From NCBI RefSeq assembly GCF_013004595.1, contig NZ_JABEMC010000005.1:1-64000 (forward strand): a stretch of 64,000 nt of DNA, written 5' to 3'. A model generated the notes under the pieces. It did not search any database. It saw only the letters and a program-made list of their open reading frames with translations, and had not been told where the DNA came from. Positions within the stretch are counted from its first letter, which is position 1; every line of letters starts with the position of its first letter. The DNA is from Brevibacterium luteolum (GTDB taxonomy: Bacteria; Actinomycetota; Actinomycetes; Actinomycetales; Brevibacteriaceae). This document shows positions 1-64,000 of the stretch, in pieces. The position numbers and the translations under genes are program-made.

Positions 1-75
1 GCAGGCCAGCTTCTCGTTGACCATACGCACAGCACGGTCACGGACTTCTGCAGGGTACTTACTCGGTGCGGGCAT
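1..75 (-). CDS. IS3-family transposase OrfA, N-terminus (partial)
   Basis: Twenty-five codons are visible before the window edge, beginning MPAPSKYPAEVRDRAVRMV. This matches the N-terminus of the helix-turn-helix OrfA subunit of IS3-family transposases, which typically starts with a basic segment of the form KYP-E-R-RAV. OrfA binds the element ends and is fused by frameshifting to the DDE-type OrfB. The ATG at 73-75 follows a good GAGAGGA ribosome site. Family assignment rests on this short stretch only. Confidence 0.75.
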   Translation of the reverse strand, partial: MPAPSKYPAEVRDRAVRMVNEKLAC

Positions 76-127
76 GTTCCTATCCTCTCGGTTAGATCAA
101 ACCCTCCACCAGACCCGGGGCGATCCA
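1..127 (-). mobile_element. IS3-family insertion sequence, left end only
   Basis: The window opens inside a mobile element. On the minus strand the putative terminal inverted repeat begins at position 127 with TGGATCGCCCCGGG, which has the TG...CA boundary usual for IS3 elements. It is followed by a leader with a GAGAGGA ribosome site and the start of a transposase OrfA. The element interrupts a DUF4190 gene whose reading frame runs cleanly up to about 128. The rest of the element, its other end and any target duplication lie outside the window, so the exact boundary is inferred. Confidence 0.7.
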
Positions 128-473
128 GGATGATGCCGACGATGGCGGTCAGGCCGCTGGTGGCCAGGCCGACGAGCGACATGATGAGCGAGAGCAGCGC
201 CAGGGTGTTCTGCGGCGGGGTCTGCACGTAGCCGGGCTGGCCGTATGACTGCGGCGTGCCGTAGCCGGAGCTTCCGTAGGTGTCGCTGCCGTAGCCGGTG
301 CCTGCGTAGGTGTCGCTGCCGTAGCCGGCGCCTGCCGGCTGGTGGGCGTAGGGGTCGCCGGCAGCCGGGCTGCTGTACGGGGTGGGGGCGCCGCTGTAGC
401 CGCCGGCTTCTGGGGATCCGTAGCCGTAGGGATCGCTGCTGCCGGAGCTGTTGGGCTGGTACTGATGCGACAT
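128..473 (-). pseudogene. DUF4190-type membrane protein gene, truncated by IS insertion
   Basis: The ATG at 471-473 opens a protein with a Gly/Tyr/Ser-rich cytosolic N-terminus containing repeats of GYGSDTY, followed by the first hydrophobic segment of a DUF4190 domain (LALLSLIMSLVGLATSGLTA). Its neighbour at 747-1094 continues this domain with GIILGHMAKKQI; here the frame reads GIIL and then runs into the IS end near 127. The second membrane helix is therefore missing and the product, if made, ends in IS-encoded residues. The intact gene would have been a paralogue of the next two genes. Function of the family is unknown. Confidence 0.75.
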
Positions 474-696
474 CGCGCTCTCGCCTGGCCTTCTGTCATC
501 GGGGGTGGGTGGTGCCAGCCAGCCGGTGCACCGGGTGCGTGCGACTGCCTGTACCAGCCACGGTACCCCGCGTGCTGATGGGCCGACAACGCAGATCGGC
601 AGTTGTCACCGAATCGGCACACACCTGTCACGATTCCCTCCTCTGATGCGCTCGGTCTGGATGCCCTGCGCGCCGGCCGGCAGGTGCATGAGCCGC

Positions 697-760
697 GGTC
701 AGCAGGCCGGACGGTCAGCAGGCCAGACGGTCAGCAGCCCAGACGGTCAGTAGCCCAGCG
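697..760. repeat. Tandem repeat, four 16-bp units
   Basis: Four consecutive 16-base units of the form GGTCAGCAGGCCAGAC start at 697, 713, 729 and 745, with a few substitutions between units. The last unit overlaps the stop codon and final residues of the DUF4190 gene at 747. The array lies between two paralogous DUF4190 genes. It could be a slippage-prone minisatellite; no dyad structure suggests a terminator. Confidence 0.85.
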
Positions 761-1094
761 CGAGGCCGCCGAAGAGGACGAAGAGGACGAGAAACCAGAA
801 CACGAAGTTAAGAACAATCAAGCCGACGATGACGTAGCCGACGACCAGACCCCAGGTGGCCAGGTGGACGCCGGTCTCACCGGAGCGCTTGATCTGTTTC
901 TTGGCCATGTGGCCGAGGATGATCCCGCCGATCGCGGTCAGACCGCCAGTGGCCAGGCCGACGATCGACAGGATAAGCGAGAGCAGCGCCAGGTTGTTCT
1001 GCTGCGGGACCTCGGCATAGGGGTAGGCGTAAGACTGCGGTGCGCTGTGACCTGGGCTGCCGTCGGAACTGCGGGGCTGGTACGGGTGCGGCAT
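747..1094 (-). CDS. DUF4190 domain membrane protein
   Basis: A 115-residue protein with a short Pro/Tyr/Ser-rich cytosolic N-terminus (about residues 1-32) and two membrane helices. The hallmark of DUF4190 is visible: a first helix (LALLSLILSIVGLA), a conserved GHMAKKQIKRSGETG loop, and a second helix (GLVVGYVIVGLIVL). The ATG at 1092-1094 is chosen because the domain fits from there and the upstream frame is low-complexity shadow. It is one of three related genes in a row, the first broken by an IS. The biochemical role of DUF4190 proteins is not known. Confidence 0.8.
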   Translation of the reverse strand: MPHPYQPRSSDGSPGHSAPQSYAYPYAEVPQQNNLALLSLILSIVGLATGGLTAIGGIILGHMAKKQIKRSGETGVHLATWGLVVGYVIVGLIVLNFVFWFLVLFVLFGGLALGY

Positions 1095-1240
1095 CGCGGT
1101 CTCGCCTCCTTCTGCCGCTGGGAGCGGGGTGCGGCTGGCCGGCGCGGAGTCCGTGCGCCTGATCTCAGCGTAGCACTGCCTCGCGGTCTGCCGCGGTGAC
1201 AGCCGGGATCGGCCGCTGTCACCGCATCGGCGCACGCCGC

Positions 1241-1546
1241 TTATGAGCCGAGTGCGCTGAGGATGACGGCGATGATGAAGGCGGCCCACCCACCGGTGAT
1301 GATGAGCCCGAGGACGAATCCGGTGATCGCCGTCCCGAGGCCGCGCTGACCGGTCGCCGCGATCTGGATGAAGGCGATGATCCCGGTGATGAGCGCGATG
1401 AACGACGTCAGCCCGAGCGTGACGATCCCGGCGAGCGCCAGCCCCAGGGTCCACTTGGCCATGAGGTTGCGCGGCTCGCCGCGGTACCGCGCTGAGCTGC
1501 CGAAGGCCGGGAGGTCGTCGAAGATGTCGAGGATGTCGAAGATCAT
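1241..1546 (-). CDS. Small DUF4190-like membrane protein
   Basis: A 101-residue protein with an acidic start (MIFDILDIFDDLPAFG), a hydrophilic patch, and two hydrophobic segments separated by QIAATGQRGLGTAIT, which resembles the basic-Gly loop of DUF4190 proteins in position and pattern. The ATG at 1544-1546 follows a GAAGGGAA ribosome site. It is the third member of the run of small membrane proteins here and is divergent from the O-mannosyltransferase gene. No function can be assigned; membership of DUF4190 is likely but weaker than for the preceding gene. Confidence 0.7.
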   Translation of the reverse strand: MIFDILDIFDDLPAFGSSARYRGEPRNLMAKWTLGLALAGIVTLGLTSFIALITGIIAFIQIAATGQRGLGTAITGFVLGLIITGGWAAFIIAVILSALGS

Positions 1547-1712
1547 CGGGGTTCCCTTCCCGTCTCTGGCATGGCCGGGTGCCCTGCCGTCTGCCTCCAC
1601 AGTAGACCGCACCCGAGGCGGTGCTCCCCTTTCCATGTCACCGGCTGGGCACATGTGGTGCCCGCCTGGGCACAGGTCGGCCTGCCACACGAGCCCGCCG
1701 GGCTGACTCGCC

Positions 1713-1718
1713 TACACT
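1713..1718 (+). promoter_or_regulatory. -10 element for a leaderless O-mannosyltransferase mRNA
   Basis: TACACT ends seven bases before the GTG start at 1726 and no Shine-Dalgarno sequence precedes that GTG. This spacing is what a transcript beginning at the start codon would show, as is common in actinobacteria. No convincing -35 box is visible. Confidence 0.5.
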
Positions 1719-1725
1719 GGGCGCT

Positions 1726-3363
1726 GTGAGCCACCCGACGACCACCTCCGCGGCTGCCCCCGGCAGCACCGCGTCTGAGCCTGCCGCTAAGCAGCCCGGC
1801 GCTGCCGCGCGGCTGCGCGACCGGCTGGCCGGCCTCGACCCGCGTGTCTGGACGTGGGGTGTGCCGCTGCTGCTCGGCGTCATCGCAGCGCTCATGCGCT
1901 TCTACCGCCTGGGTTTCCCTGGCCGGCTGATCTTCGATGAGACCTACTACGTCAAGGACGCCTATACGCTCAGCCAGGCCGGCTACGAAAAGGCCTGGCC
2001 CGATGAGCCGAACCCTGAGTTCGAGGCCGGCAATACGAGCATCATGCTCGACGAACCGTCCTATGTCGTCCATCCGCCCTTGGGCAAGTGGATCCTCAGT
2101 CTCGGCATCGACATGTTCGGGGCGGACTCCTCCTTCGGCTGGCGCTTCTCCGCCGCGCTTGTCGGCGCGCTCTCGGTCGCCGTGCTCACCTACTTCGCCA
2201 TCCGCCTCTTCCGCTCGGTGTGGATCGGCGGGCTGGCCGGGCTGCTCATGACCGTCGACGGTGAGCACTTCGTGCATTCGCGCACCGGCCTGCTCGACCT
2301 GTTCCTCATGTTCTTCGTGCTGCTGGCCTTCGGCTTCCTCGTCCTCGACCGGGAGCAGACCAACCGCCGGCTGCGCGACCGCCTCGCCCTCACGCCGCAT
2401 GGCAAACGCGCAGCGGCCCCGGCAGCCGACCCGTGGACCTACGGCCCGGCGCTGGGCTTCCGCGGCTGGCGGCTGGCCGCCGGCGTCGCGCTCGGCTGTG
2501 CGATGGGTGTCAAGTGGTCGGGCCTGTACGCCCTGGCCGTCTTCGGCATCGCCGTCGTCGCCTGGGACATCACCTCCCGCTACCGCGCCGGTGTGCGCCG
2601 CCCGGTCACCGGGATGCTCATCCGCGATTCGGTGCCGGCGTTCCTGCTCATGGTTCCGGTCGCCTTCGTCACCTATGTCGTGACCTGGTCGGGCTGGATC
2701 TTCACCTCCGGCGGCTGGGACCGGCAGTGGGCAGCGGAGAACCCCGGCTGGTGGGACTTCCTGCCCGACTGGATCCCCGGGCTCGCGCACTACCACGCGT
2801 CTGCCTACAAGTTCCATGTCGGGCTCTCCAGCGAGCACACCTATATGTCCAACCCATGGGGCTGGATCGTGCAGTGGCGGCCGACGTCGTTCTACTACGA
2901 GTCCTACGCCGCCGGTGAGCACGGGTGCATGGTCGAGAAGTGCTCGTCTGCGATCACCTCGGTCGGCAACCCGGTCATCTGGGGGGCGGCGCCGGTGGCG
3001 CTCATCGTCCTCATCCTCGCCTGGATCGTCCGCCGCGACTCCCGTGCCGGCTTCATCCTCGCCGGCTTCGCCGCCACCTGGCTGCCGTGGTTCCGCTACC
3101 AGGACCGCACGATCTTCACCTTCTACACCATCGTCATGGTCCCGTTTGTGTGCCTGGCGATCGCCTACTGCCTCGGCCTGCTCTGGGGCGACGCCACGGA
3201 CGCCGCTGAGCGCGGCCAGTCTCTGCTCGCACGCCGGCTGGCTGTCGCCGCGTTCGGGGCGGCGGCGATCCTCGTCTTCGCGTTCTTCTGGCCGGTGTAC
3301 ACCGGTGAGGTCATCCCCTACGACTCGTGGCGCCTGCGGATGTGGAACCCCAGCTGGATCTGA
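1726..3363 (+). CDS. pmt: Dolichyl-phosphate-mannose--protein mannosyltransferase (PMT, GT39)
   Basis: A 545-residue integral membrane enzyme of the GT-C fold. Actinobacterial PMTs move mannose from polyprenyl-phosphate-mannose to Ser/Thr of exported proteins during Sec translocation. The diagnostic acidic pair lies in the first outer loop (FDETYYVKDAY, D71-E72), followed by the VHPPLGKW motif, and the protein has roughly ten or more hydrophobic segments. The length is normal for the family. GTG at 1726 is chosen because a -10 element lies just upstream and earlier in-frame codons give no sensible protein. It stands alone, just before the nonulosonic acid operon. Confidence 0.92.
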   Translation: MSHPTTTSAAAPGSTASEPAAKQPGAAARLRDRLAGLDPRVWTWGVPLLLGVIAALMRFYRLGFPGRLIFDETYYVKDAYTLSQAGYEKAWPDEPNPEFEAGNTSIMLDEPSYVVHPPLGKWILSLGIDMFGADSSFGWRFSAALVGALSVAVLTYFAIRLFRSVWIGGLAGLLMTVDGEHFVHSRTGLLDLFLMFFVLLAFGFLVLDREQTNRRLRDRLALTPHGKRAAAPAADPWTYGPALGFRGWRLAAGVALGCAMGVKWSGLYALAVFGIAVVAWDITSRYRAGVRRPVTGMLIRDSVPAFLLMVPVAFVTYVVTWSGWIFTSGGWDRQWAAENPGWWDFLPDWIPGLAHYHASAYKFHVGLSSEHTYMSNPWGWIVQWRPTSFYYESYAAGEHGCMVEKCSSAITSVGNPVIWGAAPVALIVLILAWIVRRDSRAGFILAGFAATWLPWFRYQDRTIFTFYTIVMVPFVCLAIAYCLGLLWGDATDAAERGQSLLARRLAVAAFGAAAILVFAFFWPVYTGEVIPYDSWRLRMWNPSWI

Positions 3364-3500
3364 TCGGCGCGGCCTGAATCGGCTGGCACACCCGGCCCAC
3401 CCGGAGCGTACTTCCCTTAAGTTGATGCCTCGTTCACCTCCGCGTCACACATGGGTCGCCTCTCAGTCATCCGCGATGGTCATGGTGGTTGCCTGTGACC

Positions 3501-4670
3501 ATGAACAACCAGACCAAGCGCACTGTCGCCATCATTCCCGCTCGCGGCGGGTCGAAGGGCATTCCGCTGAAGAACCTGCAGAAGGTTGCCGGCAAGACCC
3601 TGCTCGCCCGTGCGGTTGAGAGCGCCAGGGCCGCCAGCCGTATCGACACCGTCATCGTCTCCACCGACCATGACGGCATCGCCGAGGAGGCTCGGCGAGC
3701 CGGCGCCGAGGTGGTCCACCGTCCTGCTGACATCTCCGGTGACCAGGCGACCAGTGAGTCGGCCCTGCTCTACACGCTTGAGCAGCTGGCGGACAGCTAC
3801 GACATCACCGCCTTCATCCAGTGCACCTCGCCGTTCATCCACCCGGAGAACCTCGACCACGCTGTGGAGCGCGTGGCTCGCGATCAGGCTGATGTCGTCT
3901 TCTCCGCCGTCGAGGACTTCAGCTTCCTGTGGACGCTCGATGAGAAGGACAATGCCGTAGCTGTCGGCCACGATGCGGCCTTCCGCCCGCGCCGCCAGGA
4001 TCGCGCAGCGCACTACAACGAGACCGGCGCCTTCTACATCATGCGCACCTCGGGGCTTCAGAAGTACAAGCACCGCTTCTTCGGCCGCATCGAGATCGAA
4101 GAGGTGCCCGCCGAACACGCCCGCGAGATCGACTCGATGTCCGATCTGTCGCTGGCCCGCGCTGTGGCCTCCCAGCACGAGGCGATCAACGTCCTCGACG
4201 TCGACGCCCTTGTCACCGACTTCGACGGTGTGCACACCGACGACGCCTGCTACGTCGATGAGAACGGCGAGGAGACCGTCCGCGTCCACCGCGGCGACGG
4301 CCTCGGCATCAGCCGGCTCGTCAAGGCTGGCTTCCCCTTCCTCATCCTGTCGAAGGAGCAGAACCCCGTTGTCTCGCGCCGGGCCGAGAAGCTGCGCGTC
4401 GACATCGCCCAGGGCATCGACAACAAGGCCGAGGTCTTAAGCGAATGGATCACCGACAACGGCCTCGACCCGGCCCGCGTCGCCTATGTCGGCAACGACA
4501 TCAACGACATTGAGGCCTTCAGCGTCGTCGGCTGGCCGATCGCCGTCGCCGACGCCCACCCGCAGGTGCTCGCCGCCGCGCGCTCGATCCTCACCCGCCG
4601 CGGCGGGCAGGGCGCCGTGCGCGAGGTCTGCGACCTCATCGATCCCGAAAAGACCAGATCAGCTGCGTGA
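3501..4670 (+). CDS. neuA: CMP-nonulosonate (acylneuraminate) cytidylyltransferase fused to KdsC-like HAD phosphatase
   Basis: A 389-residue two-domain protein. Residues about 9-225 are a CMP-sialate/CMP-Kdo-type cytidylyltransferase with the CTP-binding signature IPARGGSKGIPLKN (12-25). Residues about 235-385 are an HAD phosphatase of the KdsC type, with DFDGVHTD (nucleophile D240, acid D242), a downstream Ser/Lys segment (LSKEQ) and GNDINDIEA as the metal-binding loop. The first domain activates a nonulosonic acid with CTP; the second would remove phosphate from a 9-phospho precursor. ATG 3501 is preferred, with GTG 3495 and TTG 3489 as alternatives; none has a strong ribosome site. It is followed at 57 bases by neuB. 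The exact sugar (Neu5Ac, Kdn or another) cannot be read from sequence. Confidence 0.88.
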   Translation: MNNQTKRTVAIIPARGGSKGIPLKNLQKVAGKTLLARAVESARAASRIDTVIVSTDHDGIAEEARRAGAEVVHRPADISGDQATSESALLYTLEQLADSYDITAFIQCTSPFIHPENLDHAVERVARDQADVVFSAVEDFSFLWTLDEKDNAVAVGHDAAFRPRRQDRAAHYNETGAFYIMRTSGLQKYKHRFFGRIEIEEVPAEHAREIDSMSDLSLARAVASQHEAINVLDVDALVTDFDGVHTDDACYVDENGEETVRVHRGDGLGISRLVKAGFPFLILSKEQNPVVSRRAEKLRVDIAQGIDNKAEVLSEWITDNGLDPARVAYVGNDINDIEAFSVVGWPIAVADAHPQVLAAARSILTRRGGQGAVREVCDLIDPEKTRSAA

Positions 4671-4727
4671 CATCCACTCACGCCACCCCGTGCAACACCT
4701 CGCACCGAAACGATTGGAGTTCCCAGC

Positions 4728-5645
4728 ATGACTCAGAACGCTGATAACGCAGCACAGCCCTGCCCCTTCCGCCAGACCGCCGCGCCGGTGGCGATCGGCG
4801 AGCACCTCGTCGGCCCCGGCCAGCCGGTGTACGTCATCGGGGAGATCGGCATCAACCACAACGGCGATGTCGAGATCGCCAAGCAGCTCATGGATGTCGC
4901 AGCCGAGGCAGGCGCCCAGGCGGTGAAGTTCCAGAAGCGCAACCCCGATGTCGCCGTGCCGGAGGCACAGAAGTCGAAGATGCGTGAGACTCCGTGGGGC
5001 ACGATGACCTACATCGACTACAAGTACAAGGTCGAGTTCGAGAAGGACGAGTACACCGAGATCGACCGCTACGCCAAGGAGAAGGGCCTGCAGTGGTTCG
5101 CCTCGCCGTGGGACACCGATTCGGTCGATTTCCTGGAGAACGAGTTCGACTCGGTGACCTACAAGGTCGCCTCGGCCTCGCTGACCGACTTCGAACTGCT
5201 CAAGGCGATCGCAGCCACCGGCAAGCCGGTGCTGTGCTCCTCGGGCATGTCCGACTGGAAGATCCTCGATGAGGCCGTTGAGTGCTTCGACCGCGACAAA
5301 CTCGTCCTCATGCACTCGACTTCGACCTACCCGCTGCCGCCGGAGGAGACCAACCTGCTGGCGATCCCGGCGATGGCTGAGCGCTACGGCGTGCCGGTCG
5401 GCTACTCCGGTCATGAGACCGGCCTGCAGATCTCGCTGGCGGCTGTGGCTCTCGGTGCGGTGACCGTCGAGCGCCACATCACCATGGACCGCGCGATGTG
5501 GGGTTCGGACCAGGCCGCCTCGCTCGAACCTCACGGCTTCACCACCCTCGTGCGCGACATCCGCATCCTGGAAGAGGCCATGGGCGACGGCGTCAAGCGG
5601 ATCATGCCCGGCGAAGAGACGAAGATCTCCTCGCTGCGCAAGTGA
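4728..5645 (+). CDS. neuB: Nonulosonic acid (sialic acid/Kdn) synthase, NeuB family, without SAF domain
   Basis: A 305-residue TIM-barrel enzyme that condenses phosphoenolpyruvate with a C6 sugar (ManNAc, mannose or a 6-phosphate) to make a C9 nonulosonic acid. The PEP-binding signature IGEIGINHNGD is at 37-47, and KFQKRNP and SSGMSDW are further barrel motifs. Typical NeuB proteins are near 340-350 residues with a C-terminal SAF/antifreeze-like domain; this one ends naturally at the linker (EETKISSLRK) where that domain would begin. GGAG lies about ten bases before the ATG. No neuC-type 2-epimerase is present nearby, which leaves the substrate open. Confidence 0.88.
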   Translation: MTQNADNAAQPCPFRQTAAPVAIGEHLVGPGQPVYVIGEIGINHNGDVEIAKQLMDVAAEAGAQAVKFQKRNPDVAVPEAQKSKMRETPWGTMTYIDYKYKVEFEKDEYTEIDRYAKEKGLQWFASPWDTDSVDFLENEFDSVTYKVASASLTDFELLKAIAATGKPVLCSSGMSDWKILDEAVECFDRDKLVLMHSTSTYPLPPEETNLLAIPAMAERYGVPVGYSGHETGLQISLAAVALGAVTVERHITMDRAMWGSDQAASLEPHGFTTLVRDIRILEEAMGDGVKRIMPGEETKISSLRK

Positions 5646-5660
5646 TGTCAGACTGCGGTC

Positions 5661-5686
5661 GGGGCAGCCTCACACGAGGCTGCCCC
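5661..5686 (+). terminator. Hairpin after neuB
   Basis: A perfect 10-bp stem (GGGGCAGCCT / AGGCTGCCCC) with a 6-base loop starts 15 bases after the neuB stop. There is no T-tract, as is common for actinobacterial hairpins. It lies before the GT2 gene of the same direction, so it may terminate partly or set relative expression of the two halves of the operon. Confidence 0.6.
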
Positions 5687-5734
5687 GGCCGCGGCATCTG
5701 CGCGCGTCCTCCGTCCGCCACCTGAAAGCAGAGC

Positions 5735-6718
5735 ATGCCCGATCCCACCCTGAGCGTCATCATCCCAGCTCACAATGCTGAGCCGTTCATCGCCGAGACT
5801 CTCCTGTCGCTGCGCTGCCAAGACCTGAGCCACGAGGAATTGGAGATCGTCGTCGTCAACGACGGCTCGGCCGACGCGACTGCCGAGATCGCGAGCGACG
5901 CCTGTCGCAGCGTCAAGCACTTCCAGCTCATCACCAATGAGCAGCCCAGCGGTGTCTCAGCAGCCCGGAACACCGGCCTGCGCGCCGCCGCCGGCGACTA
6001 CGTCACCTTCCTCGATGCTGACGACTGGTTCGCCAACCGGCACCTGCGGGTTCTGCTCGACGCGATCATCCGTCTCGGGGTCGACTTCGTACGCTGCGAC
6101 CAGATCCAGGCGATCGATAAGACCCGCCAGCTGCGCCGTGCCCCGGTCTTCCGCCGCAATGAGGCCCTGCGCACCCACGACTACATCGTCCACGGCTGGA
6201 CGCAGACGATGGTCGACTTTCCCAACACGAACACCGGCGTCTACGCACGCCGTCTCGCCGACAACGGCACCCTGTTCTTCGATGAGTCGCTTTACAGCGC
6301 CGAGGATCGCGAATGGAACTGGCGGCTCATGCTCGAAGCCGATTCCTTCGCCGTCATCGATGCGCCCGGTGCATACTACCGTCGCGGTGTCAGCGACTCT
6401 CTGACCGCGGTCTACAACGAAACGCAGCTGCATTTCATCCCCAGCTGTGCGAAGACGATCGCCCAGACCCGCCGCTATGACAATCCGGCCTTCACCCTCA
6501 AGGCTCTGCACAACCTGTTCGCATTGGCCGACATCCACCTCCAGCGACGCGCTGAGATGCCCCGCAATCTGTATCGCCGGCTCGTCGACGGCGTGGCTGA
6601 GGCGTCAGCGACTGCCACTGCTGATGAACTCGACGAGGTGATCCTCTCCTTCCGGCCTGAGCGCGTGCGCCGGCTGCGCCCGATCATGCGCCGGATGGAA
6701 GCGAAGGGAGAAGCATGA
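5735..6718 (+). CDS. Family 2 glycosyltransferase
   Basis: A 327-residue GT-A enzyme. The N-terminal nucleotide-sugar domain shows SVIIPAHNAE, VVVNDGSADAT and the metal-binding DADDW, in the usual order within the first 100 residues. There are no clear membrane helices, so it acts at the cytosolic face. It is translationally coupled to the next gene (ATGA overlap at 6715-6718), which puts it in the nonulosonate operon, where it probably primes or branches the polymer. Donor and acceptor are not predictable. Confidence 0.85.
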   Translation: MPDPTLSVIIPAHNAEPFIAETLLSLRCQDLSHEELEIVVVNDGSADATAEIASDACRSVKHFQLITNEQPSGVSAARNTGLRAAAGDYVTFLDADDWFANRHLRVLLDAIIRLGVDFVRCDQIQAIDKTRQLRRAPVFRRNEALRTHDYIVHGWTQTMVDFPNTNTGVYARRLADNGTLFFDESLYSAEDREWNWRLMLEADSFAVIDAPGAYYRRGVSDSLTAVYNETQLHFIPSCAKTIAQTRRYDNPAFTLKALHNLFALADIHLQRRAEMPRNLYRRLVDGVAEASATATADELDEVILSFRPERVRRLRPIMRRMEAKGEA

Positions 6719-8091
6719 AACAGGTCTTCGTCGTCTCCTCGTGGCTGCAGCTGCTGAGCATCAGCACGACCATCCGCAATGAGCGCATCGCCTCGGCTGA
6801 GGAGCGCGTGCTCATCGTCAGTGACACCCGCGCTGTCAACGAAGTCGGCGCATCGTTCGCCGAACAGCCGATTTCCGCTCCCCTGCTCGACGTCTTCGAC
6901 CGCGTCATCGACTACAATTCCTGGATCTGGCCGCAGCACCCGTCCCAGTGGTCGCCGCTGGTCAATGAGCAGCCGATGTGGTCGAAGGCCCTCTTACGTG
7001 CATGGGACCTGGCCGACTGCCATGTGCAGCTCTTCATTGAGTCCGTGCAGGGCAACCCGGCTCAGGCCCTCAGCTGCATCTTCACCGACGCCGAGATCTT
7101 CGTCCACTCCGATGGCCTCATGACCTACGGCCCCACCCGCAGCAACCTGCCGCCACAGCTATGGCAGCGCCTGAGCGGTCTGATCTACATGGACCTCGTA
7201 CCCGGCGTCGACCCGCTGCTTCTCTCAGAATTCGCCGGCCTCGACCGAATCGCTCTCGAGCCGGCCGAGCTGCGCACTGAGGTCGAACGCGTCGCCGCTG
7301 CTGTGGACACCTCCGAACTGCGCGTTCACCAGGACGCCTGCATGATCGTCGGCCAGTACCTAGCCGATGTCTCCCTCTTCACCCTGGAACAGGAGACCGA
7401 GCTGTACATGCAGATGATCGACCAGGCGATCTCCTCCGGCCACCGCCACATCTACCTCAAACCGCACCCTTCGGCCTCACAGTCGATCCAGAGCGCGCTG
7501 CAGCATCGCGCTCGCCTCCGCGGTGTGTCCTTCGATGTCGTACCGGCATACCTTCCCGTCGAGCTCGCGGCCCTCGTGCTCACACCCAACTCGATCTACA
7601 GCTGCTTCTCCACCGGGATGGTGACGGCCTGGCGGTTGTTCGGCATACCGGCGCGTGCCTTCGGCACCCGGGACGCCATGGAGGAGTTCCGCCCGTTTGA
7701 GAACTCCAACCGCATCCCGGTCACCATCTGCGACTACCTCTTCACCGACGGGACATCGGACAAGGAGCCCCTGCAGGAGGTCGTCAACGCGGTCAGCTAC
7801 TGCATGCGAGCACAGATCCTGCCGCACCTGCGCGGTTCGACGGCTGACTTTTTGCACCGCAGCCTGCCGCAGTACCGGCACTGCTTCAAGCGCCGCCGGC
7901 TGACGAAGCTGCGACTGCCTGGCAGCTTGCCGCCTCCCAACCGCGCCCAGCAGGTGCGCAGCCTCGGACGCCGAACGGCTCGCAGCGGACTCGAAGCGCT
8001 GCGCAACAGCGGTCAGCTCGCCCAGAGGACCGCTGATCTGCTCAGCAGTCAGGCCAAGCGCATCCGGCAGCGGGCAGGCGAACGGAAGTGA
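6715..8091 (+). CDS. Polysialyltransferase-like glycosyltransferase
   Basis: A 458-residue protein resembling bacterial alpha-2,8-polysialyltransferases and their relatives, GT-B enzymes that use CMP-nonulosonates. The N-terminus has the pattern FVVSSWLQLLS; the region near residues 130-155 carries FVHSDGLMTYG; and a KPHPS motif (about 246-250) is followed by a conserved SxxSCFSTGM element that together form the CMP-sugar site in this family. The C-terminus is very basic (repeated RR, KRRR), consistent with binding to the membrane or an anionic polymer. It overlaps both neighbours by four bases. With neuA and neuB it makes a coherent set for building a nonulosonate polymer. Confidence 0.78.
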   Translation: MKQVFVVSSWLQLLSISTTIRNERIASAEERVLIVSDTRAVNEVGASFAEQPISAPLLDVFDRVIDYNSWIWPQHPSQWSPLVNEQPMWSKALLRAWDLADCHVQLFIESVQGNPAQALSCIFTDAEIFVHSDGLMTYGPTRSNLPPQLWQRLSGLIYMDLVPGVDPLLLSEFAGLDRIALEPAELRTEVERVAAAVDTSELRVHQDACMIVGQYLADVSLFTLEQETELYMQMIDQAISSGHRHIYLKPHPSASQSIQSALQHRARLRGVSFDVVPAYLPVELAALVLTPNSIYSCFSTGMVTAWRLFGIPARAFGTRDAMEEFRPFENSNRIPVTICDYLFTDGTSDKEPLQEVVNAVSYCMRAQILPHLRGSTADFLHRSLPQYRHCFKRRRLTKLRLPGSLPPPNRAQQVRSLGRRTARSGLEALRNSGQLAQRTADLLSSQAKRIRQRAGERK

Positions 8092-10373
8092 CATCGGCCG
8101 ACCCCAACCCGGCAGCCAGCAGCTCGCCAGTCAGAAGAAGCTCTGCGAACATCTCGCACGCCTGGGTGGAATCGCCGTTGCAGCTCGTCTCGGCGGTCGA
8201 GGCACGACTGCCGGAAGAACAGCTGGAGATCCATGCGCGCATCGATGCAGAGGGCATGGACAGCTTTCTGCAGCGCTTCCGCAGCGAGTGGCTGCCTGCC
8301 GGCGTTACGATCGTCGCGATGGCCGAGATCGATCCGCAGATCTTCACCACCCGCAGCGGCCGGCTGCTCATCGGTGACCTGTGCTCCGGGCGCCTGCAGC
8401 GGGCCATGCTTGCCTCAGGACTGCAGCTGCGTCGGCCGGTGGTGGTCATTGATGACGGCTTCGCCACCCTGCATGCGGTGCGCGAACTCGTCAGCCGCCG
8501 GTCCCGACCGCTTGTGCGCCCGCGTCAGAAGACAAGCCGCTCCCGCCGGGCAGCCGCCTACGCCGTGGCTATGCTGCTGCGGGCAGTGATGCACGAGCGT
8601 CGGCTGTCGTGGACCACTGCCCTGCAGGTACCCGACGAGCTCATCATCTCCTTCACCGCAGCCGGCGGAACCGTGCGCCGGCACACCTTCGAGTACGTCC
8701 GCAGCCTGCCGGATGCCGGCAGCCGCGTACCCGAACGCATCATCATCGGTTCGGCGTTGGCCGCCGATGACCTCATCACCGCCGAAGCCTACTTCGACTG
8801 GCTGGCGGCGACCGTCGAGAGCCTGCAGCCCAGCGCCGAGGCCCCAGTGGCCTACTTCGCGCACCGCCGGGAGACCCCGGAGCTGCTCGCCCGAGTCGCC
8901 CAGCTGCCGCACGTCACCGTCCGGCATGCCCACCTGCCGGTCGAGATCCGCCTGACTACGGCCCCGGCCGGCGCACAGGTCCGCAGCCTGCCCACCTCGG
9001 CGGTGGCCAATCTGCCGGCCACGATGCAGGAACCGAACATCGCCGTCACCGCGATCCCGCCGTCCTGGTGGACCGGCACAGCACCTGACCGGCTGCGCCA
9101 GCAGCTGAATGCGGCCGCCGCAGCACCGGACACCGACGGCAGTGAGTACCGGATCGTGGCGATCGCCGACAGTGAGTCCTACCTCAAGTGGGCCGCCCGG
9201 GTGCTCGATTCCCTCGGCCCGGACATCGACGCGCAGCTGTGGGTCATCGACACTCCGATCCGTCCGACCGCCGGCCAGATCTCCCACGCTCTCGCCGGCT
9301 CCTCATGGGCAGGCACCCAGGTGCCGGTCGTCGAGCGCGCTGAGCTGCACGACCGGCTCGCCGCCGCCGGAACCGATGTGGTGCTCGCCGCGGCGACTGG
9401 CCCGGTCGTCCAGCAGATCGCGGCCACCGCTCACCGTCTGCCGCGGCGGCCCGGCCTGGCTACCGGACTGCCGGGCATCGGCTTGCCGGCCCGGCAGAAG
9501 GGCGTGCGGTACCGCCGCGACTGCGATCTGTTTCTCGCCCACTCCCACCACGAACGTGAGGCATACCGCGCTGCAGCCACCCGCGCCGGAGTGGCACTGG
9601 AGATCACCGTCGCCCGGCTGCCGTTGCTGACCAGCACCGATGTGCCCGAACCGGCCTTCGAGATGCAGGCTGACGGCACTGCCCCGGTGCCCACCCGGAT
9701 CGTCTTCGCCCCCCAGGCCAAAGTGCCCACTGAGCGTCAGGAGCGGATCGCGATCCTACAGGCGCTTGCCGCCTTCGCCCGCCGGCACCCTGATTCCGAG
9801 GCGATCGTCAAGGTCCGGTCGCTGCCCGGTGAGCAGGAGACCCATCATGAAGAGCACAGCTACCTCTCGCTCATTCAGGAACTCACTGCCTCAGGGGAGC
9901 TCGCAGCTGGAGAGCTGTCGATCGCAGTCGGGCCCATGGATGAGTTCCTCACCGCTGGCTCGGCTCTTGTGACGGTGTCGTCGACGGCCGCGCTCGAATC
10001 GATCGACCGCGGCCTGCAGACGCTCATCATCTCCGATTTCGGGGTTTCGGAAGATCTCCTCAATGCAGTCTTCGACGGTTCCGGGATTCTCGGCTCGCTG
10101 CAGGACCTGTCTGCCGGACGCATCGGCTTTCCCAACGCGACGTGGCTGCAGGAGAACTACTTCCACCCTCCCTCGGCGGAGGTCAACCGGGCGTTTCGGA
10201 TCCTTGCCGCACGGTCTCAGCAGTATCAGCTGCGGTCTCAGCCGTGGATCAAGCACATCAACAGCTGGCGAGCCGTGCGCGCCGAACTGCGCACTGCAGC
10301 GCCGCAGCCGGTCGTCGACGGCTACCGCTTCGCTGTGAAGCAGGTCAGAAGGCTCAGCCGTCGGCTGCGCTGA
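8088..10373 (+). CDS. Two-domain putative glycosyltransferase: polysialyltransferase-like N-terminus plus DUF6716 C-terminus
   Basis: A 761-residue protein starting at a GTG that overlaps the preceding stop (GTGA). Residues about 20-290 begin with HAWVESPLQLVSAVEA and contain VVVIDDGFATLHAV, a pattern of polysialyltransferase-like proteins. Residues about 352-761 begin YRIVAIADSESYLKWAARVL, which I recognise as the start of DUF6716, a family of putative actinobacterial glycosyltransferases that often accompanies neuA/neuB genes. Within it TRIVFAPQAKVPTE and a Ser-rich TVSSTAALES motif look like a GT-B nucleotide-binding half. The tail is basic. Likely role: a polymerase or bifunctional transferase of the nonulosonate polymer. 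Family naming is from memory and should be checked. Confidence 0.72.
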   Translation: MTSADPNPAASSSPVRRSSANISHAWVESPLQLVSAVEARLPEEQLEIHARIDAEGMDSFLQRFRSEWLPAGVTIVAMAEIDPQIFTTRSGRLLIGDLCSGRLQRAMLASGLQLRRPVVVIDDGFATLHAVRELVSRRSRPLVRPRQKTSRSRRAAAYAVAMLLRAVMHERRLSWTTALQVPDELIISFTAAGGTVRRHTFEYVRSLPDAGSRVPERIIIGSALAADDLITAEAYFDWLAATVESLQPSAEAPVAYFAHRRETPELLARVAQLPHVTVRHAHLPVEIRLTTAPAGAQVRSLPTSAVANLPATMQEPNIAVTAIPPSWWTGTAPDRLRQQLNAAAAAPDTDGSEYRIVAIADSESYLKWAARVLDSLGPDIDAQLWVIDTPIRPTAGQISHALAGSSWAGTQVPVVERAELHDRLAAAGTDVVLAAATGPVVQQIAATAHRLPRRPGLATGLPGIGLPARQKGVRYRRDCDLFLAHSHHEREAYRAAATRAGVALEITVARLPLLTSTDVPEPAFEMQADGTAPVPTRIVFAPQAKVPTERQERIAILQALAAFARRHPDSEAIVKVRSLPGEQETHHEEHSYLSLIQELTASGELAAGELSIAVGPMDEFLTAGSALVTVSSTAALESIDRGLQTLIISDFGVSEDLLNAVFDGSGILGSLQDLSAGRIGFPNATWLQENYFHPPSAEVNRAFRILAARSQQYQLRSQPWIKHINSWRAVRAELRTAAPQPVVDGYRFAVKQVRRLSRRLR

Positions 10374-10380
10374 ACTTCGC

Positions 10381-10911
10381 TCAACGGCGGGAGGACGGGA
10401 GCTCGTCCTCGGCCAGCGAAACGACGACTTCGGCTTCTGTGATGTCCCTAAACACCCACGTGCGGTAGGCGTAGAAGCGGAAGATCATCGCCAGCGCGAT
10501 ACCGATGACATTGGTCGAGAGGTTGTAGCTGATGGGGTCTCGCAGCCCCAGGATGTACCACGTGAACCCCAGCGGGATGACCGCGATGACCATGCCGATG
10601 GCATTGACAACGGCGAACATGATGAAGCCGCGCACATTCGAGCCCGAATCGCGGTCACCGTAGGTCCAGAGCTTGTTGCCCAGCCACGCGACGATGACGG
10701 AGAGCACCGTCGAGATGATCTTGGCCTTGAGCGGGCTGCCGGGCATGAGCGCAGGCACACCCAAGAAGCCGTAGACGAGCAGATTCGAGACACCGACGTC
10801 GACGACGTAGGCGAATCCGCCGACCGACAGGAACCGCAACACCTCGACAGCAAGCGTCCGCCAGCGAGAGACGGGCACAGAGGTGGCGGGGAGCGGCATG
10901 CGCACCATCAT
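10381..10911 (-). CDS. GtrA family membrane protein
   Basis: About 176 residues with four membrane helices and the GtrA pattern: FLSVGGFAYVVDVGVSNLLV in helix 1, an AWLGNKLWTYGDR loop, and FRFYAYRTWVFR at the end of helix 4. GtrA proteins are thought to flip or present polyprenyl-phosphate sugars for decorating cell-surface polymers. Three ATG codons (10911, 10908, 10899) are possible starts. The gene faces the nonulosonate operon tail to tail with a 7-base gap, so it may serve the same surface polymers, or arabinan/teichoic glycosylation elsewhere. Confidence 0.82.
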   Translation of the reverse strand: MMVRMPLPATSVPVSRWRTLAVEVLRFLSVGGFAYVVDVGVSNLLVYGFLGVPALMPGSPLKAKIISTVLSVIVAWLGNKLWTYGDRDSGSNVRGFIMFAVVNAIGMVIAVIPLGFTWYILGLRDPISYNLSTNVIGIALAMIFRFYAYRTWVFRDITEAEVVVSLAEDELPSSRR

Positions 10912-11092
10912 ACGGCCCGAATATCCGCCTGTCGCCCGCACAGCCGCCGTTGAAGTGACATGTAGGTGAACGATGCCCAGGCACTGCGTGACGAGCTTCA
11001 CGTTATGTCAGCAGATGACGCTGCAGCACAGATGAAGGGAACCAGTGGGGCTAGCCTGACGTAGCCGAATCCCTGCAATCGAAGGAACCCCT

Positions 11093-12052
11093 GTGATCGA
11101 ACTGCGTGACCTGCGAAAGGAGTTCGCCGGTGTCACGGCACTCGACGGCATCAGCCTGTCAGTGCCGGCTGGCCAGATCCACGGCATCGTCGGCCGCTCC
11201 GGAGCCGGCAAGTCGACGCTCATCCGCTGCCTGACCGGGCTCGAACGCCCCACCTCGGGCACGGTGCGCATCGGTGACGTCGACATCACCAGCGCCCGCG
11301 GAGCTGCACTGCGCACCGCCCGTCGCACGATCGGAATGGTGTTCCAGCACGCGAACCTGCTCGATTCGCGCACCGCGCTGCGGAATGTCGAACATCCCCT
11401 GGAGATCGCCGGCGTCGGCCGGACTGAGCGCCGCCGCCGCGCTGCTGAGCTGCTGGAGCTCGTGGGCTTGGGCGATCGGTTGGACAACCATCCTGCGCAG
11501 CTCTCCGGCGGGCAGCAGCAGCGCGTCGGCATCGCACGAGCGCTCGCCGCCGAACCGCAGATCCTGCTGTGCGATGAGCCGACCTCAGCTCTTGACTCGC
11601 ACACCACCCGCCAGATCCTGGCACTCATCCGCTCCCTGCGTGACAGGCTCGGGATCACGGTGCTCATCATCACCCACGAGATGTCGGTCGTCCGGGAGGT
11701 CTGCGATTCGGTGACTCTGCTCGCCGACGGACAAATCGAGCACACCGGTTCGATCATCGACGTCATCGGCCAGGCCGACTCCCCGCTCAGCCGCGCACTC
11801 CTGCCGCTGCCGTCCAGCGGCAGAACGCACGGCACTGTCGTCGAAGCCCTCACCACCGGCATCAGCCTCGATGCCGCGCTCGAGGCGGTGCGCACCTCCG
11901 GAACGGAGGCGCACCTCGATGCAGGAACCGTCGAGACGATCGCCGGCACGCTCGTCGGACGGCTGCAGTTCACCGTCGGCGGGCAGGCCGCTGCCGACAC
12001 CCTCATCAGTGCGCTGGCCGCGCATGACATCCACGCGGAGGTCGCAGCATGA
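11093..12052 (+). CDS. metN: Methionine ABC transporter ATP-binding protein
   Basis: A 319-residue ABC ATPase for D/L-methionine import. Walker A is GRSGAGKST (34-42), the signature LSGGQQQR (138-145), and Walker B ILLCDEPTSAL. After about residue 240 comes a C2/NIL-type regulatory domain (LQFTVGGQAAADTLISAL) that in MetN binds methionine and inhibits transport. GTG 11093 follows GAAGGAA. It overlaps metI by four bases. I saw no clear SAM riboswitch in the 181-base gap before it. Confidence 0.93.
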   Translation: MIELRDLRKEFAGVTALDGISLSVPAGQIHGIVGRSGAGKSTLIRCLTGLERPTSGTVRIGDVDITSARGAALRTARRTIGMVFQHANLLDSRTALRNVEHPLEIAGVGRTERRRRAAELLELVGLGDRLDNHPAQLSGGQQQRVGIARALAAEPQILLCDEPTSALDSHTTRQILALIRSLRDRLGITVLIITHEMSVVREVCDSVTLLADGQIEHTGSIIDVIGQADSPLSRALLPLPSSGRTHGTVVEALTTGISLDAALEAVRTSGTEAHLDAGTVETIAGTLVGRLQFTVGGQAAADTLISALAAHDIHAEVAA

Positions 12053-12723
12053 ATGATGCCACCTGGTTCAACAACCCCGCCATCACCAGTGAGCTGCTGC
12101 CGGCTCTCGGTGAGACCCTGGCCATGACGGCGTGGGCGACGGTCATCTCCGTGGCACTCGGTCTGCCGCTGGGCATCTGGCTGTTCGTCACCACGCCGCA
12201 CTCTCTGGCACCGAACCGGACGGTGCACCAGGTCGTGTCGACGATCGTCGACATCGGCCGGTCGATTCCATTCATTGTGCTCATCGTCGCAATCATCCCG
12301 TTCACCCGGCTGCTCGTCGGCACCGCGCTCGGCTGGAAGGCCGCGGTCGTTGCGCTCACGCTCAGCGCGATCCCGTTCTATGCCCGGCTGGTCGAAAACG
12401 CCCTCCACGAGGTCTCGGCCGGCAAGATCGAGGCCGCGCAGATGATGGGCGCCAGCCGCCGGCAGATCATCGGTCAGGTTCTTGTGCGCGAAGCGCTTCC
12501 CGGGCTCATCGGTGCAGCCACGGTCACCGCCGTCGCGTTGGTGAACTACACCGCGATGGCCGGCGCTGTCGGCGGCGGCGGACTCGGAGACCTTGCGATC
12601 GCCTACGGCTACAACCGCTACCAGGGCGACGTCATGATCGCCTGCATCGTCCTGCTCGTCCTCGTCGTCGGCCTCATCCAGTTCACTGGTGACCGCCTCG
12701 CCCGGCTTGTCGATCACCGCTGA
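12049..12723 (+). CDS. metI: Methionine ABC transporter permease
   Basis: A 224-residue permease with about five membrane helices. The EAA loop that contacts MetN is present (KIEAAQMMGASRRQIIG), and NYTAMAGAVGGGGLGDLA is the conserved C-terminal helix of MetI. It begins in an ATGA overlap with metN and is followed 52 bases later by metQ. Membrane location and partner are secure from gene order. Confidence 0.93.
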   Translation: MNDATWFNNPAITSELLPALGETLAMTAWATVISVALGLPLGIWLFVTTPHSLAPNRTVHQVVSTIVDIGRSIPFIVLIVAIIPFTRLLVGTALGWKAAVVALTLSAIPFYARLVENALHEVSAGKIEAAQMMGASRRQIIGQVLVREALPGLIGAATVTAVALVNYTAMAGAVGGGGLGDLAIAYGYNRYQGDVMIACIVLLVLVVGLIQFTGDRLARLVDHR

Positions 12724-12775
12724 AACATCCCATTCCGCTGTCCGCATTCGCGTGCAGCCCTTCTGAAGGAGAACC

Positions 12776-13618
12776 ATGAAACATCTGCCCACCCTCGCTC
12801 TCGCGGCCTCAACCGCACTCGCCCTCACCCTCACTGGCTGCGGTCTGTCCAAGAGCGAGACCGACGTCGGCGAGAAGAACGGCGAGGTCACCACGCTGAC
12901 GATCGGCACCTCGGTGACCCCGCACGGTGATATCTGGCGGTTCATCGACGAGAACCTCGCAGCCGACGCCGGGCTGGACATCGAGGTCAAGGAGTTCACT
13001 GACTACTCGCTGCCCAACCGGGCGCTGAGCGACGGCGAACTCGATGCCAACTACTTCCAGCACCTTCCGTACCTGGAGTCGGAGATCGAGGGGCAGGGCT
13101 ACGAACTGCACCACTTCACCCCGGGTGTGCACGTCGAGCCGTTCGCACTGTACTCGAAGAAGATCGACGACATCGCCGACCTGCCCGACGGCGCAAAGAT
13201 CGGCATCAACAACGACCCAGCCAACCAGGGCCGGGCGCTCAAGCTGCTGGCCGACAATGACCTCATCAGCCTCGGCGACGCCGACCCGATCACCGCCACC
13301 ATCCACGACGTCGCTGAGAATCCGAAGAATCTGCAGTTCATCGAAGCAGAAGCAGCGTCACTGGCCCGCACCCTCGACGACACCGACGCCTCGGTCATCA
13401 ACGGCAACAACGCCCTGGGCGCCGGTCTGTCATCGAAGAAGGACGGCATTCTCGTCGAGAGCCCGGCAGACAATCCGTATGCGAACATCCTCGTCGTGCG
13501 TGAGGGCACGCAGGATGATCCGGCGATCCAGAAGCTCCACGAACTCTCGCAGTCGCAGGAGGTCAAGGACTTCATCGAGGACACCTGGCCCGAAGGTGAG
13601 GTCATTCCAGCTGAGTAA
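12776..13618 (+). CDS. metQ: Methionine-binding lipoprotein
   Basis: A 280-residue substrate-binding protein with a lipoprotein signal: a hydrophobic stretch and lipobox LTGC with the acylated Cys at 22. The mature part has the NlpA/MetQ features TIGTSVTPHGDI, an ANYFQHLPYLE segment and NPKNLQFIEAEA. It would be tethered outside the membrane and deliver methionine to MetNI. A strong GAAGGAG precedes the ATG. A long hairpin closes the operon. Confidence 0.93.
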   Translation: MKHLPTLALAASTALALTLTGCGLSKSETDVGEKNGEVTTLTIGTSVTPHGDIWRFIDENLAADAGLDIEVKEFTDYSLPNRALSDGELDANYFQHLPYLESEIEGQGYELHHFTPGVHVEPFALYSKKIDDIADLPDGAKIGINNDPANQGRALKLLADNDLISLGDADPITATIHDVAENPKNLQFIEAEAASLARTLDDTDASVINGNNALGAGLSSKKDGILVESPADNPYANILVVREGTQDDPAIQKLHELSQSQEVKDFIEDTWPEGEVIPAE

Positions 13619-13626
13619 CCCAGCGC

Positions 13627-13683
13627 AATGCTGGAGCACAGGCAGGGCTGTGGGAGTTCATCCCACGGCCCTGCTTCAGCATT
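13627..13683. terminator. Long bidirectional hairpin between metQ and fhs
   Basis: A 14-bp inner stem (GCAGGGCTGTGGGA with TCCCACGGCCCTGC, one G-U pair, loop GTTCA, 13642-13674) is flanked by an outer pair AATGCTG / CAGCATT (13627-13633, 13677-13683). It lies between two convergent genes and can stop transcription from both. Confidence 0.8.
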
Positions 13684-13692
13684 GAGGGCAGG

Positions 13693-15399
13693 TCAGAACA
13701 ACCCGGTGATGCGGCCGTCATCATCGACGTCGATGGTCAGTGCCGCCGGCTTCTTCGGCAGGCCGGGCATCGTCATGATGTCTCCGCAGACTGCGACGAC
13801 GAAACCGGCACCGGCGGACAATCGCACGTCACGGACTTCGAGGACGTGGCCCTCCGGTGCGCCGCGCAGGGCTGCGTCAGTGCTGAAGGAGTACTGCGTC
13901 TTGGCAATGCACACGGGAAGCTGTGCGTAGCCTTCCGCAGCGAACTGATCGAGCTTGCGCTTGACCGCCGGTGGGAACCGCACCTCGCCGGCCCGGTAGA
14001 TCCGAGTGGCGACGGTCTCGATCTTCTCCGCCAGGCTGGCGTCGGGCTCGTATGCGTACTGCGGGGCGGCCTCCTCGGGGTGCTGAGCAGCTGCCATCAC
14101 CGCACGCGCCAGCTCCACCGCGCCGGCCCCGCCCTCGGCCCAGTGCCGGGCTTCGACTGCGGTGACGCCTTCGGCGGCGAGGTCGTCGATGAGCGCGGAG
14201 ATCTCTGCGTCGGTATCAGATGGGAACCGGTTGATGCTCACAACTGCGGGAATACCGAAGACGCTGCGCAGGTTCTCCAGGTGGCGGCGCAGATTCGGCA
14301 GTCCGGCGCGCATCGCCTCGATGTTCTCGTCTTCGAGAGCGGTCTTGTCGACACCGCCGTGGTATTTCAGCGCCCGGACGGTCGCCACGACGACTGTGGC
14401 CGAGGGCCAGATTCCGGCTGCGCGGGCCTTGATGTCGAGGAACTTCTCAGCTCCCAAGTCAGCGCCGAAGCCGGCTTCTGTCACCGCCCACTGGCCGAAA
14501 GTCAGCGCGGCATCGGTGGCGAGCACTGAGTTGCAGCCGTGGGCGATGTTGGCGAACGGGCCACCGTGGACGAATGCCGGGGTGTGTTCGATGCTCTGGA
14601 CGAGGTTCGGGGCCAGCGCATTGCGCAGCAGCGCGGTCATCGCACCGGCCGCTCCCACATCGGCGACGGTCACTGGTTCCTTGTTGCGGGTGCGGGCGAG
14701 CACGATGCGTCCAAGGCGCTCCTTGAGGTCCTCAAGACTGGTCGCCAGGCAGAACACGGCCATCACCTCGCTGGCGACGACGATGTCGAAGGCGTCTTCG
14801 CGCGGGACGCCGCCGTTGTAGCCGCCGAGCCCGATGGCTGCGGCACGCAGGGCCCGGTCGTTGAGGTCGACGACGCGGCGGATGGTGATCCGGCGCGGGT
14901 CGATGTCGAGTTCGTTGCCGTGATGCATGTGGTTGTCGAGCATCGCGGCAGCGAGATTGTTGGCCAGGGCGATGGCTGCGAAGTCGCCGGTGAAGTGGAG
15001 GTTGATGTCTTCCATCGGCAGCACTTGCGCGTGTCCGCCGCCGGCAGCGCCGCCCTTCATGCCGAACACAGGGCCGAGGCTGGGCTCACGCAGGGCGAGA
15101 ACGGCCGGGTGCTTACCCGGCACCTCGGGCCAGGATTCGAGTCGGGCGACTTCGTTGATCGCATCGGCCAGGCCGATGCTCGTCGTGGTCTTGCCTTCAC
15201 CGGCAGGGGTCGGGCTCATGGCGGTGACGAGGATGAGGCGGCCGGGCTCGGCATCTTCTCTGTCCAGCACGGACAGGGGGATCTTGGCCTTGTCGTGACC
15301 GAAGGGGATGATGTCGGCTGCACTTAGTCCGACAGAGGCTGCGATGTCTCCGATCGGCTTGAGCTGTGCTTGGGAGGCGATTTCGAGGTCGGTGGACAT
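13693..15399 (-). CDS. fhs: Formate--tetrahydrofolate ligase
   Basis: A 568-residue enzyme that makes 10-formyl-tetrahydrofolate from formate, ATP and THF in cytosolic one-carbon metabolism. The P-loop PTPAGEGKTT is at 64-73, and the family signatures LREPSLGPVFGMKGGAAGGG and FVHGGPFANIAHGCNS are both clear. Full length for the family (about 555-570). ATG at 15397-15399 has a modest upstream purine run. It stands alone, convergent with the methionine importer, a sensible pairing with methyl-group metabolism but probably only neighbourly. Confidence 0.95.
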   Translation of the reverse strand: MSTDLEIASQAQLKPIGDIAASVGLSAADIIPFGHDKAKIPLSVLDREDAEPGRLILVTAMSPTPAGEGKTTTSIGLADAINEVARLESWPEVPGKHPAVLALREPSLGPVFGMKGGAAGGGHAQVLPMEDINLHFTGDFAAIALANNLAAAMLDNHMHHGNELDIDPRRITIRRVVDLNDRALRAAAIGLGGYNGGVPREDAFDIVVASEVMAVFCLATSLEDLKERLGRIVLARTRNKEPVTVADVGAAGAMTALLRNALAPNLVQSIEHTPAFVHGGPFANIAHGCNSVLATDAALTFGQWAVTEAGFGADLGAEKFLDIKARAAGIWPSATVVVATVRALKYHGGVDKTALEDENIEAMRAGLPNLRRHLENLRSVFGIPAVVSINRFPSDTDAEISALIDDLAAEGVTAVEARHWAEGGAGAVELARAVMAAAQHPEEAAPQYAYEPDASLAEKIETVATRIYRAGEVRFPPAVKRKLDQFAAEGYAQLPVCIAKTQYSFSTDAALRGAPEGHVLEVRDVRLSAGAGFVVAVCGDIMTMPGLPKKPAALTIDVDDDGRITGLF

Positions 15400-15453
15400 G
15401 GGTTCAGTATGTCACGATGACCCGCTGACAGAACTGGTTTCGTGCGTTCTTCT

Positions 15454-16995
15454 TCAGCAGTCCTGATCGCCGTCTGCGACTGCTGGCTGAGGCTGCATCC
15501 ACTGCGGTTCGCTGAGCAGAAACCGGACTGCGGCGAACAGCGTCTGCTCCGTGCTTGGTGAGCACAGCACCCGCGGCTGCCCCGGCGACCCGGCATGACC
15601 GGGACCGAGCTTGAGATTGTGAATTCGCCGCTTGCCGAGCAGCGCCTGGTTCGCGGCATCCATCACCTGCGCATGGGTGGGCGGCTGTCCTGTAGCGCGG
15701 AGCTCCAGCGCGAGGCTGTCGACGATGTCGTGAACAGGAACGGAAACGGTGCCAGCAGTGAAGGCGCGCTCTCCGCCGGTGTGGCGACGGGCCTGCAGCT
15801 CAGCAGCGGTGCAGCTGAGCCGCACGAGCCCGGCGAATTCCGGTTTGGCGGCGCGGTCGATCCAGCGGAAGTAGCCGGTCACCACCGCCGAGGCGTCGAT
15901 GATCTCGCTTTCTTCGACGAGCGATTCTTCGCGCATCTCGCGCAGCATTCCGCTCAGCAGCAGTTCGGTCAGGGGGATCCGCAGCTTTCGTGCGCGTGCG
16001 CCTCTGCGCAGCAGCGAGGGTACCAGCAGCTGCCAGGGCCGGAAATCAGGATCAGCGTCAATGTGTTCCAGCGAGCCTGAACCGGATGCAGCGAGCGCAC
16101 TGGGGGCGACGGAGTTGCCGGCGGTCTGCTGGACGAAGATGAAATGGTCATCAGCGGTGACGGCCATGATCGAGATGCCGACGATGTTCGCAGCACCGGC
16201 GTTCTCCAGTGCGCGGATGTTGAAAGAACTGTCGAGCACGTATTCCTGCACCGGCGAGACCTCCGCGGCATCGGAGTCCGCGTGAGCCGGTGGGGTCAGG
16301 TCGCTGTCGTTGACCAGACCCCAGACCTCGTTCGAAGCCTCGCCGTCGAAGTACGTCACCGGGGTGACGTCGACGTTGCCGGATTCCAGTTGCGCCACCG
16401 TCGGTTCGGTTGACAGCCGCAGCAGGCGACCGTTGAAGCGCACAGGCAGCCGCACCCGGCGCGAGGTGTTGCGGTCGAAGCGCAGGGCCGCACCTGCGTG
16501 CTTTTCCAGAGTGGCCGGCATTTCGAAATCACGGGACATCAGACGGGCGAGCATTCTGTGCTGTACAGGTTCGGCCGCGTTCGCGTGATATGGCGACTGA
16601 CGCTGCAGCAGACGGTCGACAGCTTCATCCCACCAGAACTCGACAGGCACCGGGCCTGGCTGATTGGAGGATTCGGCGAGCCTGGGCTCGGCAGCCTTCC
16701 ACTGCACCGCTTGTTCCGGCTGCGCATGATGATCGCGGTGCCGGTAGGGACGAGTGCGCGGTCGGAAGCGCGTGGCATGCCATTTCGACCAGATCCGGCC
16801 GGCGTCGAAGATCAGCGCGAGCGCACCAGCGACCGCCCCGGCGATGAAGACCGGTCAGACCCACGCCTCCGCCAGCGCGACGATACCGGCAGTGAACATG
16901 AAGAGGGCCCACAGCAGACGCGTCTCCTGCGCGTAGACGAATCGGGCGTAGTCGAAATGCGACTGCAGATGGCGCCAGATCACAGCCGGCTTCAA
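15454..16995 (-). pseudogene. Membrane protein with Nudix-like domain, interrupted by an in-frame TGA
   Basis: Reading down the minus strand from TTG 16995 (or GTG 16983) gives a basic start, one hydrophobic helix (ALFMFTAGIVALAEAWV), a TGA at 16857-16855, then in the same frame a second helix (PVFIAGAVAGALALIFDAG) and a basic juxtamembrane stretch (IWSKWHATRFRPRTRPYR). This runs without a break into a 417-residue soluble part that could also start at GTG 16707. That part contains LSGMLREMREES, close to the REUXEE core of a Nudix box. The simplest reading is a two-helix membrane protein with a Nudix-like domain whose gene has one nonsense change. A sequencing error or readthrough are alternatives. 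Function unknown. Confidence 0.6.
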
Positions 16996-17316
16996 TTCCG
17001 GCCTGCCGCGCTTGTGCCGCGTTCCTGAGTCCGCTGCCTGTCAGTGTGCATGCTCCAGCTCTCTCCATCGTTCATCTCCAACCGTCTATCGATTCAACCC
17101 TACGGGAGCACAGCCGGGTTCCCACCCGGCCTGCAACCGGGTTCAAGGCGGAGCCCCGGGGCGTGGGTCACGTACGGTGGCGCGCGGCCTTCTAAGAAGC
17201 GGACGCCAGCCTTGCTATGATTCTGTGAGCGTTTCGACGTTCCACCTGCCCCTGCGACCGTCTAGCAGCTTGTTTGAGCGGGTGCGCTCACTCAGCTCAT
17301 GAAAGGGTTCTGCAGT
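16996..17316. other. Intergenic region upstream of the TagF-like gene
   Basis: No coding signal was found here. A possible -10 element TATGAT lies at 17216-17221 on the plus strand, giving a leader of about 90 bases to the TagF-like start; no good -35 box accompanies it. Two copies of CCGGGTTC (near 17112 and 17144) flank a short GC-rich stretch of unknown meaning. Confidence 0.5.
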
Positions 17317-18579
17317 ATGAAGGATTGGCTCAGGCAACAGGCAGCGGGAGTCCTGAAATCGCGAGCCTGGCAACGCACCCGCACATGGATCCGCGGTTAC
17401 CGGGCCCCCGCGGCCGGCCACGAGATCGACGACATCCTCGTCCCCGCCGAGGTCGTCGCGTATTTCGGTGACCACGCCGAAAAGATCTACCAGCTGGAGC
17501 AGTGGCTGCCAGTACTCGAAGAACTCGACAAGACCCACCGCGTTGTCCTCGTATTCCGGAAGCTCAATGCGCTTCGGGCTCTTAAGGGCAGGACAAAGCT
17601 GCAGAAGGTTTTCATCCGCCGTTTCGACGATCTCATCACCCTGTACTACGAAAACGCGTACGCTCTTGGTCTGTACGTGAACAACGGTGTGACGAACTTC
17701 CAGTCGCTGAGCTACCCACCGATGGTGCACGTTCATGTCAATCACGGAGAGTCTGACAAGATCAGCATGGTGTCCAATCAGGCGAAGGCCTATGACAAGG
17801 TGTTCGTCGCCGGCCAAGCTGCTGTCGAACGCCACCGGCGGGCGCTGATTGACTTCAACGAAGCGAACCTCGTTCGCGTCGGTCGCCCGCAGCTCGACAT
17901 TCCGCGCACCTCCAGTCTGCCGCCGACCTCCAAGCGCACCGTGCTGTACGCGCCGACGTGGGAAGGTGAGAACGACTCGAACAACTACACCTCGATCGAT
18001 GTCTACGGCCCGCAGATCGTGGAGGCGGTGCTAGCGCTGCCGAATGTGCGCCTCGTCTACAAGCCCCATCCGCGTGTGCAGGAAACGCAGAACTCGACGA
18101 TGGCTGAAGCCGATGCGCAGATCCGTGCGCTCATAGCCGATTCAAACGCCGCTGGCGGTGAACATCTCGTCGAAATGCAGGGCGACATCCTGGGCATGTT
18201 CGATGCCGTGTCACTGCTCATCACCGATATCTCCAGCGTCGGCCTCGACTTCCTATACCTGCACCCCGAGGTGCCGATCGTACTGACCGATCGCCGCACG
18301 GATCGTGCGACGCTCAATGCCGAGTCTCCGGTCTCTCAGGCAGCGCCAGTCATCGATGAATCGACGATCGGGCAAACGGTGCTGCTGCTCCAGGAGGCGA
18401 TCGAGCATGACAAGTTCGCTTCAGCGCGTGCGGAAATGCGCACGTTCTACTTCGGCGACGGTGAGCCGGGGTCATCGTCGCAGGCGTTCCTGTCAGCGAT
18501 CGACCAGCTCGTCAGCGACCGCCGCCACCAACTGCGCAACTACGACGTCGAGGGTAGCAACATGGAAGCTGCCGACTGA
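17317..18579 (+). CDS. CDP-glycerol glycerophosphotransferase (TagB/TagF-like)
   Basis: A 420-residue GT-B-type enzyme that adds or polymerises glycerol-phosphate from CDP-glycerol onto a wall polymer at the inner membrane face. Family motifs visible are VNHGESDK (about 143-150, the catalytic-His region), LYAPTWEGE, VYKPHPR, and LLITDISSVGLDF, equivalent to the TDxSS nucleotide site of TagF. ATG 17317 is chosen over ATG 17299 because GAAAGG stands about ten bases before it. The 65-base gap to the next glycosyltransferase suggests co-transcription. A second, more diverged copy is at 25660. Confidence 0.85.
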   Translation: MKDWLRQQAAGVLKSRAWQRTRTWIRGYRAPAAGHEIDDILVPAEVVAYFGDHAEKIYQLEQWLPVLEELDKTHRVVLVFRKLNALRALKGRTKLQKVFIRRFDDLITLYYENAYALGLYVNNGVTNFQSLSYPPMVHVHVNHGESDKISMVSNQAKAYDKVFVAGQAAVERHRRALIDFNEANLVRVGRPQLDIPRTSSLPPTSKRTVLYAPTWEGENDSNNYTSIDVYGPQIVEAVLALPNVRLVYKPHPRVQETQNSTMAEADAQIRALIADSNAAGGEHLVEMQGDILGMFDAVSLLITDISSVGLDFLYLHPEVPIVLTDRRTDRATLNAESPVSQAAPVIDESTIGQTVLLLQEAIEHDKFASARAEMRTFYFGDGEPGSSSQAFLSAIDQLVSDRRHQLRNYDVEGSNMEAAD

Positions 18580-18644
18580 TATATTGCGGCAGAATTTGAC
18601 TGCTCGATTCACTTCGAAACGATTTGAGACTGGACTGCTCAACC

Positions 18645-20528
18645 ATGTTGATTTCAAACTCTACAGCCTTCGCGCCGCTTCGCAGACACATTCAACAAGC
18701 TCGCGTCAAATTCCCCCGCATACAAATCGTAAGCCTCACTTGGAATATCCCTGAAAATTTCGGTGGACTCACAAACGTTCTGCTACGGCGCACGTCCCTA
18801 ATTGCCCAACTTGGTGGTTTCGATGTGCCAATCTTGACACTTGGCCCTCAGCCAGATGTGAAGGCCAAAGAGCGAGAACTTCGAGAGATTGGAATGATCG
18901 GGAAACGTGTCCACCTGCGCAACGTGTGGGTTGAAATCGCAGCGATGAATGATCGTCAGCTCGATCGACTAGCCATTTCAGGCTTACCGGTACCTCAGAG
19001 AACCCATCCTAGTCCGTCGCACATTGAAGATTCTGACGATAAATGCCGGCGGACGTCTTTCGACTCAACTGGCGCTACCCTGCGAATCGACCACCTGCGT
19101 GCGGACAATACTGTCGTCGTGCGGGACGAACGTAAGGATCCTAACGGGCACGGCGTTATTCTATATAATACTTCTGGAAAACCCCTTTGCAGGTGGGACC
19201 GAATTCGCGACCTGTACTTTGCGTGGATGGACGCGGCCATCGGTGACGAAGAAACATTCTTGATCAACGACTCGGCTTTTATTGGATCTTTTCTTGGACA
19301 TTACCAGCGCCCCCACGTTCGAAAAATTCAAGCGATTCACAGCGCACACCTCGAGCCAGATGCTCCGTCGCTCTATGGCCCCGTATTTGCGGCGAAGAAG
19401 GAGATCATTACTGATCATGCTCAGTTCGACGCCTTGACACTGCTCACTGAGCGTCAGTGCAGTGAACTCCGTAAAGCATTTCCGGCTGCAAATAATACTG
19501 TTGTAATTCCAAATTCGCGACGCGTGGCCAAATCCGGCACTCAAGATATGCGTCACCGAAACCCCGGGTCGGGTATTATCTTAGCAAGATTGTCAAGCGT
19601 AAAACGAATCGACATCGCAATAGATTCTCTGCGAATATTAAAAGAAGACCGAAAGACGACAACACCGACACTAGACATCTTCGGCACCGGGCCAGATTTG
19701 TCACTACTACAAAATTTAGTATCCAACCTGAACCTCAGCAACGACGTAAAATTTCGGGGCTACAGTCACGAGACTTCGAATCTTTTGAACCAAGCATCTT
19801 TCCTCGTACTCAGTAGCAAAAGCGAAGGGTTCGGCCTCGTACTCGTCGAAGCAATGGCTGCGGGGTGCGTTCCAATCGCTTTTGACATCCGATACGGGCC
19901 AAGCGACATCATCACTCACGGTGTCGATGGGTTCCTTGTGCCCGATGGAGACTCCAGTGCGCTTGCCGCAACGATAGCCGAGTTTCTCGAAATGAGCGAG
20001 AAGGACCGTCTCAAGATGAGGAATGCAGCAAGAGCGAATGCTCGGAGGTTTGGGGATGTCACCGTGACACAAATGTGGGCTGAACTCTGCCACCGGTTAA
20101 TCAAACGTCCTGTCCGTCCACTTGTAGCCGGGCGATTTGCCGAAGTATCGTTGATTCGACTGAGTTCTCAAGATTCATTTTCCGCAGTGATACTTTGCGG
20201 TAGGACTGCTGGTGGCTGGGCTTCAGCCGGTGCGGACACGTATCTGAGGGCTCGGACACGTAGCGGACTATATGGCTTTGAAGTACCAGTACGCTTGCAT
20301 GATGACGAAACTTTCGATGTCTCTATACCCTTGACTCATTTTGCTGCTCAAAGCCCAGAAGTATACGATTTCTGGCTCACCGTAGCTGGCGCCCAGCAAC
20401 ACCGACGAGTTTCCGTTGCGACAGGCGCTGAGATCATCCCCCCCTCCTCAACCAATTCGCAGGTTGGACGATTCTACAAAACGGACCAAGGCAACCTCAG
20501 CCTTGCTATCGAGCCGGCACGGCTCTGA
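18645..20528 (+). CDS. Family 4 glycosyltransferase, TagE-like, AT-rich (probably acquired)
   Basis: A 627-residue GT-B enzyme. The core (about 20-500) has SLTWNIPENFGGLTNVLLRR, a donor domain with ILARLSSVKRIDIAIDSL and the EX7E site SEGFGLVLVEAMAAG. The layout, with an inserted region near 100-200 and a C-terminal beta-rich extension, resembles TagE-type enzymes that put glucose on poly(glycerol-phosphate). Codon use is unlike the flanks, with many AAA, AAT, ATA and TTA codons, and base composition drops sharply from about 18580 to 20530. The start is uncertain: ATG 18645 or TTG 18624, neither with a strong ribosome site. Role in teichoic acid decoration is inferred from neighbours. Confidence 0.8.
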   Translation: MLISNSTAFAPLRRHIQQARVKFPRIQIVSLTWNIPENFGGLTNVLLRRTSLIAQLGGFDVPILTLGPQPDVKAKERELREIGMIGKRVHLRNVWVEIAAMNDRQLDRLAISGLPVPQRTHPSPSHIEDSDDKCRRTSFDSTGATLRIDHLRADNTVVVRDERKDPNGHGVILYNTSGKPLCRWDRIRDLYFAWMDAAIGDEETFLINDSAFIGSFLGHYQRPHVRKIQAIHSAHLEPDAPSLYGPVFAAKKEIITDHAQFDALTLLTERQCSELRKAFPAANNTVVIPNSRRVAKSGTQDMRHRNPGSGIILARLSSVKRIDIAIDSLRILKEDRKTTTPTLDIFGTGPDLSLLQNLVSNLNLSNDVKFRGYSHETSNLLNQASFLVLSSKSEGFGLVLVEAMAAGCVPIAFDIRYGPSDIITHGVDGFLVPDGDSSALAATIAEFLEMSEKDRLKMRNAARANARRFGDVTVTQMWAELCHRLIKRPVRPLVAGRFAEVSLIRLSSQDSFSAVILCGRTAGGWASAGADTYLRARTRSGLYGFEVPVRLHDDETFDVSIPLTHFAAQSPEVYDFWLTVAGAQQHRRVSVATGAEIIPPSSTNSQVGRFYKTDQGNLSLAIEPARL

Positions 20529-20534
20529 ATCCGA

Positions 20535-21986
20535 TCAGCGCCTCACTGCGTTCTTGATCTTCCGTGCCCAGGCCAGGATTTCACCAAGCCGACCGGTAGT
20601 CAGCTTGATGCTGATATTGCCCTGTGCTGTACAGTACGGATGCACGTTCCCGCGCGCCACCAGCGAAGCCTCGACTTCAGGCGCCGAAGCGACGCGGGCC
20701 CGCTGCACCAAATCCTTGCGCGGGTCGTCGTCATAACCCACTCGGCGGATGAGGTGAAGATCGACGACGCGTTCACTCGGAACCAGGAGTCTCCGCCAGC
20801 CCAACCGGAACTCTGCCGTGATGGTGTTGCTCTTTTTATCAGCGCCTCGGGTCAGCCGTACCGCCGGAAGCATGTAGCTCCAGTTCGAGCCGCGCTTTGA
20901 GACTTGCAGGACATGCGACTCGTCCACAGCGCCGCCAGAGAAGACCCGGGAACGGATCTGCAGCTCGGCACCGCGGGAGGTGAGTTGCCACCGCACAAGC
21001 GTGGGGGCAAGCTCAACAGCTGCGATCTGTGAACCAACGCGAATCGCCTCGATGTCGCCGGCTCTCACCCATTCGCTGCGACTGCGGAATGGCTCCTCAA
21101 GGGCGGCTTCCAGTTCGACGGGAATGAACTCCCGCTGGAACTGCTGATGCACCTCGATGAATCGCTTTGCGCGCTCCTGCTTAAGCCTGACGAACCGATC
21201 CGGTGCGTAGAACTTCAAACATTTGCGACGGTACAAATCGAGGATGATCCGGTCGGCTCGCTTAGGATCCGGATCGTAATCGCGAATGTTCCGGCTCACC
21301 TGAGCGATCGCCCAGGTGTACTCATCGGGATCGAGGTAGCGAGAGCTGATGTTCTGCCCGTCGTCGCGGGACCGGATCTGATAGTAGTCTGCGCCGGTGA
21401 CCACCGACACCCGCTGCGCTAGGAAATAGGCCCGCGAGAGCATGATGCCGTCTTCGAGCCTGACTTTCTCCTCGGGGAATCGCAGTCCGTGCTTGTCGAG
21501 GAACGTTCGACGGAAGAGCTTCATCGGGCCCAATGTCTTCAGCACGCTCGAAAGGTCCGCATCGATGCGCGTACGGGCATAGAGCTTGGGTTGCACCCAG
21601 CGGCCGTTAATCGACCCCATCTGCGGCAGCACGATATCGGAGGCGTGCGCATCAGCAAAGTCACACATCACGGTGAACGCACTGGGGTCGAACTTGTCAT
21701 CGGAGTCCGCGAAGAAAACATAGCGGCCGCGAGCCGCATTCAGAGCCCGGTTGCGCGGCTGGCCTGGCCACCCCCAGTTCTCCTGATGGATGACGTGCAG
21801 GTTGCTGTGGGTGGCGGCAAAGCGGTCGAGTTCGTCACCGCTACCGTCCGTTGAGCCGTCGTCAACGGCAATGACTTCGAACTCTGCGGCCGGCATCGTC
21901 TGTGAGAACACAGAATCGAGAAGCTCTGTGAGGTATGGCATCGAGTTGTAGACGGGGATGATGAGGGAGAGCCTTAGCTCGGTCAT
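20535..21986 (-). CDS. Family 2 glycosyltransferase (teichoic-acid type)
   Basis: A 483-residue protein with an N-terminal GT-A domain: LSLIIPVYNSMPYL, VIAVDDGSTDGSG, WGWPGQPRNRALN and the metal-binding FADSDD. Residues about 330-480 form a separate, probably beta-rich, C-terminal region as in TarS/TarP-like wall-teichoic-acid glycosyltransferases. ATG 21986 follows GGGTGG and the next upstream residues are not conserved-looking. It ends six bases from the convergent GT4 gene and is the last gene of the minus-strand teichoic operon. Confidence 0.82.
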   Translation of the reverse strand: MTELRLSLIIPVYNSMPYLTELLDSVFSQTMPAAEFEVIAVDDGSTDGSGDELDRFAATHSNLHVIHQENWGWPGQPRNRALNAARGRYVFFADSDDKFDPSAFTVMCDFADAHASDIVLPQMGSINGRWVQPKLYARTRIDADLSSVLKTLGPMKLFRRTFLDKHGLRFPEEKVRLEDGIMLSRAYFLAQRVSVVTGADYYQIRSRDDGQNISSRYLDPDEYTWAIAQVSRNIRDYDPDPKRADRIILDLYRRKCLKFYAPDRFVRLKQERAKRFIEVHQQFQREFIPVELEAALEEPFRSRSEWVRAGDIEAIRVGSQIAAVELAPTLVRWQLTSRGAELQIRSRVFSGGAVDESHVLQVSKRGSNWSYMLPAVRLTRGADKKSNTITAEFRLGWRRLLVPSERVVDLHLIRRVGYDDDPRKDLVQRARVASAPEVEASLVARGNVHPYCTAQGNISIKLTTGRLGEILAWARKIKNAVRR

Positions 21987-22093
21987 TTCCACCCTTTCCG
22001 ATTCAGGTGTTTCTCCACACGAGAGCGGTTCTGGTGAGTGCTGAGCCGCACGAGCCGCGGGCCTCACACCCTTGCCCAAGTGAACCATCAGCT

Positions 22094-23167
22094 CTACACT
22101 ACTGGCGGTCGGCCGTAGCGGGCCATCCGCAGCAGCCCGCGAGTGGAGAGCTTTTCGTGATCTTCTTCAGGACCCCAGGGGTCATCGCGCCAACCATCGA
22201 TCCAGCCGCTGAACCAGGGTCGCAGCTGCTCGGGTTTGGTTGCCCAGCGCGTGGTCTGCATGAGCGTCCAGGACGCCACGTAGGCGAGGCTGAACGGCAG
22301 GGGCAAGTTGCGTCTGGCCAGCCACACGCGGTTGCGGGCGTTCATGTAGAAGTACTCTTCGTGCCGCCGCTGATCGATCACTGGGTGGGCGACCGAGACA
22401 TCGCCCATGTACCAGACCTGGTAGCCAGCATCCCAGATCCGCCAGGCCAGTTCGATGCCCTCATGGGCGTACCAGAACGGCGCTGGCCAGCCGCCACAAG
22501 CGTCGAAGGCCTTGCGCTGCAGGCACACCGCCCCCTCCCACACGGAGAAGACGTTCGAGGACTGCTCAGCGCTGCCCTTCTTCAGGCGCGGAATCCAGCG
22601 TTTGGGTGCCGGTGTGCCGGAGGGGTCCTCGACGCGCGGTTGGATGAGACCGATGCTGGGCTTGGTGCGCATGAGCTGCGCCATGCGCATGAGGGTCGTG
22701 TCGTCAGGCAGCCAGGCATCATCATCGAGGAAGAAGAGGAACTCCCCCTCGACATGCGGCACGCCCTCGTTGCGTCCGGCCGGAATGCCGATGTTGTTCG
22801 GAAGCGCCTGCGTCTTGACCTGCGCCGGCAGGCCAGATGGCTCCCAGCCGTTGCCCACGCAAATGATGTCGAGATCCACGCCGCGCTGAGCGAGCAGCGA
22901 ATCAATGCCGCGGCGCAGGTCATCCATCCTCTTACCCTGTGTAAGCACGACGACACCGAAGGAGTACAGACGCGACTTCTTCGCAGCAGCTTTCTCCTCC
23001 GCAGCCGAGGTGCCGGGCAGGTGGCCGTGGCGGGCGCGCACCGCACGTTCGAGTTTGCGGCGCTCCCGCGAGCTGTCACGCAGGGACCCGAGCTGCGGGG
23101 TGTCGAAGGCCCCCGTCGGGATCGGCCGAGTGGCGTCCTTGTGCGTATGGATGTGTTCGTGTGTCAT
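22094..23167 (-). CDS. Family 2 glycosyltransferase (galactofuranosyl-/rhamnosyl-like)
   Basis: A 357-residue protein: a charged, His-rich N-terminal 75 residues, then a GT-A domain with SFGVVVLTQGKR, LPNNIGIPAGRNEGV and the acid cluster FFLDDDAWLPDD, followed by WYAHEGIELAWRIWDAG, a typical acceptor-side motif of this GT2 group. ATG 23165-23167 has CAAGGAG upstream and overlaps the stop of the CDP-alcohol phosphotransferase. It belongs to the minus-strand teichoic operon; the sugar transferred is unknown. Confidence 0.83.
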   Translation of the reverse strand: MTHEHIHTHKDATRPIPTGAFDTPQLGSLRDSSRERRKLERAVRARHGHLPGTSAAEEKAAAKKSRLYSFGVVVLTQGKRMDDLRRGIDSLLAQRGVDLDIICVGNGWEPSGLPAQVKTQALPNNIGIPAGRNEGVPHVEGEFLFFLDDDAWLPDDTTLMRMAQLMRTKPSIGLIQPRVEDPSGTPAPKRWIPRLKKGSAEQSSNVFSVWEGAVCLQRKAFDACGGWPAPFWYAHEGIELAWRIWDAGYQVWYMGDVSVAHPVIDQRRHEEYFYMNARNRVWLARRNLPLPFSLAYVASWTLMQTTRWATKPEQLRPWFSGWIDGWRDDPWGPEEDHEKLSTRGLLRMARYGRPPVV

Positions 23168-23997
23168 GCCGACAATCTCCTTGAGGCCATGATCGCCAGG
23201 AAGTGCCCGACCACCGACAGCGCACACAGCGGCACTAGGAGGGTGATGAGCCAGCGCTCTCCAATGAGCTCTGGTCCGGCACTGGTTGAGGCGACGAGGG
23301 TGACGATCGCGGCGATGACGGCCAGGATCGACATCTCGACTGAGTGGTACAGGCGGTGAAAGGGAACGAAGCGGGCGACCAGTTTGAGGGTGGCGAGCAG
23401 ACCTGAGGGAATGGCGGTGGCCTGAGCGGTGTCCGGCAGCTTGCCGAGGCCGTTGAAGGCGCGGGCGACATGCACCATGTCGTTAAGAGCCTTGTTGAGA
23501 ATCACAAGGAACCCGAGGATCGCTCCGGCCAGCAGGTACGGGTATGAGCCCGCCGGGTCGTCGTGCAGGTTGGAGAACTCACCGACGGCACGGGCGCCCA
23601 GGGCGATCGCAACGAGTCCTTCGGTGGTGTAATGGCCGACTTTGTCGAGAAAGACGCCCGTGGCCCCCATCGTGCCGCGCCAGCGTGCGACCTCACCATC
23701 GCAGCAGTCCAGGTACATCTGCAGCTGCGAGAAGAACAGTGCCAGCAGCGGGCCGAGCAGCCCCGGAATCAGCAGCGAGGCTGCGATTAGCCAGCCGGAG
23801 AGGATCATGAGTCCGGTGACGCCGTTGGCGGTGATCGGGGTGCGGACGAGCAACACCGTCGTATAGATCGAGAAGTGGCGCAGGTACAGCTGTGCGGTCC
23901 AGTGCTCGGCGTTCTTCCGGGCACGCACCTCTGGAGGCTGCGCGATAGCGCGCAGCTCTTCGAGCGTCGGCCGCTGCGGCCGGACAGGACTGAGCAC
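23164..23997 (-). CDS. CDP-alcohol phosphotransferase family membrane protein, variant active site
   Basis: A 277-residue protein with about six membrane helices. The family motif D-x2-DG-x2-AR-x8-G-x3-D-x3-D is present as DCCDGEVARWRGTMGATG followed by VFLDKVGH: D97, D100 and D118 are in place but the fourth Asp is His122. GTG 23997 is the start, just behind GGAGGG; the ATG two bases earlier is in another frame. It lies between galE and a GT2 in a teichoic-type operon, so it may move a phospho-alcohol from a CDP-linked donor to a lipid or glycan. Substrate unknown. Confidence 0.83.
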   Translation of the reverse strand: MLSPVRPQRPTLEELRAIAQPPEVRARKNAEHWTAQLYLRHFSIYTTVLLVRTPITANGVTGLMILSGWLIAASLLIPGLLGPLLALFFSQLQMYLDCCDGEVARWRGTMGATGVFLDKVGHYTTEGLVAIALGARAVGEFSNLHDDPAGSYPYLLAGAILGFLVILNKALNDMVHVARAFNGLGKLPDTAQATAIPSGLLATLKLVARFVPFHRLYHSVEMSILAVIAAIVTLVASTSAGPELIGERWLITLLVPLCALSVVGHFLAIMASRRLSA

Positions 23998-24083
23998 ATT
24001 CCCTCCAAGCTGATCGCGGCTGTCCAGATCGGTCTGACCGTTCAGTTTACCGTCAATTCACCGGAAGGACATGCAGGTACCGT

Positions 24084-25064
24084 TCAGCCCTGTGCCTGGC
24101 TGCCTTTTGCCTCGACAGCGGAGGTGATGATGTCGGTGAGGTCGTACTGCGCCTTCCATGCGAACTCGCGCCCGATCCGGTCGACATTGGCGATGAGCTG
24201 TGGTGGGTCACCAGCGCGACGTTCGCCCATGACGGGGGTGATCGGTCGGCCTAGGACGCGTGCCACTGTGTCGATCACCTCGCTGACGGAGGCGCCGGCA
24301 CCGGTGCCGACATTGAAGACGGACTCCGAAGTCGGGCCCTCACTGGCCGCGAGATAGTCGAGGGCATAAATATGAGCTTCGGCCAGATCGGCAACGTGGA
24401 CGTAGTCGCGGATGCACGTACCGTCCGGTGTGTCGTAGTCGTCTCCGAAGATCACCGGCGCCTCTCCACGGCCGATCCGGTCGAGAACGATCGGAACGAG
24501 GTTCATGATCGCTGTGTCGGCGAGATCCTCCCAGCCGGTGCCAGCGACGTTGAAGTAGCGCAGCTTTGCAGCCTTGAGGCCGGTGGCGGTCATGGCGTTG
24601 TCGATCATCCATTCGCCAATCAGCTTGGTCTGGCCGTACGGATTGATCGGCTTGCAGTCGATGTCCTCCGGCACCTGCTGCACGTCCGGCATACCGTATG
24701 TTGCTGCCGAGGATGAGAACACCATGGTTCCAACGCTGGATGCTTCCATCGCGGCGAGCAGATTCGCCAGCCCTCCGACGTTCTGTCGGTAGTACCAGAT
24801 GGGCTTCTCAACGGACTCTCCCACCTGCTTTTTTGCAGCAAAGTGGATAACGGAGTCGACTCCGTACTCAGTGATCACCTGCGCGAGCCGAGGTTCAGCA
24901 TCGGGCTCGGCAAGGTCGATCCGCTCCAACGGCGTGCTGCTGACGCGATTCTCGACTCCGGTGGACAGATCATCCACTACCACAACGCGGTCACCCCGCT
25001 GTTCCAACATGCGAACAACGTGGGAGCCAATGTACCCGGCGCCACCGGTCACCAGTACTGACAT
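24084..25064 (-). CDS. galE: UDP-glucose 4-epimerase
   Basis: A 326-residue extended short-chain dehydrogenase that interconverts UDP-glucose and UDP-galactose with bound NAD. Visible are the Rossmann GGAGYIGSH (8-16), the catalytic SSSAATYG Ser region, and YGQTK (Tyr-x3-Lys), then RYFNVAGTG. Length is typical. ATG 25064 has GGAGGAG upstream; GTG 25070 is less likely. In this operon it would supply UDP-Gal (or UDP-GalNAc) for wall polymer glycosylation. Confidence 0.93.
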   Translation of the reverse strand: MSVLVTGGAGYIGSHVVRMLEQRGDRVVVVDDLSTGVENRVSSTPLERIDLAEPDAEPRLAQVITEYGVDSVIHFAAKKQVGESVEKPIWYYRQNVGGLANLLAAMEASSVGTMVFSSSAATYGMPDVQQVPEDIDCKPINPYGQTKLIGEWMIDNAMTATGLKAAKLRYFNVAGTGWEDLADTAIMNLVPIVLDRIGRGEAPVIFGDDYDTPDGTCIRDYVHVADLAEAHIYALDYLAASEGPTSESVFNVGTGAGASVSEVIDTVARVLGRPITPVMGERRAGDPPQLIANVDRIGREFAWKAQYDLTDIITSAVEAKGSQAQG

Positions 25065-25146
25065 CGCCACTCCTCCATGCGCAACTTCGCTGACGCGGCC
25101 TTACACCGAATGATCGCACACACGGCGAACTTGGCGCTCTCCAGGC

Positions 25147-25533
25147 CTACGACGAGAGGTCGGACTTGATCTGCGTCGTTGAGATCTCAGGTGTGCGTGG
25201 CAAGTAGACGACCTCACAGTGCTCTTCGAGTTCGTCGAACTTCCCTTGCCAGTCGTCGCCCATGACGAATACGTCGATGTGATACCGCTGTACGTCGTCG
25301 GGTTTCTGCTCCCACGTTTCCTCTGGGATAACGAGGTCGACGTACCTGATCGCTTCGAGCATGCGCTTGCGATCTTCGTAGCTGAAGTACGACTTCTTTC
25401 CCTTGCCAGCATTGAACTCATCCGTCGAAAGCGCTACGACGAGGTAGTCGCCTTGTTCTTTGCACCGCTGCAGCAGGCGGATGTGGCCGTAGTGCAGCAG
25501 GTCGAACGTGCCGTAAGTGATGATGCGGCGCAT
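25147..25533 (-). CDS. tagD: Glycerol-3-phosphate cytidylyltransferase
   Basis: A 128-residue enzyme that makes CDP-glycerol from CTP and sn-glycerol-3-phosphate, the donor for glycerol-phosphate polymers. The two signatures are exact: TFDLLHYGHIRLLQR (HxGH) near the start and RTPEISTTQIK at the end. Length equals Bacillus TagD. ATG 25533 has GGAGA nine bases upstream. It directly explains the substrate of the two TagF-like proteins on either side. Confidence 0.95.
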   Translation of the reverse strand: MRRIITYGTFDLLHYGHIRLLQRCKEQGDYLVVALSTDEFNAGKGKKSYFSYEDRKRMLEAIRYVDLVIPEETWEQKPDDVQRYHIDVFVMGDDWQGKFDELEEHCEVVYLPRTPEISTTQIKSDLSS

Positions 25534-25645
25534 TGGTGAAGTCTCCGTTGTTTGGAAGCGACGGTAACAGGGCCTCGCCGGGAAGCAGGCCGGGATCCGC
25601 ATAATGGTAACGGGTTAATTACACCTAGGTAAAATCTGTGCGAAC

Positions 25646-25659
25646 GCCCCCGCGGGGGC
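25646..25659 (-). terminator. Short GC hairpin after the second TagF-like gene
   Basis: GCCCC / GGGGC arms around CGCG begin directly after the TAG stop at 25660-25662. The minus strand then continues with a mixed run containing ATTTT. It may separate the TagF-like gene from tagD, which has its own AT-rich upstream region (25600-25640). Confidence 0.5.
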
Positions 25660-26979
25660 CTACCGCCTTTTGCCTCTCACCTGGCTTGCACCAGTGCGTC
25701 CCGACCCACTGAGCTCACTTGTACTGCGTTCTCCGACGATTCGAATCGTCGCAGCTTCGAAGCGAAGCTGCTGCTGACCCGGTTCCGTGTTTCCGAGGTA
25801 GTGGGCCTGGGCATCGCGCACCGCACCGCTATCAGACGAACCCGCAGTTGCGATCACTAGGTCGACGATTTCACTCGGCTGACGCGCCTCACCCGCGGGC
25901 ACACGGTCGAAGAGCCCACCAGGCAGCACTTCTGCACCGGGATCATCCGGCCGGACGAGTACGAGCGGCTTGCCTGTCGAGAGCCAGTCGAAGGCCAATG
26001 CCGACATTTCGGCAAGGCATGCACCAGCTGCGTCGAACTGCCACCCCAGGTGAGCATCATCGTCGAGGTATCCGCGCGGATGCTCAATCACCAACTGTTT
26101 GACCGCAGCCAGCGCCTGTGCCGTTCCGACATCCATGACCCCGGTACGCGGGTGGGGGCGGAAGATCACCCGACAGCCGGCATCAAGCAGCCCGCGCACG
26201 ATTGCCGGGCCGTTGTGCTTGAGGGTGCCATACGCCATCGACGGGGAGTCACCCTCCCAGGTGGGGGCGTAGAACACGGTCAACCGTACGCTACCGCTCA
26301 CCTCCTGCCAGGCCTGCGGCGCCTGGCGCGGCGCGTCGAGCTGCGGGCGACCGATGTCGATCATGCGCGCTTCGCCGCCCTGCTCCCGGAATCCGACGAG
26401 CGTGTCTAAGAGGCGCTGGCGAGCGGCCTGGCCAGCGGTGAAGATGTAATCGTAGGCCTTGAGCTGATTGGAGATCATCGAGACCTTCTCGCTCTCCCCG
26501 TGACTCAGGTGCACATGCGCTGGCCGGGTGAAGCGCAGCGCCTGGAAATTCATCGTCGCTTGGTTGACGTAGAAGACGACACGCAGACTCGGCTGACCCA
26601 TAAAGGCTTCAAGGTCCTTGGCAAGCCGGCCGAAACGAACCGGAAGCTGGGTAGCCGGTGTGATGCTGCGGGCGTGCTCGGCACTGCGACAGAAGATCGC
26701 CAACGGGGCCTCACCGTGCCCTTCCTCGACAAGGCGCTCAGACAGCCTCTCAAACGGCACCAGCCATTCACGCAGCTGATAGAGGCTGGCCGCATCCCCG
26801 GCGAAATAGGCCGCAACGACGAAAGCGTCGTCCGGTTGCGGCGCATATGTCGGGGCAAGTCCGCGTTCGGCGAGACGACCGCGGACCAACGTCGCACTGG
26901 CGCGTGCGATCGACCGGCCACGATTGACAGCCTGGATGCCGACTCGACGCAACTGGTCGGAGCGTGTCGGGAAACTCAT
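25660..26979 (-). CDS. CDP-glycerol glycerophosphotransferase-like protein (diverged copy)
   Basis: A 439-residue paralogue of the TagF-like protein at 17317. Shared blocks are LSHGESEK, SNQLKAYDYIFTAGQAA, IDIGRPQLDAPR, YAPTWEGDS and FRPHPR. The nucleotide-site block that reads TDISSV in the first copy is AEMSAL here, so the conserved Asp and second Ser are lost. Such a change could mean a different donor, a primase-like role or loss of activity. ATG 26979 is chosen because TAGGGT ends seven bases before it, fitting a leaderless mRNA; ATG 26985 is also possible. First gene of the minus-strand operon leading to tagD and galE. Confidence 0.8.
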   Translation of the reverse strand: MSFPTRSDQLRRVGIQAVNRGRSIARASATLVRGRLAERGLAPTYAPQPDDAFVVAAYFAGDAASLYQLREWLVPFERLSERLVEEGHGEAPLAIFCRSAEHARSITPATQLPVRFGRLAKDLEAFMGQPSLRVVFYVNQATMNFQALRFTRPAHVHLSHGESEKVSMISNQLKAYDYIFTAGQAARQRLLDTLVGFREQGGEARMIDIGRPQLDAPRQAPQAWQEVSGSVRLTVFYAPTWEGDSPSMAYGTLKHNGPAIVRGLLDAGCRVIFRPHPRTGVMDVGTAQALAAVKQLVIEHPRGYLDDDAHLGWQFDAAGACLAEMSALAFDWLSTGKPLVLVRPDDPGAEVLPGGLFDRVPAGEARQPSEIVDLVIATAGSSDSGAVRDAQAHYLGNTEPGQQQLRFEAATIRIVGERSTSELSGSGRTGASQVRGKRR

Positions 26980-26986
26980 GCCCATC

Positions 26987-26992
26987 ACCCTA
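26987..26992 (-). promoter_or_regulatory. -10 element for a leaderless TagF-like mRNA
   Basis: TAGGGT on the minus strand ends seven bases before the ATG at 26979, with no Shine-Dalgarno sequence between. It is the probable promoter of the minus-strand teichoic operon. No clear -35 box. Confidence 0.45.
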
Positions 26993-27043
26993 GCCTGCAT
27001 CCGTGCACAGCAACCGGGAATCGGCAGACCTGCACTGGTGTCA

Positions 27044-28036
27044 TCAGGTCAGCGCTATGCGGTCCTCCGATTCCCGCCACGCGACTTCGAGCCAGACCGA
27101 ACCGAGTGCTGCATCAGCGGTGCTGCCGGTGGTGAGCCGCGAGCGCAGCTGGACGGTTTCCTCAGAGGTGGCCATGGTTGCCCTGAGGAAGGAGCGCAGG
27201 ATCTCATCGTTTACGTCGCAGGCAGGAATGCGCAGCTGACGGTCGATGTCTGCGTTCGGGTGCCGGTCGAGGACCGCACCCATGTCGGGGAACCGGACTT
27301 CGAGGCGGTTGGCCAGGTCGCCGGCACACTGCAGGTTGTCAGCGCATGCCCGAGCGACTGCCTCGACCGGATCGTCGATGAGGGTCAGCAGCACGTCAGG
27401 CGGGAGGTCTGGGTTCGCGGCCAGCTGGGTGCGCAGCTCATCGGGTCCCCATCCGCAGATGACACGCGCGGCTTCCTTCGCCAGTCCGGGTTTGGCCGGG
27501 TCATCGGCACCATGACTCGACTTCTCCGGGAAGCGCCGAATGACATCCTCGTAGTGCCATTCGTAAAACTGGCTGCGCGGCACGTTGAGGTAGTCCTCTT
27601 CGCGCAGAATCCGCTCCCACACCTCGCCGACGGTATCGGTGGGGATCGGTTCGCCGGCCTTCTCTTTGCCCAAGACGACCGACTCGCGCACCCCGCAGGC
27701 ACGCTTCTGCCTGCGGGTGGCGATCAAGGAGCGCAGCGCGTAGGCGGGTTTGTCGATCCAGTCGGCGAACGGCGACTCGAAGTGGCGGATGATCGACATC
27801 GAGTTCCATCGACCTGTGCGCTCAGGGTCGACGGCGTTGATGACACAGTCCTGCACAGAGTCAAGGGTCAGCAGGATCTGGCGGAACTCCGGGTGGTTGT
27901 GGGACTCCCGGGCGAGCACGTATGCGATGTCCTGCGGTATCCGGCGCATGCCGGTCAGGTGTGCGATAGCCGCATCCCACTGCGCGTTCGACACGGCACT
28001 GCGCACCTCAGACCACTCGGCACTCATAATCACCAT
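27044..28036 (-). CDS. Hypothetical protein with LRV/HEAT-like helical repeats
   Basis: A 330-residue, mostly helical, soluble protein with no signal or membrane segment. The stretch at about 208-250 (LAANPDLPPDVLLTLIDDP then VEAVARACADNLQC) has the pattern of leucine-rich-repeat-variant units seen in many actinobacterial proteins. The N-terminal 200 residues are rich in Arg and Trp and match nothing I recognise. The start may be ATG 28036 or ATG 28027. It is a single gene, divergent from the aldo/keto reductase. Confidence 0.65.
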   Translation of the reverse strand: MVIMSAEWSEVRSAVSNAQWDAAIAHLTGMRRIPQDIAYVLARESHNHPEFRQILLTLDSVQDCVINAVDPERTGRWNSMSIIRHFESPFADWIDKPAYALRSLIATRRQKRACGVRESVVLGKEKAGEPIPTDTVGEVWERILREEDYLNVPRSQFYEWHYEDVIRRFPEKSSHGADDPAKPGLAKEAARVICGWGPDELRTQLAANPDLPPDVLLTLIDDPVEAVARACADNLQCAGDLANRLEVRFPDMGAVLDRHPNADIDRQLRIPACDVNDEILRSFLRATMATSEETVQLRSRLTTGSTADAALGSVWLEVAWRESEDRIALT

Positions 28037-28166
28037 TCAACCATGAGCAATTCAGGGAACACAGTGTGCCATGTCAGCCCTCACAGGTCTGTCCTGCCGG
28101 TAGTGTGAGGAGGTGAGGCCGTGCCAGGCAGGCACCGGTCATTGATCTGCAAGAGAGGACTACCTG

Positions 28167-29171
28167 ATGGAATTCCGTTACCTCGGCAACAGCGGACTCA
28201 AGATCTCCGAGATCACCTACGGCAACTGGCTCACCCACGGCTCCCAGGTTGAAAACGAGATCGCGACCAAGTGCGTGCATGCCGCACTCGACGCCGGCAT
28301 CACGAGCTTCGACACCGCAGACGTCTACGCCAATACCAAGGCCGAGTCGGTCCTCGGCGAAGCCCTCAAAGGCCAGCGCCGCGAGTCACTGGAGATCTTC
28401 ACCAAGGTCTACTGGCCCACCGGCCCGCGCGGGCACAACGACTGCGGCCTGTCGCGCAAACACATCATGGAATCGATCAACGGTTCGCTCTCCCGCCTGC
28501 AGACCGACTACGTCGACCTCTACCAAGCGCACCGCTACGACAACGAGACCCCACTCGAAGAGACGATGCAGGCGTTTGCCGATGTCGTCCGATCCGGCAA
28601 GGCCCTCTACATCGGTGTGAGCGAATGGACCGCTGAGCAGATCCGGGCCGCCCACGGGATGGCCACGGATCTCGGCATCCAGCTCATCTCCTCACAGCCG
28701 CAGTACAACATGCTCTGGCGGGTCATCGAACCCGAGGTGGTGCCGACCTGTCAGGAGCTGGGCATCTCCCAGATCGTGTGGTCGCCGATCGCCCAGGGCG
28801 TGCTGACCGGCAAGTACAAGCCCGGCCAGCCGCTGCCCGAAGGTTCGCGTGCCACCGATGAGTCCGGTGGCGCAAAGGCCGTGGCCGGACTGCTCGAGGA
28901 CGAGACCCTTGAAGCCGTTGCCAAGCTCGAGCCGATCGCCCAGGACCTGAACCTGACGATGGCACAGCTGGCGATCGCCTGGGTGCTGGCCAACGACAAC
29001 GTCGCTGCCGCACTCGTCGGCGCCTCACGCCCCGAGCAGATCACCTCGAACGCCGAGGCCGCCGGGGTCAAGCTCGATGCAGATGTGCTCACGAAGATCG
29101 ACGATGCCCTCGCAGGTGTCGTCAAGCGCGACCCGAAGCTCACCGTCTCCCCGGAGACCCGTCCCTGCTGA
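28167..29171 (+). CDS. Aldo/keto reductase (potassium-channel beta-subunit type)
   Basis: A 334-residue NADPH-dependent carbonyl reductase with a TIM barrel. The catalytic tetrad is recognisable: D49 and Y54 in SFDTADVYANTKAE, K80 in FTKVYWP, H122 in YQAHRYDNET. The segment SQPQYNMLWR and the C-terminal ALVGASRPEQI NADP-binding loop place it with the Kv-beta/YghZ group. AGAGGA precedes the ATG. A strong hairpin follows. Physiological substrate unknown. Confidence 0.92.
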   Translation: MEFRYLGNSGLKISEITYGNWLTHGSQVENEIATKCVHAALDAGITSFDTADVYANTKAESVLGEALKGQRRESLEIFTKVYWPTGPRGHNDCGLSRKHIMESINGSLSRLQTDYVDLYQAHRYDNETPLEETMQAFADVVRSGKALYIGVSEWTAEQIRAAHGMATDLGIQLISSQPQYNMLWRVIEPEVVPTCQELGISQIVWSPIAQGVLTGKYKPGQPLPEGSRATDESGGAKAVAGLLEDETLEAVAKLEPIAQDLNLTMAQLAIAWVLANDNVAAALVGASRPEQITSNAEAAGVKLDADVLTKIDDALAGVVKRDPKLTVSPETRPC

Positions 29172-29216
29172 GGCCTGCAGCCGGCGTCGGCTGAGACAAG
29201 CCGACAGAGACGCATA

Positions 29217-29246
29217 CTGGGCGGTGCACTGCGGTGCACCGCCCAG
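29217..29246 (+). terminator. Hairpin after aldo/keto reductase
   Basis: A perfect 12-bp stem (CTGGGCGGTGCA / TGCACCGCCCAG) with loop CTGCGG lies 45 bases after the stop codon. No T-tract. Just after it, CATGCCCGGCCGCTGGGAC occurs twice 25 bases apart. Confidence 0.7.
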
Positions 29247-29393
29247 TTCCATGCCCGGCCGCTGGGACCTGCGGCATGCCCGGCCGCTGGGACTTGTGGC
29301 GGACCTGCCACATACCGAGCACCCTTGACGCACCAGCCCGGGGTTGACTCGGTGGTGAGCCCTCCACCGCCGAGCCGATTGCAGGAGTCTGCT

Positions 29394-29624
29394 GTGTACT
29401 CACGCCCACCTCATCGGGACATCCCCCGAGACCTCTACGGCCTGCCTGCCACTCCCCCGGACACCCGCACCCCGAGTCCGGCTCCTGACCGGTCGAGCTT
29501 TTCACCAGCGGCCACGCTGCGCCGCTCGCGGGGCGCACGCACAGTGGTCATCGTCATGAGTGTCGTCATCGCAGCGGCCCTGCTCGCAGGACTCACGGCA
29601 GCTGTGCTGTCCGGTGGCGTCTGA
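29394..29624 (+). CDS. Small single-pass membrane protein, unknown function
   Basis: About 76 residues: a Pro-rich, basic N-terminal half (RPPHRDIPRDLYGLPATPP) and one C-terminal helix (VVIVMSVVIAAALLAGLTAAVL), ending three residues later, so the N-terminus is probably cytosolic. GTG 29394 is chosen because AGGAG lies about seven bases before it; TTG 29325 would add 23 residues. It may be a small accessory or regulator of a membrane complex; nothing identifies the partner. Confidence 0.5.
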   Translation: MYSRPPHRDIPRDLYGLPATPPDTRTPSPAPDRSSFSPAATLRRSRGARTVVIVMSVVIAAALLAGLTAAVLSGGV

Positions 29625-29627
29625 CCA

Positions 29628-29677
29628 GGTGACGACTGTGGCAGATGCGATCTGGTCACGACTGTGACAGATATAAT
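29628..29677 (+). promoter_or_regulatory. Promoter with two 19-bp direct repeats upstream of the HhH/H1-like gene
   Basis: GGTGACGACTGTGGCAGAT (29628-29646) and GGTCACGACTGTGACAGAT (29654-29672) are direct repeats, 17 of 19 identical, spaced 26 bases apart. The second runs into a perfect -10 box TATAAT at 29672-29677, which stands six bases before the ATG at 29684. The repeats cover the -35 region, which has no consensus -35 box, so they look like binding sites of an activator or repressor and the mRNA looks leaderless. Confidence 0.65.
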
Positions 29678-29683
29678 GCCGTC

Positions 29684-30454
29684 ATGACGGCTCTGCGCAT
29701 CACCTCGGAATTCATCGCCCGCTATGCCCCGCGCTATGTGATCACCGAGCTCGAAGACCGCCTGCTGACCAAGGACGCGAAGAAGGCACGCAAGAAGGAG
29801 CGGCTGAAGTACAAGTCGTTGCTGCGCTTTGCGGAGTGGAAGGCGGTTGCCGTTCTGCCGATGCTCACCAGCTACTCTGACAAGGCCACGCAGAAGGACA
29901 TCGAGTACCTGACCTTCCTGGCGCTGGAGGAGGACACCCCTGATCGCTGGCGGATTCCGATCCTGTCGATCATCGCCGGGGTCGGCAAGCCCTTCGCCAG
30001 TGCGATCCTCTCAGCGGTCTACCCCGCGGATTTCGCGCTCATGGACGCCCGCTCGGTCGGCGTGCTCTTCGATGCGGGCCTGTTGGAGTCGAAGAACACC
30101 GCCCGCGTGCCGTATGAAGACTACCTGGGTGTCGTGCGAATGATCGCCAGCGAAGCGAATGTCAGCCTGCACGAGGTCTACCGCGCCCTCTACGCATACG
30201 CCGAACTCGGCGAACTGGCCGCCGAAGACACTGCGGCGACGGTTGAGGGCACCGAGTCAGCCACGGCGAAGCCTTCCACGACCAAGACTGCCGAGACCAC
30301 GCCTGCCACGGCGAAGAAGACGACTGCGCAGAAGAGCACCACCACGAAGGCTGCGCCGAAGAAGGCCGCTACCAAGAAGGCCACCGGCAAGAAGTCGACA
30401 GCCACGAAGACGACGGCGAAGAAGTCGACTGCGCAGAAGTCGAACAGGAATTGA
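29684..30454 (+). CDS. Helix-hairpin-helix-like protein with histone-H1-like Lys/Ala/Thr tail
   Basis: A 256-residue protein. Residues about 1-185 are a compact helical domain; the block ILSIIAGVGKPFASAILSAV followed by YPADFALMDARSVGVL has the shape of the helix-hairpin-helix and following Asp segment of HhH-GPD DNA glycosylase-like proteins. Residues about 190-256 are a low-complexity tail of TAKK, AAPKK and TKK repeats, like histone H1 or the HupB tail, suited to non-specific DNA binding. ATG 29684 follows a TATAAT box directly. Likely a nucleoid or DNA-lesion binding protein; catalytic residues cannot be confirmed, and it stands alone. Confidence 0.65.
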   Translation: MTALRITSEFIARYAPRYVITELEDRLLTKDAKKARKKERLKYKSLLRFAEWKAVAVLPMLTSYSDKATQKDIEYLTFLALEEDTPDRWRIPILSIIAGVGKPFASAILSAVYPADFALMDARSVGVLFDAGLLESKNTARVPYEDYLGVVRMIASEANVSLHEVYRALYAYAELGELAAEDTAATVEGTESATAKPSTTKTAETTPATAKKTTAQKSTTTKAAPKKAATKKATGKKSTATKTTAKKSTAQKSNRN

Positions 30455-30526
30455 GCCGCAGGCAGTGCCACGCAGCCGGATCTGTTTCGGCCGGCTGCGC
30501 GGCACTGTCAGGTCATCACAGCGCTG

Positions 30527-30991
30527 TCAGCGCGGCTGTGCCGGTGTGCTCGTGCCCTCGGCCAGCCAGTCGGGCAGGTTGGGGATGACGCACTCGCGAG
30601 TCAGGGAGGCGAACCGGCGCTCGGCGGTGTCGGCTGGCAGGTCATCGAAGGAGAACCAGGCAGCCTCGGCGATCTCCTCGTACACCGCAGGAGCGGAGAC
30701 ATTCAGACCAGCGGGCAGACCGCGGTAGGCGAAGACTGTGCCCGTGACCGCATGCCCGGCCTCATTGGCAGCCGCCGCGGTCCACGTGCCGAGCTCAACG
30801 AGCCGGTCATCGGCAAGCTCAAGATGCAGCTCCTCGGCGACTTCGCGGATGATCGCGTGCCGAGCGCACTCACCAGGTTCGGGCTTGCCGCCAGGCAGCA
30901 TGAACGCCTGGGTGCCGGACTTGCGGACCATGAGCAGCTCACGGTGCTCAGGGTGGCGGATGACGAGGGCGGAGACGCGGATCTCAGGCAT
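30527..30991 (-). CDS. Nudix hydrolase
   Basis: A 154-residue protein with a complete Nudix box, GKPEPGE-x7-REVAEEL (about 36-56), preceded by the usual strand MLPGG. Such enzymes split nucleoside diphosphates linked to another moiety and often act in nucleotide clean-up. Single-domain length. It lies downstream of, and in the same direction as, the AtoE transporter but separated by a hairpin, so it is probably independent. Substrate unknown. Confidence 0.88.
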   Translation of the reverse strand: MPEIRVSALVIRHPEHRELLMVRKSGTQAFMLPGGKPEPGECARHAIIREVAEELHLELADDRLVELGTWTAAAANEAGHAVTGTVFAYRGLPAGLNVSAPAVYEEIAEAAWFSFDDLPADTAERRFASLTRECVIPNLPDWLAEGTSTPAQPR

Positions 30992-31019
30992 GAGGGCACT
31001 CTAACAACGCACGCCAGCC

Positions 31020-31036
31020 ACCGCCTCGGGGGCGGT
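31020..31036 (-). terminator. Hairpin at the end of the AtoE gene
   Basis: ACCGCC / GGCGGT with a TCGGG loop abuts the stop codon at 31036-31038 of the transporter. Short stem and no T-tract, so a weak call. Confidence 0.4.
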
Positions 31037-32439
31037 CACAGACTGATGATGAGCAGGGTCGCCCCGAGCACGACGCCGGCGCCGAGCAGGGTCAAGGTGG
31101 TGTAGCCGATGATGTCGCGCATCTTCAGCCCGGCGATCGCAAGCACCGGCAGGGCCCAGAAGGGCTGGATCATGTTCGTCCACTGGTCTCCGTAGGACAC
31201 CGCCATGATCGCCACTGTCGGGTCGACGCCGAGCTGGTCGGCGGCATCGAGCATGATCGGGCCCTGCACGGCGAACTGGCCGCCGCCGGAGGGGACGAAG
31301 AAGTTGACCAGGCCGGCGGCGAGGAAGGCGAGCAGGCCGAAGGTCGTCGGGTTGGCGATCGAGACGAGTGCGGTGGAGAAGACGACGATGAGGCCGGTGG
31401 CCTTCATCATGCCGAGGATGCCGGCGTAGAGCGGGAACTGCAGCAGGATCTCGCCGACGTTGGCGGCGGCCTCCTTCGTCAGGTGGATGAGTTCGAAGGG
31501 GCTGCGCACGAGCAGGAAGATGAGCGCCAGGAACGACCAGTTGACGATGTCGAGGGTCAGCGAGCCGCCCTGGACGAAGTGGACGACGAGGTAGCCGGCC
31601 AGTGCGAGGCCGGTGATGAGGGTGAGGATGCGTGAGGCGTCGATCCGGTCAGCCGGTGTCACGACGTCTTCGCCGGCGGGGTCGTAGGCCTCGGATTCGA
31701 CGTGGGCGGGCAGTTCGACGACCGGGTCGTTCTTCCGCGGGGCGGCCAGAGCGAACAGGGCGGCGCAGACGATGATGACGGCGGCGGCTGCGGCGATGTT
31801 CCAGCCGGCGAAGATCGTCTGGGAGACCGGGATGAGCTGGCCGCCTAAGGATTCGGCGAGGAAGGAGTCCGGGGTGGCTGCGGTCAGCGGACCTGAAGCG
31901 GAGTAGCCCATGTGCCACACGACCATGCCGGAGTAGCCGGCAGCCACGAGCAGCGGGAAGTGGACCTTCATCTGCCTGCCGCGAGCCTGAATGGCGATCT
32001 CGCGGGCGAGCAGTGCGCCGACGACCAGACCGAGTCCCCAGGTGATGAGAGAGGCGACGCTGGCGACGATGAAGACGAAGACGTAGGCCATGAGCGGGCT
32101 CTGCGGCACGGCGGCTAGCGCGGAGAGGCCCTTCCGGACGGGTCCGGTGTTGGCCAGGATGTGGCCGAGCAGCAGGATGAGCGCCATCTGGGTCATGAAC
32201 TCCAGCAGCCCGGCCAGGCCCTCTCCCCAACCGGTGAGCACGTCGACGGGGCGGGCATCGGTGAGGATGAACGCAAGTATCGCGACGATGAGGGTGAGCA
32301 GGATGGCGAAGACCAGCGATGACGGCACCCAGCGCTCGAGGAAGTGATTCAGCGGTCGCATGAGCCCGCGTGAAGCCTGCGCGTTCGACTGCGCTTCCTG
32401 GGTTTCCGGGGTGGTCGGGGGCGGAGTGTGACTAGCCAT
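31036..32439 (-). CDS. atoE: Short-chain fatty acid transporter, AtoE family
   Basis: A 467-residue membrane protein with about twelve helices. After a Thr/Pro/Gln-rich tail comes a LERWVPSSLVFAILLTL first helix, and motifs typical of AtoE (TIGR00366) such as TWGLGLVVGALLAREIA, FFVPSGGGQFAVQGP and SYGDQWTNMIQPFWALP. AtoE proteins move acetoacetate and other short-chain acids. No thiolase or CoA-transferase is adjacent, but the window carries beta-oxidation genes at 38-44 kb. ATG 32439 has GAAAGG about 12 bases upstream. Confidence 0.88.
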   Translation of the reverse strand: MASHTPPPTTPETQEAQSNAQASRGLMRPLNHFLERWVPSSLVFAILLTLIVAILAFILTDARPVDVLTGWGEGLAGLLEFMTQMALILLLGHILANTGPVRKGLSALAAVPQSPLMAYVFVFIVASVASLITWGLGLVVGALLAREIAIQARGRQMKVHFPLLVAAGYSGMVVWHMGYSASGPLTAATPDSFLAESLGGQLIPVSQTIFAGWNIAAAAAVIIVCAALFALAAPRKNDPVVELPAHVESEAYDPAGEDVVTPADRIDASRILTLITGLALAGYLVVHFVQGGSLTLDIVNWSFLALIFLLVRSPFELIHLTKEAAANVGEILLQFPLYAGILGMMKATGLIVVFSTALVSIANPTTFGLLAFLAAGLVNFFVPSGGGQFAVQGPIMLDAADQLGVDPTVAIMAVSYGDQWTNMIQPFWALPVLAIAGLKMRDIIGYTTLTLLGAGVVLGATLLIISL

Positions 32440-32730
32440 GAGGTGTGGGCCTTTCTCGTCGTTGAGTTCCGGTTGTGGTGACCGGTGGTCGCGGTCGGAT
32501 GTGCTCGCACCATGCTACGGGCGATGATGCCCCGGCTCTGAGGCGGGGTTCCGGGTGCTGCCTTCAGGGCAGAGACCTGGCCCGGCACCCCGGTCGGCCG
32601 GCTATCGGACGAAGTGCCGCAGATCTCGGCCAATTCACCGAATATTCAGGAAACCTGGTTGTCACCCGATGCCACTCAGGTTACTCTCAGAGAGAATTGA
32701 TATTTTTCTGACCTTCGAAGGGACAGCCTC
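32440..32730. other. Divergent intergenic region between atoE and the LPXTG protein
   Basis: This 291-base region has no coding signal. The half next to the surface protein is unusually AT-rich (about 32625-32715), with a palindrome CTCTCAGAGAG and an AACCTG...CAGGTT inverted pair upstream of AATTGATATTTTT, so promoter and operator sites are likely there; I could not fix exact -10 and -35 boxes. GAAGGGA at about 32717 is the ribosome site of the next gene. Confidence 0.5.
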
Positions 32731-34143
32731 ATGAAGCGCACATCTCTCCGCCGCCTGGCTGCCGGCGCCTCCGCCGCCGCGCTCGTCAGCGCTGGTGCGC
32801 TCTTCGGCTCCTCGGCCGCATTTGCGCAGCCGACGCCAGAAGAGACACAGGCTGCCACCGAGCCGGCGGCGCAGCCGGCTGACAGCGGTCAGAAGTCTGA
32901 GGAAGAGAAGCACGACGACTCGGCCGAGAAGCAGGCCGAGACGGAGACTGAAGAACAGCAGAAGCCTGCCTCTGCGAAGACCAAGGAGCTTTCGAAGACC
33001 GACGAGCCGGCTGAAGACGATGGCGACGACGATGCCCCGGCGTTCGACCCGCAGGTGAGCTCGGCTCCGGATGAGATCACCGCCGCAGACCTCACCGACC
33101 CGGACAAGGGCATCAGCATCACAGCCTCAAACCTCCAGGCCGGAGACGTTGTCACCGACAACCTCACCAACAAGCCGAATACCGCTGACGGTGACAAGCT
33201 GACGACCAGCGTCTACTACACGGGCGATGCGAGCGACTTGAAGGTCGGCGACACAGTGAACTTCACCGTTACCGTCGCTCGTGAGGGCGAAGAGTCGAAG
33301 ACCTTCGACTTCACCGTCACGATCATCGGTGAAGACGACGGCGACGATGAGGCCCCGGCGTTCGACCCGCAGGTGAGCTCGGCTCCGGATGAGATCACCG
33401 CTGCAGACCTCGCCGACCCGGACAAGGGCATCAGCATCACAGCCTCGAACCTCCAGCCCGGAGACGTTGTCACCGACAACCTCACCAACAAGCCGAATAC
33501 CGCTGACGGTGACAAGCTGACGGCCAGCGTCTACTACGAGGGCGACCCGAGCGACTTCGAGGTGGGCCAGAAGGTGGGCTTCACCGTTACCGTCTCCCGC
33601 GAGGGCGAAGAGTCGAAGACCTTCGACTTCACCGTCACGATCATCGGTGAAGACGACGGCGACGACGAGACCATGGAGCCGGAGCTGAAGATCTCACCGC
33701 AGAAGATCAGCGTCACCGACTTCCGCAATGAGAACAAGGGTGTCCAGCTCACCGTCACGAACTGCTACCCCGGTGAGGCAGCAGCGTTCATCATCGAACA
33801 TGAGAACGGCGAGCTGAGCTACGAAGTCGACGCCGACACCAACGACGACGGCACCGCCGTCATCGAGCATATCCACGGCACGGGCAACGCACCCGACTCC
33901 GCTTACACAGGCACCTACACCGTCACCGTCATCTGCGGCGATGGCGAGAGCGACGGAACGTTCTCCGTCCACGCCGATGACAACGGCAAGGGCGGCGGTG
34001 ACTCTGACAAGGGCCGTGACCGCGACCGCAACGAGCTGCCGCGCACCGGCTCAGACCTGACAGCACTCTACGGTGCAGCCAGCCTGCTGGCCGTCGGAGC
34101 TGCAGCCATGGTGGTCAGCCGTCGCAAGAGCACCAAGCAGTGA
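32731..34143 (+). CDS. LPXTG cell-wall-anchored surface protein with two long repeats
   Basis: A 470-residue secreted protein. A Sec signal peptide (MKRTSLRRLAAGASAAALVS, cleavage near AFAQP at about 33) leads to a Glu/Lys/Gln-rich acidic region, two 106-residue repeats starting EDDGDD, a third related but different beta-rich domain with two Cys, and a C-terminal sorting signal LPRTG (436-440), helix and RRK tail. Sortase would join it to peptidoglycan. The repeats look like Ig-like/DUF stalk domains. No catalytic motif. No sortase gene is in the window. Confidence 0.88.
   Translation: MKRTSLRRLAAGASAAALVSAGALFGSSAAFAQPTPEETQAATEPAAQPADSGQKSEEEKHDDSAEKQAETETEEQQKPASAKTKELSKTDEPAEDDGDDDAPAFDPQVSSAPDEITAADLTDPDKGISITASNLQAGDVVTDNLTNKPNTADGDKLTTSVYYTGDASDLKVGDTVNFTVTVAREGEESKTFDFTVTIIGEDDGDDEAPAFDPQVSSAPDEITAADLADPDKGISITASNLQPGDVVTDNLTNKPNTADGDKLTASVYYEGDPSDFEVGQKVGFTVTVSREGEESKTFDFTVTIIGEDDGDDETMEPELKISPQKISVTDFRNENKGVQLTVTNCYPGEAAAFIIEHENGELSYEVDADTNDDGTAVIEHIHGTGNAPDSAYTGTYTVTVICGDGESDGTFSVHADDNGKGGGDSDKGRDRDRNELPRTGSDLTALYGAASLLAVGAAAMVVSRRKSTKQ
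33013..33648 (+). repeat. Two 318-bp in-frame tandem repeats
   Basis: Units 33013-33330 and 33331-33648 have identical length (318 bp, 106 codons) and are almost identical in sequence; the main changes sit in the second half (for example TTSVYYTGDASDLKVGD against TASVYYEGDPSDFEVGQ). A third GAAGACGACGGCGAC boundary begins at 33649 where the divergent domain starts. Repeat number could vary between strains. Confidence 0.9.
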
Positions 34144-34169
34144 TGACCGACGGCTGAGAAGCTGACATT

Positions 34170-34206
34170 CTGTGGTCCGCTGGGGGATTCTCCCGGCGGG
34201 CCACAG
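34170..34206 (+). terminator. Hairpin after the LPXTG gene
   Basis: CTGTGG / CCACAG closes a longer imperfect stem (TCCGCTGGGGGA with TCCCGGCGGG) about 27 bases after the stop. It contains G-U pairs and a small bulge and lacks a T-tract. Confidence 0.6.
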
Positions 34207-34329
34207 TCATGTCTGCGCACAGGTGCGACTGTGCAGGGTCGGCCGCCGGCACCGCAGTCGTCACCGTCACCCGGCACGCGAAGAGACAATGAGAGCTCAG
34301 ACGGCACGCTGATCGCACGTGCCAAAAGA

Positions 34330-34361
34330 GTCGGCCCGCCGGGCGAACCCGGCGGGCCGAC
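34330..34361 (-). terminator. Intrinsic terminator of the succinate-semialdehyde dehydrogenase gene
   Basis: A perfect 14-bp stem (GTCGGCCCGCCGGG / CCCGGCGGGCCGAC) with CGAA loop lies 14 bases past the stop codon of the minus-strand gene and is followed on that strand by CTCTTTT, a normal Rho-independent arrangement. Confidence 0.85.
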
Positions 34362-34374
34362 ATATGCTCTGAGA

Positions 34375-35751
34375 TCAGCTGTTCTTGTAGTACAGCTGCT
34401 TGTTGCAGAACTCGTCCATCGCCAGCGGGCCGAGCTCACGGCCGACACCGGAGCGCTTGACGCCGCCGAAGGGCAGGTACTCCCGGGACTGCTCAGGTCC
34501 GTTGACGAAGACCATGCCGGCCTGCAGCTGGTCGGCGACCTTCTCCGCCCGGCTCATATCCGAGCTGAACACGGCCGAGCCGAGACCGAACGGGGTGTCG
34601 TTGGCCAGCTCGACGGCTTCCTCGTCGGAGGAGACGCGGAAGATCATGAATGCCGGGCCGAAGAGCTCCTCGTAGTAGCCGCGCTTGCCCTTCTGCACAT
34701 CGGTGAGCACGACTGGCTCGACGAAGGAGCCCTTTCCTTCATAGGCCTTGCCACCGGCCAGCAGGGTCGCACCGTCAGCCACCGTCGCCTCGACCTGCTC
34801 CATGAACCGCTCCTGCGCTGCCTTCGACGACAGCGGGCTCAGTTGTGAGTCCTCGGCCAGCGGGTCAGCCGGGGTGAACTTCTTGGCCGACTCGGTGATC
34901 TTCTCGACGAATTCGTCGTAGATGTCGTCCATGACGATCATGCGCTTGGGCGAGTTGCAGGCCTGGCCGGTGTTGCCCATGCGAGCCTGGAACAGCGTCT
35001 TGGCGGTCGCGGCGACATCCTCGGAGTCGAGCACGACGTACGGGTCCGAGCCGCCGAGTTCGAGGACCACCTTCTTGAGGTTCTTGCCCGCCTCGGCGGC
35101 CACAGCCGAACCGGCGCGCTCCGAACCGGTCAGGGACACGCCCTGGTTGCGCGGGTCGGGCAGGATGATGTCAGCGACCTGCTCGTTGGTGGCGTAGACG
35201 TTGATGTAGGCGTCGGCCGGCAGGCCGGCCTCGGCGAAGATCTCCTCCATCACCTGTGCCGAGCGCGGGCACTGCGGGGCGTGCTTGAGGATGATCGTGT
35301 TGCCCAATGCCAGGTTCGGGGCGGCGAAGCGAGCGACCTGGTAGTACGGGAAGTTCCACGGCATGATGCCCAGCAGCGAGCCGACCGGCTTGCGCAGCAG
35401 ATAGGCCTCGCCGTCCTTGGGTCCCTTGAGCTTCTCCTCGGAGATGAACTCGGCGGCGTTGTCGGCGAAGTACTGGTAGATCATGCTCGACAGTGCGACT
35501 TCGCCCTTGCCCTCCGGGATGGCTTTGCCCATCTCGAGCTTGATGATCTCGGCAAGCTCCTCAGCGCGATCCGAATAGATCTTAGCGACCTTCGACAGGA
35601 TTGTCGTGCGCTCCTCCACTGGGGTGGTGGACCAGGTGGCGTAGGCGTTGTGCGAGCGGGCGAGCGCATCGGTGATCTGCTCATCGGTGGCGGTCGGGAA
35701 CTCCTCGACGACCTCACCGGTGGCGGGATTGACGACTGCATACTGCGACAT
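34375..35751 (-). CDS. NAD(P)-dependent succinate-semialdehyde dehydrogenase (GabD/Sad-like)
   Basis: A 458-residue aldehyde dehydrogenase. The catalytic Glu is in VVLELGGSDP and the nucleophilic Cys in NTGQACNSPKR; MPWNFPYYQVAR and LKHAPQCPRSAQ are cofactor-binding blocks. This short form with SPKR after the Cys is common for enzymes annotated as succinate-semialdehyde dehydrogenase in actinobacteria. AAAGGA precedes the ATG. A second, longer paralogue is at 59213. Succinate semialdehyde is the likely but unproven substrate. Confidence 0.88.
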   Translation of the reverse strand: MSQYAVVNPATGEVVEEFPTATDEQITDALARSHNAYATWSTTPVEERTTILSKVAKIYSDRAEELAEIIKLEMGKAIPEGKGEVALSSMIYQYFADNAAEFISEEKLKGPKDGEAYLLRKPVGSLLGIMPWNFPYYQVARFAAPNLALGNTIILKHAPQCPRSAQVMEEIFAEAGLPADAYINVYATNEQVADIILPDPRNQGVSLTGSERAGSAVAAEAGKNLKKVVLELGGSDPYVVLDSEDVAATAKTLFQARMGNTGQACNSPKRMIVMDDIYDEFVEKITESAKKFTPADPLAEDSQLSPLSSKAAQERFMEQVEATVADGATLLAGGKAYEGKGSFVEPVVLTDVQKGKRGYYEELFGPAFMIFRVSSDEEAVELANDTPFGLGSAVFSSDMSRAEKVADQLQAGMVFVNGPEQSREYLPFGGVKRSGVGRELGPLAMDEFCNKQLYYKNS

Positions 35752-35922
35752 CTGTGATTCCTTTCACTCGACCGTCGCGGACCGCGTACCTAAGGCTGCG
35801 ACGGTGCAGGCCGGCCTGTGCACCGGCGGTTGATGCCCACGCTAGTCGCCGCTGGGCCTGCTGTTCAACCGGCGTAGACTGGCGCTGAGACCCCGTCCCG
35901 CCACCTGTTGAGAGGACCGATC

Positions 35923-36288
35923 GTGACCGCTGAGAGGCACAGCATCGAAGAACTCGCCGCCCGCTACTACGCCACTGTCGACTCCGGTGATGCCGATGCG
36001 ACATCGGCGCTGTTCGCCCCCGACGCCAGCTATGACCGGCCGGGCTACCCGACGATGGTCGGGAAGGCGATCACCGACTTCTACCACGGTGAGCGGATCA
36101 TCGTCTCAGGCCAGCACACCATCACCGAGGTGCTGGTGTCCGGCCAGCAGGCTGCTGTGCAGGGATCGTTCGCCGGCACGCTCAAGGACGGTTCGGAGGC
36201 CAGCGAGCGGTTCGCCGACTTCCTCACCTTCGACGATGCCGGGCTCATCACGAACCGGACGACGTACTTCTACCGCGCGGCAGTCTGA
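35923..36288 (+). CDS. SnoaL/NTF2-like protein
   Basis: A 121-residue cone-shaped alpha+beta-barrel protein of the NTF2-like superfamily: an N-terminal helix (EELAARYYATVDSGDADAT), then YDRPGYPTMVGKAIT, and strands ending TTYFYRA. Members are small isomerases, hydrolases or ligand-binding proteins. GTG 35923 is preferred since AGAGGA lies seven bases upstream. Its end overlaps by 19 bases the convergent 3-hydroxyacyl-CoA dehydrogenase. Function cannot be narrowed. Confidence 0.78.
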   Translation: MTAERHSIEELAARYYATVDSGDADATSALFAPDASYDRPGYPTMVGKAITDFYHGERIIVSGQHTITEVLVSGQQAAVQGSFAGTLKDGSEASERFADFLTFDDAGLITNRTTYFYRAAV

Positions 36289-37169
36289 GTCAGGCCGCGC
36301 AGGCGCAGGATGCCCTCCTGCATGTGGTCGCGTTCGGCCGTGAGCGCCTCGGCTGACGGGTAGGCCCGCTCAACCTGCTCGAAGACCGGTTCCATGCCTT
36401 CGGCCGACATATCCGGTTCGGCCACGTCGATCTGCGCGAACGACGGGCCGATGTGCTCCATGAGACCGCGGAACCCGGCTTCTCCCCCACCCAGGTGCAG
36501 GCCGCCGAACAGTCCGACGGCAGCCCAGCGCATGCCCAGTGCGTTCTTCAGCACCGTGTCGACATCTTCGGCACTGGCGATGCCGGCTTCGACGATGTGG
36601 GTGGCCTCGCGCAGCAGGGCGTTCTGCAGACGGTTGCCGACGAAACCGGGGGCTTCCTTCTCGAGCACGACCGGCACACGGCCCAAGGTGACGAGGAACT
36701 CGCGGAGGGCAGCCACCACCTCGGGCGCGGTGCGCTCACCGGGGACGACCTCGACCAGGGGCATGACGTGCGGCGGGTTGTACGGGTGGCTGATGAGGAT
36801 GCGGGCGGCTGCCTCGTCGGACAGACGCGCAGCGATCTTCGTCGGCAGCAGCGCGGAGGACGATGAGGCAAGCACACAGTCAGCCGGGGCGGCGTCGACG
36901 AGGTCAGCGAACATCTGGATTTTCGCTTCGAGGTTCTCCGGCCCGGACTCCTGCACCAGGTCAGCGCCGCCCACCGCCTCGGTCAGGCACTGGCAGACCT
37001 CGATCGGTGCCTCGGTCTCAGCGGCCAGCCTCTCGGCGACCGTGTCGAGATCCGGGCGGGGATCGAACAGGCGCACGCGGTGCCCGCGGGAGGCGAACAG
37101 CCTAGCCCAGGACAGGCCGATCGTGCCGGCGCCGATGATGGCGGCAGTCAACGGGGTCTCGGTGAGCAT
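36270..37169 (-). CDS. 3-hydroxyacyl-CoA dehydrogenase family protein (carnitine-dehydrogenase/lambda-crystallin-like)
   Basis: A 299-residue NAD-dependent dehydrogenase. The Rossmann motif IIGAGTIGLSWARLF starts at about residue 10; VLASSSSALLPTKIA and SHPYNPPHVMPLVEVVPG are the substrate-site blocks, and the latter form (HPYNPP) is typical of the L-carnitine dehydrogenase / lambda-crystallin branch rather than true fatty-acid enzymes. The C-terminal helical domain is present. Candidate reactions are oxidation of carnitine, L-gulonate or a hydroxyacid. It stands alone. Confidence 0.82.
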   Translation of the reverse strand: MLTETPLTAAIIGAGTIGLSWARLFASRGHRVRLFDPRPDLDTVAERLAAETEAPIEVCQCLTEAVGGADLVQESGPENLEAKIQMFADLVDAAPADCVLASSSSALLPTKIAARLSDEAAARILISHPYNPPHVMPLVEVVPGERTAPEVVAALREFLVTLGRVPVVLEKEAPGFVGNRLQNALLREATHIVEAGIASAEDVDTVLKNALGMRWAAVGLFGGLHLGGGEAGFRGLMEHIGPSFAQIDVAEPDMSAEGMEPVFEQVERAYPSAEALTAERDHMQEGILRLRGLTQTAAR

Positions 37170-37258
37170 ATGGGCAAACGTACACCGCCGCCTGCCACAT
37201 TTCGACCCCGCCCGGCTCGCGGGACGGCCAGCACCCTGGCGGTAGTGCGCTGGCGTGG

Positions 37259-37264
37259 AATAAT
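37259..37264 (+). promoter_or_regulatory. -10-like element before the COG3375 gene
   Basis: AATAAT ends six bases before the ATG at 37271 in an AT-rich patch (AATAATAAATCT) with no ribosome site, again suggesting a leaderless transcript. Confidence 0.4.
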
Positions 37265-37270
37265 AAATCT

Positions 37271-38113
37271 ATGAGCAACGAGAACATCATCGCCGGAGCC
37301 GAGGAACAGCTCGCCCAGGCGCAGGAGTCAGCCGGTGTCGTCATGCGCTGCCTGCACACCGCCGCTGAGGCGGCCGAGGCCTCGCTGCTGCTCGATGAGG
37401 TGTGGAACGTCGGCAGAGCCGGCACCACCCAGCTCGAGCCCGGGCTCATCGTGGCGCTGGCCCATGCCGGCAACTACGTCGCCGGGGCCTTCGATGTTGA
37501 GGACGACTCGCTCATCGGCGTGACGATCGGGTTCTTCGGCCAGCCGCTGGGCAAGATGATGCACTCCCATATCGCCGGTGTGCGCCACGAACAGGTGGGC
37601 CGCGGCACCGGTGCAGCGATGAAGCTGCACCAGCGGCTGTGGTGCCTCAACCACGGGATCAAACAGATGACGTGGACGTTCGATCCGCTCATCGCCCGCA
37701 ACGCCTACTTCAATTTCAGCCGGCTCGGCGTCAATGCGCTGGACTATTACGAGGACTTCTACGGCCAGATGCGCGACGGCGTCAACGAGGGCCAGGCCTC
37801 AGACCGGATGCTCGTGTCCTGGCGGCTCGACCTGCCAAAGCGCCCGCCGCTGCCGGAGGCGCTGGAGAGCGCTGAGCCGGTCTTCGCACTCGACACCGTC
37901 GACGGTGAGCCGCGGCTGAGCGACGTGCCGCGCGAATGCGAGGTCGTCGGAGTGCGGATCCCCAGCGACATCGAATCGCTGCGCGGGGTCGACCCGGAGC
38001 TGGCGACCCGCTGGCGGATGGCGCTGCGCGACACGTTCACCGGCCTGATGGAAGACGGATGGGAGATCGTCACCTGCCGCCGCGACGGGGTGTACCTGCT
38101 GACGCACCCGTGA
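37271..38113 (+). CDS. GNAT-superfamily protein, COG3375 type
   Basis: A 280-residue protein. Its central part (GVTIGFFG, SHIAGVRHEQVGRGTGAAMK, WTFDPLIARNAYFNFSRLG) matches predicted GNAT acyltransferases of COG3375, with the acyl-CoA pyrophosphate loop in QVGRGTGA. The C-terminal 90 residues are a family-specific extension (VGVRIPSDIESLR). Substrate unknown; in many actinobacteria the family is found near menaquinone or amino-acid genes, but no such partner is here. Confidence 0.78.
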   Translation: MSNENIIAGAEEQLAQAQESAGVVMRCLHTAAEAAEASLLLDEVWNVGRAGTTQLEPGLIVALAHAGNYVAGAFDVEDDSLIGVTIGFFGQPLGKMMHSHIAGVRHEQVGRGTGAAMKLHQRLWCLNHGIKQMTWTFDPLIARNAYFNFSRLGVNALDYYEDFYGQMRDGVNEGQASDRMLVSWRLDLPKRPPLPEALESAEPVFALDTVDGEPRLSDVPRECEVVGVRIPSDIESLRGVDPELATRWRMALRDTFTGLMEDGWEIVTCRRDGVYLLTHP

Positions 38114-38250
38114 CGGGTGAGCTGGCGCAGCCAGTCTGCGAGCCTGCGATCTGCGCGCCTGTGCTTCCGGGCAGAAGTCCGGTCACAAAGTGACGGTCCC
38201 GGGTACGGATCAGGGGCAATATTCGACCAGTCTTTGGGCCGAGAAGAGTG

Positions 38251-38302
38251 AGAGGAGCCATCCTCCCGATTCCTGATTGGGTATCGGAAGGATGGCTTCT
38301 CT
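38251..38302. terminator. Long inverted repeat after the acyl-CoA ligase gene
   Basis: A 20-bp stem, AGAGGAGCCATCCTCCCGAT (38251-38270) with ATCGGAAGGATGGCTTCTCT (38283-38302), only two G-U positions, loop of 12. It lies between convergent genes and can serve both strands. Confidence 0.75.
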
Positions 38303-38312
38303 GTGTCTGGGG

Positions 38313-39938
38313 TCAGTCCTGCTGCTGGTGCTGACTGCGCAGCAGCTTCTTGTCCAGCTTGCCCACTGAGGTGCGCGGCAGCTCCTCGCAGAAGACGACG
38401 TCATCGGGCAGCTGCCACTTGGCGAACCGGTCGGCGAGGACGGCGAGGATGCTGTCCTTCGTCACACCGTCCTCGCGGGCGACGACATAGGCGACTGGGC
38501 GCTCATCCCACTTGGGGTCGGGCACCGCGATGACCGCGGCCTCGGCGACCTGCGGGTGATCGAGCAGCGCATTCTCCATGTCGATCGAGGAGATCCACTC
38601 ACCACCGGACTTGATGACGTCCTTGAGGCGGTCGGTGAGCTTGAGGTAGCCCTGCTCGGTCAGCAGTCCGGCGTCTCCGGAGCGCCACCAGCCGTCCGTG
38701 AACCTCTCGGCGCTGTCGTCGAGGTTGTGGTAGCTGCTCGTGATCCAGGGTCCGCGGAAGAGGACCTCGCCCTGTTCACCGGCCGGCACCTCGGCTCCGG
38801 CCGGGTCGACGATCTTGACGTCGATGCCGGTGACCGGCACACCTTGGTAGCGCTGCAAATCCCACACCTCGTCCTCGCTGAGCTCCATACCGGGCTTGAG
38901 ATGCCAGTTGACGGTCACCAGCGGCGTCGTCTCCGTCGCACCGTAGGCGTGGATGACCTTGACGCCGGTGAGGTCGGTCAGACCCTTGAGCAGCGCCAGG
39001 GGCGGTTCGCTGGCACCGGAGACCACCCGGGTGCTGGAGAGGTCCGGCGGGGTGTCGAGGGCCTTGAAATGCTCGAACAGCGGAGTCAGCAGGGCCGGTG
39101 CTGCGTTGGCGACGGTGACACCGAAACGGGTGAACCCTTCGGCCACCGGGGTGATATCCGCAGCAGCGAAGCGGCCCGGCAGCACGACTCCGGCGCCGGC
39201 GGCCAGCGCAGTCTGGGGGAAGCCCCAGGAGATGACGTGGAACATCGGCGTGATCGGCATGACGACGTCGGTGTAGTCGACCTGAAGGGCAGCCAGTGAG
39301 GCCATCGTGTGCAGATACATGCCGCGGTGGGAGTAGAACACCCCCTTGGGCTTGCCGGTCGTGCCGGTGGTGTAGCCGGCATAGGCGGCGGTGTTCTCGT
39401 CGATGACCTGCCAGTCGTAGTCGGTGGGCTTGCCGGAGATGAGCTCCTCATAGGAGTACACGTTCTCCAGGCTCGTCTCGATCTGATCCAGCGGCTTGTC
39501 CGTGAGCACCACCCAGCCCTTGACGTAGGTCGATGGGGCGAACGCCTCGGCCAGCGGCAGCAGCGATTCGTCGACGAAGACCCAGTCGGTCTGCGAATGG
39601 TTGACGACATAGGCGAGGTCGGGGACCGCCAGGCGCAGATTCAGCTGCAGCATCGTCGCCGCCACGCACGGCACACCGAAGTACAGCTCGAAGTGGCGGC
39701 GGGAGTTCCAGTCCATGACCCCGACGGTGCTGCCGGCACCGATCCCGAGCTCATCAAGGGCGTGGGCGAGCTGGCTGATGCGGGCGTACTCTTCGCCGTA
39801 GTCCGACTGGTGCCACTGACCGGCCAGATCGCGGTAGGTCACCGGTGCATCGGAGAACGTCCGGTTGGCATGCCGGAGGAAGGTAGTGAGGTTGAGCTGG
39901 TAGTCATCGCCCATGGTCGAGCGGTTGCCGGTGAGCAT
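38313..39938 (-). CDS. Fatty-acyl-CoA synthetase (AMP-forming)
   Basis: A 541-residue ANL-superfamily ligase that activates a carboxylic acid as acyl-AMP and then acyl-CoA. The P-loop is YTTGTTGKPKG, the adenine motif HAYGATETTP, the hinge TDRLKDVIKSGGEWISS, and the C-terminal catalytic Lys lies in TSVGKLDKK. GEW after KSGG fits medium/long-chain ligases of the AlkK type. AAAGG precedes ATG 39938. Last gene of a three-gene minus-strand beta-oxidation operon. Confidence 0.9.
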   Translation of the reverse strand: MLTGNRSTMGDDYQLNLTTFLRHANRTFSDAPVTYRDLAGQWHQSDYGEEYARISQLAHALDELGIGAGSTVGVMDWNSRRHFELYFGVPCVAATMLQLNLRLAVPDLAYVVNHSQTDWVFVDESLLPLAEAFAPSTYVKGWVVLTDKPLDQIETSLENVYSYEELISGKPTDYDWQVIDENTAAYAGYTTGTTGKPKGVFYSHRGMYLHTMASLAALQVDYTDVVMPITPMFHVISWGFPQTALAAGAGVVLPGRFAAADITPVAEGFTRFGVTVANAAPALLTPLFEHFKALDTPPDLSSTRVVSGASEPPLALLKGLTDLTGVKVIHAYGATETTPLVTVNWHLKPGMELSEDEVWDLQRYQGVPVTGIDVKIVDPAGAEVPAGEQGEVLFRGPWITSSYHNLDDSAERFTDGWWRSGDAGLLTEQGYLKLTDRLKDVIKSGGEWISSIDMENALLDHPQVAEAAVIAVPDPKWDERPVAYVVAREDGVTKDSILAVLADRFAKWQLPDDVVFCEELPRTSVGKLDKKLLRSQHQQQD

Positions 39939-39990
39939 GAGGGTGTGCCTTTCATGTCATGCGAGTGGTGCGGGTGCAGCGGCTGAAACG

Positions 39991-40755
39991 TCAGGAGCCG
40001 CGGAATTCCGGGGTGCGCTTGGCGAGGAACGCCGTGACGCCTTCGGCGGCATCGGCGGAGTCCTTGAGCATGTCCTGGCCGGTGGCCTCGCGGTTCAGGG
40101 CTGCGTCGAGTTCGTGCAGGGTTGCCTGGTTGATCGCCCATTCGGTCTCGCCGAGTGCCAGGGTGGGGCCGGCGGCGAGCTGGGAGGCGATCTCCTGTGC
40201 CCGGGTGAGGTACGCCTCGGGTGCGGTGACCTCGGTGGCCAGGCCCCAGTCGTAGGCCCGGGCGGCGTGGACCTTCTCGCCGGTCAGGGCCATGCGCAGG
40301 GCACGGTGGCGGCCGGCGGAGGCGGCGACGAGTGCGGTCGAGCCGCCGTCGGGCATGAGGCCGATGCGGGTGAAGGCGAGCATGAGGTAGGACTTCTCGC
40401 TCATGATGACGTAGTCACAGATGAGCGCGAACGAGCAGCCGACACCGGCGGCCGGGCCGGAGACGGCGGCGACGGTGGGCACGCGCAGGTCGCGGATCTT
40501 GCCGATCGCCTCGTTGATGACGTCGAGGCCGACGCCCTTGAGCTCGCCGTCGGTCATCGCTGAGACGTCAGCTCCGGAGCAGAAGGCGCGTGCATCGCCG
40601 GTGAGGATGACGGCCCGGGCCTCTTCAGCGGCGCGGTCGAGGGCTTCATTCAGCGCGATGACGGTGTCGCGGGTGAGCGCGTTGAGCGCCTGTGGGCGGT
40701 TGATGCGGATTGTCATGACGCCGGCGTCGAGGGTGACGTCGAGCTCCTCAGCCAT
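39991..40755 (-). CDS. Enoyl-CoA hydratase/isomerase
   Basis: A 254-residue crotonase-fold enzyme. Oxyanion-hole segments are visible in FCSGADVSAM and PAAGVGCSFALICDY, and LMPDGGSTALV marks the active-site loop. The position of a catalytic Glu of classical hydratases is not obvious, so an isomerase or degradation-specific hydratase (PaaG/PaaF-like) is possible. ATG 40755 lies inside the end of the MDR gene (8-base overlap), so translation is coupled. Confidence 0.87.
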   Translation of the reverse strand: MAEELDVTLDAGVMTIRINRPQALNALTRDTVIALNEALDRAAEEARAVILTGDARAFCSGADVSAMTDGELKGVGLDVINEAIGKIRDLRVPTVAAVSGPAAGVGCSFALICDYVIMSEKSYLMLAFTRIGLMPDGGSTALVAASAGRHRALRMALTGEKVHAARAYDWGLATEVTAPEAYLTRAQEIASQLAAGPTLALGETEWAINQATLHELDAALNREATGQDMLKDSADAAEGVTAFLAKRTPEFRGS

Positions 40756-41725
40756 GGGTGTCCTCCTGAATGTCGAGAATGACTTTGCCGATCACCGAGC
40801 GGTTCTCCAGTTCGGTGATCGCCGCAGCGGCCTGGTCGAGGCTGAAGCGGGCGTGGATGTGGGGGTTGAGCTGGCCGTTTGCGAGGTATTCGCGCAGGTG
40901 GGCCCACTGCTTCTGGGCCATGAGCGGGTCGGACGGCAGGGCTGCGCCCCAGCCGACACCGGCGACGGAGATGTTGTTGAGCAGCAGCCGGTTGACCTTG
41001 ACTTCCGGGATCGAGCCTGCGGTGAAGCCGAGCACGAGCAGTGTGCCGAAGCGGGCCAGACACCGCAGGGAGTCGGTGAAGCGGTCCCCGCCGACCGGGT
41101 CGACGACGACGTCGACGCCGCGCGGGGCGACGTCCTTGACGGCGTCTTTGAAGCCGTCGGCGCCCACGACGTGCTGGGCGCCGAGTTCGGTGACCATCGC
41201 AGCCTTCTCATCACTGGAGACCACCGCGATGACCTCAGCCCCCATGGCCAGGGCGATCTGCACGCAGGCCGAGCCGAGGCCGCCGGCCGCACCGTGGATG
41301 AGGACGCGCTGACCCGGCTGGAGGTTCCCGCGGGTGCGCAGGGCGAAGTCGGCGGTCAGGACGTTCATCGGCATCCCCGCCGCAGCCTTCAAGGAGACCT
41401 CCTCAGGCAGGGGCAGAACCATCGCCTCGGGTGCGGTGGCGAATTGGGCGAAGGCCCCGTTCGGGATGATCGCAGCGACCCGGTCACCGGGGGCGAAGCG
41501 GGAGGAACGGGATTCGACGACGGTGCCGGCGAGTTCGGACCCGAGGATGAAGGGCGGTTCGTGCTTCGTCTGGTACTGCCCGTATGTCTGGAGCAGCTCG
41601 GGGAAGGTAACCCCGGCGCAGGCGACCTCGATGAGGACTTCGCCCTCGGTCGGGGACGGTGCGGGTGCGTCCTGCAGCTCGACTGCGCCCGGGCCGTCGA
41701 GGCGGGTGACGTGGATGGCCTTCAT
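40748..41725 (-). CDS. Quinone-oxidoreductase-type medium-chain dehydrogenase/reductase
   Basis: A 325-residue MDR protein without the structural-zinc cysteines, hence of the quinone oxidoreductase / enoyl reductase type. The NADPH Rossmann loop is VLIHGAAGGLGSACVQIA; GSELAGTVVE and FTAGSIPEVKVNRLLLNN are family blocks. ATG 41725 follows GGGAG and fits the family's MKAI start. First gene of the operon running into the hydratase and ligase; it probably reduces an unsaturated acyl-CoA or quinone intermediate. Confidence 0.87.
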   Translation of the reverse strand: MKAIHVTRLDGPGAVELQDAPAPSPTEGEVLIEVACAGVTFPELLQTYGQYQTKHEPPFILGSELAGTVVESRSSRFAPGDRVAAIIPNGAFAQFATAPEAMVLPLPEEVSLKAAAGMPMNVLTADFALRTRGNLQPGQRVLIHGAAGGLGSACVQIALAMGAEVIAVVSSDEKAAMVTELGAQHVVGADGFKDAVKDVAPRGVDVVVDPVGGDRFTDSLRCLARFGTLLVLGFTAGSIPEVKVNRLLLNNISVAGVGWGAALPSDPLMAQKQWAHLREYLANGQLNPHIHARFSLDQAAAAITELENRSVIGKVILDIQEDTHG

Positions 41726-41812
41726 ACTCTCCCTTTTCGCCGTGAGACTGTGCCGGCAGGGCGTGTGCGCCCTTGCCACGGTCGATGCCGGCAGCTAGAT
41801 TGAATCCGGTAT

Positions 41813-41826
41813 CGAACGATTGTTCA
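41813..41826. promoter_or_regulatory. Operator-like inverted repeat between divergent acyl-CoA genes
   Basis: CGAACGATTGTTCA is an imperfect palindrome with GAAC and GTTC half-sites, the pattern bound by TetR-type regulators of acyl-CoA catabolism in actinobacteria. It sits between the divergent MDR and thioesterase genes. On the other strand it reads TGAACAATCGTTCG, 11 of 14 identical to TGAACAATCATTAA at 43940 before the TRAP operon. Regulator gene not in view. Confidence 0.5.
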
Positions 41827-41891
41827 GCAGACTACTGGCTTGATCTGTCTCACACAAGAAGAGACGGGACGCAAAGCCTGCGAGGAGTGAG

Positions 41892-42533
41892 ATGAACCGT
41901 CACCGTCAGTCCCACGTCACCCCCTATATCGCCCACACAGCGGAGCTGACCCGCGAGCTCATCGACGTGCTCGTGGCCACCGGTGACGAGGCGGCTGTGG
42001 CCGCACGGGTCGGGGAGCTGGCCGGGCAGCTTCAGGCACTGGCCGCCGATCCGTCGCAGGCGGCACCGTCGCACGGCGCCCGAGAGTCCTATCTGCCCAA
42101 CGACCGCAGCCCGGTGACCTCGCTGCGCAACCCGATCGCCCCGCCGATGGAGCTCAGCTATTCAGACGGCCGCGCCGAGGGCACCGTGACGCTGAGCGCA
42201 CCCTATGAGGGCCCACCGCAGCGAGCGCACGGCGGGGTCGTGGCGATGCTGCTCGATCACGTCATGGGAGCTGCCGCCAACACTGATGCCCCGCCGCCGG
42301 CGCTGACCCGGATGCTGTCGATCGACTACTTCGACGGCACCCCGCTCGGCACCGAGGTCACTGTCGTCGCCTGGGTCGACCAGGTTGAGGGCCGCAAGAA
42401 GCACATGGTCGGCGAGATCCGGCACGATGGCAAGGTGTGCGCGCGCTCGACCGGGCTGTGGATCGACCTGCCGGCCGAGGTGTACGAGAAGGCCTTCGCC
42501 GAGGCCGGACTCGCCCCGGAATCATTCGCCTGA
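41892..42533 (+). CDS. Hotdog-fold acyl-CoA thioesterase (PaaI-like)
   Basis: A 213-residue protein. Residues about 1-80 are a helical extension; the hotdog domain follows with the characteristic AHGGVVAMLLDHVMG (HGG and Asp) and LSIDYFDGTPLGTEV. PaaI-type enzymes release free acids from stalled CoA thioesters. GAGGAG precedes the ATG. Divergent from the MDR operon and followed by the thiolase gene, so it fits a beta-oxidation safety role. Confidence 0.87.
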   Translation: MNRHRQSHVTPYIAHTAELTRELIDVLVATGDEAAVAARVGELAGQLQALAADPSQAAPSHGARESYLPNDRSPVTSLRNPIAPPMELSYSDGRAEGTVTLSAPYEGPPQRAHGGVVAMLLDHVMGAAANTDAPPPALTRMLSIDYFDGTPLGTEVTVVAWVDQVEGRKKHMVGEIRHDGKVCARSTGLWIDLPAEVYEKAFAEAGLAPESFA

Positions 42534-42627
42534 CCACCACAGTGTGACCCCGGTCGCAGAGGCCGGTTAGCGGCTGGCTACAGTTGAGCTCGGTCACACT
42601 CACTGCACCGCCGACGAAGGAGCCCAC

Positions 42628-43770
42628 ATGAACGACGCAGTCATCGTCGCCGCCCGCCGCACCCCGACCGGTAAGCGCGAAGGCGTGCTCTCCGGCATCC
42701 ACCCCGCTGACCTTTCGGCCGTCGTGATCGAGGACCTCGTGACGACCACCGGCATCGACCCGGTCGTCATCGACGATGTCATCTGGGGCAATGTCACTCA
42801 GGCCGGCGAACAGACCGGTGACATCGCCCGCACCGCAGCCCTGTCAGCCGGCCTGCCGGAGTCGGTGCCCGGCGTCACAGTGGACCGCCAGTGCGGCTCG
42901 TCACAGCAGTCGGTGCACTTCGCCGCCGCCGGACTCATCGCCGGCCACTACGACGCCGTCATCGCCGGTGGCGTCGAGTCGATGTCGCGCAACCCGATGG
43001 GCTCCTCGCTCATGGGCAAGAGCCCCTACGGCGAGCGCTTCCTCGCCCGCTACGACGGTGTGTTCCCCAACCAGGGGATCGGCGCAGAGATGATCGCCGA
43101 GCAGTGGGGTTTCGACCGCACGCAGCTCGATGAGTTCGCCATCGAATCCCACGAACGCGCAGCCGCAGCCACTGATGCCGGTGCCTTCGAATCGCAGATC
43201 GTGCCGGTCGAGACCGAGCACGGCACCATCACCGCTGATGAGGGCATCCGCCGCGGAGGCACCGTCGAGGGCCTGGCGAAGCTCAAGACCGTCTTCCGCG
43301 AAGACGGTGTCATCACCGCCGGCAACGCCTCCCAGATCTCCGACGGCGCAGCAGCCCTGCTCATGATGACCTCGGAGAAGGCCCGCGAGCTCGGGCTCAC
43401 GCCGATCGCCCGCGTGCACACCGCGGTGCTGGCTGGAACTGATCCGGTCATCATGCTCACCGGCCCGATCCCAGCGACCCAGAAGGCGCTCAGACGCTCG
43501 GGGCTGTCGATGTCGGACATCGGCGTCTTCGAAGTCAACGAGGCCTTCGCCTCGGTGCCGCTGGCCTGGGCCAAGGACCTCGAGGCAGACACGAAGCTCA
43601 TGAACCCCAACGGCGGTGCGATCGCGCTGGGCCACCCGCTCGGCGGCTCGGGCGCGCGCCTCATGACGACGATGGTCCACCACATGGCCGACAAGGGCAT
43701 CAGGTACGGCCTGCAGACGATGTGCGAAGGCGGCGGCCAGGCCAACGCCACCATTCTCGAACTCCTCTGA
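42628..43770 (+). CDS. Acetyl-CoA acyltransferase (thiolase)
   Basis: A 380-residue thiolase with all three catalytic blocks: acyl-binding Cys in VDRQCGSSQQS (about 89), His in GHPLGGSG and the proton-transfer Cys in CEGGGQAN. NEAFASVPLAWA is the usual conserved stretch. It carries out the last step of beta-oxidation, or the reverse condensation. GAAGGAG precedes the ATG. 94 bases after the thioesterase; two hairpins follow. Confidence 0.92.
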   Translation: MNDAVIVAARRTPTGKREGVLSGIHPADLSAVVIEDLVTTTGIDPVVIDDVIWGNVTQAGEQTGDIARTAALSAGLPESVPGVTVDRQCGSSQQSVHFAAAGLIAGHYDAVIAGGVESMSRNPMGSSLMGKSPYGERFLARYDGVFPNQGIGAEMIAEQWGFDRTQLDEFAIESHERAAAATDAGAFESQIVPVETEHGTITADEGIRRGGTVEGLAKLKTVFREDGVITAGNASQISDGAAALLMMTSEKARELGLTPIARVHTAVLAGTDPVIMLTGPIPATQKALRRSGLSMSDIGVFEVNEAFASVPLAWAKDLEADTKLMNPNGGAIALGHPLGGSGARLMTTMVHHMADKGIRYGLQTMCEGGGQANATILELL

Positions 43771-43775
43771 CACCA

Positions 43776-43862
43776 CGCCCGAGGCACAGCTGGAAACCCA
43801 GCCACCGCCTCGGGCGCGGCACCGTCACCGGTACGGCCGGGGCAGCAGGACTGCCCCGGCCG
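43776..43862 (+). terminator. Two hairpins after the thiolase gene
   Basis: The first pairs CGCCCGAGGC (43776-43785) with GCCTCGGGCG (43808-43817). The second is a perfect 11-bp stem GGCCGGGGCAG / CTGCCCCGGCC (43836-43862) with a CAGGA loop. They isolate the thiolase from the TRAP operon downstream. Confidence 0.75.
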
Positions 43863-43939
43863 CTGCCGTCTCATCAAGCCTGCGGCGGCCACCTGTCTCG
43901 ACTGTGTCACAGGTCATAGAAAGTTCTTGAAAACTGGCT

Positions 43940-43953
43940 GAACAATCATTAAC
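43940..43953 (+). promoter_or_regulatory. Operator-like motif before the TRAP operon
   Basis: TGAACAATCATTAA shares 11 of 14 bases with the site at 41813-41826 (read on the minus strand). It stands in an AT-rich island about 95 bases before dctQ, where a promoter is expected. Its palindrome is weaker than that of the other copy. Confidence 0.4.
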
Positions 43954-44036
43954 TTGATACCAGCGTCAACTTCAGCTGACGCCGCGGCGCCCGCAGCAGC
44001 GGGCGACGAACCGTGAGACGAACCGAGGTGACACTG

Positions 44037-44573
44037 GTGTCCAGGCTCAACGCGCTGCTCGACAGATCCCTGTCGGTCCTGACCGCGATCGCCGTCGTGC
44101 TCATGATGGCCCACATCGTCATCCACGCACTGTCGCGGTTCCTCTTCAACGCCCCGATCTTCGGCACCAACGAGATCGTCGCTTTCTGGTACCTGCCCTT
44201 CGTCGCACTCCTCGGGATCCCGGCCGCACAGCTGCAGAAGGAGCACATCACTGTCTCCCTCCTCTCAGATCGGCTCGCCCCGCTGCCGCAGGCGATCACG
44301 AAGATCTTCGGTTACGCCCTCGGCGCGCTTGTCAGCGTCGGGTTCGCGTGGTTCGGGCTCAAGGAGGCGCTCAAGCGCATGGACATGGGCGCGACTGCCG
44401 GGGTCACCGACATCATCGCCTGGCCGGTGTACTTCCTCGTCCCGGTCGTGTTCGCCATGCTCGCCGCACTGTTCGTCGTCGACATCATCATCACCGCCCG
44501 CACCCGCAATCCCGAGGTCAATCCGCTCACCGGTGAGACGGCCGAACGGGACATCGAAGAGACCATCATCTGA
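44037..44573 (+). CDS. dctQ: TRAP transporter small permease (DctQ)
   Basis: A 178-residue protein with four membrane helices; GTNEIVAFWYLPFVALLGIPA and QKEHITVSLL are typical of the small TRAP subunit that links DctM and the binding protein. GTG 44037 is chosen because GAGGTGA lies six bases upstream; GTG 44013 and 44028 are in frame as well. Eight bases precede dctM. Confidence 0.85.
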   Translation: MSRLNALLDRSLSVLTAIAVVLMMAHIVIHALSRFLFNAPIFGTNEIVAFWYLPFVALLGIPAAQLQKEHITVSLLSDRLAPLPQAITKIFGYALGALVSVGFAWFGLKEALKRMDMGATAGVTDIIAWPVYFLVPVVFAMLAALFVVDIIITARTRNPEVNPLTGETAERDIEETII

Positions 44574-44581
44574 GGCAGGCC

Positions 44582-46096
44582 ATGACCATCTCCCCCGCTC
44601 AGCTGCTGCCCGCCGACAAGAAGGCCGAGGCGCGTGCCGCCCACGCAGCCCGCACCGGCCGCGGCAGCTGGCTGACTCTCGGCATCGGCCTGGCGCTCTT
44701 CGCCGGCTGCCTCGCCGGACTGTTCACCAGCCCCACCCCGCAGATCGCCGGCATGTGGTGCATTGCGATGATGCTCATCCTGCTCTTCCTCGCCGTGCCT
44801 GCTGCGATCGCGCTCGCGGCGCCCAGCCTTATCGGCGTCTATGCGCTCTCCGGCATCCCAGCCACCGTCAACATCCTCTCGACCTCGCCGTTCCATTCGG
44901 TCTCGCAGTGGTCGTACTCGGTGCTGCCGATGTTCATCTTCATGGGCATGTTGCTGACCCAGTCGGGGCTGACGTCGAAGATCTACCGGGCTGCCGATCA
45001 CTGGTTCTCGTGGCTGCCCGGCGGCATCGGCATCGGCACGACCGCCGCCGGTGCAGGCCTGTCCTCGGTATCCGGCTCGACGATCGGCATGACATATGCG
45101 CTTGGCCGGGCCGGCATCCCGGAGATGCTGCGTGCCGGCTATGACCGGCGGGTGGCCGTGGGCACCGTCATCGTCGCCGGTCTGCCCGGCAACCTCATCC
45201 CGCCTTCGATCCTGCTCGTCGTCTACGCCGGCATCGCCTCGGTGCCGGTCGGCCCGCAGCTCATCGCCGGCACCCTGCCGGGCATCCTGCTGGCGGTCAC
45301 CTTCGCCGTCTTCATCTTCCTCCTCGGGCTCTTCGCCCCGGCTCTGGTGGGCAAGGGCACAGCCACCGGCACCGAGGCGGTGGCCTCGACCTGGCGGGAC
45401 CGGTTCCGTTCCCTTGGTGACATCTGGGGCTTCCCACTCATCCTCATCGTGCTCTTCGGCGGCATGTTCTCCGGTGCCTTCACCCCGACCGAGGCCGGTG
45501 CGGCCGCCGCATTCGCAGCCCTGCTGCTGTGCCTGCTCTACACCCGCCGCGACAAGCCGCTCGCCCGCGTGTCGCAGGCTGCGATCTCGACTGTGAGTGC
45601 GACCGCTGCGATCTTCTTCATCATGATCGGCGCAGAAATGCTGACCAAGCTGCTGGCCATCACCGGCCTGGCGCCGATGATCACCGGGTTCATCACCGAC
45701 CTCGGGCTCTCGCGCATCAGCTTCCTGCTCGTGCTCGTGGTCGTCTACCTCATCATGGGCATGTTCTTCGACACCCTGTCGATGATGCTGCTGACGATCC
45801 CGATCCTGCTGCCGACCCTCGACGCGATGGACGTCTCGGCGCTGTGGTTCGGGGTCTTCGTCGTCCTGCTGGGCGAACTCGGCATGATCACCCCGCCGGT
45901 GGGCATCCTCTCCTACATCGTGCACAACATCACGAAGGCACCGGAGGTCAACCTCGGGCACACGATCACCCTCAAGGACGTGTTCACCGCCCTGCTGTGG
46001 TTCCTGCCCATCGCCGTGCTGTTCCTCGCCCTCATGATCCTCTTCCCGGAGATGGCGACCTGGCTGCCGGCGCAGATGAACCCAGCCGGCGGCTGA
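44582..46096 (+). CDS. dctM: TRAP transporter large permease (DctM)
   Basis: A 504-residue protein with about 12 helices. Family features include PAAIALAAPS, MFIFMGMLL, SSVSGSTIGMTYALG, GVFS/GAFTPTEAGAAAAF and the C-terminal GELGMITPPVG. It is the secondary-transport subunit, driven by an ion gradient (usually Na+). It is followed by the binding protein, so the operon is Q-M-P. Confidence 0.92.
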   Translation: MTISPAQLLPADKKAEARAAHAARTGRGSWLTLGIGLALFAGCLAGLFTSPTPQIAGMWCIAMMLILLFLAVPAAIALAAPSLIGVYALSGIPATVNILSTSPFHSVSQWSYSVLPMFIFMGMLLTQSGLTSKIYRAADHWFSWLPGGIGIGTTAAGAGLSSVSGSTIGMTYALGRAGIPEMLRAGYDRRVAVGTVIVAGLPGNLIPPSILLVVYAGIASVPVGPQLIAGTLPGILLAVTFAVFIFLLGLFAPALVGKGTATGTEAVASTWRDRFRSLGDIWGFPLILIVLFGGMFSGAFTPTEAGAAAAFAALLLCLLYTRRDKPLARVSQAAISTVSATAAIFFIMIGAEMLTKLLAITGLAPMITGFITDLGLSRISFLLVLVVVYLIMGMFFDTLSMMLLTIPILLPTLDAMDVSALWFGVFVVLLGELGMITPPVGILSYIVHNITKAPEVNLGHTITLKDVFTALLWFLPIAVLFLALMILFPEMATWLPAQMNPAGG

Positions 46097-46224
46097 CGAT
46101 GACTTCCCGGCCCAACCGTTCGGTCTGCTGCCACCCGGCGCCAGACCCCGACCCACACCGCCGGCAGCGTTGCCGGCACAGCCTGCCGGGGCTTGACCCG
46201 GCGCAGCAAGAGAAGGAGACTCTC

Positions 46225-47514
46225 GTGACAACCCACCTGATGAAGACGCGGCGGGCGCAGACCACTGGTGCCCTGGCTGCCGGCGCCGCGCTCACACTGG
46301 CCCTCAGCGCCTGCGCCGGCAGCGCCGGCGGGGGCGGCGGAGGCGAAGGCGGCGGTGACGGCTTCGCGTACGGCGCCGACCAGTCCGAGGTCGATGAGCT
46401 CATCAAGGATCTCGACCCGGTCACCATCAAGTACCAGCCCTCGTCGGCCAGCGCGCAGTCGGTCATGGCCCCGACAGGCACCGTGTTCAAGGAGCTCGTC
46501 GAGGAGCGCTCCGGCGGCAAGATCACTGTCGACATCGTGTGGGGTCAGGCGATCGCCTCCTACGCTGAGGTGCATGACGCCCTGGCCGACGGCCGTGTAG
46601 ACGTGGCCTATACGCTGCCGGGCTACTTCCCCGATGAGTTCCCGGTCATCGATGCGATCGGCACCGCGATGGCCGACCAGCCGGCCTCGCCGTTCTCCGG
46701 CGAGCTCGTGACCAACGCCGTCGGCAGCGACATCGCCTGGCAGATCCCGGAGGCGATCGAGGAATACGAGTCCAAGGGCCTCGTTCCGCTCACGCCGTTC
46801 GCCGCCTCGGGCGGGTACTACAACGTGTGCGCAGAGCCGACCTCTTCTGCCGATGACTGGAAGGGACGCCAGATCCGCATCGCCTCGCAGGCCCAGGCTG
46901 CGCAGGTGACGAAGCTCGGCGGCTCACCGGTCTCGCTGCCGTACCCGGAGACCTATGAGGCGCTGCAGCGCGGCACCGTCGACTGCACGCTCGGCCAGCT
47001 CGTGCCCTCAGCCGAGTCCGGCATCTTCGATGTCGCACCGAACCTCGGCTACACCACCGACCACTCCTTCTCGCGTACAGCCGGCGCCTACCTGGCCGGC
47101 CAGACGTTCACGGAGCTTCCGCTGGCCTACCAGCAGATCATCTTCGACTCGAATGCCCTGGCCGCCTCCGGCGGCATGAAGGCCGTCATCGACGGCAACG
47201 CCGATGCCATCAGCCAGGCGAAGGCGGCCGGTGGTGAGGTCGAGCCGTTCGACGATGATGTGCAGGACAACGTCGGCGAGTACTCCCAGGAGCTCATCAA
47301 GCAGGCCGTCACCGACGGCAAGCTGAGCCAGGAGAACGTCAACGCGATCGCCGAGGCGACTAAGCGCCAGCAGCGCGCGATCGAGGACCTCGGCTACGTC
47401 GACGACGGTGAGACCGGTGACTTCGACGAGTGGTACGACAAGGACACCGACTACACCGAGTTCGCCAAGCACAACTACGAAAACGGCAGGGCGATGGAGC
47501 ACCGCCCGAGCTGA
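46225..47514 (+). CDS. dctP: TRAP substrate-binding lipoprotein (DctP), copy 1
   Basis: A 429-residue lipoprotein: basic start, hydrophobic stretch and lipobox LSAC with Cys30, then a Gly-rich linker. The mature domain shows GKITVDIVWGQAIASYAEVHDAL, ADDWKGRQIRIASQAQ with the conserved Arg, and YPETYEALQRGTVDC, the DctP spine-helix motif. GTG 46225 follows AAGGAGA. Ligand unknown, but the neighbouring acyl-CoA genes hint at an organic acid. Confidence 0.9.
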   Translation: MTTHLMKTRRAQTTGALAAGAALTLALSACAGSAGGGGGGEGGGDGFAYGADQSEVDELIKDLDPVTIKYQPSSASAQSVMAPTGTVFKELVEERSGGKITVDIVWGQAIASYAEVHDALADGRVDVAYTLPGYFPDEFPVIDAIGTAMADQPASPFSGELVTNAVGSDIAWQIPEAIEEYESKGLVPLTPFAASGGYYNVCAEPTSSADDWKGRQIRIASQAQAAQVTKLGGSPVSLPYPETYEALQRGTVDCTLGQLVPSAESGIFDVAPNLGYTTDHSFSRTAGAYLAGQTFTELPLAYQQIIFDSNALAASGGMKAVIDGNADAISQAKAAGGEVEPFDDDVQDNVGEYSQELIKQAVTDGKLSQENVNAIAEATKRQQRAIEDLGYVDDGETGDFDEWYDKDTDYTEFAKHNYENGRAMEHRPS

Positions 47515-47524
47515 CCGGCACGTC

Positions 47525-47588
47525 GCCTGGGCGGCACAGCGCCTGGGCGGCACAGCGCCTGGGCGGCTCAGTGCCTGGGCGCTGAACA
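47525..47588. repeat. Tandem repeat, 16-bp units downstream of dctP
   Basis: GCCTGGGCGGCACAGC repeats at 47525, 47541 and, as GCCTGGGCGGCTCAGT, at 47557; a partial fourth unit begins at 47573. It starts ten bases after the dctP stop. The unit length equals that of the array at 697-760, though the sequence is different. Confidence 0.85.
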
Positions 47589-47600
47589 GCTGACCGGCAC

Positions 47601-47646
47601 GCACGCGCAGCGGTATGTGAGGACTCTCATAGACCGCTGCGCGTGC
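47601..47646 (+). terminator. Long hairpin between the two dctP genes
   Basis: A perfect 14-bp stem, GCACGCGCAGCGGT (47601-47614) with ACCGCTGCGCGTGC (47633-47646); the 18-base loop can itself pair (TGAG with CTCA). It ends about 20 bases before the next start codon and so overlaps that gene's promoter region. Confidence 0.8.
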
Positions 47647-47667
47647 GCTGTCCATAAGATGTTTGAC

Positions 47668-48966
47668 ATGACACGACTGCCTGCCTCCGGATCATCACCC
47701 CGCCCGGCGCTCACTCGCCGCCTGCTCGCCACCGCGGCCGCCTCGGCGGCGGTCATGCTGGCCGGATGTGCAGGGTCGGCCGGCGGCCAGTCGACGAACA
47801 GTGCGGGCGCCGGCGGCGGCTTCGACTACGGTGCCGAACAGGCCGACGTCGATGCGGCACTGGCTGACCTGGACCCGGTGACGATCACCTACCAGCCGAC
47901 GGCTGCCAGCGAGAAGTCCGTCATGGCACCCGGCGGCACGGTGCTGGCCGAGGAGATCGAGAAGCGCTCCGGCGGCAAGATCAGCGTCGACATCGTGTGG
48001 GGGCAGGCGATCGCCGGCTACACCGAAGTCCACGATGCGCTCGCCGACGGGCGCGTCGACCTGGCCTTCACGCTGCCGGCCTACGACCCGGCCGAGTTCC
48101 CCGCCTTCGATGCGATGAGCACCTCGCTTGCGCTGCTGCCGACCTCGCCGTATGCCGGTGAGCTCGTCGCCAATGCCGCCGGTGCCGAGGTGGCGTGGGG
48201 CTCCGATGCGCTGGTCGAGGAGTTCGAGGAGCAGGGGCTGAGCCCGCTCATCCCGCTCATCGCCTCCGGCGGGTACTACACGATCTGCACCGACCCGCTG
48301 GAGACTGCTGAGGACTTCGACGGCCGGCAGATCCGGATCGGATCCTCGGCCCAGTCCGAGCAGATCCAGAACCTCGGTGCGACTCCGGTGTCGCTGCCGT
48401 TCCCGGAGACCTATGAGGCGCTGCAGCGCAACACCATCGACTGCGACCTCGGCCAGCTCATCCCGGCCGCCGAATCCGGGATGTTCGACGTCGCCAAGCA
48501 CATCGCCTACCCGACCGAGCACAGCTTCTCCCGCTCCCCTGGGGCGTATATGGCAGGCAAGACCTACCGTGAGCTGCCGCTTGCCTATCAGCAGGTCATC
48601 TACGATGCGATGATCGCCGCCTTCGACGGGCAGATGCAGGTCTCCGTAGGCGGCAATGCGGTGGCAGTCGGGGCGGTCAAGGATGCCGGCGGGACCATCA
48701 CCGAGTTCCCGTCCGAGGTGCAGAAGGCACTCGGGGACCAGACGCAGGAGATGAGCCGTGAAGCCGGTGAGCAGGCCGGGCACGACAGCCTCGCCGATGA
48801 CATGGCAGCCGCCGGTGAGAAATGGGGCACGCGCATCGAAGAGCTCGGCTTCACCGACGGCGGCGGAGTTGAAGACCTCGATGAGTGGTACGACGACGGC
48901 ACCGACTACCGGAAGTTCGGCACCGCCGTGTTCGAGGAGGTCTTCACCGAGCACCGGCCGGGGTGA
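47668..48966 (+). CDS. TRAP substrate-binding lipoprotein (DctP), copy 2
   Basis: A 432-residue paralogue of the previous protein, alike over its whole mature part (ISVDIVWGQAIAGYTEVHDAL, FDGRQIRIGSSAQ, FPETYEALQRNTIDC). Lipobox LAGC with Cys34. ATG 47668 fits a -10-like CATAAG at 47653-47658 and no ribosome site; ATG 47659 is an alternative. A hairpin separates it from copy 1, so it may have its own promoter and bind a related but different ligand for the same permease. Confidence 0.87.
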   Translation: MTRLPASGSSPRPALTRRLLATAAASAAVMLAGCAGSAGGQSTNSAGAGGGFDYGAEQADVDAALADLDPVTITYQPTAASEKSVMAPGGTVLAEEIEKRSGGKISVDIVWGQAIAGYTEVHDALADGRVDLAFTLPAYDPAEFPAFDAMSTSLALLPTSPYAGELVANAAGAEVAWGSDALVEEFEEQGLSPLIPLIASGGYYTICTDPLETAEDFDGRQIRIGSSAQSEQIQNLGATPVSLPFPETYEALQRNTIDCDLGQLIPAAESGMFDVAKHIAYPTEHSFSRSPGAYMAGKTYRELPLAYQQVIYDAMIAAFDGQMQVSVGGNAVAVGAVKDAGGTITEFPSEVQKALGDQTQEMSREAGEQAGHDSLADDMAAAGEKWGTRIEELGFTDGGGVEDLDEWYDDGTDYRKFGTAVFEEVFTEHRPG

Positions 48967-49071
48967 GGCCTGCAGATGCCAGCCGCACCATGTCCGCTGC
49001 GCCGGAGTCCCGCAGGGCTCTGAGCGCGGTTCTTCCCATCCTGGTGCGCGGTTCGGATTCTCTCGGGAGAA

Positions 49072-49095
49072 GGTCGGCTCGTCGGCGAGCTGACC
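49072..49095 (+). terminator. Hairpin after the second dctP
   Basis: GGTCGGCTCG / CGAGCTGACC, ten pairs with one G-U, loop TCGG. It is about 105 bases after the stop codon and before the promoter of the NYN gene. Confidence 0.6.
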
Positions 49096-49146
49096 ACCTG
49101 CCCTCAAGCACGCGGTAACGCGCTGTCCACAACTGTGGGGGTCAGG

Positions 49147-49230
49147 TTGACTGGCTCAGCCTACCGAAGCATAATCTTGCTATAGCTCCTCGCCGTCCTC
49201 CGGGACTGGCGAGGCTTTTTCTTAGAGGAG
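49147..49230 (+). promoter_or_regulatory. Strong promoter and terminator-containing leader of the NYN gene
   Basis: TTGACT (49147-49152), 17-base spacer and CATAAT (49170-49175) make the best sigma-70-type promoter in the window. The expected leader begins near 49182 and at once contains CCTCGCC (49188-49194) pairing with GGCGAGG (49208-49214), followed by CTTTTTCTT, an intrinsic terminator. The ribosome site AGAGGAGG follows directly. CTCCTC at 49186-49191 is complementary to GAGGAG of the ribosome site and overlaps the terminator stem, so two exclusive folds are possible. Confidence 0.65.
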
Positions 49231-49233
49231 GCA

Positions 49234-49899
49234 ATGGTGCCGGAACTTCTGCGAGCCGTCGTTGTGGTCGATTATCAGAACGTTCACCTGACTGGGCATG
49301 GTGTGTTCGCGCCCGGTGAGCCGAAACACAAGAGCTTGATCGATCCCGGTCGATTCGGACGCAAGCTGATCCAGGTCCGCAATTCGAAACAGCGTCATTC
49401 GAAATACCACGCAGACTTGAGCAGGGTCGTTGTCTACCGCGGTCTGCCTATCCCCGAACATGACCCGGATGATTATGCGCGCAATCAAGCTCAGAAGGCT
49501 GAGTGGATGAAGGATCCCTTGGTCGAAGTAAATTACCGTCCGCTGAAGTACCAAGTGCTCCGTGACCGAGACGGACGCCCTGCATCTGACTCAAACGGCC
49601 GGCAGATAGTAACGAGCAAGCAGGAGAAGGGTATTGATGTCCTATGCGCTTTGGCACTCGTCCGCGAGGCAATGATGGAGGGTGTTGACCTTGTGATCCT
49701 GGCCTCGCAGGACACCGATCTAGCCCCTGCACTGGAGGAGGCACACTCCGTAGGCGGCGCAAAGATTGAGACGGTCTCCTGGTACGAACCGAAGAACTAT
49801 CGGAGCCGCGAAATCCGCTCTTCCGCAGTCCGGTTGTGGAACACACGTCTGTCGGAATCAGACTTTCGGGCGTGTCTCGATACACGGTCCTACGCCTGA
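49234..49899 (+). CDS. NYN domain (PIN-like) protein
   Basis: A 221-residue protein. VVVVDYQNVHL near the N-terminus holds the first acidic residue (D13) and Asn16; SQDTDLAPALEEAH (near 150) holds the second acidic pair and the NYN/LabA hallmark; KGIDVLCALALVREA supplies a third Asp. This is the metal site of PIN-like RNases. Codon use is less GC-biased than in neighbours, which hints at transfer. AGAGGAGG precedes the ATG. It stands alone behind an unusual leader; role possibly RNA turnover or defence, not provable here. Confidence 0.82.
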   Translation: MVPELLRAVVVVDYQNVHLTGHGVFAPGEPKHKSLIDPGRFGRKLIQVRNSKQRHSKYHADLSRVVVYRGLPIPEHDPDDYARNQAQKAEWMKDPLVEVNYRPLKYQVLRDRDGRPASDSNGRQIVTSKQEKGIDVLCALALVREAMMEGVDLVILASQDTDLAPALEEAHSVGGAKIETVSWYEPKNYRSREIRSSAVRLWNTRLSESDFRACLDTRSYA

Positions 49900-49923
49900 G
49901 CTTCCCATCGATTCGGTAGTTGC

Positions 49924-50853
49924 TCACTCCTCGTGGATGAGCGCGAGGAAGTCCGCAGCCGCCCCGCGCAGCCTGTGACCCTTCGCCCACAGCGCGTGCA
50001 GCTGCCGGTCGAGCCTGACGTCGTCGGCCACCGGAATCTCGACGAGGCTGCCGGTGCGAAGCTCCGACTCGACGGCCAGCCGTGAGATCGCCGCCGGGGC
50101 CAGCCCGGCGAGTGCCGCGACCTTGACGGCGGCATTCGACGGAAACGCCGCAGCCACCTGCACTCCCCCGGCCGCCGCCAGTGCCGCGTCGATGACGCCG
50201 CGGGTGCCTGAGCCCTCCTCCCGGACCACGAGCGGACGCGCCGCCAGTACGGTGGCGGACACGACCTCGGGACCGGCCCACTGCGCCGCGATGGCGGGGG
50301 TTGCGACGATGACCAGCGCGTCAGTGCCGATGAGACGCGCGGTGAGGTCCTCGGGCACCTCAGCCGATTCGATCAGCCCGATGTCGCAGCTGCCCTCGCG
50401 GACCGTGGCGCACACGGCTGCCGTATTGCCGATGCTCATGCCGACATCGGCGTTGGGGTGGGCGGCGCGGAAGCGCTCGAGCCAGCGCGGCAGCAGATGT
50501 TCGGCGATCGTCATCGATGCACTCACCCGCACGCGCGCGCCGACTTCGCGGCGCAGCGCGGCCATCCCGGAGAGCAGGTGGTCGTAGCCGGTCATGATCT
50601 CTGCGGCCCAGGCGGCGAGCGCCTGGCCCTGCGGGGTGAGCTTGGTGCCGCGCGGGCTGCGGTTGAGCAGCGGGATGCCGGATTCGCGTTCGAAGGCGCG
50701 CAGCATCCGCGAGGCGTTGGGCTGGGCGAGGTCGAGGGCCCGGGCGGCCTGCCCGATCGAGGTGGTGTGCCGATCGAGCTCGACGAGCAGGGCCAGCACC
50801 TGCGGGTCCGGCAGGCGGCCAGCTGGCGGGCGCACATCATTCGGCGAGGTCAT
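49924..50853 (-). CDS. LysR-type transcriptional regulator
   Basis: A 309-residue regulator with an N-terminal winged helix (SIGQAARALDLAQPNASRMLRAF, then SPRGTKLTPQG) and a periplasmic-binding-fold effector domain. It is divergent from a YeiH-type transporter, the same arrangement as the yeiE-yeiH pair of enterobacteria, so it probably controls that gene from the palindrome at 50881. Effector unknown. Start ATG 50853. Confidence 0.9.
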   Translation of the reverse strand: MTSPNDVRPPAGRLPDPQVLALLVELDRHTTSIGQAARALDLAQPNASRMLRAFERESGIPLLNRSPRGTKLTPQGQALAAWAAEIMTGYDHLLSGMAALRREVGARVRVSASMTIAEHLLPRWLERFRAAHPNADVGMSIGNTAAVCATVREGSCDIGLIESAEVPEDLTARLIGTDALVIVATPAIAAQWAGPEVVSATVLAARPLVVREEGSGTRGVIDAALAAAGGVQVAAAFPSNAAVKVAALAGLAPAAISRLAVESELRTGSLVEIPVADDVRLDRQLHALWAKGHRLRGAAADFLALIHEE

Positions 50854-50880
50854 GGCCCTCAGTGTGCACCCGAAGCCCGG

Positions 50881-50899
50881 TCATATCAAGTTCATATGA
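50881..50899. promoter_or_regulatory. Inverted repeat, probable LysR-type operator
   Basis: TCATAT and ATATGA flank a 7-base centre in the 103-base gap between the divergent LysR and YeiH genes. It is an AT-rich dyad in GC-rich DNA and sits 28 bases from the regulator start, as expected for an autoregulatory site. Confidence 0.6.
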
Positions 50900-50956
50900 G
50901 AGTGAGACGGAACTGGGGTCTACTGCCAGCTCTCCTGCCTCCCCAGAGTGGAGGGC

Positions 50957-52078
50957 ATGGCAGAGAACAACGACTCGGCGGCGACCCGGGCAGGCGCGAC
51001 CGCCGCCCCGGCACGCCAATCCCAGACCAGCCCGGCCGCCCCGCACAGGCCGGGCCACAGGCTCACCGACCACCGCCTCGGGAAGTTCCTCCCCGGGCTT
51101 GCCGTGTGCGCCGCGGCCACGCCGATGGCGATGGGGATCGCGCACTTCGTGCCGCTGGCCTCCGCGCTGCTCATCGCGATCATCCTCGGCATCGTGCTGC
51201 GCAACGTGATGGGCGAGCTGCCGGGATCGTGGGCTGCGGGCATGCAGTTCTCCGCGAAGAAGATCCTGCGTCTGGGCATCATCCTGCTCGGCGCGCAGCT
51301 GGTGCTCGGTGACATTGTGTCGCTGGGCTGGAAGATGATCCTCGTCGTCATCGCCGTTGTCGCCATCGGCATGCTCGGCACGTTCGGGCTCGGCCGCGCG
51401 CTCGGCATGGGCCGCGATCTGTCACTGCTCATCGGCTGCGGCTTCTCGATCTGCGGTGCCGCCGCGATCGCCGGCGTCGAGTCGACGGTGCGCGCCCGCA
51501 AGGAGGACGTCGCTGCCGCGATCGCCCTCGTCGTGCTCTTCGGCACCCTCATGATCGCCGCCGTCCCGCTCATTGCCGGCCTGCTGGGCCTGGGTGAGGA
51601 GACCGCCGGCATGTGGGCCGGTGCCTCGACCCATGAGGTCGCCCAGGTTGTGGCGATCGGCGGGATCATCGGGCCCGAGGCGCTCAAGGTCGCCGTTGTC
51701 GTCAAGCTCGCCCGGGTGCTCATGCTCGCCCCGATCGTCGCAGTCCTTGCGCTCTCGGTGCGCCGCTCCTCGGCTTCGGCCCTCACTCCGGGCCCGGACT
51801 CCGAGGTCAAGGCCGCCCGCCCGCCGCTGGTGCCGCTGTTCATCATCGGCTTCCTCGCCATGGCGATCATCCGCACGCTCGGCTGGCTGCCCGACTGGGC
51901 CGTCACCGCCGCTGGCATCGGCCAGACGATCGCGCTGACCGCGGCGATGTTCGCCCTCGGCTCCGGCGTGCACATCAAATCTCTCATCAAGCTCGGCTTC
52001 ATGCCGGTGCTGCTGGCCACCCTGTCGACGCTCATCGTCGCCGGTGTCGCAGGCCTCGGCATCTGGCTGGCCGCCTGA
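50957..52078 (+). CDS. YeiH/UPF0324 family putative sulfate exporter
   Basis: A 373-residue membrane protein with about ten helices after a 40-residue polar tail. Family blocks: LRLGIILLGAQLVLGDI, LLIGCGFSICGAAAIAGVE, AGASTHEVAQVVAIGG. The family is named putative sulfate exporter but transport has not been shown for most members. ATG 50957 is taken; GTG 50948 is possible, and the purine stretch GGAGGG between them is too close to serve the ATG well. Confidence 0.87.
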   Translation: MAENNDSAATRAGATAAPARQSQTSPAAPHRPGHRLTDHRLGKFLPGLAVCAAATPMAMGIAHFVPLASALLIAIILGIVLRNVMGELPGSWAAGMQFSAKKILRLGIILLGAQLVLGDIVSLGWKMILVVIAVVAIGMLGTFGLGRALGMGRDLSLLIGCGFSICGAAAIAGVESTVRARKEDVAAAIALVVLFGTLMIAAVPLIAGLLGLGEETAGMWAGASTHEVAQVVAIGGIIGPEALKVAVVVKLARVLMLAPIVAVLALSVRRSSASALTPGPDSEVKAARPPLVPLFIIGFLAMAIIRTLGWLPDWAVTAAGIGQTIALTAAMFALGSGVHIKSLIKLGFMPVLLATLSTLIVAGVAGLGIWLAA

Positions 52079-52102
52079 GACCGCTCATCCAGTGCCGCTC
52101 AT

Positions 52103-52140
52103 CCAGTGAGACCCCGGGCGCATGTCCGCGGTCTCACTGG
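52103..52140. terminator. Bidirectional hairpin between yeiH and the MFS gene
   Basis: CCAGTGAGACC (52103-52113) pairs perfectly with GGTCTCACTGG (52130-52140) around a GC-rich loop. Convergent genes on both sides. Just before it CCGCTCATCCAGTG occurs twice in tandem. Confidence 0.7.
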
Positions 52141-52159
52141 CGTCTGGCGAGCCTGCGGC

Positions 52160-53542
52160 TCAGCGGCGGGTGCCGGCCGGCTGGCGCGGCCTGCACACCG
52201 CCCGGGACGCCCTGCGAGCGTAGAGGGCTGCGCGCAGGCCGATGAGCACAGTCGCCAGCAGCACGAATGAGGCCGAGAGATTGATCCACAGGAATCCGCC
52301 GAGGCCGAGCACCGTGCCGGCAGTGGCGGCCATGAGCGCGCCGCCGAGGTTCATCGCCGAATCCGAGGCGCCCTGCAGGGTCAGCTTCGCCCGCGCCGGC
52401 ACACTGGCGCTCAGCAGCGCCGAACCGCCGATGAGCGTCATCGACCACGACACCCCGAGCAGGAACAGCGCGGTCGTCAGCAGCGGCATCGAGGAGACAT
52501 CCCGCAGCGCATCGAGGACACCGAGGATGATGGTGATGAAGAAGCTGATGATGCCGGCGATGATGACGGTGAACGGGCCGTACCGGTCGGCCATCCACCC
52601 GAACAGCGGAGACAGCCCGTACATGCCGGCGATGTGGATGCTGATGACGAGCCCGACCTCGCCCAGGTGGAAGCCGTGGTGGTCCATATGCAGCGGTGTC
52701 ATGACCATGACGTTGGTCATCATCATCTGCCCGGCGACGATCGTGATGATGGCGAACAGCGGGACCGGCCGGGCGGCGACGAACCGCAGTGCGTCGATGA
52801 GACCCAGCCGCGACCCGTCGGCCGGGTGCCGGTCATCGGCGGTCTCCCTCGCCTCGGGTGCGGCGGCCTCCGGGCCCGAGGCGGTGGTCCCCGGGCCCGA
52901 GGCGGTGGTCTCCGCTGCCGAGTCAGGTTCCGTTCCGGCAGCGGTCGGCAGCTGACTGGCCACGCGGCCGGGCAGCAGGCCCGTGCACGCGACGGCCAGG
53001 GCGAAGCAGACCATCGAGATGGCATACGGTCCGGCAAGCGGGTTGAGGCCGACCTGCTCTCCGAGCCGGGCACCAGGGGCGGTGAAGTTGGGCCCGAGCA
53101 CCGAGCCGACCGTCGTAGCCCACACGACCAGCGACATCGCCCTCGCCGCGCGGGCAGGGTCGGCCAGATCGACGGCGGCGTAGCGGGCCTGCAGGCCAGC
53201 GGCGGTGGCGGAACCGCACATGAGCATGCCCGCCAGGAACAGCGGCAGCCAGGCGATGATGACGCCGGCGAGCACGACGATCGTGCCGACAGCGCCGATG
53301 CCGAAGCCCAGTGAGAGTGCGAAGCGGCGCCCGCGCGCTGCGGCGAGGGTGGCCAGCGGGTAGGAGATGAGCCCGGCGCCGAGGATGACGGCCATCTGCG
53401 CGAACCCGGCCATCTCGGTGCGTCCGGTGATCTGCTCGGCCAGCAGCCCGCCGACGGCGTATCCGGAGGCGATGCCGGCGCCGGCGAAGAGCTGGGCCCC
53501 CATGAGCGTGAGCTGGCTGCGGACCCGCGGTGAGACCGGCAT
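52160..53542 (-). CDS. Major facilitator superfamily transporter
   Basis: A 460-residue protein with 12 helices in two halves joined by an acidic, Ala/Glu/Ser-rich loop (about 205-250). GWMADRYGPF is the loop 8-9 motif of the superfamily. The middle linker holds two 21-bp repeats (52872-52892, 52893-52913) encoding TASGPG/E. ATG 53542 is about eight bases after AAAGG. Likely a drug or metabolite exporter; no substrate clue. Confidence 0.85.
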   Translation of the reverse strand: MPVSPRVRSQLTLMGAQLFAGAGIASGYAVGGLLAEQITGRTEMAGFAQMAVILGAGLISYPLATLAAARGRRFALSLGFGIGAVGTIVVLAGVIIAWLPLFLAGMLMCGSATAAGLQARYAAVDLADPARAARAMSLVVWATTVGSVLGPNFTAPGARLGEQVGLNPLAGPYAISMVCFALAVACTGLLPGRVASQLPTAAGTEPDSAAETTASGPGTTASGPEAAAPEARETADDRHPADGSRLGLIDALRFVAARPVPLFAIITIVAGQMMMTNVMVMTPLHMDHHGFHLGEVGLVISIHIAGMYGLSPLFGWMADRYGPFTVIIAGIISFFITIILGVLDALRDVSSMPLLTTALFLLGVSWSMTLIGGSALLSASVPARAKLTLQGASDSAMNLGGALMAATAGTVLGLGGFLWINLSASFVLLATVLIGLRAALYARRASRAVCRPRQPAGTRR

Positions 53543-53693
53543 GCACACGACCTTTCAGATGCTGGACGGCAGGCGGTGCCGCCGAGATTCCAGCGGATTC
53601 GCGCAGCGCTGAGCGGATCCGCCCGATGCCCTCCATCTTGGCATAGGGCCCTGCCACCAGTCGGGACGTGTCAGATCCGGTCTCGGCACAGTC

Positions 53694-54134
53694 TCACCGC
53701 GGGGCTTTGAGGACCTTCATGGTGATGTGGGAACTGACCCGTTCGACGCCGGAGATGCCGGTGAGCACCTGGGAGATGAAGTGTTCGGCGGCCTCCAAGT
53801 CCTTGACGGCGATGCGCACGAGGTAGTCGGGGTTGCCGAACATGCGGCGCAGTTCGATGACCTCATCGCAGTCGATGAGCTCGCCTTCGAAGGTCTCGGC
53901 GATCTGCTTGGTCTTCGTGCCCATGTCGACGTGGACGATGACCTCACACGCCCGCTCGATCGCCGCCGGGTCGATGCGGGCGTGATAGCCGGTGATGATG
54001 CCCTCGGCTTCGAGCCGTCGGACCCGGCGCAGGCACGGTGAGGGGGTGAGACCGACGCGGTCGGCCAGTTCGGTGTTGTTCAGCCGCCCGTCCAGAGCCA
54101 GGTGGTCGATGATAGCGCGATCGATGGTATCCAT
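53694..54134 (-). CDS. Lrp/AsnC family transcriptional regulator
   Basis: A 146-residue regulator: N-terminal HTH (MDTIDRAIIDHLALDGRLNN, then LADRVGLTPSPCLRRVRRLE) and a C-terminal RAM ligand domain (ELIDCDEVIELRRMFGNPDY). Divergent, 80 bases away, from an EamA exporter; Lrp-type regulators commonly control such amino-acid exporters. No ribosome site is evident before ATG 54134. Confidence 0.9.
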   Translation of the reverse strand: MDTIDRAIIDHLALDGRLNNTELADRVGLTPSPCLRRVRRLEAEGIITGYHARIDPAAIERACEVIVHVDMGTKTKQIAETFEGELIDCDEVIELRRMFGNPDYLVRIAVKDLEAAEHFISQVLTGISGVERVSSHITMKVLKAPR

Positions 54135-54201
54135 GAGTGAATCATGCCAAGATTCTCTGCTGAAGGGCAATAGTGGCAATCGCGTGCCAGGCGATTTCTC
54201 C

Positions 54202-54207
54202 TACCAT
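54202..54207 (+). promoter_or_regulatory. -10 element for a leaderless EamA mRNA
   Basis: TACCAT ends seven bases before ATG 54215. Another ATG at 54206 overlaps this element and would be upstream of the predicted mRNA start. Confidence 0.4.
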
Positions 54208-54214
54208 GAGCCTC

Positions 54215-55252
54215 ATGGTCCACTCCCCTGCACAGCACACGCTGACGCCTGCTTCCCGCCTGCCTGTCTCACCTGCCACGGCGGTCGGTGAGCGCACCGA
54301 CTGGGCCGGTGTCGCCTCGGTCGCTGCTGGTGCTGCCACCTGGGGAGTCGGTGCCGGTGTCGCCGGCTTCATCTTCGCGATCTCGACGATGTCGGCTGCC
54401 ACCGTGACGTTCTGGCGGTTCCTCGCCGCCGGCATCATCCTCGCCCTTGCCTATGAGGCCCGCCGCGTCTTCTCACCTGAGCGCCACGGCGGTGAGCCGA
54501 GCCTGCTGACGATCATGCACCGGCACGGCTTCGCCCTCATCATCATCGGCTCGGCACTCGCCGCCGCCCAGTCGCTCATGTACGCCTCGGTCGCCTCACT
54601 CGGCGCCGGCCTCGGCACGATCGTGCCCCTGGCTGTGAGCCCGGTGGCGATGGCAGTGCTGTCGATGCCGCTGCTGGGCACCCGCCTCAACCTCGCCGGC
54701 TGGCTCACGATGATTCCGCCGCTGGTCGCCATGGCCTGTGTCGTCGGGCTGACGAACGGGGCGACCGCCGCCGAGGTGTCGGTCATCGGCGTGTGCCTGG
54801 CGGTCACCGCCGCGGGTGCGCATGCGCTCATGACGATCTCCTCGAAGCGCCTGTCGACCGGCGGCACCTCGGTGTTCGGCACGACGACGCTGACGTTCCT
54901 CATCGCCTCAACCGCCCTTGCCCCGTTTGCTGCCGCCAACGGCTTCCTCGGCCACACGGACCGGCCGTGGGCGGTCATCGGCTGCCTGGCCGTGCTCGCG
55001 ATCTTCGCCTCGGCGGTCGCCTATCCCCTGTTCTTCACCGGGGTCAAGCGCATCGCCGCGCCGGTGGCGGCGATCGTCATGCTCGTCCAGCTCATCGTCG
55101 CGACCCTCATGGGCACGATCGTGCTCGGCGAGCCGATGCCGGCTGCCGCGTGGCTGGCCCTGGCCGCACTCATCGCCGGCATCACCCTCCACACGCTTGT
55201 GGCCCGCAGCCTGCCGCTGAGCACTCGCCGCGAACGCGTTGCGATGGGCTGA
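54215..55252 (+). CDS. EamA/DMT-family exporter
   Basis: A 345-residue protein with ten helices in two EamA repeats; the first has GVGAGVAGFIFAISTMSAA and TFWRFLAAGIILAL, the second AYPLFFTGVKRIAAPVAAIV and LGEPMPAAAWLALAALIAGI, as in RhaT/YdcZ-like drug/metabolite transporters. Divergent Lrp regulator suggests amino-acid export. ATG 54215 is chosen on promoter spacing; 54206 is possible. Confidence 0.87.
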   Translation: MVHSPAQHTLTPASRLPVSPATAVGERTDWAGVASVAAGAATWGVGAGVAGFIFAISTMSAATVTFWRFLAAGIILALAYEARRVFSPERHGGEPSLLTIMHRHGFALIIIGSALAAAQSLMYASVASLGAGLGTIVPLAVSPVAMAVLSMPLLGTRLNLAGWLTMIPPLVAMACVVGLTNGATAAEVSVIGVCLAVTAAGAHALMTISSKRLSTGGTSVFGTTTLTFLIASTALAPFAAANGFLGHTDRPWAVIGCLAVLAIFASAVAYPLFFTGVKRIAAPVAAIVMLVQLIVATLMGTIVLGEPMPAAAWLALAALIAGITLHTLVARSLPLSTRRERVAMG

Positions 55253-55263
55253 GGCTGCATCGA

Positions 55264-56049
55264 CTACGGGCTGGCGATAGAGGCGGTTAACAGCTCCGCA
55301 CATCTGTAACGGTCGAAGCCAGTGGGAAGGTCAGAATTGTCGGCCGTTCGCAGCAAATAGCGCGTGAGGCGTTCGCTCACACGCGCCGCATCGAGTCGAT
55401 ATCCGCGCGGCGGGCCGTCATCGAGCGACCATGTCACGGATGGGTGCTCTTCGCGTATCTCCAGAAGTAGGGCCAGATCACTCAGGTCAGCGTCGCTTCT
55501 GCGGCTGCTCCAGCTCAGCAGTTTGAGGATCACGGCTGTTTCGACATCAGGAATTTTCGTCCGATAGAGCAATGTCTGACCTCCGCTGAGCCGTACGTCT
55601 ACCTCCGTGTCGATCGCTGGAGCGCTCAGAGCAAACGTCAGTTCAGGAAGGGCGTCGACGAGTCCGACTCCTGGCACGTTTCGAGTACTCAGGCCAGGGT
55701 TCGGGCTGAGTGAGGGCAGAAGGACGTTGATCTCCAGCTGCTGTCCACGGCCAGTGTGCTTGACAAGCTGATTCGCTCGCAGATTCTCAAAACCGCGCCG
55801 GCGCAGCTGAGTGACGAGAGAACCGACGGCTTCTACTGTCCCGACGGTTGCATCGGCGTCTCGCGTCACCCGCATGCTGCGATGCGTGACCGGATAGTGG
55901 GCCAGCAGCAATCGCACCATGAAGCCGCCGATCAGTCGGTAGTCGATGTCTGACTCAGCTGCACTGTCGAGTTCGCTCTGGGCCAGGAAGCCGAGATCTT
56001 CCGCTGGCCCGGCAGACTCCACAGAAACGCGCCGCACATTCTCAGGCAT
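55264..56049 (-). CDS. AbiEii-like nucleotidyltransferase (toxin of an AbiE-type module)
   Basis: A 261-residue protein. YRLIGGFMVRLLLAHYP supplies the GG segment and RVTRDADATV the metal-binding D64-x-D66 of an AbiEii/AbiGii-type nucleotidyltransferase; TRKIPDVE-like TKIPDVETAVILKL carries a later conserved Lys block. In AbiE systems such enzymes act as type IV toxins that modify RNA. It starts inside the end of the upstream HTH gene (8-base overlap), so the two are one operon with the regulator first, the order seen in AbiE. Activity is inferred. Confidence 0.75.
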   Translation of the reverse strand: MPENVRRVSVESAGPAEDLGFLAQSELDSAAESDIDYRLIGGFMVRLLLAHYPVTHRSMRVTRDADATVGTVEAVGSLVTQLRRRGFENLRANQLVKHTGRGQQLEINVLLPSLSPNPGLSTRNVPGVGLVDALPELTFALSAPAIDTEVDVRLSGGQTLLYRTKIPDVETAVILKLLSWSSRRSDADLSDLALLLEIREEHPSVTWSLDDGPPRGYRLDAARVSERLTRYLLRTADNSDLPTGFDRYRCAELLTASIASP

Positions 56050-57010
56050 CGACACCGACTTCCTTCGACAAACACATGCGAGCAAGGTGTTCGGCAGCAG
56101 CGGTCACCCGGGAGCTGCCGGCTGCACGCAGGTCGGAATAGATGAGAGGCCAGTCAACGGTCGACAGCTTTCCATCGGCATGCGCATCGAAGGCTCGCAC
56201 CGCCCATACCGTCGGGTCACGCGGGATTCGTATGCGAAGCGTCGCCGCCTCTAACGGCACTGGCACGAAGCGCAGCCCAGAAAGGTCTATCGGAGCAGAC
56301 ACGTAGATCAAGCCAACCTGCGAAACCGCGTACGGCGCCCGGGCCTCGGCTGCAACCTCACCGCTGATGAGCGGTCTGACACTCTGCCGGATCGCCTCGC
56401 CGTACGCTTCATCAACCTGGGTTGCGACTGCTTGCGGACTTCGCCATCCGAACTCGTGGGCGCCGTCGTCCCGATACTCTTCCATCCATTTTGCGAGCAG
56501 TGTGCTCCTGTCACGAACGGAGTATCCCGATTCACCGCGGTCACAATCGATCTGTGTCAAGGCCAGTGAGACAGCCTGCTGGGTCACTCCGAGCACGTCG
56601 GAGAGCTCGCGCTGGGAAACAGGCTCGCTGGTGGCGAGCAGACTTCGCATCACCGCCCACCTCACCCATGGCAGCGGGCCCCGCCGCGGCCGTTTGGTAT
56701 AACTGCGCGCTCCAGCCCGGGTTTGGCAGATCTCACGCCCGTTCAGGATCAAACGTCGAGGAGTCTCAGTGAGCAGATCGATCTCGCCGTGCCGCGCCCG
56801 ATCGACTACGCCTGCAGTCGCTGACCGTCCCGCGTAGAGAGTACGTAGCCCAGAACCGGTGGCCCGAAGCGTATGCGCTGTCACTCGCTCCTGGGCAGCC
56901 CACGGGTTCACCTCTACGGGTCGACCATCGGCAGGCGTCAGCCTCCAGGTCCCTGAGGTTCCAGGATCAACGCGCACATCGAGATCACGGAGCAGCTCAG
57001 AGATGTCCAT
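56042..57010 (-). CDS. HTH protein, probable AbiEi-like antitoxin/autorepressor
   Basis: A 322-residue protein. A winged-helix segment is in the middle (about 118-155: MRSLLATSEPVSQRELSDV then LGVTQQAVSLALTQI). The C-terminal part ends VDWPLIYSDLRAAG and AAAEHLARMCL, like the C-termini of AbiEi-family regulators. The first 100 residues (VEVNPWAAQERVTAHTL, GEIDLLTETPRRLILNG) are not the usual N-terminal HTH of AbiEi. AAGGGGG precedes ATG 57010. A perfect palindrome surrounds its promoter, fitting autoregulation. Confidence 0.68.
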   Translation of the reverse strand: MDISELLRDLDVRVDPGTSGTWRLTPADGRPVEVNPWAAQERVTAHTLRATGSGLRTLYAGRSATAGVVDRARHGEIDLLTETPRRLILNGREICQTRAGARSYTKRPRRGPLPWVRWAVMRSLLATSEPVSQRELSDVLGVTQQAVSLALTQIDCDRGESGYSVRDRSTLLAKWMEEYRDDGAHEFGWRSPQAVATQVDEAYGEAIRQSVRPLISGEVAAEARAPYAVSQVGLIYVSAPIDLSGLRFVPVPLEAATLRIRIPRDPTVWAVRAFDAHADGKLSTVDWPLIYSDLRAAGSSRVTAAAEHLARMCLSKEVGVDA

Positions 57011-57021
57011 ACCTGCCCCCT

Positions 57022-57058
57022 TACAAGAGTAATCCTATAAAACGATTCTACTCTTGTA
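57022..57058. promoter_or_regulatory. Palindromic operator around the AbiE-like promoter
   Basis: TACAAGAGTA (57022-57031) and TACTCTTGTA (57049-57058) are perfect 10-bp inverted arms, centre to centre 27 bases apart. Between them, on the minus strand, is TATAGG (57039-57034), a good -10 element for the toxin-antitoxin operon. A dimeric regulator bound here would block the promoter. Confidence 0.75.
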
Positions 57059-57085
57059 GACCGTGGTCACGCATCTCGGCGGCTC

Positions 57086-57634
57086 CTACCGCAGCCGCTT
57101 CTCCAGGATCGCGAACTCCAGATCGTCGCGTTTGGGGATCCCGAAGCGCTCGTCCCCGTAGGGAAACGGCTCAATCTCACCGGTATTGGCGTAGCCGCGG
57201 CGCTCGTAGTAGGCGATGAGCTCGGTGCGCTGTCGGATGACGCTCATCCGGATCCGGGCGGCATCCCAGTTCTCCTTGACCCACGCCTCGGCCCAGGCCA
57301 TGAGCTTCGAACCGGTGCCGGTGCCCTGCGCGGCCGGAGCGACGGCGAACATGCCGAGGTAGGCACACGCGTCATCCCGCTCAACGAGCTGCACGGTCGC
57401 CAGCGGCGTCCCATCAGGTGAGCGCACGAGGAACACGACAGTGCGGGGTTCGGCCAGCGTCTCGGCAGCCAGCTGCGGATCGAGGCGCTGCCCGTCGAGC
57501 AGATCGGCCTCGGTCGTCCAGCCCGCCCGCGAGGCGTTCCCGCGGTAGGCGGATTCGATGAGGGCGACCCAGTCGGGAATGTCAGCCTCACCCACCTGCG
57601 CGGGTGCGAAGGCCTCCCCTGCCGGTGTCGTCAC
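57086..57634 (-). CDS. GNAT family N-acetyltransferase
   Basis: A 182-residue acetyltransferase: LGMFAVAPAAQGTGTGSKLM is motif A with the acetyl-CoA loop, and YYERRGYANTGE is motif B. GTG 57634 overlaps the stop of the ornithine cyclodeaminase gene (GTGA), so they are translated together and may act on related amino compounds. Substrate unknown. Confidence 0.83.
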   Translation of the reverse strand: MTTPAGEAFAPAQVGEADIPDWVALIESAYRGNASRAGWTTEADLLDGQRLDPQLAAETLAEPRTVVFLVRSPDGTPLATVQLVERDDACAYLGMFAVAPAAQGTGTGSKLMAWAEAWVKENWDAARIRMSVIRQRTELIAYYERRGYANTGEIEPFPYGDERFGIPKRDDLEFAILEKRLR

Positions 57635-58578
57635 CGTTCGAGCGCCTCGTACACGGCTGAGGCGATCGCCAGATCCTCCCACGACATGCCGGAGGTCTTG
57701 AACACCACCGGCTTGTCCGGGTCGAGAATCTCGGTGCCCTTGCACACGACGTCGCGGAAGGTCACGACGTCGTCGATCGTCAGCTCGTTCTCCGCGATCG
57801 CCAGCACGAGGTCGCCGCATTCGGCCTCGGCGGTGTGCTTCGCTTCGACGATGACGGTGCCGCGGCCGAGCAGCTCAGCCGGCAGCTCACGGCAGTCCGG
57901 GGAATGGGAGCCGATCGCCACGACGATCGCGTCCTTGCGGATGCTCGCGGCATTGAACAGCGGCTCGGAGGCCGAGGTCGCGGTGATGATGAGATCGCAG
58001 TCGTGCAGCGCCTGCTCGGCGCCTTCGCTGCCGGAGAGGATCGGCGAGCCGCTCAGCCCGCGGTCCTCAAGCCCGGCGAGCACCTCATCGGCACGCTCGA
58101 GGCTTTTGACGCCGACCTTGACGTCGTGGATCTTCGTCACCGCCGCAGTCGCATCAATGTGCGGTAGGGCCTGCGGACCTACGCCGTAGAGGGCCAGGCG
58201 CACCCCGTCGGGGAACCGCCGTTCGATGACGTCCTTGACGCCGGCCAGCGAGACGGCCGGGGTGCGGATGTTCGTGATCGCGATCCCGTCGAGGTAGGCC
58301 AGCGTCGTGTGGTTGTAGGAGTCGAGCAGCAGGTAGCTGCCCTGGATGCGCGGATGCCCGTCATCAGGGTTGTCCGGGGTGACGGTCAGGGCCTTGAACC
58401 CGCAGTAGCGGCCGAGCTCGGCGGGCATGAAGAGGAACTCACCGCGGCTGAGCTCAGCGGAGACACGAGCGGAGTCATCAGCAGGGTCGAAGTCACCGGT
58501 GAGCGCATTGCGCAGCGCCTCGATCGCCTTTCCGTAATCCATGTGGGCAAGAATCGTGTCACCGTCGATGATCTTCAT
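57631..58578 (-). CDS. Ornithine cyclodeaminase / mu-crystallin family protein
   Basis: A 315-residue NAD(P)-dependent enzyme. GRYCGFKALTVTPDNPDDG and LLLDSYNHTTLAYLDG are substrate-side blocks, VRLALYGVGPQALPHIDA is the Rossmann start, and IVVAIGSHSPDCRELP a family signature. Members act as ornithine cyclodeaminases, alanine dehydrogenases or ketimine reductases. GGGAGGA precedes ATG 58578. Coupled to the GNAT gene. Confidence 0.85.
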   Translation of the reverse strand: MKIIDGDTILAHMDYGKAIEALRNALTGDFDPADDSARVSAELSRGEFLFMPAELGRYCGFKALTVTPDNPDDGHPRIQGSYLLLDSYNHTTLAYLDGIAITNIRTPAVSLAGVKDVIERRFPDGVRLALYGVGPQALPHIDATAAVTKIHDVKVGVKSLERADEVLAGLEDRGLSGSPILSGSEGAEQALHDCDLIITATSASEPLFNAASIRKDAIVVAIGSHSPDCRELPAELLGRGTVIVEAKHTAEAECGDLVLAIAENELTIDDVVTFRDVVCKGTEILDPDKPVVFKTSGMSWEDLAIASAVYEALER

Positions 58579-58747
58579 GGGTCCTCCCGGGTTGGGCCTG
58601 CGGCGGTTTCCCACCAGCCTAGCGGGCGGATCGCCGCGCGTCCGGGCCGCTCGCATGACGGGAGTAGAGTCGGTCGTGAGGACGCTGCCGTTCCCGAGGT
58701 GGTCGAGACTCCCAGCCGGCCGCCGGCAGGTCGATGAAAGGACGCAC

Positions 58748-59062
58748 ATGGACATCACCGTCGACTCCCAGACCTTCTCCTTGGCCCACGACGCCGAGGC
58801 CAGCCGCTACACCATCAGCCATGACGGCGAGCAGATCGGGTTCGCCGACTACCACCAGTCCGGCGAGGCCGGTGCCGGTGGCATCCGCGACTTCGACCAC
58901 ACCGTCGTCTCCCCTGAATGGGGCGGCCGCGGGCTGGCCGGCGCGCTCGTCGACTATGCGCTGACCGACACCGTCGATGCCGGCTTCCGGATCAGCCCGA
59001 CCTGCTCCTACGTCGAGCACTACGTCGGCAAGCACCCGCAGTGGCAGGACCACCTCGCCTGA
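58748..59062 (+). CDS. Small GNAT-like protein (NATD1/YjdJ type)
   Basis: A 104-residue single-domain acetyltransferase of COG2388: DFDHTVVSPEWGGRGLAGALV contains the acetyl-CoA loop and PTCSYVEHYVGKHPQW is the distinctive C-terminal block. AAAGGA precedes the ATG. These proteins are among the shortest GNAT members; targets are unknown. Single gene. Confidence 0.85.
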   Translation: MDITVDSQTFSLAHDAEASRYTISHDGEQIGFADYHQSGEAGAGGIRDFDHTVVSPEWGGRGLAGALVDYALTDTVDAGFRISPTCSYVEHYVGKHPQWQDHLA

Positions 59063-59212
59063 TTCCCCGCCCCAGCTGACCGGCTTCTGTGCTGGTCAGC
59101 ACTGCGGAGTCTCATGTGCGCTCGGCTCGGCTTCACAATGTGCGGCCGCGGTCTAGACTGGCAGCGGAACCCCGCAGTTTCAGACGAACTCTCGTTTCTC
59201 AAGGAGGCGAAC

Positions 59213-60670
59213 ATGGACATCCAGCCCATTCTGGACAAGGTCAACACCGGTCTCTTCATCAACGGCGAATGGCGCGAGGCCGAAGGCGGCAAGACCATCG
59301 ACGTGGAGAACCCGGCCACCGGTGAGGTCATCGCGACTGTCGCCGACGGTTCGGCAGCCGATGCCGAGGAGGCGATCCGCGTCGCCGGTGAGAAGCAGGC
59401 CGAATGGGCTGCCGTGCCCCCGCGTGAGCGCGGCGAGATCCTGCGCAGGGCCTATGAGCTGCTCATCGAGCGCCAGGAGGACATCGCCACGGTGATGACC
59501 GCCGAGATGGGCAAGGGCATCGCCGAGTCCCGCGGCGAGGTCGCCTACGGTGCTGAGTTCTTCCGCTGGTTCGCCGAGGAGGCCGTGCGCGTCTCCGGCA
59601 ACTTCATGCAGTCCACTGATGGCAAGAACCGCATTATGGTCTCCCGTGAGCCGGTCGGCCCGTCGGTGCTCGTGACCCCGTGGAACTTCCCGCTGGCGAT
59701 GGGCACCCGCAAGATCGGCCCGGCGATCGCGGCCGGCTGCACGATGGTGTTCAAGCCTGCGAAGCTCACCCCGCTGACCTCGCTCATGCTCGTCGACGTG
59801 CTCAATGACGCCGGCCTGCCCGCCGGTGTGCTCAATGTCGTCACCTCGAACTCCGCTCGCCGGGTTGTGACCCCGTGGATGGAGTCGAACATCGCCCGCA
59901 AGGTCACCTTCACCGGTTCGACCGAGGTCGGTGTCGGACTGCTGGAGCAGGCCGCGCAGAACGTCATGAAGTCCTCGATGGAGCTCGGCGGCAACGCCCC
60001 GTTCGTCGTGTGCGAGGACGCTGACCTCGACAAGGCCGTCGAAGGTGCGCTGCTGGCCAAGATGCGCAACATCGGCGAGGCCTGCACGGCTGCCAACCGC
60101 TTCTTCGTCCACTCCTCGCTGGCCGATGAGTTCGCGCAGCGCATGGCCGATGAGATGGGCAAGATGACCGTCGGCAACGGCCTGGATGAGAACAACAAGA
60201 TCGGCCCGCTCGTCGAGGAGAAGGCTCGCGACAAGGTCGCCAGCCTCGTCGACGACGCTGTCGAGAAGGGCGCGAAGGTCCTCACCGGCGGCAAGAAGGT
60301 CGACGGACCTGGCTACTTCTACGAGCCGACCGTGCTGACGAACGTCTCGGAGGACTCCGAGATCCGCAAGGAGGAGATCTTCGGGCCCGTCGCTGCGATC
60401 TTCACCTTCGACACCGATGAAGAGGCCGTCGAGATGGCCAACGAGACCGACTTCGGTCTCTCCGGCTACCTCTTCACCGAGAACCTCGCTCGCGGCATGA
60501 AGCTCTCCGAGCAGCTCGAATGCGGCATGATCGGCCTCAACACCGGTCTCGTGTCGAACCCGGGCGCGCCGTTCGGCGGAGTCAAGCACTCCGGTCTCGG
60601 CCGTGAGGGCGGACAGGTCGGCATCGACGAGTTCCTCGAGGTCAAGTACGTCACGACCCCGCGCAGCTGA
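59213..60670 (+). CDS. gabD: NADP-dependent succinate-semialdehyde dehydrogenase
   Basis: A 485-residue aldehyde dehydrogenase of GabD type. The catalytic Glu lies in SSMELGGNAPFV, the Cys in NIGEACTAANRFF, and VTPWNFPLAMGTRKIGPA and FKPAKLTPLTS bind cofactor. It oxidises succinate semialdehyde to succinate, closing GABA degradation. AAGGAGG is a strong ribosome site before ATG 59213. No GABA transaminase is adjacent. A different paralogue lies at 34375. Confidence 0.92.
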   Translation: MDIQPILDKVNTGLFINGEWREAEGGKTIDVENPATGEVIATVADGSAADAEEAIRVAGEKQAEWAAVPPRERGEILRRAYELLIERQEDIATVMTAEMGKGIAESRGEVAYGAEFFRWFAEEAVRVSGNFMQSTDGKNRIMVSREPVGPSVLVTPWNFPLAMGTRKIGPAIAAGCTMVFKPAKLTPLTSLMLVDVLNDAGLPAGVLNVVTSNSARRVVTPWMESNIARKVTFTGSTEVGVGLLEQAAQNVMKSSMELGGNAPFVVCEDADLDKAVEGALLAKMRNIGEACTAANRFFVHSSLADEFAQRMADEMGKMTVGNGLDENNKIGPLVEEKARDKVASLVDDAVEKGAKVLTGGKKVDGPGYFYEPTVLTNVSEDSEIRKEEIFGPVAAIFTFDTDEEAVEMANETDFGLSGYLFTENLARGMKLSEQLECGMIGLNTGLVSNPGAPFGGVKHSGLGREGGQVGIDEFLEVKYVTTPRS

Positions 60671-60708
60671 TGTGAACTCCGGCTGAGCTCAGCCGGCACA
60701 TCGCCGCG

Positions 60709-60738
60709 AAGGCCCCGAACCGATCGGTTCGGGGCCTT
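60709..60738. terminator. Bidirectional palindromic terminator
   Basis: AAGGCCCCGAACC and GGTTCGGGGCCTT form a perfect 13-bp stem around GATC between two convergent genes. A second short palindrome (CCGGCTGAGCTCAGCCGG, 60679-60696) precedes it. Confidence 0.85.
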
Positions 60739-60755
60739 CAGCGTTGGCGGGTGGT

Positions 60756-62564
60756 TCAGGCGCGGCGGCGGGCGAGCACGTCGTCGATGCTCGCGACCCC
60801 GGCGCCGGAATCTGTGCCGGTGGCCTTGAAGCGGATCGCGGTGCGGCCGTGGGACAGTGGGCCGGACTCGGCGTCCTCGTCACGTGCTGCGTCCTGAAGC
60901 TCGGGGCGGTAGCCGAGCTCGGCGGCGAACATCTCGGCCAGCGATTCCTTCGACTGCGGTTCGAGGGTGAACGAGGTGGCATCGGCGACGACCGGCTCAG
61001 GCTGATCGCGTTCGACGACTGGGGCGTCGACGTAGGTCGGCTTCGGCAGCGGGCTGGGCTTCCAGCCGGTGGCCTGCAGACGCTGAGCGAAGGGATCCGT
61101 GCCCACGGTCTCTGCCCGCTCGTCCTTGTCCTCAGCATCAGCCTCGGTCTCCGCATCAGCCTCGGCGGTCTCTGCAGTGTCCTTCGCTGGCTTCGGGCCG
61201 AAGCTCAGCGACAGGGCGGCCTCAGTGGTGCGGGAGACGATGACGGTCGTGTCGTTCTCCGCGTTCGAGTCCGCATCGTCCTCAGCAGCGTCAGTGACCT
61301 GGTCCTCGACCGACTCGTCAGCCGGGGACTCGGCGTCGGCGGCCTCGACCTGTGCCGGTGTTGGAGCCGGCTCTGCGGGCGCCTCGGCGGCGGTGTCGTC
61401 TGCGGTCGTCTTCTCGGCAGCCGGGGTCTCGTCGATGTCGAGGATGTGGCGCGGGAAGCGGCGGGCCTGCGAGCTGGCCGGCACCTCAGCCGGCTGGCGG
61501 GGTTCAGAGCTGTCGAGCACCTCGGCGGCATGGGCGCGGCGGGCGGAGACGACCTCAGCGGTGCGGCGCTGCTGGGCAGGATGCTCAGCCGGGCGCTGCT
61601 GACCGCGTGCAGGTTCGTAGCTGCGTGCCGTGCGTGCGGCCGGTGCGGTCGCCTCGCGGCGCAGGGTGCGCACGCGCTTGTTGAGTGAGCCGACGAGGAC
61701 GACGGAGCCGGCGGCGATGACTGCCGTCAGCAGGGGCACCGCCCAGGGCACGACGCTGAAGGCGGCGAGCACGGCGGTGACGAGGGTGGCCGCGAGCATG
61801 CCGAGGAACACGACGGAGACCATCGGGATGATCGAGCGGATGCCAGCGATCTTCTCTGCGGTCTGCCCGTCGATCTCCGGAGCCGGCCGGCGGGCCGAGT
61901 GGGCGCTGCCTGCTTGCGGTGCACCGCCTCGGGCGCGGTGGCTGCCGGTTCCCGCGCCGGGGGCAGCGGGACGGCGGGGGCCGGTCGCTGCCTGCGTGCG
62001 GGCAGTGTCGAGGTGACGACGCAGGTGAGCCGGCATGGCAGCCGGGCGGCTGCGGTGCGTCGGGGAAGGTCCGGCATCGGGTGTGTTCGTCATCATCGCA
62101 TCCAGGTGGTTGTCGGGGCGGCGGTCGCGCAGCGTCGCCGTCTGCGCGGCGGTGTGCAGCTGGGTCAGAGTGTGGGTCTCACCGGCGGCCAGCGGCAGCT
62201 CGATGTACTCGGCCTCCGCAGTGTCGGCTTCGGCTTCTGCGGCGGTGTCCTCGGCTCCGCCGTCGATGACGGACAGGGCCGGGGCGGGGCGGCGCAGGCT
62301 CAGCTGCGCAGGTTCGGTCACGACCTCGACACCGGGTGGCGGGGCGTAGCGGGAGGCGGGGGTGGAGGCGGCGAAGAGCTCCGGGCGGGCAGGCTCCTCA
62401 GCACACGGCTCGGCAGCCGCCGGGCGCTGGCAGATCTCCGCGGTTTCGGGCACCTCGCTGAGCTCGCGCTGTGCCACTGCGCGGTCCGTTCGCCGCAGGA
62501 TTGCCGGCAACGTGAACGCGAAGAGCACGACGAGTGCGATGAGAACCGTGATGCTTGCCTCCAC
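60756..62564 (-). CDS. SepX/GlpR-like divisome membrane protein
   Basis: A 602-residue protein: an N-terminal helix at once (ITVLIALVVLFAFTLPAILR) followed by RRTDRAVAQREL, a long polar region, a pair of central helices (VVFLGMLAATLVTAVLAAF and AVPLLTAVIAAGSVVLVG) near residues 255-300, then an acidic disordered C-terminus. This layout and the location next to rimJ and galU match SepX of Streptomyces and GlpR of corynebacteria, which help organise the FtsZ ring. Start GTG 62564 follows TACAGT by six bases, with no ribosome site. Assignment is by layout and synteny. Confidence 0.72.
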   Translation of the reverse strand: MEASITVLIALVVLFAFTLPAILRRTDRAVAQRELSEVPETAEICQRPAAAEPCAEEPARPELFAASTPASRYAPPPGVEVVTEPAQLSLRRPAPALSVIDGGAEDTAAEAEADTAEAEYIELPLAAGETHTLTQLHTAAQTATLRDRRPDNHLDAMMTNTPDAGPSPTHRSRPAAMPAHLRRHLDTARTQAATGPRRPAAPGAGTGSHRARGGAPQAGSAHSARRPAPEIDGQTAEKIAGIRSIIPMVSVVFLGMLAATLVTAVLAAFSVVPWAVPLLTAVIAAGSVVLVGSLNKRVRTLRREATAPAARTARSYEPARGQQRPAEHPAQQRRTAEVVSARRAHAAEVLDSSEPRQPAEVPASSQARRFPRHILDIDETPAAEKTTADDTAAEAPAEPAPTPAQVEAADAESPADESVEDQVTDAAEDDADSNAENDTTVIVSRTTEAALSLSFGPKPAKDTAETAEADAETEADAEDKDERAETVGTDPFAQRLQATGWKPSPLPKPTYVDAPVVERDQPEPVVADATSFTLEPQSKESLAEMFAAELGYRPELQDAARDEDAESGPLSHGRTAIRFKATGTDSGAGVASIDDVLARRRA

Positions 62565-62570
62565 ACCACA

Positions 62571-62576
62571 ACTGTA
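62571..62576 (-). promoter_or_regulatory. -10 element for a leaderless SepX/GlpR-like mRNA
   Basis: TACAGT on the minus strand ends six bases before the GTG start at 62564. It suggests that this gene has its own promoter within the galU-rimJ run. Confidence 0.45.
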
Positions 62577-62631
62577 TGGCCGCAGCGACTGTCACGATCG
62601 GATCACGGAGGGTGTGTCGAGAAACTGCTCT

Positions 62632-63240
62632 TCAGGTGCCCGGCTGGTGGTCGGAGCGGTTGCGCTGCCAGTAGTCGAGCAGGCCGAAGGGGACGTCCTC
62701 GCGCAGCAGCGCGAAGCTCAGATGGTCAGCCCAGGCGCCGTCGATGTGCATATAGCGTTCGCGGCGTCCTTCATAGCGGAAGCCGAGCTTTTCGACCACG
62801 CGCAGGCTGGCGGTGTTCTCCGGGCGGATGTTGATCTCCATCCGGTGCAGCCCAAGCGCGGTGAAGCAGTAATCGGTGGCCAGCGCCACGGCGGTCGGGG
62901 TGTGGCCGCGGCCTGCGAGCTGCTCGTCGATCCAGTAGCCGAGCTGGGCGGTCATGAGCGAGCTCCACTGGAACCCGGAGACGGTGAGCTGGCCGTGCAG
63001 CCGGCCGCCGATGTCGATGACGAAGGGCAGCAACCGGCCGGTCTTCGCCTGCCGATTCAGCAGCCGGCGCAGGTGGTGGAAGTCGGCAGGTTCGCCGCCG
63101 CGCGGGTCGGTGGCCTCCCATGGGGTCAGCCAGGCGCGGTTGCGGGCGCGCACCTCGGCGTAGTCCTTGGCATCGCGGCGAGTGAGGGGGCGCAGCAGCA
63201 CCTCGCCCTCGCGCAGTTCAACCGGCCAGTAGGAGCTCAC
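62632..63240 (-). CDS. RimJ/RimL-type N-acetyltransferase
   Basis: A 202-residue GNAT enzyme: LRPLTRRDAKDYAEVRARN at the start, AQLGYWIDEQLAGRGHTPTA as motif A, and INIRPENTASLRVVEKLGFR as the C-terminal block. Such enzymes acetylate N-termini of ribosomal or other proteins. In many actinobacteria a rimJ gene sits between galU/glp and sepX, as here. GTG 63240 overlaps the preceding stop (GTGA). Confidence 0.87.
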   Translation of the reverse strand: MSSYWPVELREGEVLLRPLTRRDAKDYAEVRARNRAWLTPWEATDPRGGEPADFHHLRRLLNRQAKTGRLLPFVIDIGGRLHGQLTVSGFQWSSLMTAQLGYWIDEQLAGRGHTPTAVALATDYCFTALGLHRMEINIRPENTASLRVVEKLGFRYEGRRERYMHIDGAWADHLSFALLREDVPFGLLDYWQRNRSDHQPGT

Positions 63241-63866
63241 GGACGCTGCGGATCGCTGTCAGGGGTGCGGTTGAGCGGGACGACCTTCGGGCGCAGGTCA
63301 TGGACGACGGCTCCGGTGCCGGTGTCATCGCCGCCTGCTTCCTCGTCGTCGTCGCTCAGTTCGTCGAGCACATCGAGGATGATCGCCCCGACCTCCTGGA
63401 TGGCCGCCTGCACGCCGGTGACGTCATCGGGCAGGGTGAGCACGAGGGTGTCGCCGATCCAGCCGCAGGCCGGGGACTCGAAAACCGACCGGGAGTACCC
63501 GGCATCGAGCTGGGCGCGGCGGATCGACTGGGCCAGTCCCGGCACCGAGTGGTCGAGCGCCTCACCGACATCGGTGGCGAGGTCCTCACCGAGGCCGACA
63601 CCGAGCCGGCCGACGATGACGACGAGCCGGGCCCGGGCATCAGGACCGCCGAGGCCGGCGAGCCGCTCGTGCAGCGCCTCGCCCACCTCGGCGGCGCTGG
63701 TCTTGACGTCGAAACCGTACTCATCGAGCATCGTCTCCGCCGCCTCGGCAGCGGCTGTCACCTTCCGGCCCGCCAAGGGGCGGGACCGGCCGGCAGCGAT
63801 GACGAGCGCGCCGTAGGTCTCGGCGGCCTGGGACCCGCCGGCAGCGCTGCCGAACAGTCCGGTCAT
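63237..63866 (-). CDS. MoaB/MogA-like (MoCF fold) protein with altered signature
   Basis: A 209-residue protein. AALVIAAGRSR-like YGALVIAAGRSRPLAGRKVT, IVGRLGVGLGEDLATDVGEA and SVPGLAQSIRRAQL follow the order of MoaB-type molybdopterin adenylyltransferase domains, where the middle block is normally a TGGTG loop. Here that loop reads VGRLG, so catalysis is doubtful. About 40 acidic, disordered residues follow. ATG 63866 is nine bases after the galU stop. In related genomes a MoeA/Glp protein occupies this place as the GlpR partner, so a structural divisome role is possible. Confidence 0.65.
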   Translation of the reverse strand: MTGLFGSAAGGSQAAETYGALVIAAGRSRPLAGRKVTAAAEAAETMLDEYGFDVKTSAAEVGEALHERLAGLGGPDARARLVVIVGRLGVGLGEDLATDVGEALDHSVPGLAQSIRRAQLDAGYSRSVFESPACGWIGDTLVLTLPDDVTGVQAAIQEVGAIILDVLDELSDDDEEAGGDDTGTGAVVHDLRPKVVPLNRTPDSDPQRP

Positions 63867-63874
63867 CAGATCGC

Positions 63875-64000
63875 TCAGCTGTCGAGGCCGGCGACGTATT
63901 CGCGCAGCCAGCCGTTGAGTTCGTCTCCGAGGTCGTCGCGGCGCCCGGCGAGCGTGATGACGGCCTTGAGGTAGCTGATCTTGTCGCCGGTGTCGTAGCG
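63875..64000 (-). CDS. galU: UTP--glucose-1-phosphate uridylyltransferase, C-terminus (partial)
   Basis: The last 41 codons of a gene that continues beyond the window: RYDTGDKISYLKAVITLA, then LNGWLREYVAGLDS and TGA. RYDTGDKxxYLKA is the conserved C-terminal block of bacterial GalU, which makes UDP-glucose. UDP-glucose feeds the GalE and glycosyltransferase genes of the surface-polymer island earlier in the window. Confidence 0.88.
   Translation of the reverse strand, partial: RYDTGDKISYLKAVITLAGRRDDLGDELNGWLREYVAGLDS

Follow-up and report, generated by a model that had tools for sequence, protein, structure and literature searches.

Positions 3501-10373 of the 64,000-nucleotide stretch analysed here (the window) hold a set of CMP-nonulosonate/Kdn-type genes. 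Its five open reading frames, their domains and one intergenic feature are as follows:

3501..4670 (+): CMP-nonulosonate synthetase, predicted to make CMP-Kdn, with a fused KdsC-like HAD phosphatase predicted to act on Kdn-9-phosphate; Pfam, NCBIfam and residues
3525..4160 (+): cytidylyltransferase (NeuA-like) domain; PF02348, residues 13-224 of the 393-residue frame
4194..4640 (+): HAD phosphatase domain; PDB and NCBIfam matches, about residues 236-384
4728..5645 (+): short NeuB-type synthase (predicted to form Kdn-9-phosphate from mannose-6-phosphate and PEP); PF03102, E 1.7e-76
5653..5694 (+): hairpin between neuB and the GT2 gene; folding of the 89-base gap
5735..6718 (+): GT2 glycosyltransferase (predicted to transfer a hexose or HexNAc in the repeat or linkage unit); PF00535, E 4.1e-36
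6715..8091 (+): polysialyltransferase-like protein (predicted CMP-Kdn transferase); PF07388, E 3.6e-27, 96.2 bits (curated cut-off 23.3)
8088..10373 (+): two-part protein in which an unannotated, sialyltransferase-like domain (residues 1 to about 348) is joined to DUF6716; Pfam, models and fold searches
8088..9131 (+): N-terminal half of the DUF6716 protein, GT-B sialyltransferase-like; model, fold search and invariant residues
9153..10187 (+): DUF6716 domain (residues 356-700, E 1.1e-128); Pfam, model and fold search

The first-pass annotation had named a fusion of synthetase and KdsC-like phosphatase, a NeuB synthase, a GT2, a polysialyltransferase-like protein and a DUF6716 fusion, and domain searches recovered all five at the positions given. 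The frame of gene 1 opens at TTG 3489, the likelier start being ATG 3501. The four-base overlaps described among the last three genes are also present (ATGA at 6715-6718, GTGA at 8088-8091). The gene set is not a chance arrangement, because it recurs across the genus and the class. Its description as one operon is not confirmed: there are gaps of 57 bases (gene 1 to gene 2) and 89 bases (neuB to GT2), and the second gap holds the hairpin. In this hairpin, 19 pairs (17 Watson-Crick, 2 G-U) form a stem without interruption around a 4-base loop; the 89-base gap folds at -52.1 kcal/mol (z = -4.6), and 0 of 200 shuffles were as stable. It carries no T-tract and is absent from the terminator scan output. 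Stem runs of at least 12 were predicted after neuB in 23 of the 24 other Brevibacterium stretches folded (without shuffle control), and the element is possibly a terminator, an attenuator or an mRNA-processing element. A protein O-mannosyltransferase-like gene lies immediately upstream of the cluster, and a gene 7 kb away matches PF04464 (teichoic-type glycerophosphotransferase). The Pfam scan of the five genes and the two flanking ones found no ligase or exporter domain in the cluster.

In the first gene, CTP_transf_3 (E 7.8e-29) is followed by the KdsC-type HAD domain, to which the KdsC and KDN-9-P phosphatase models align (about residues 236-385) without reaching their cut-offs (NF007019, 109 bits, cut-off 208; NF058599, the equivalog for the Bacteroides Kdn-9-P phosphatase, 96 bits, cut-off 180). 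The catalytic residues of the HAD motifs are invariant in all 69 domains aligned. So are E290, R298 and K301 (numbered from 3489), which correspond to E56, R64 and K67 of Bacteroides thetaiotaomicron BT1713. This E/R/K triad is also found in 3mmz, the closest PDB match of the HAD part. The structures 3n07, 3ij5 and 3i6b, all named KdsC-type phosphatases, have R at position 56 and either A or T at position 67; 3n1u has A and Q at these two positions, 4hgq differs from BT1713 at E56 and 4hgr at both E56 and K67. From these residues we infer that the fused HAD domain acts as a Kdn-9-phosphate phosphatase. The three activities predicted for the locus are those of the B. thetaiotaomicron Kdn route (synthase BT1714, phosphatase BT1713 and a CMP-Kdn synthetase). 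However, in this locus phosphatase and synthetase are fused and NeuB is short, and BT1713 T34 and D103 are replaced by R and N, respectively (69/69 each), alongside the missed NCBIfam equivalog cut-off. Synthetase, phosphatase and NeuB share one open reading frame in 13 of 76 related loci (two of the 13 confirmed by Pfam), while in nine of the 76, all with a NeuA domain, no HAD match was found within the flanks taken; the fused phosphatase is therefore not universal.

The neuB gene is the only place in the genome that matches PF03102, and since this is the sole above-cut-off Pfam match of the protein, no SAF domain was seen by the Pfam scan. The short NeuB type occurs in 53 of 57 Brevibacterium genomes. 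As to its substrate, profile searches of the 2.97-Mb genome returned no match to PF02350 (NeuC/WecB) or PF07221 (AGE), and only a partial NanE match below cut-off (23.9 bits, cut-off 27). The earlier observation that a neuC-type epimerase is lacking at the locus thus extends to the whole genome by PF02350. A mannose-6-phosphate isomerase (PMI, ManA) is encoded, as in 57/57 genomes of the genus, so that by this comparison of PMI with PF02350, PF07221 and NanE the genome has a mannose-6-phosphate supply and no known ManNAc supply. Elsewhere in the genus, PF02350 is present in 42 of 57 genomes, and ManNAc is therefore probably available in most of them. Fourteen of the 15 genomes that lack PF02350 carry the short NeuB; among these 14, G020 and G052 have a full-length NanE match (E 1.9e-49 or better), and the NanE scores of G025 and G028 (29.0 and 27.2 bits, in 383-residue frames) barely exceed the cut-off. 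The suggestion that the fused phosphatase points to a 9-phospho intermediate gains strength from the invariant triad, the presence of PMI, the absence of PF02350 and PF07221 and the fusions.

Two proteins of the locus are candidates for transferring Kdn. The 6715-8091 protein has D133 (35/36 aligned sequences of its PF07388 set, E in the remaining one), G134, H251-P252 and S299-T300 (36/36 each). The acid before G, the HP and the S-T motifs of the GT38 polysialyltransferases MhPST and NmB-polyST are thus conserved in the set. In contrast to these enzymes, it has S, A or G in place of the first acid of D/E-D/E-G in 36/36, the D or E before G being kept in 36/36. The second candidate is the N-terminal half of the 761-residue fusion protein, where residues 1-355 gave no above-cut-off Pfam match; neither of the two family members examined matched a Pfam model in this part. 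Its model (pLDDT 90.8) shows a GT-B fold that most resembles polysialyltransferase and the GT80-type sialyltransferases (MhPST: Z 15.2, rmsd 6.8, 312 aligned). D122-D123-G124 and H259 are invariant, the DDG form of D/E-D/E-G being present in 39/39, and HR replaces the HP of GT38, GT52 and GT80 in 39/39; one sialyltransferase with HA instead of HP is reported in PMC2169525. On its model, the N-terminal half appears as a GT-B sialyltransferase-like domain with a DDG motif. The DUF6716 half (pLDDT 93.6) was also modelled with a GT-B fold, closest to UDP-GlcNAc 2-epimerases: in the VIA comparison, UDP-sugar 2-epimerases, two NeuC entries included, take almost all of ranks 1-32 (best Z 21.8, rmsd 3.7, 304 aligned), and GT-B transferases occupy ranks 33-50. 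No paper on DUF6716 was found in the literature searched. DUF6716 occurs in 54/54 genomes with short NeuB and in 4/242 without (the N-terminal-half family in 44/54 and 1/242), and within Brevibacterium the DUF6716 protein and short NeuB occupy the same 53 of 57 genomes.

Meningococcal W-135/Y capsule polymerases fuse a hexosyltransferase to a sialyltransferase. The fusion protein likewise combines two GT-B halves, of which one is sialyltransferase-like, in a single chain; here, however, the halves come in the reverse order, and it is to epimerases that DUF6716 is closest in fold. Elsewhere the two units are separate genes. Tentatively, and with the odds somewhat against it, the protein could be a bimodular Kdn-polymer synthase in which the repeat is assembled by turns, an N-terminal CMP-Kdn transferase acting alternately with a C-terminal hexosyltransferase (DUF6716), a logic comparable to that of the W-135 polymerase. 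If so, this varying transferase module and the PF07388 protein would draw on a constant supply of CMP-Kdn to make a Kdn polymer particular to each Brevibacterium species.

The distribution of the gene set was analysed among the best 80 of at least 579 matching loci, a sample that S. coelicolor itself falls outside. Six families (polyST, GT2, DUF6716, NeuA-HAD, NeuB and the N-terminal-half family) are clustered in 7 of 9 Streptomyces loci, the exceptions being L123, a locus cut at the edge, without polyST, and L126, without polyST and GT2 in the stretch covered. They are also clustered in Planobispora L070, and all are found in the Brevibacterium locus, the comparison being with these Streptomyces and Planobispora loci rather than with the S. 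coelicolor record. SCO4873-SCO4882 is named as the teichulosonic acid cluster of Streptomyces coelicolor (Ostash 2014, cited in PMC13011467). In a table of PMC8269224, P. rosea genes are paired with SCO4877, 4878, 4879, 4880 and 4882, and their order agrees with that of the genes in L070. Because the six families occur together in Streptomyces and fit SCO4877-4882, the Brevibacterium locus belongs to an already known kind of gene set. It differs from the S. coelicolor cluster in having the DUF6716 and N-terminal-half families as one protein, and in its order (NeuA-HAD, NeuB, GT2, polyST, fusion) on a single strand. PhoP control of the S. coelicolor cluster at phosphate limitation and a Kdn-teichulosonic acid in Promicromonospora citrea are reported in the literature; the three Promicromonospora loci analysed, which come from other species, have the NeuA-HAD fusion together with a short NeuB.

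We therefore regard the locus, with a probability of roughly 0.76, as the form that the actinobacterial gene set for teichulosonic acid (Kdn polymer) takes in Brevibacterium. Most likely, Kdn is made via a phosphorylated intermediate and then polymerised into a wall polymer, as happens in Streptomyces. The gene content and its conservation, the conserved residues, the fold models and the absence of PF02350 and PF07221 from the genome are observed; the wall location, the identity of the sugar and the enzyme substrates are what we infer. Short NeuB would condense mannose-6-phosphate from ManA with phosphoenolpyruvate to Kdn-9-phosphate. Judging from domains, residues and fusions, the HAD domain would strip the 9-phosphate and the attached cytidylyltransferase would yield CMP-Kdn. 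Folds and motifs suggest that the PF07388 protein and the sialyltransferase-like N-terminal half transfer Kdn from CMP-Kdn, and that GT2 and the DUF6716 half may add partner sugars or start the chain; this division of labour among the transferases is a guess. Attachment to the wall would probably depend on factors encoded elsewhere, by analogy with Streptomyces and Promicromonospora.

Could the sugar instead be Neu5Ac or its 9-phosphate, made from ManNAc or ManNAc-6-P supplied by a cryptic epimerase, with DUF6716 standing in for NeuC? The epimerase-rich VIA ranking and the presence of DUF6716 in all 54 genomes with short NeuB speak for this. However, GT-B transferases have the same fold, the DUF6716 half gave no PF02350 match in the whole-genome search, and its profile aligned with that of eight Brevibacterium PF02350 epimerases over no more than 45 columns, which lie in the C-terminal nucleotide-binding part (E 0.006, probability 6%). 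Moreover, within residues 83-131 of the modelled DUF6716 stretch (from 9132), where the epimerase catalytic carboxylates would be expected by sequence rather than by superposition, no column is acidic (D or E) in at least 36 of 40 rows. Kdn is also the wall sugar reported for Streptomyces and Promicromonospora, genera with the gene set or its core. We consider this substitution quite improbable. For the UDP-GlcNAc 2-epimerase of the standard NeuC/NeuB/NeuA-type Neu5Ac pathway, the genome has no PF02350 match. A product such as pseudaminic or legionaminic acid has the slimmest chance: PseF is indeed the best-scoring model for the cytidylyltransferase half (128 bits, cut-off 205.7), and NeuB also matches PseI below cut-off, but the five cluster genes and two flanking genes showed no domain of a UDP-GlcNAc dehydratase, an aminotransferase or an acetyltransferase, and a 9-phosphatase is not known to take part in either pathway.

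It is very unlikely that the fused HAD domain is no phosphatase and NeuB uses unphosphorylated mannose. The C-domain of the vertebrate CMP-sialic acid synthetase, whose significance is called unknown in PMC8636478, offers a parallel, and nine of the 76 loci manage without a HAD domain. A purely structural role would nevertheless need neither the motif aspartates and lysine nor the triad, all invariant in 69/69, and an algal Kdn-9-P synthase took mannose-6-P and not mannose (PMC6200933). It is unlikely, though less so, that CMP-Kdn goes into protein glycans, an exopolysaccharide or a capsule and not into a polymer linked to peptidoglycan. Such a use would suit the O-mannosyltransferase-like neighbour, the lack of ligase and exporter domains in the cluster, a transferase half that is strongly variable between species, as in capsule loci, and the Kdn-containing capsule reported for Serratia. 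On the other hand, the Streptomyces and Promicromonospora Kdn polymers are reported as wall polymers, and the PF04464 gene argues that wall polymers are made here.

If the locus encodes a teichulosonic acid pathway, a concrete route (mannose-6-P to Kdn-9-P, Kdn and CMP-Kdn) can be assigned to actinobacterial teichulosonic acids, the prediction of Kdn extends to 53 of 57 Brevibacterium genomes, and DUF6716 and the Pfam-unmatched sialyltransferase-like family gain testable roles. No report of Kdn in a Brevibacterium wall was found in the literature searched, and the only Brevibacterium wall structures that it yielded are teichoic acids of the mannitol and glycerol types, from B. iodinum. Compared with a sister species, the synthesis genes are 96-99% identical and the transferases 62-72%; since the former are conserved and the latter divergent, the products may be species-specific wall antigens or phage receptors.

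The gene set at 3501-10373 is real: ORF and domain searches recovered the five genes described in the first-pass annotation (a NeuA-HAD fusion, a short neuB, a GT2 gene, a PF07388 polysialyltransferase-like gene and a DUF6716 fusion), and comparison with relatives lends good support to its interpretation of them as a possible Kdn or sialic acid wall polymer locus. A gene set of this kind is already known from Streptomyces; less expected were a sialyltransferase-like family without a Pfam match, the fusion of this family to DUF6716 and a split of the locus into constant and variable parts.

In a passage of PMC13011467 (citing Ostash 2014), SCO4873-SCO4882 is the PhoP-controlled teichulosonic acid cluster of S. 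coelicolor; excerpts of two further papers include neuAB in SCO4873-81 (PMC2267785) and name SCO4881 NeuB (PMC2367054). The excerpted table of PMC8269224 matches genes of Planobispora rosea to SCO4877, 4878 (GT2), 4879, 4880 (annotated as sialic acid synthase) and 4882. These locus tags fit the gene order of the P. rosea locus L070, namely GT2, PF07388 protein, DUF6716 and the family of the N-terminal half of our fusion protein (residues 1 to about 348 of 761). NeuA, HAD and NeuB form one ORF in L070, which would account for the presence of an entry for SCO4880 and none for SCO4881 in that excerpt. The Streptomyces teichulosonic acid consists of galactose and Kdn according to a passage of PMC11481543, and a Kdn-teichulosonic acid is reported for Promicromonospora citrea in an excerpt of PMC6801904; Promicromonospora loci from species other than P. 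citrea (L066-L068) possess a NeuA-HAD fusion and a short NeuB, as in the window. The literature searched yielded no account of Kdn in Brevibacterium.

The NeuB of the window is of the short form (305 residues, the SAF domain not being among its Pfam matches) and is 71-83% identical to five Brevibacterium records, its nearest named relatives among the matches listed; short NeuBs at 57-70% identity were found across the class in a sample of 296 genomes. Inspection of the sequence bore out the four-base overlaps joining the last three genes. The single operon also proposed was not confirmed, since a 19-pair stem sits between neuB and the GT2 gene and may divide the transcript. Two features of the locus are:

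5653-5694: 19-pair hairpin in the neuB-GT2 gap, from fold prediction
Residues 356-700 of the product of the last gene: DUF6716 domain, from Pfam

The 89-base gap between neuB and the GT2 gene folds more stably than 200 out of 200 shuffles (z = −4.6). In 24 other Brevibacterium stretches, the 110 bases after neuB (which may reach into the next gene) have predicted folds of −41.7 to −81.1 kcal/mol, energies computed without shuffled control; stem runs are of at least 12 pairs in 23 of them and of 7 in L018, and the positions and sequences of these stems vary.

The absence of a NeuC-type epimerase, another element of the initial description, extends to the whole 2.97-Mb genome of the strain, where profile search found no PF02350 (NeuC/WecB). 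PF07221 (AGE) has no match here or in any of 57 genus genomes, and the one NanE match here reaches 23.9 bits, under the cut-off (positions 83-181; the frame has 373 aa), and was not counted as NanE. Synthesis of Neu5Ac via NeuC, NanE or AGE was therefore rejected for this genome. Mannose-6-phosphate isomerase is present in it and in all 57 genus genomes. Since 42 of the 57 hold a PF02350 epimerase, the pathway inference rests on the minority lacking it: 15 genomes, 14 of which have a short NeuB. Within these 14, a full-length NanE match was found in G020 and G052, and matches barely above cut-off in G025 and G028 (383-aa frames).

The fused phosphatase was analysed in 69 HAD domains (the window and every one of the 68 loci where tblastn matched HAD). 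No substitution occurs at either motif-I aspartate, at the lysine, at D104 and D107 of motif IV, or at the residues matching E56, R64 and K67 of BT1713, the Kdn-9-P phosphatase of Bacteroides thetaiotaomicron; the positions of T34 and D103 are changed in all 69. In the literature on BT1713, E56, R64 and K67 are the residues setting Kdn-9-P specificity; the PDB contains one variant altered at E56 and another altered at both E56 and K67. The triad separates groups among the examples compared, since three structures labelled KdsC-type phosphatases (3n07, 3ij5 and 3i6b) have R at position 56 and A or T at position 67, and 3n1u has A and Q, whereas 3mmz keeps E, R and K.

Gene arrangement was examined in the 80 best-matching loci (L051-L130) out of at least 579 relatives, so that these counts describe close relatives only. 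NeuA matched in 76 loci, with a HAD match as well in 67; the two lie in one open frame in 65 of the 67, a separate ORF check found one ORF in L052 too, and in L126 the frame is interrupted by a stop. Nine of the 76 NeuA loci, six of them from Curtobacterium, have no HAD match within the fetched flanks, and in 13 of the 76 a single ORF of 678-714 residues comprises NeuA, HAD and NeuB:

L081, L084, L086-L089, L095, L108, L116: NeuA and short NeuB, fetched flanks devoid of HAD matches
L058, L060-L064, L070, L072, L074, L075, L077, L080, L082: NeuA-HAD-NeuB single ORF

The hosts of the single ORFs are Nonomuraea, Streptosporangium, Herbidospora and similar genera, and one Isoptericola; cytidylyltransferase, HAD-type and NeuB Pfam matches were obtained in both ORFs tested. 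Four of the 80 loci (L107, L115, L119 and L130, with record titles Chloroflexi, Blastopirellula marina, Longilinea and Chloroflexota) lie outside actinobacteria, with a NeuB 56-60% identical and a HAD domain; the NeuA-HAD fusion is present in the first three.

NeuB matched in 54 of the 57 genus genomes, in 53 as the short type, and the same 53 possess a DUF6716 protein. G055 lacks both and carries a different NeuB (33-34%) and NeuA (30%) pair (L157); it may make another nonulosonate in place of Kdn. In the class sample (296 genomes drawn from a larger group), short NeuB, set by hand at 340 bits with weaker matches excluded, was found in 54 genomes. DUF6716 is present in all 54 versus 4 of the 242 others, and the N-terminal-half family in 44 of the 54 versus 1 of the 242, counts that are not independent of ancestry; Fisher p-values, which take no account of this, were set aside. 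One intermediate NeuB match (G231; 246 bits, 47% identity) was excluded from the short type, and neither DUF6716 nor the N-terminal-half family was found in that genome. The Escherichia coli genome included as a control also scored above cut-off for DUF6716, a surprising result for a family of the actinobacterial wall.

The 350-residue stretch preceding DUF6716 in the window protein has no Pfam match above cut-off. A joint alignment of fused and unfused proteins was dropped, its N-terminal-half rows being 12-18% identical versus 28-46% by tblastn, and the halves were aligned separately (A4 and A5), with 38 of the 45 loci that have the N-terminal half plus the window, and 39 of the 63 that have DUF6716 plus the window (40 rows), sets that also served for the structure models; for PF07388, the window was aligned with 35 of 44 loci. 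The best VIA match of the N-terminal-half model (pLDDT 90.8) is the polysialyltransferase MhPST (Z 15.2, rmsd 6.8, 312 aligned), followed at ranks 3-12 by Photobacterium and Pasteurella sialyltransferases (Z 14.0-12.4). However, the sialyltransferase lead is modest, because a plant C-glycosyltransferase comes next (rank 13, Z 12.3). D122-D123-G124 and H259 are invariant in all 39 sequences, and an S/T pair follows at 303-304. D/E-D/E-G and HP are functional motifs of bacterial sialyltransferases (excerpt of PMC2169525), the P of HP being replaced by R here; for MhPST, E153 has been put forward as the base, and H291 stabilises CMP as it leaves (excerpt of PMC5517516). None of the locus protein alignments A3, A4 and A5 had a significant match when searched as a profile against the PDB (for A3, SiaD came up at E = 1). 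Compared as profiles, the N-terminal half and the PF07388 alignment match over 98 columns, among them the H and S/T motifs, at 23% probability (E = 0.00088), a likeness that is suggestive only, and the comparison with DUF6716 found no similarity.

The DUF6716 half (pLDDT 93.6) is closest in structure searches to UDP-GlcNAc 2-epimerases (Z 21.8, rmsd 3.7, 304 aligned), which made an epimerase role a serious candidate. Such a role is unlikely: profile similarity to epimerases is not full-length, and between residues 83 and 131 of the modelled stretch, where the epimerase carboxylates would be expected from sequence, no column has D or E in at least 36 of the 40 rows. For these two reasons we read DUF6716, with moderate confidence, as a GT-B transferase.

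Besides the window, at least 10 other Brevibacterium genomes encode both halves in one ORF; the fusion was found in none of the 43 loci with both halves from the 80 top-matching relatives (out of at least 579):

G008, G010, G011, G021, G022, G024, G029, G030, G032, G039: fusion of N-terminal half and DUF6716 (in G032 as two matches in one frame; in G010 also confirmed by ORF)

Between window positions 1852-10373 and the sister genome G010 (locus L154), protein identity falls abruptly between NeuB and GT2, from 96% (PMT, the O-mannosyltransferase-like gene upstream), 96% (NeuA-HAD) and 99% (NeuB) to 62% (GT2), 71% (PF07388), 65% (N-terminal half) and 72% (DUF6716 half); GtrA is 83% identical. 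The drop recurs in three more distant species, with values of 68-76% for NeuA-HAD and NeuB, 35-43% for GT2, 24-37% for PF07388, 38-49% for the N-terminal half and 53-61% for the DUF6716 half. Judged from these identities, a constant supply of CMP-Kdn looks to feed a varying polymer, although faster evolution of the transferases in place could also lie behind the drop. In G010 the first PF07388 gene is followed, ahead of the fusion, by a second (L154:5646-7337), and L155 likewise carries an additional PF07388 gene; the identity drop and the additional gene in G010 resemble a serotype-switching cassette. A second surface-polymer region is found at 17299-25070 of the window, with a PF04464 glycerophosphotransferase-like gene, a GT4, a GT2 with TarS linker, another GT2 and a sugar-nucleotide epimerase-type gene; third-codon GC of the GT4 gene (18624-20528) is low (0.51).
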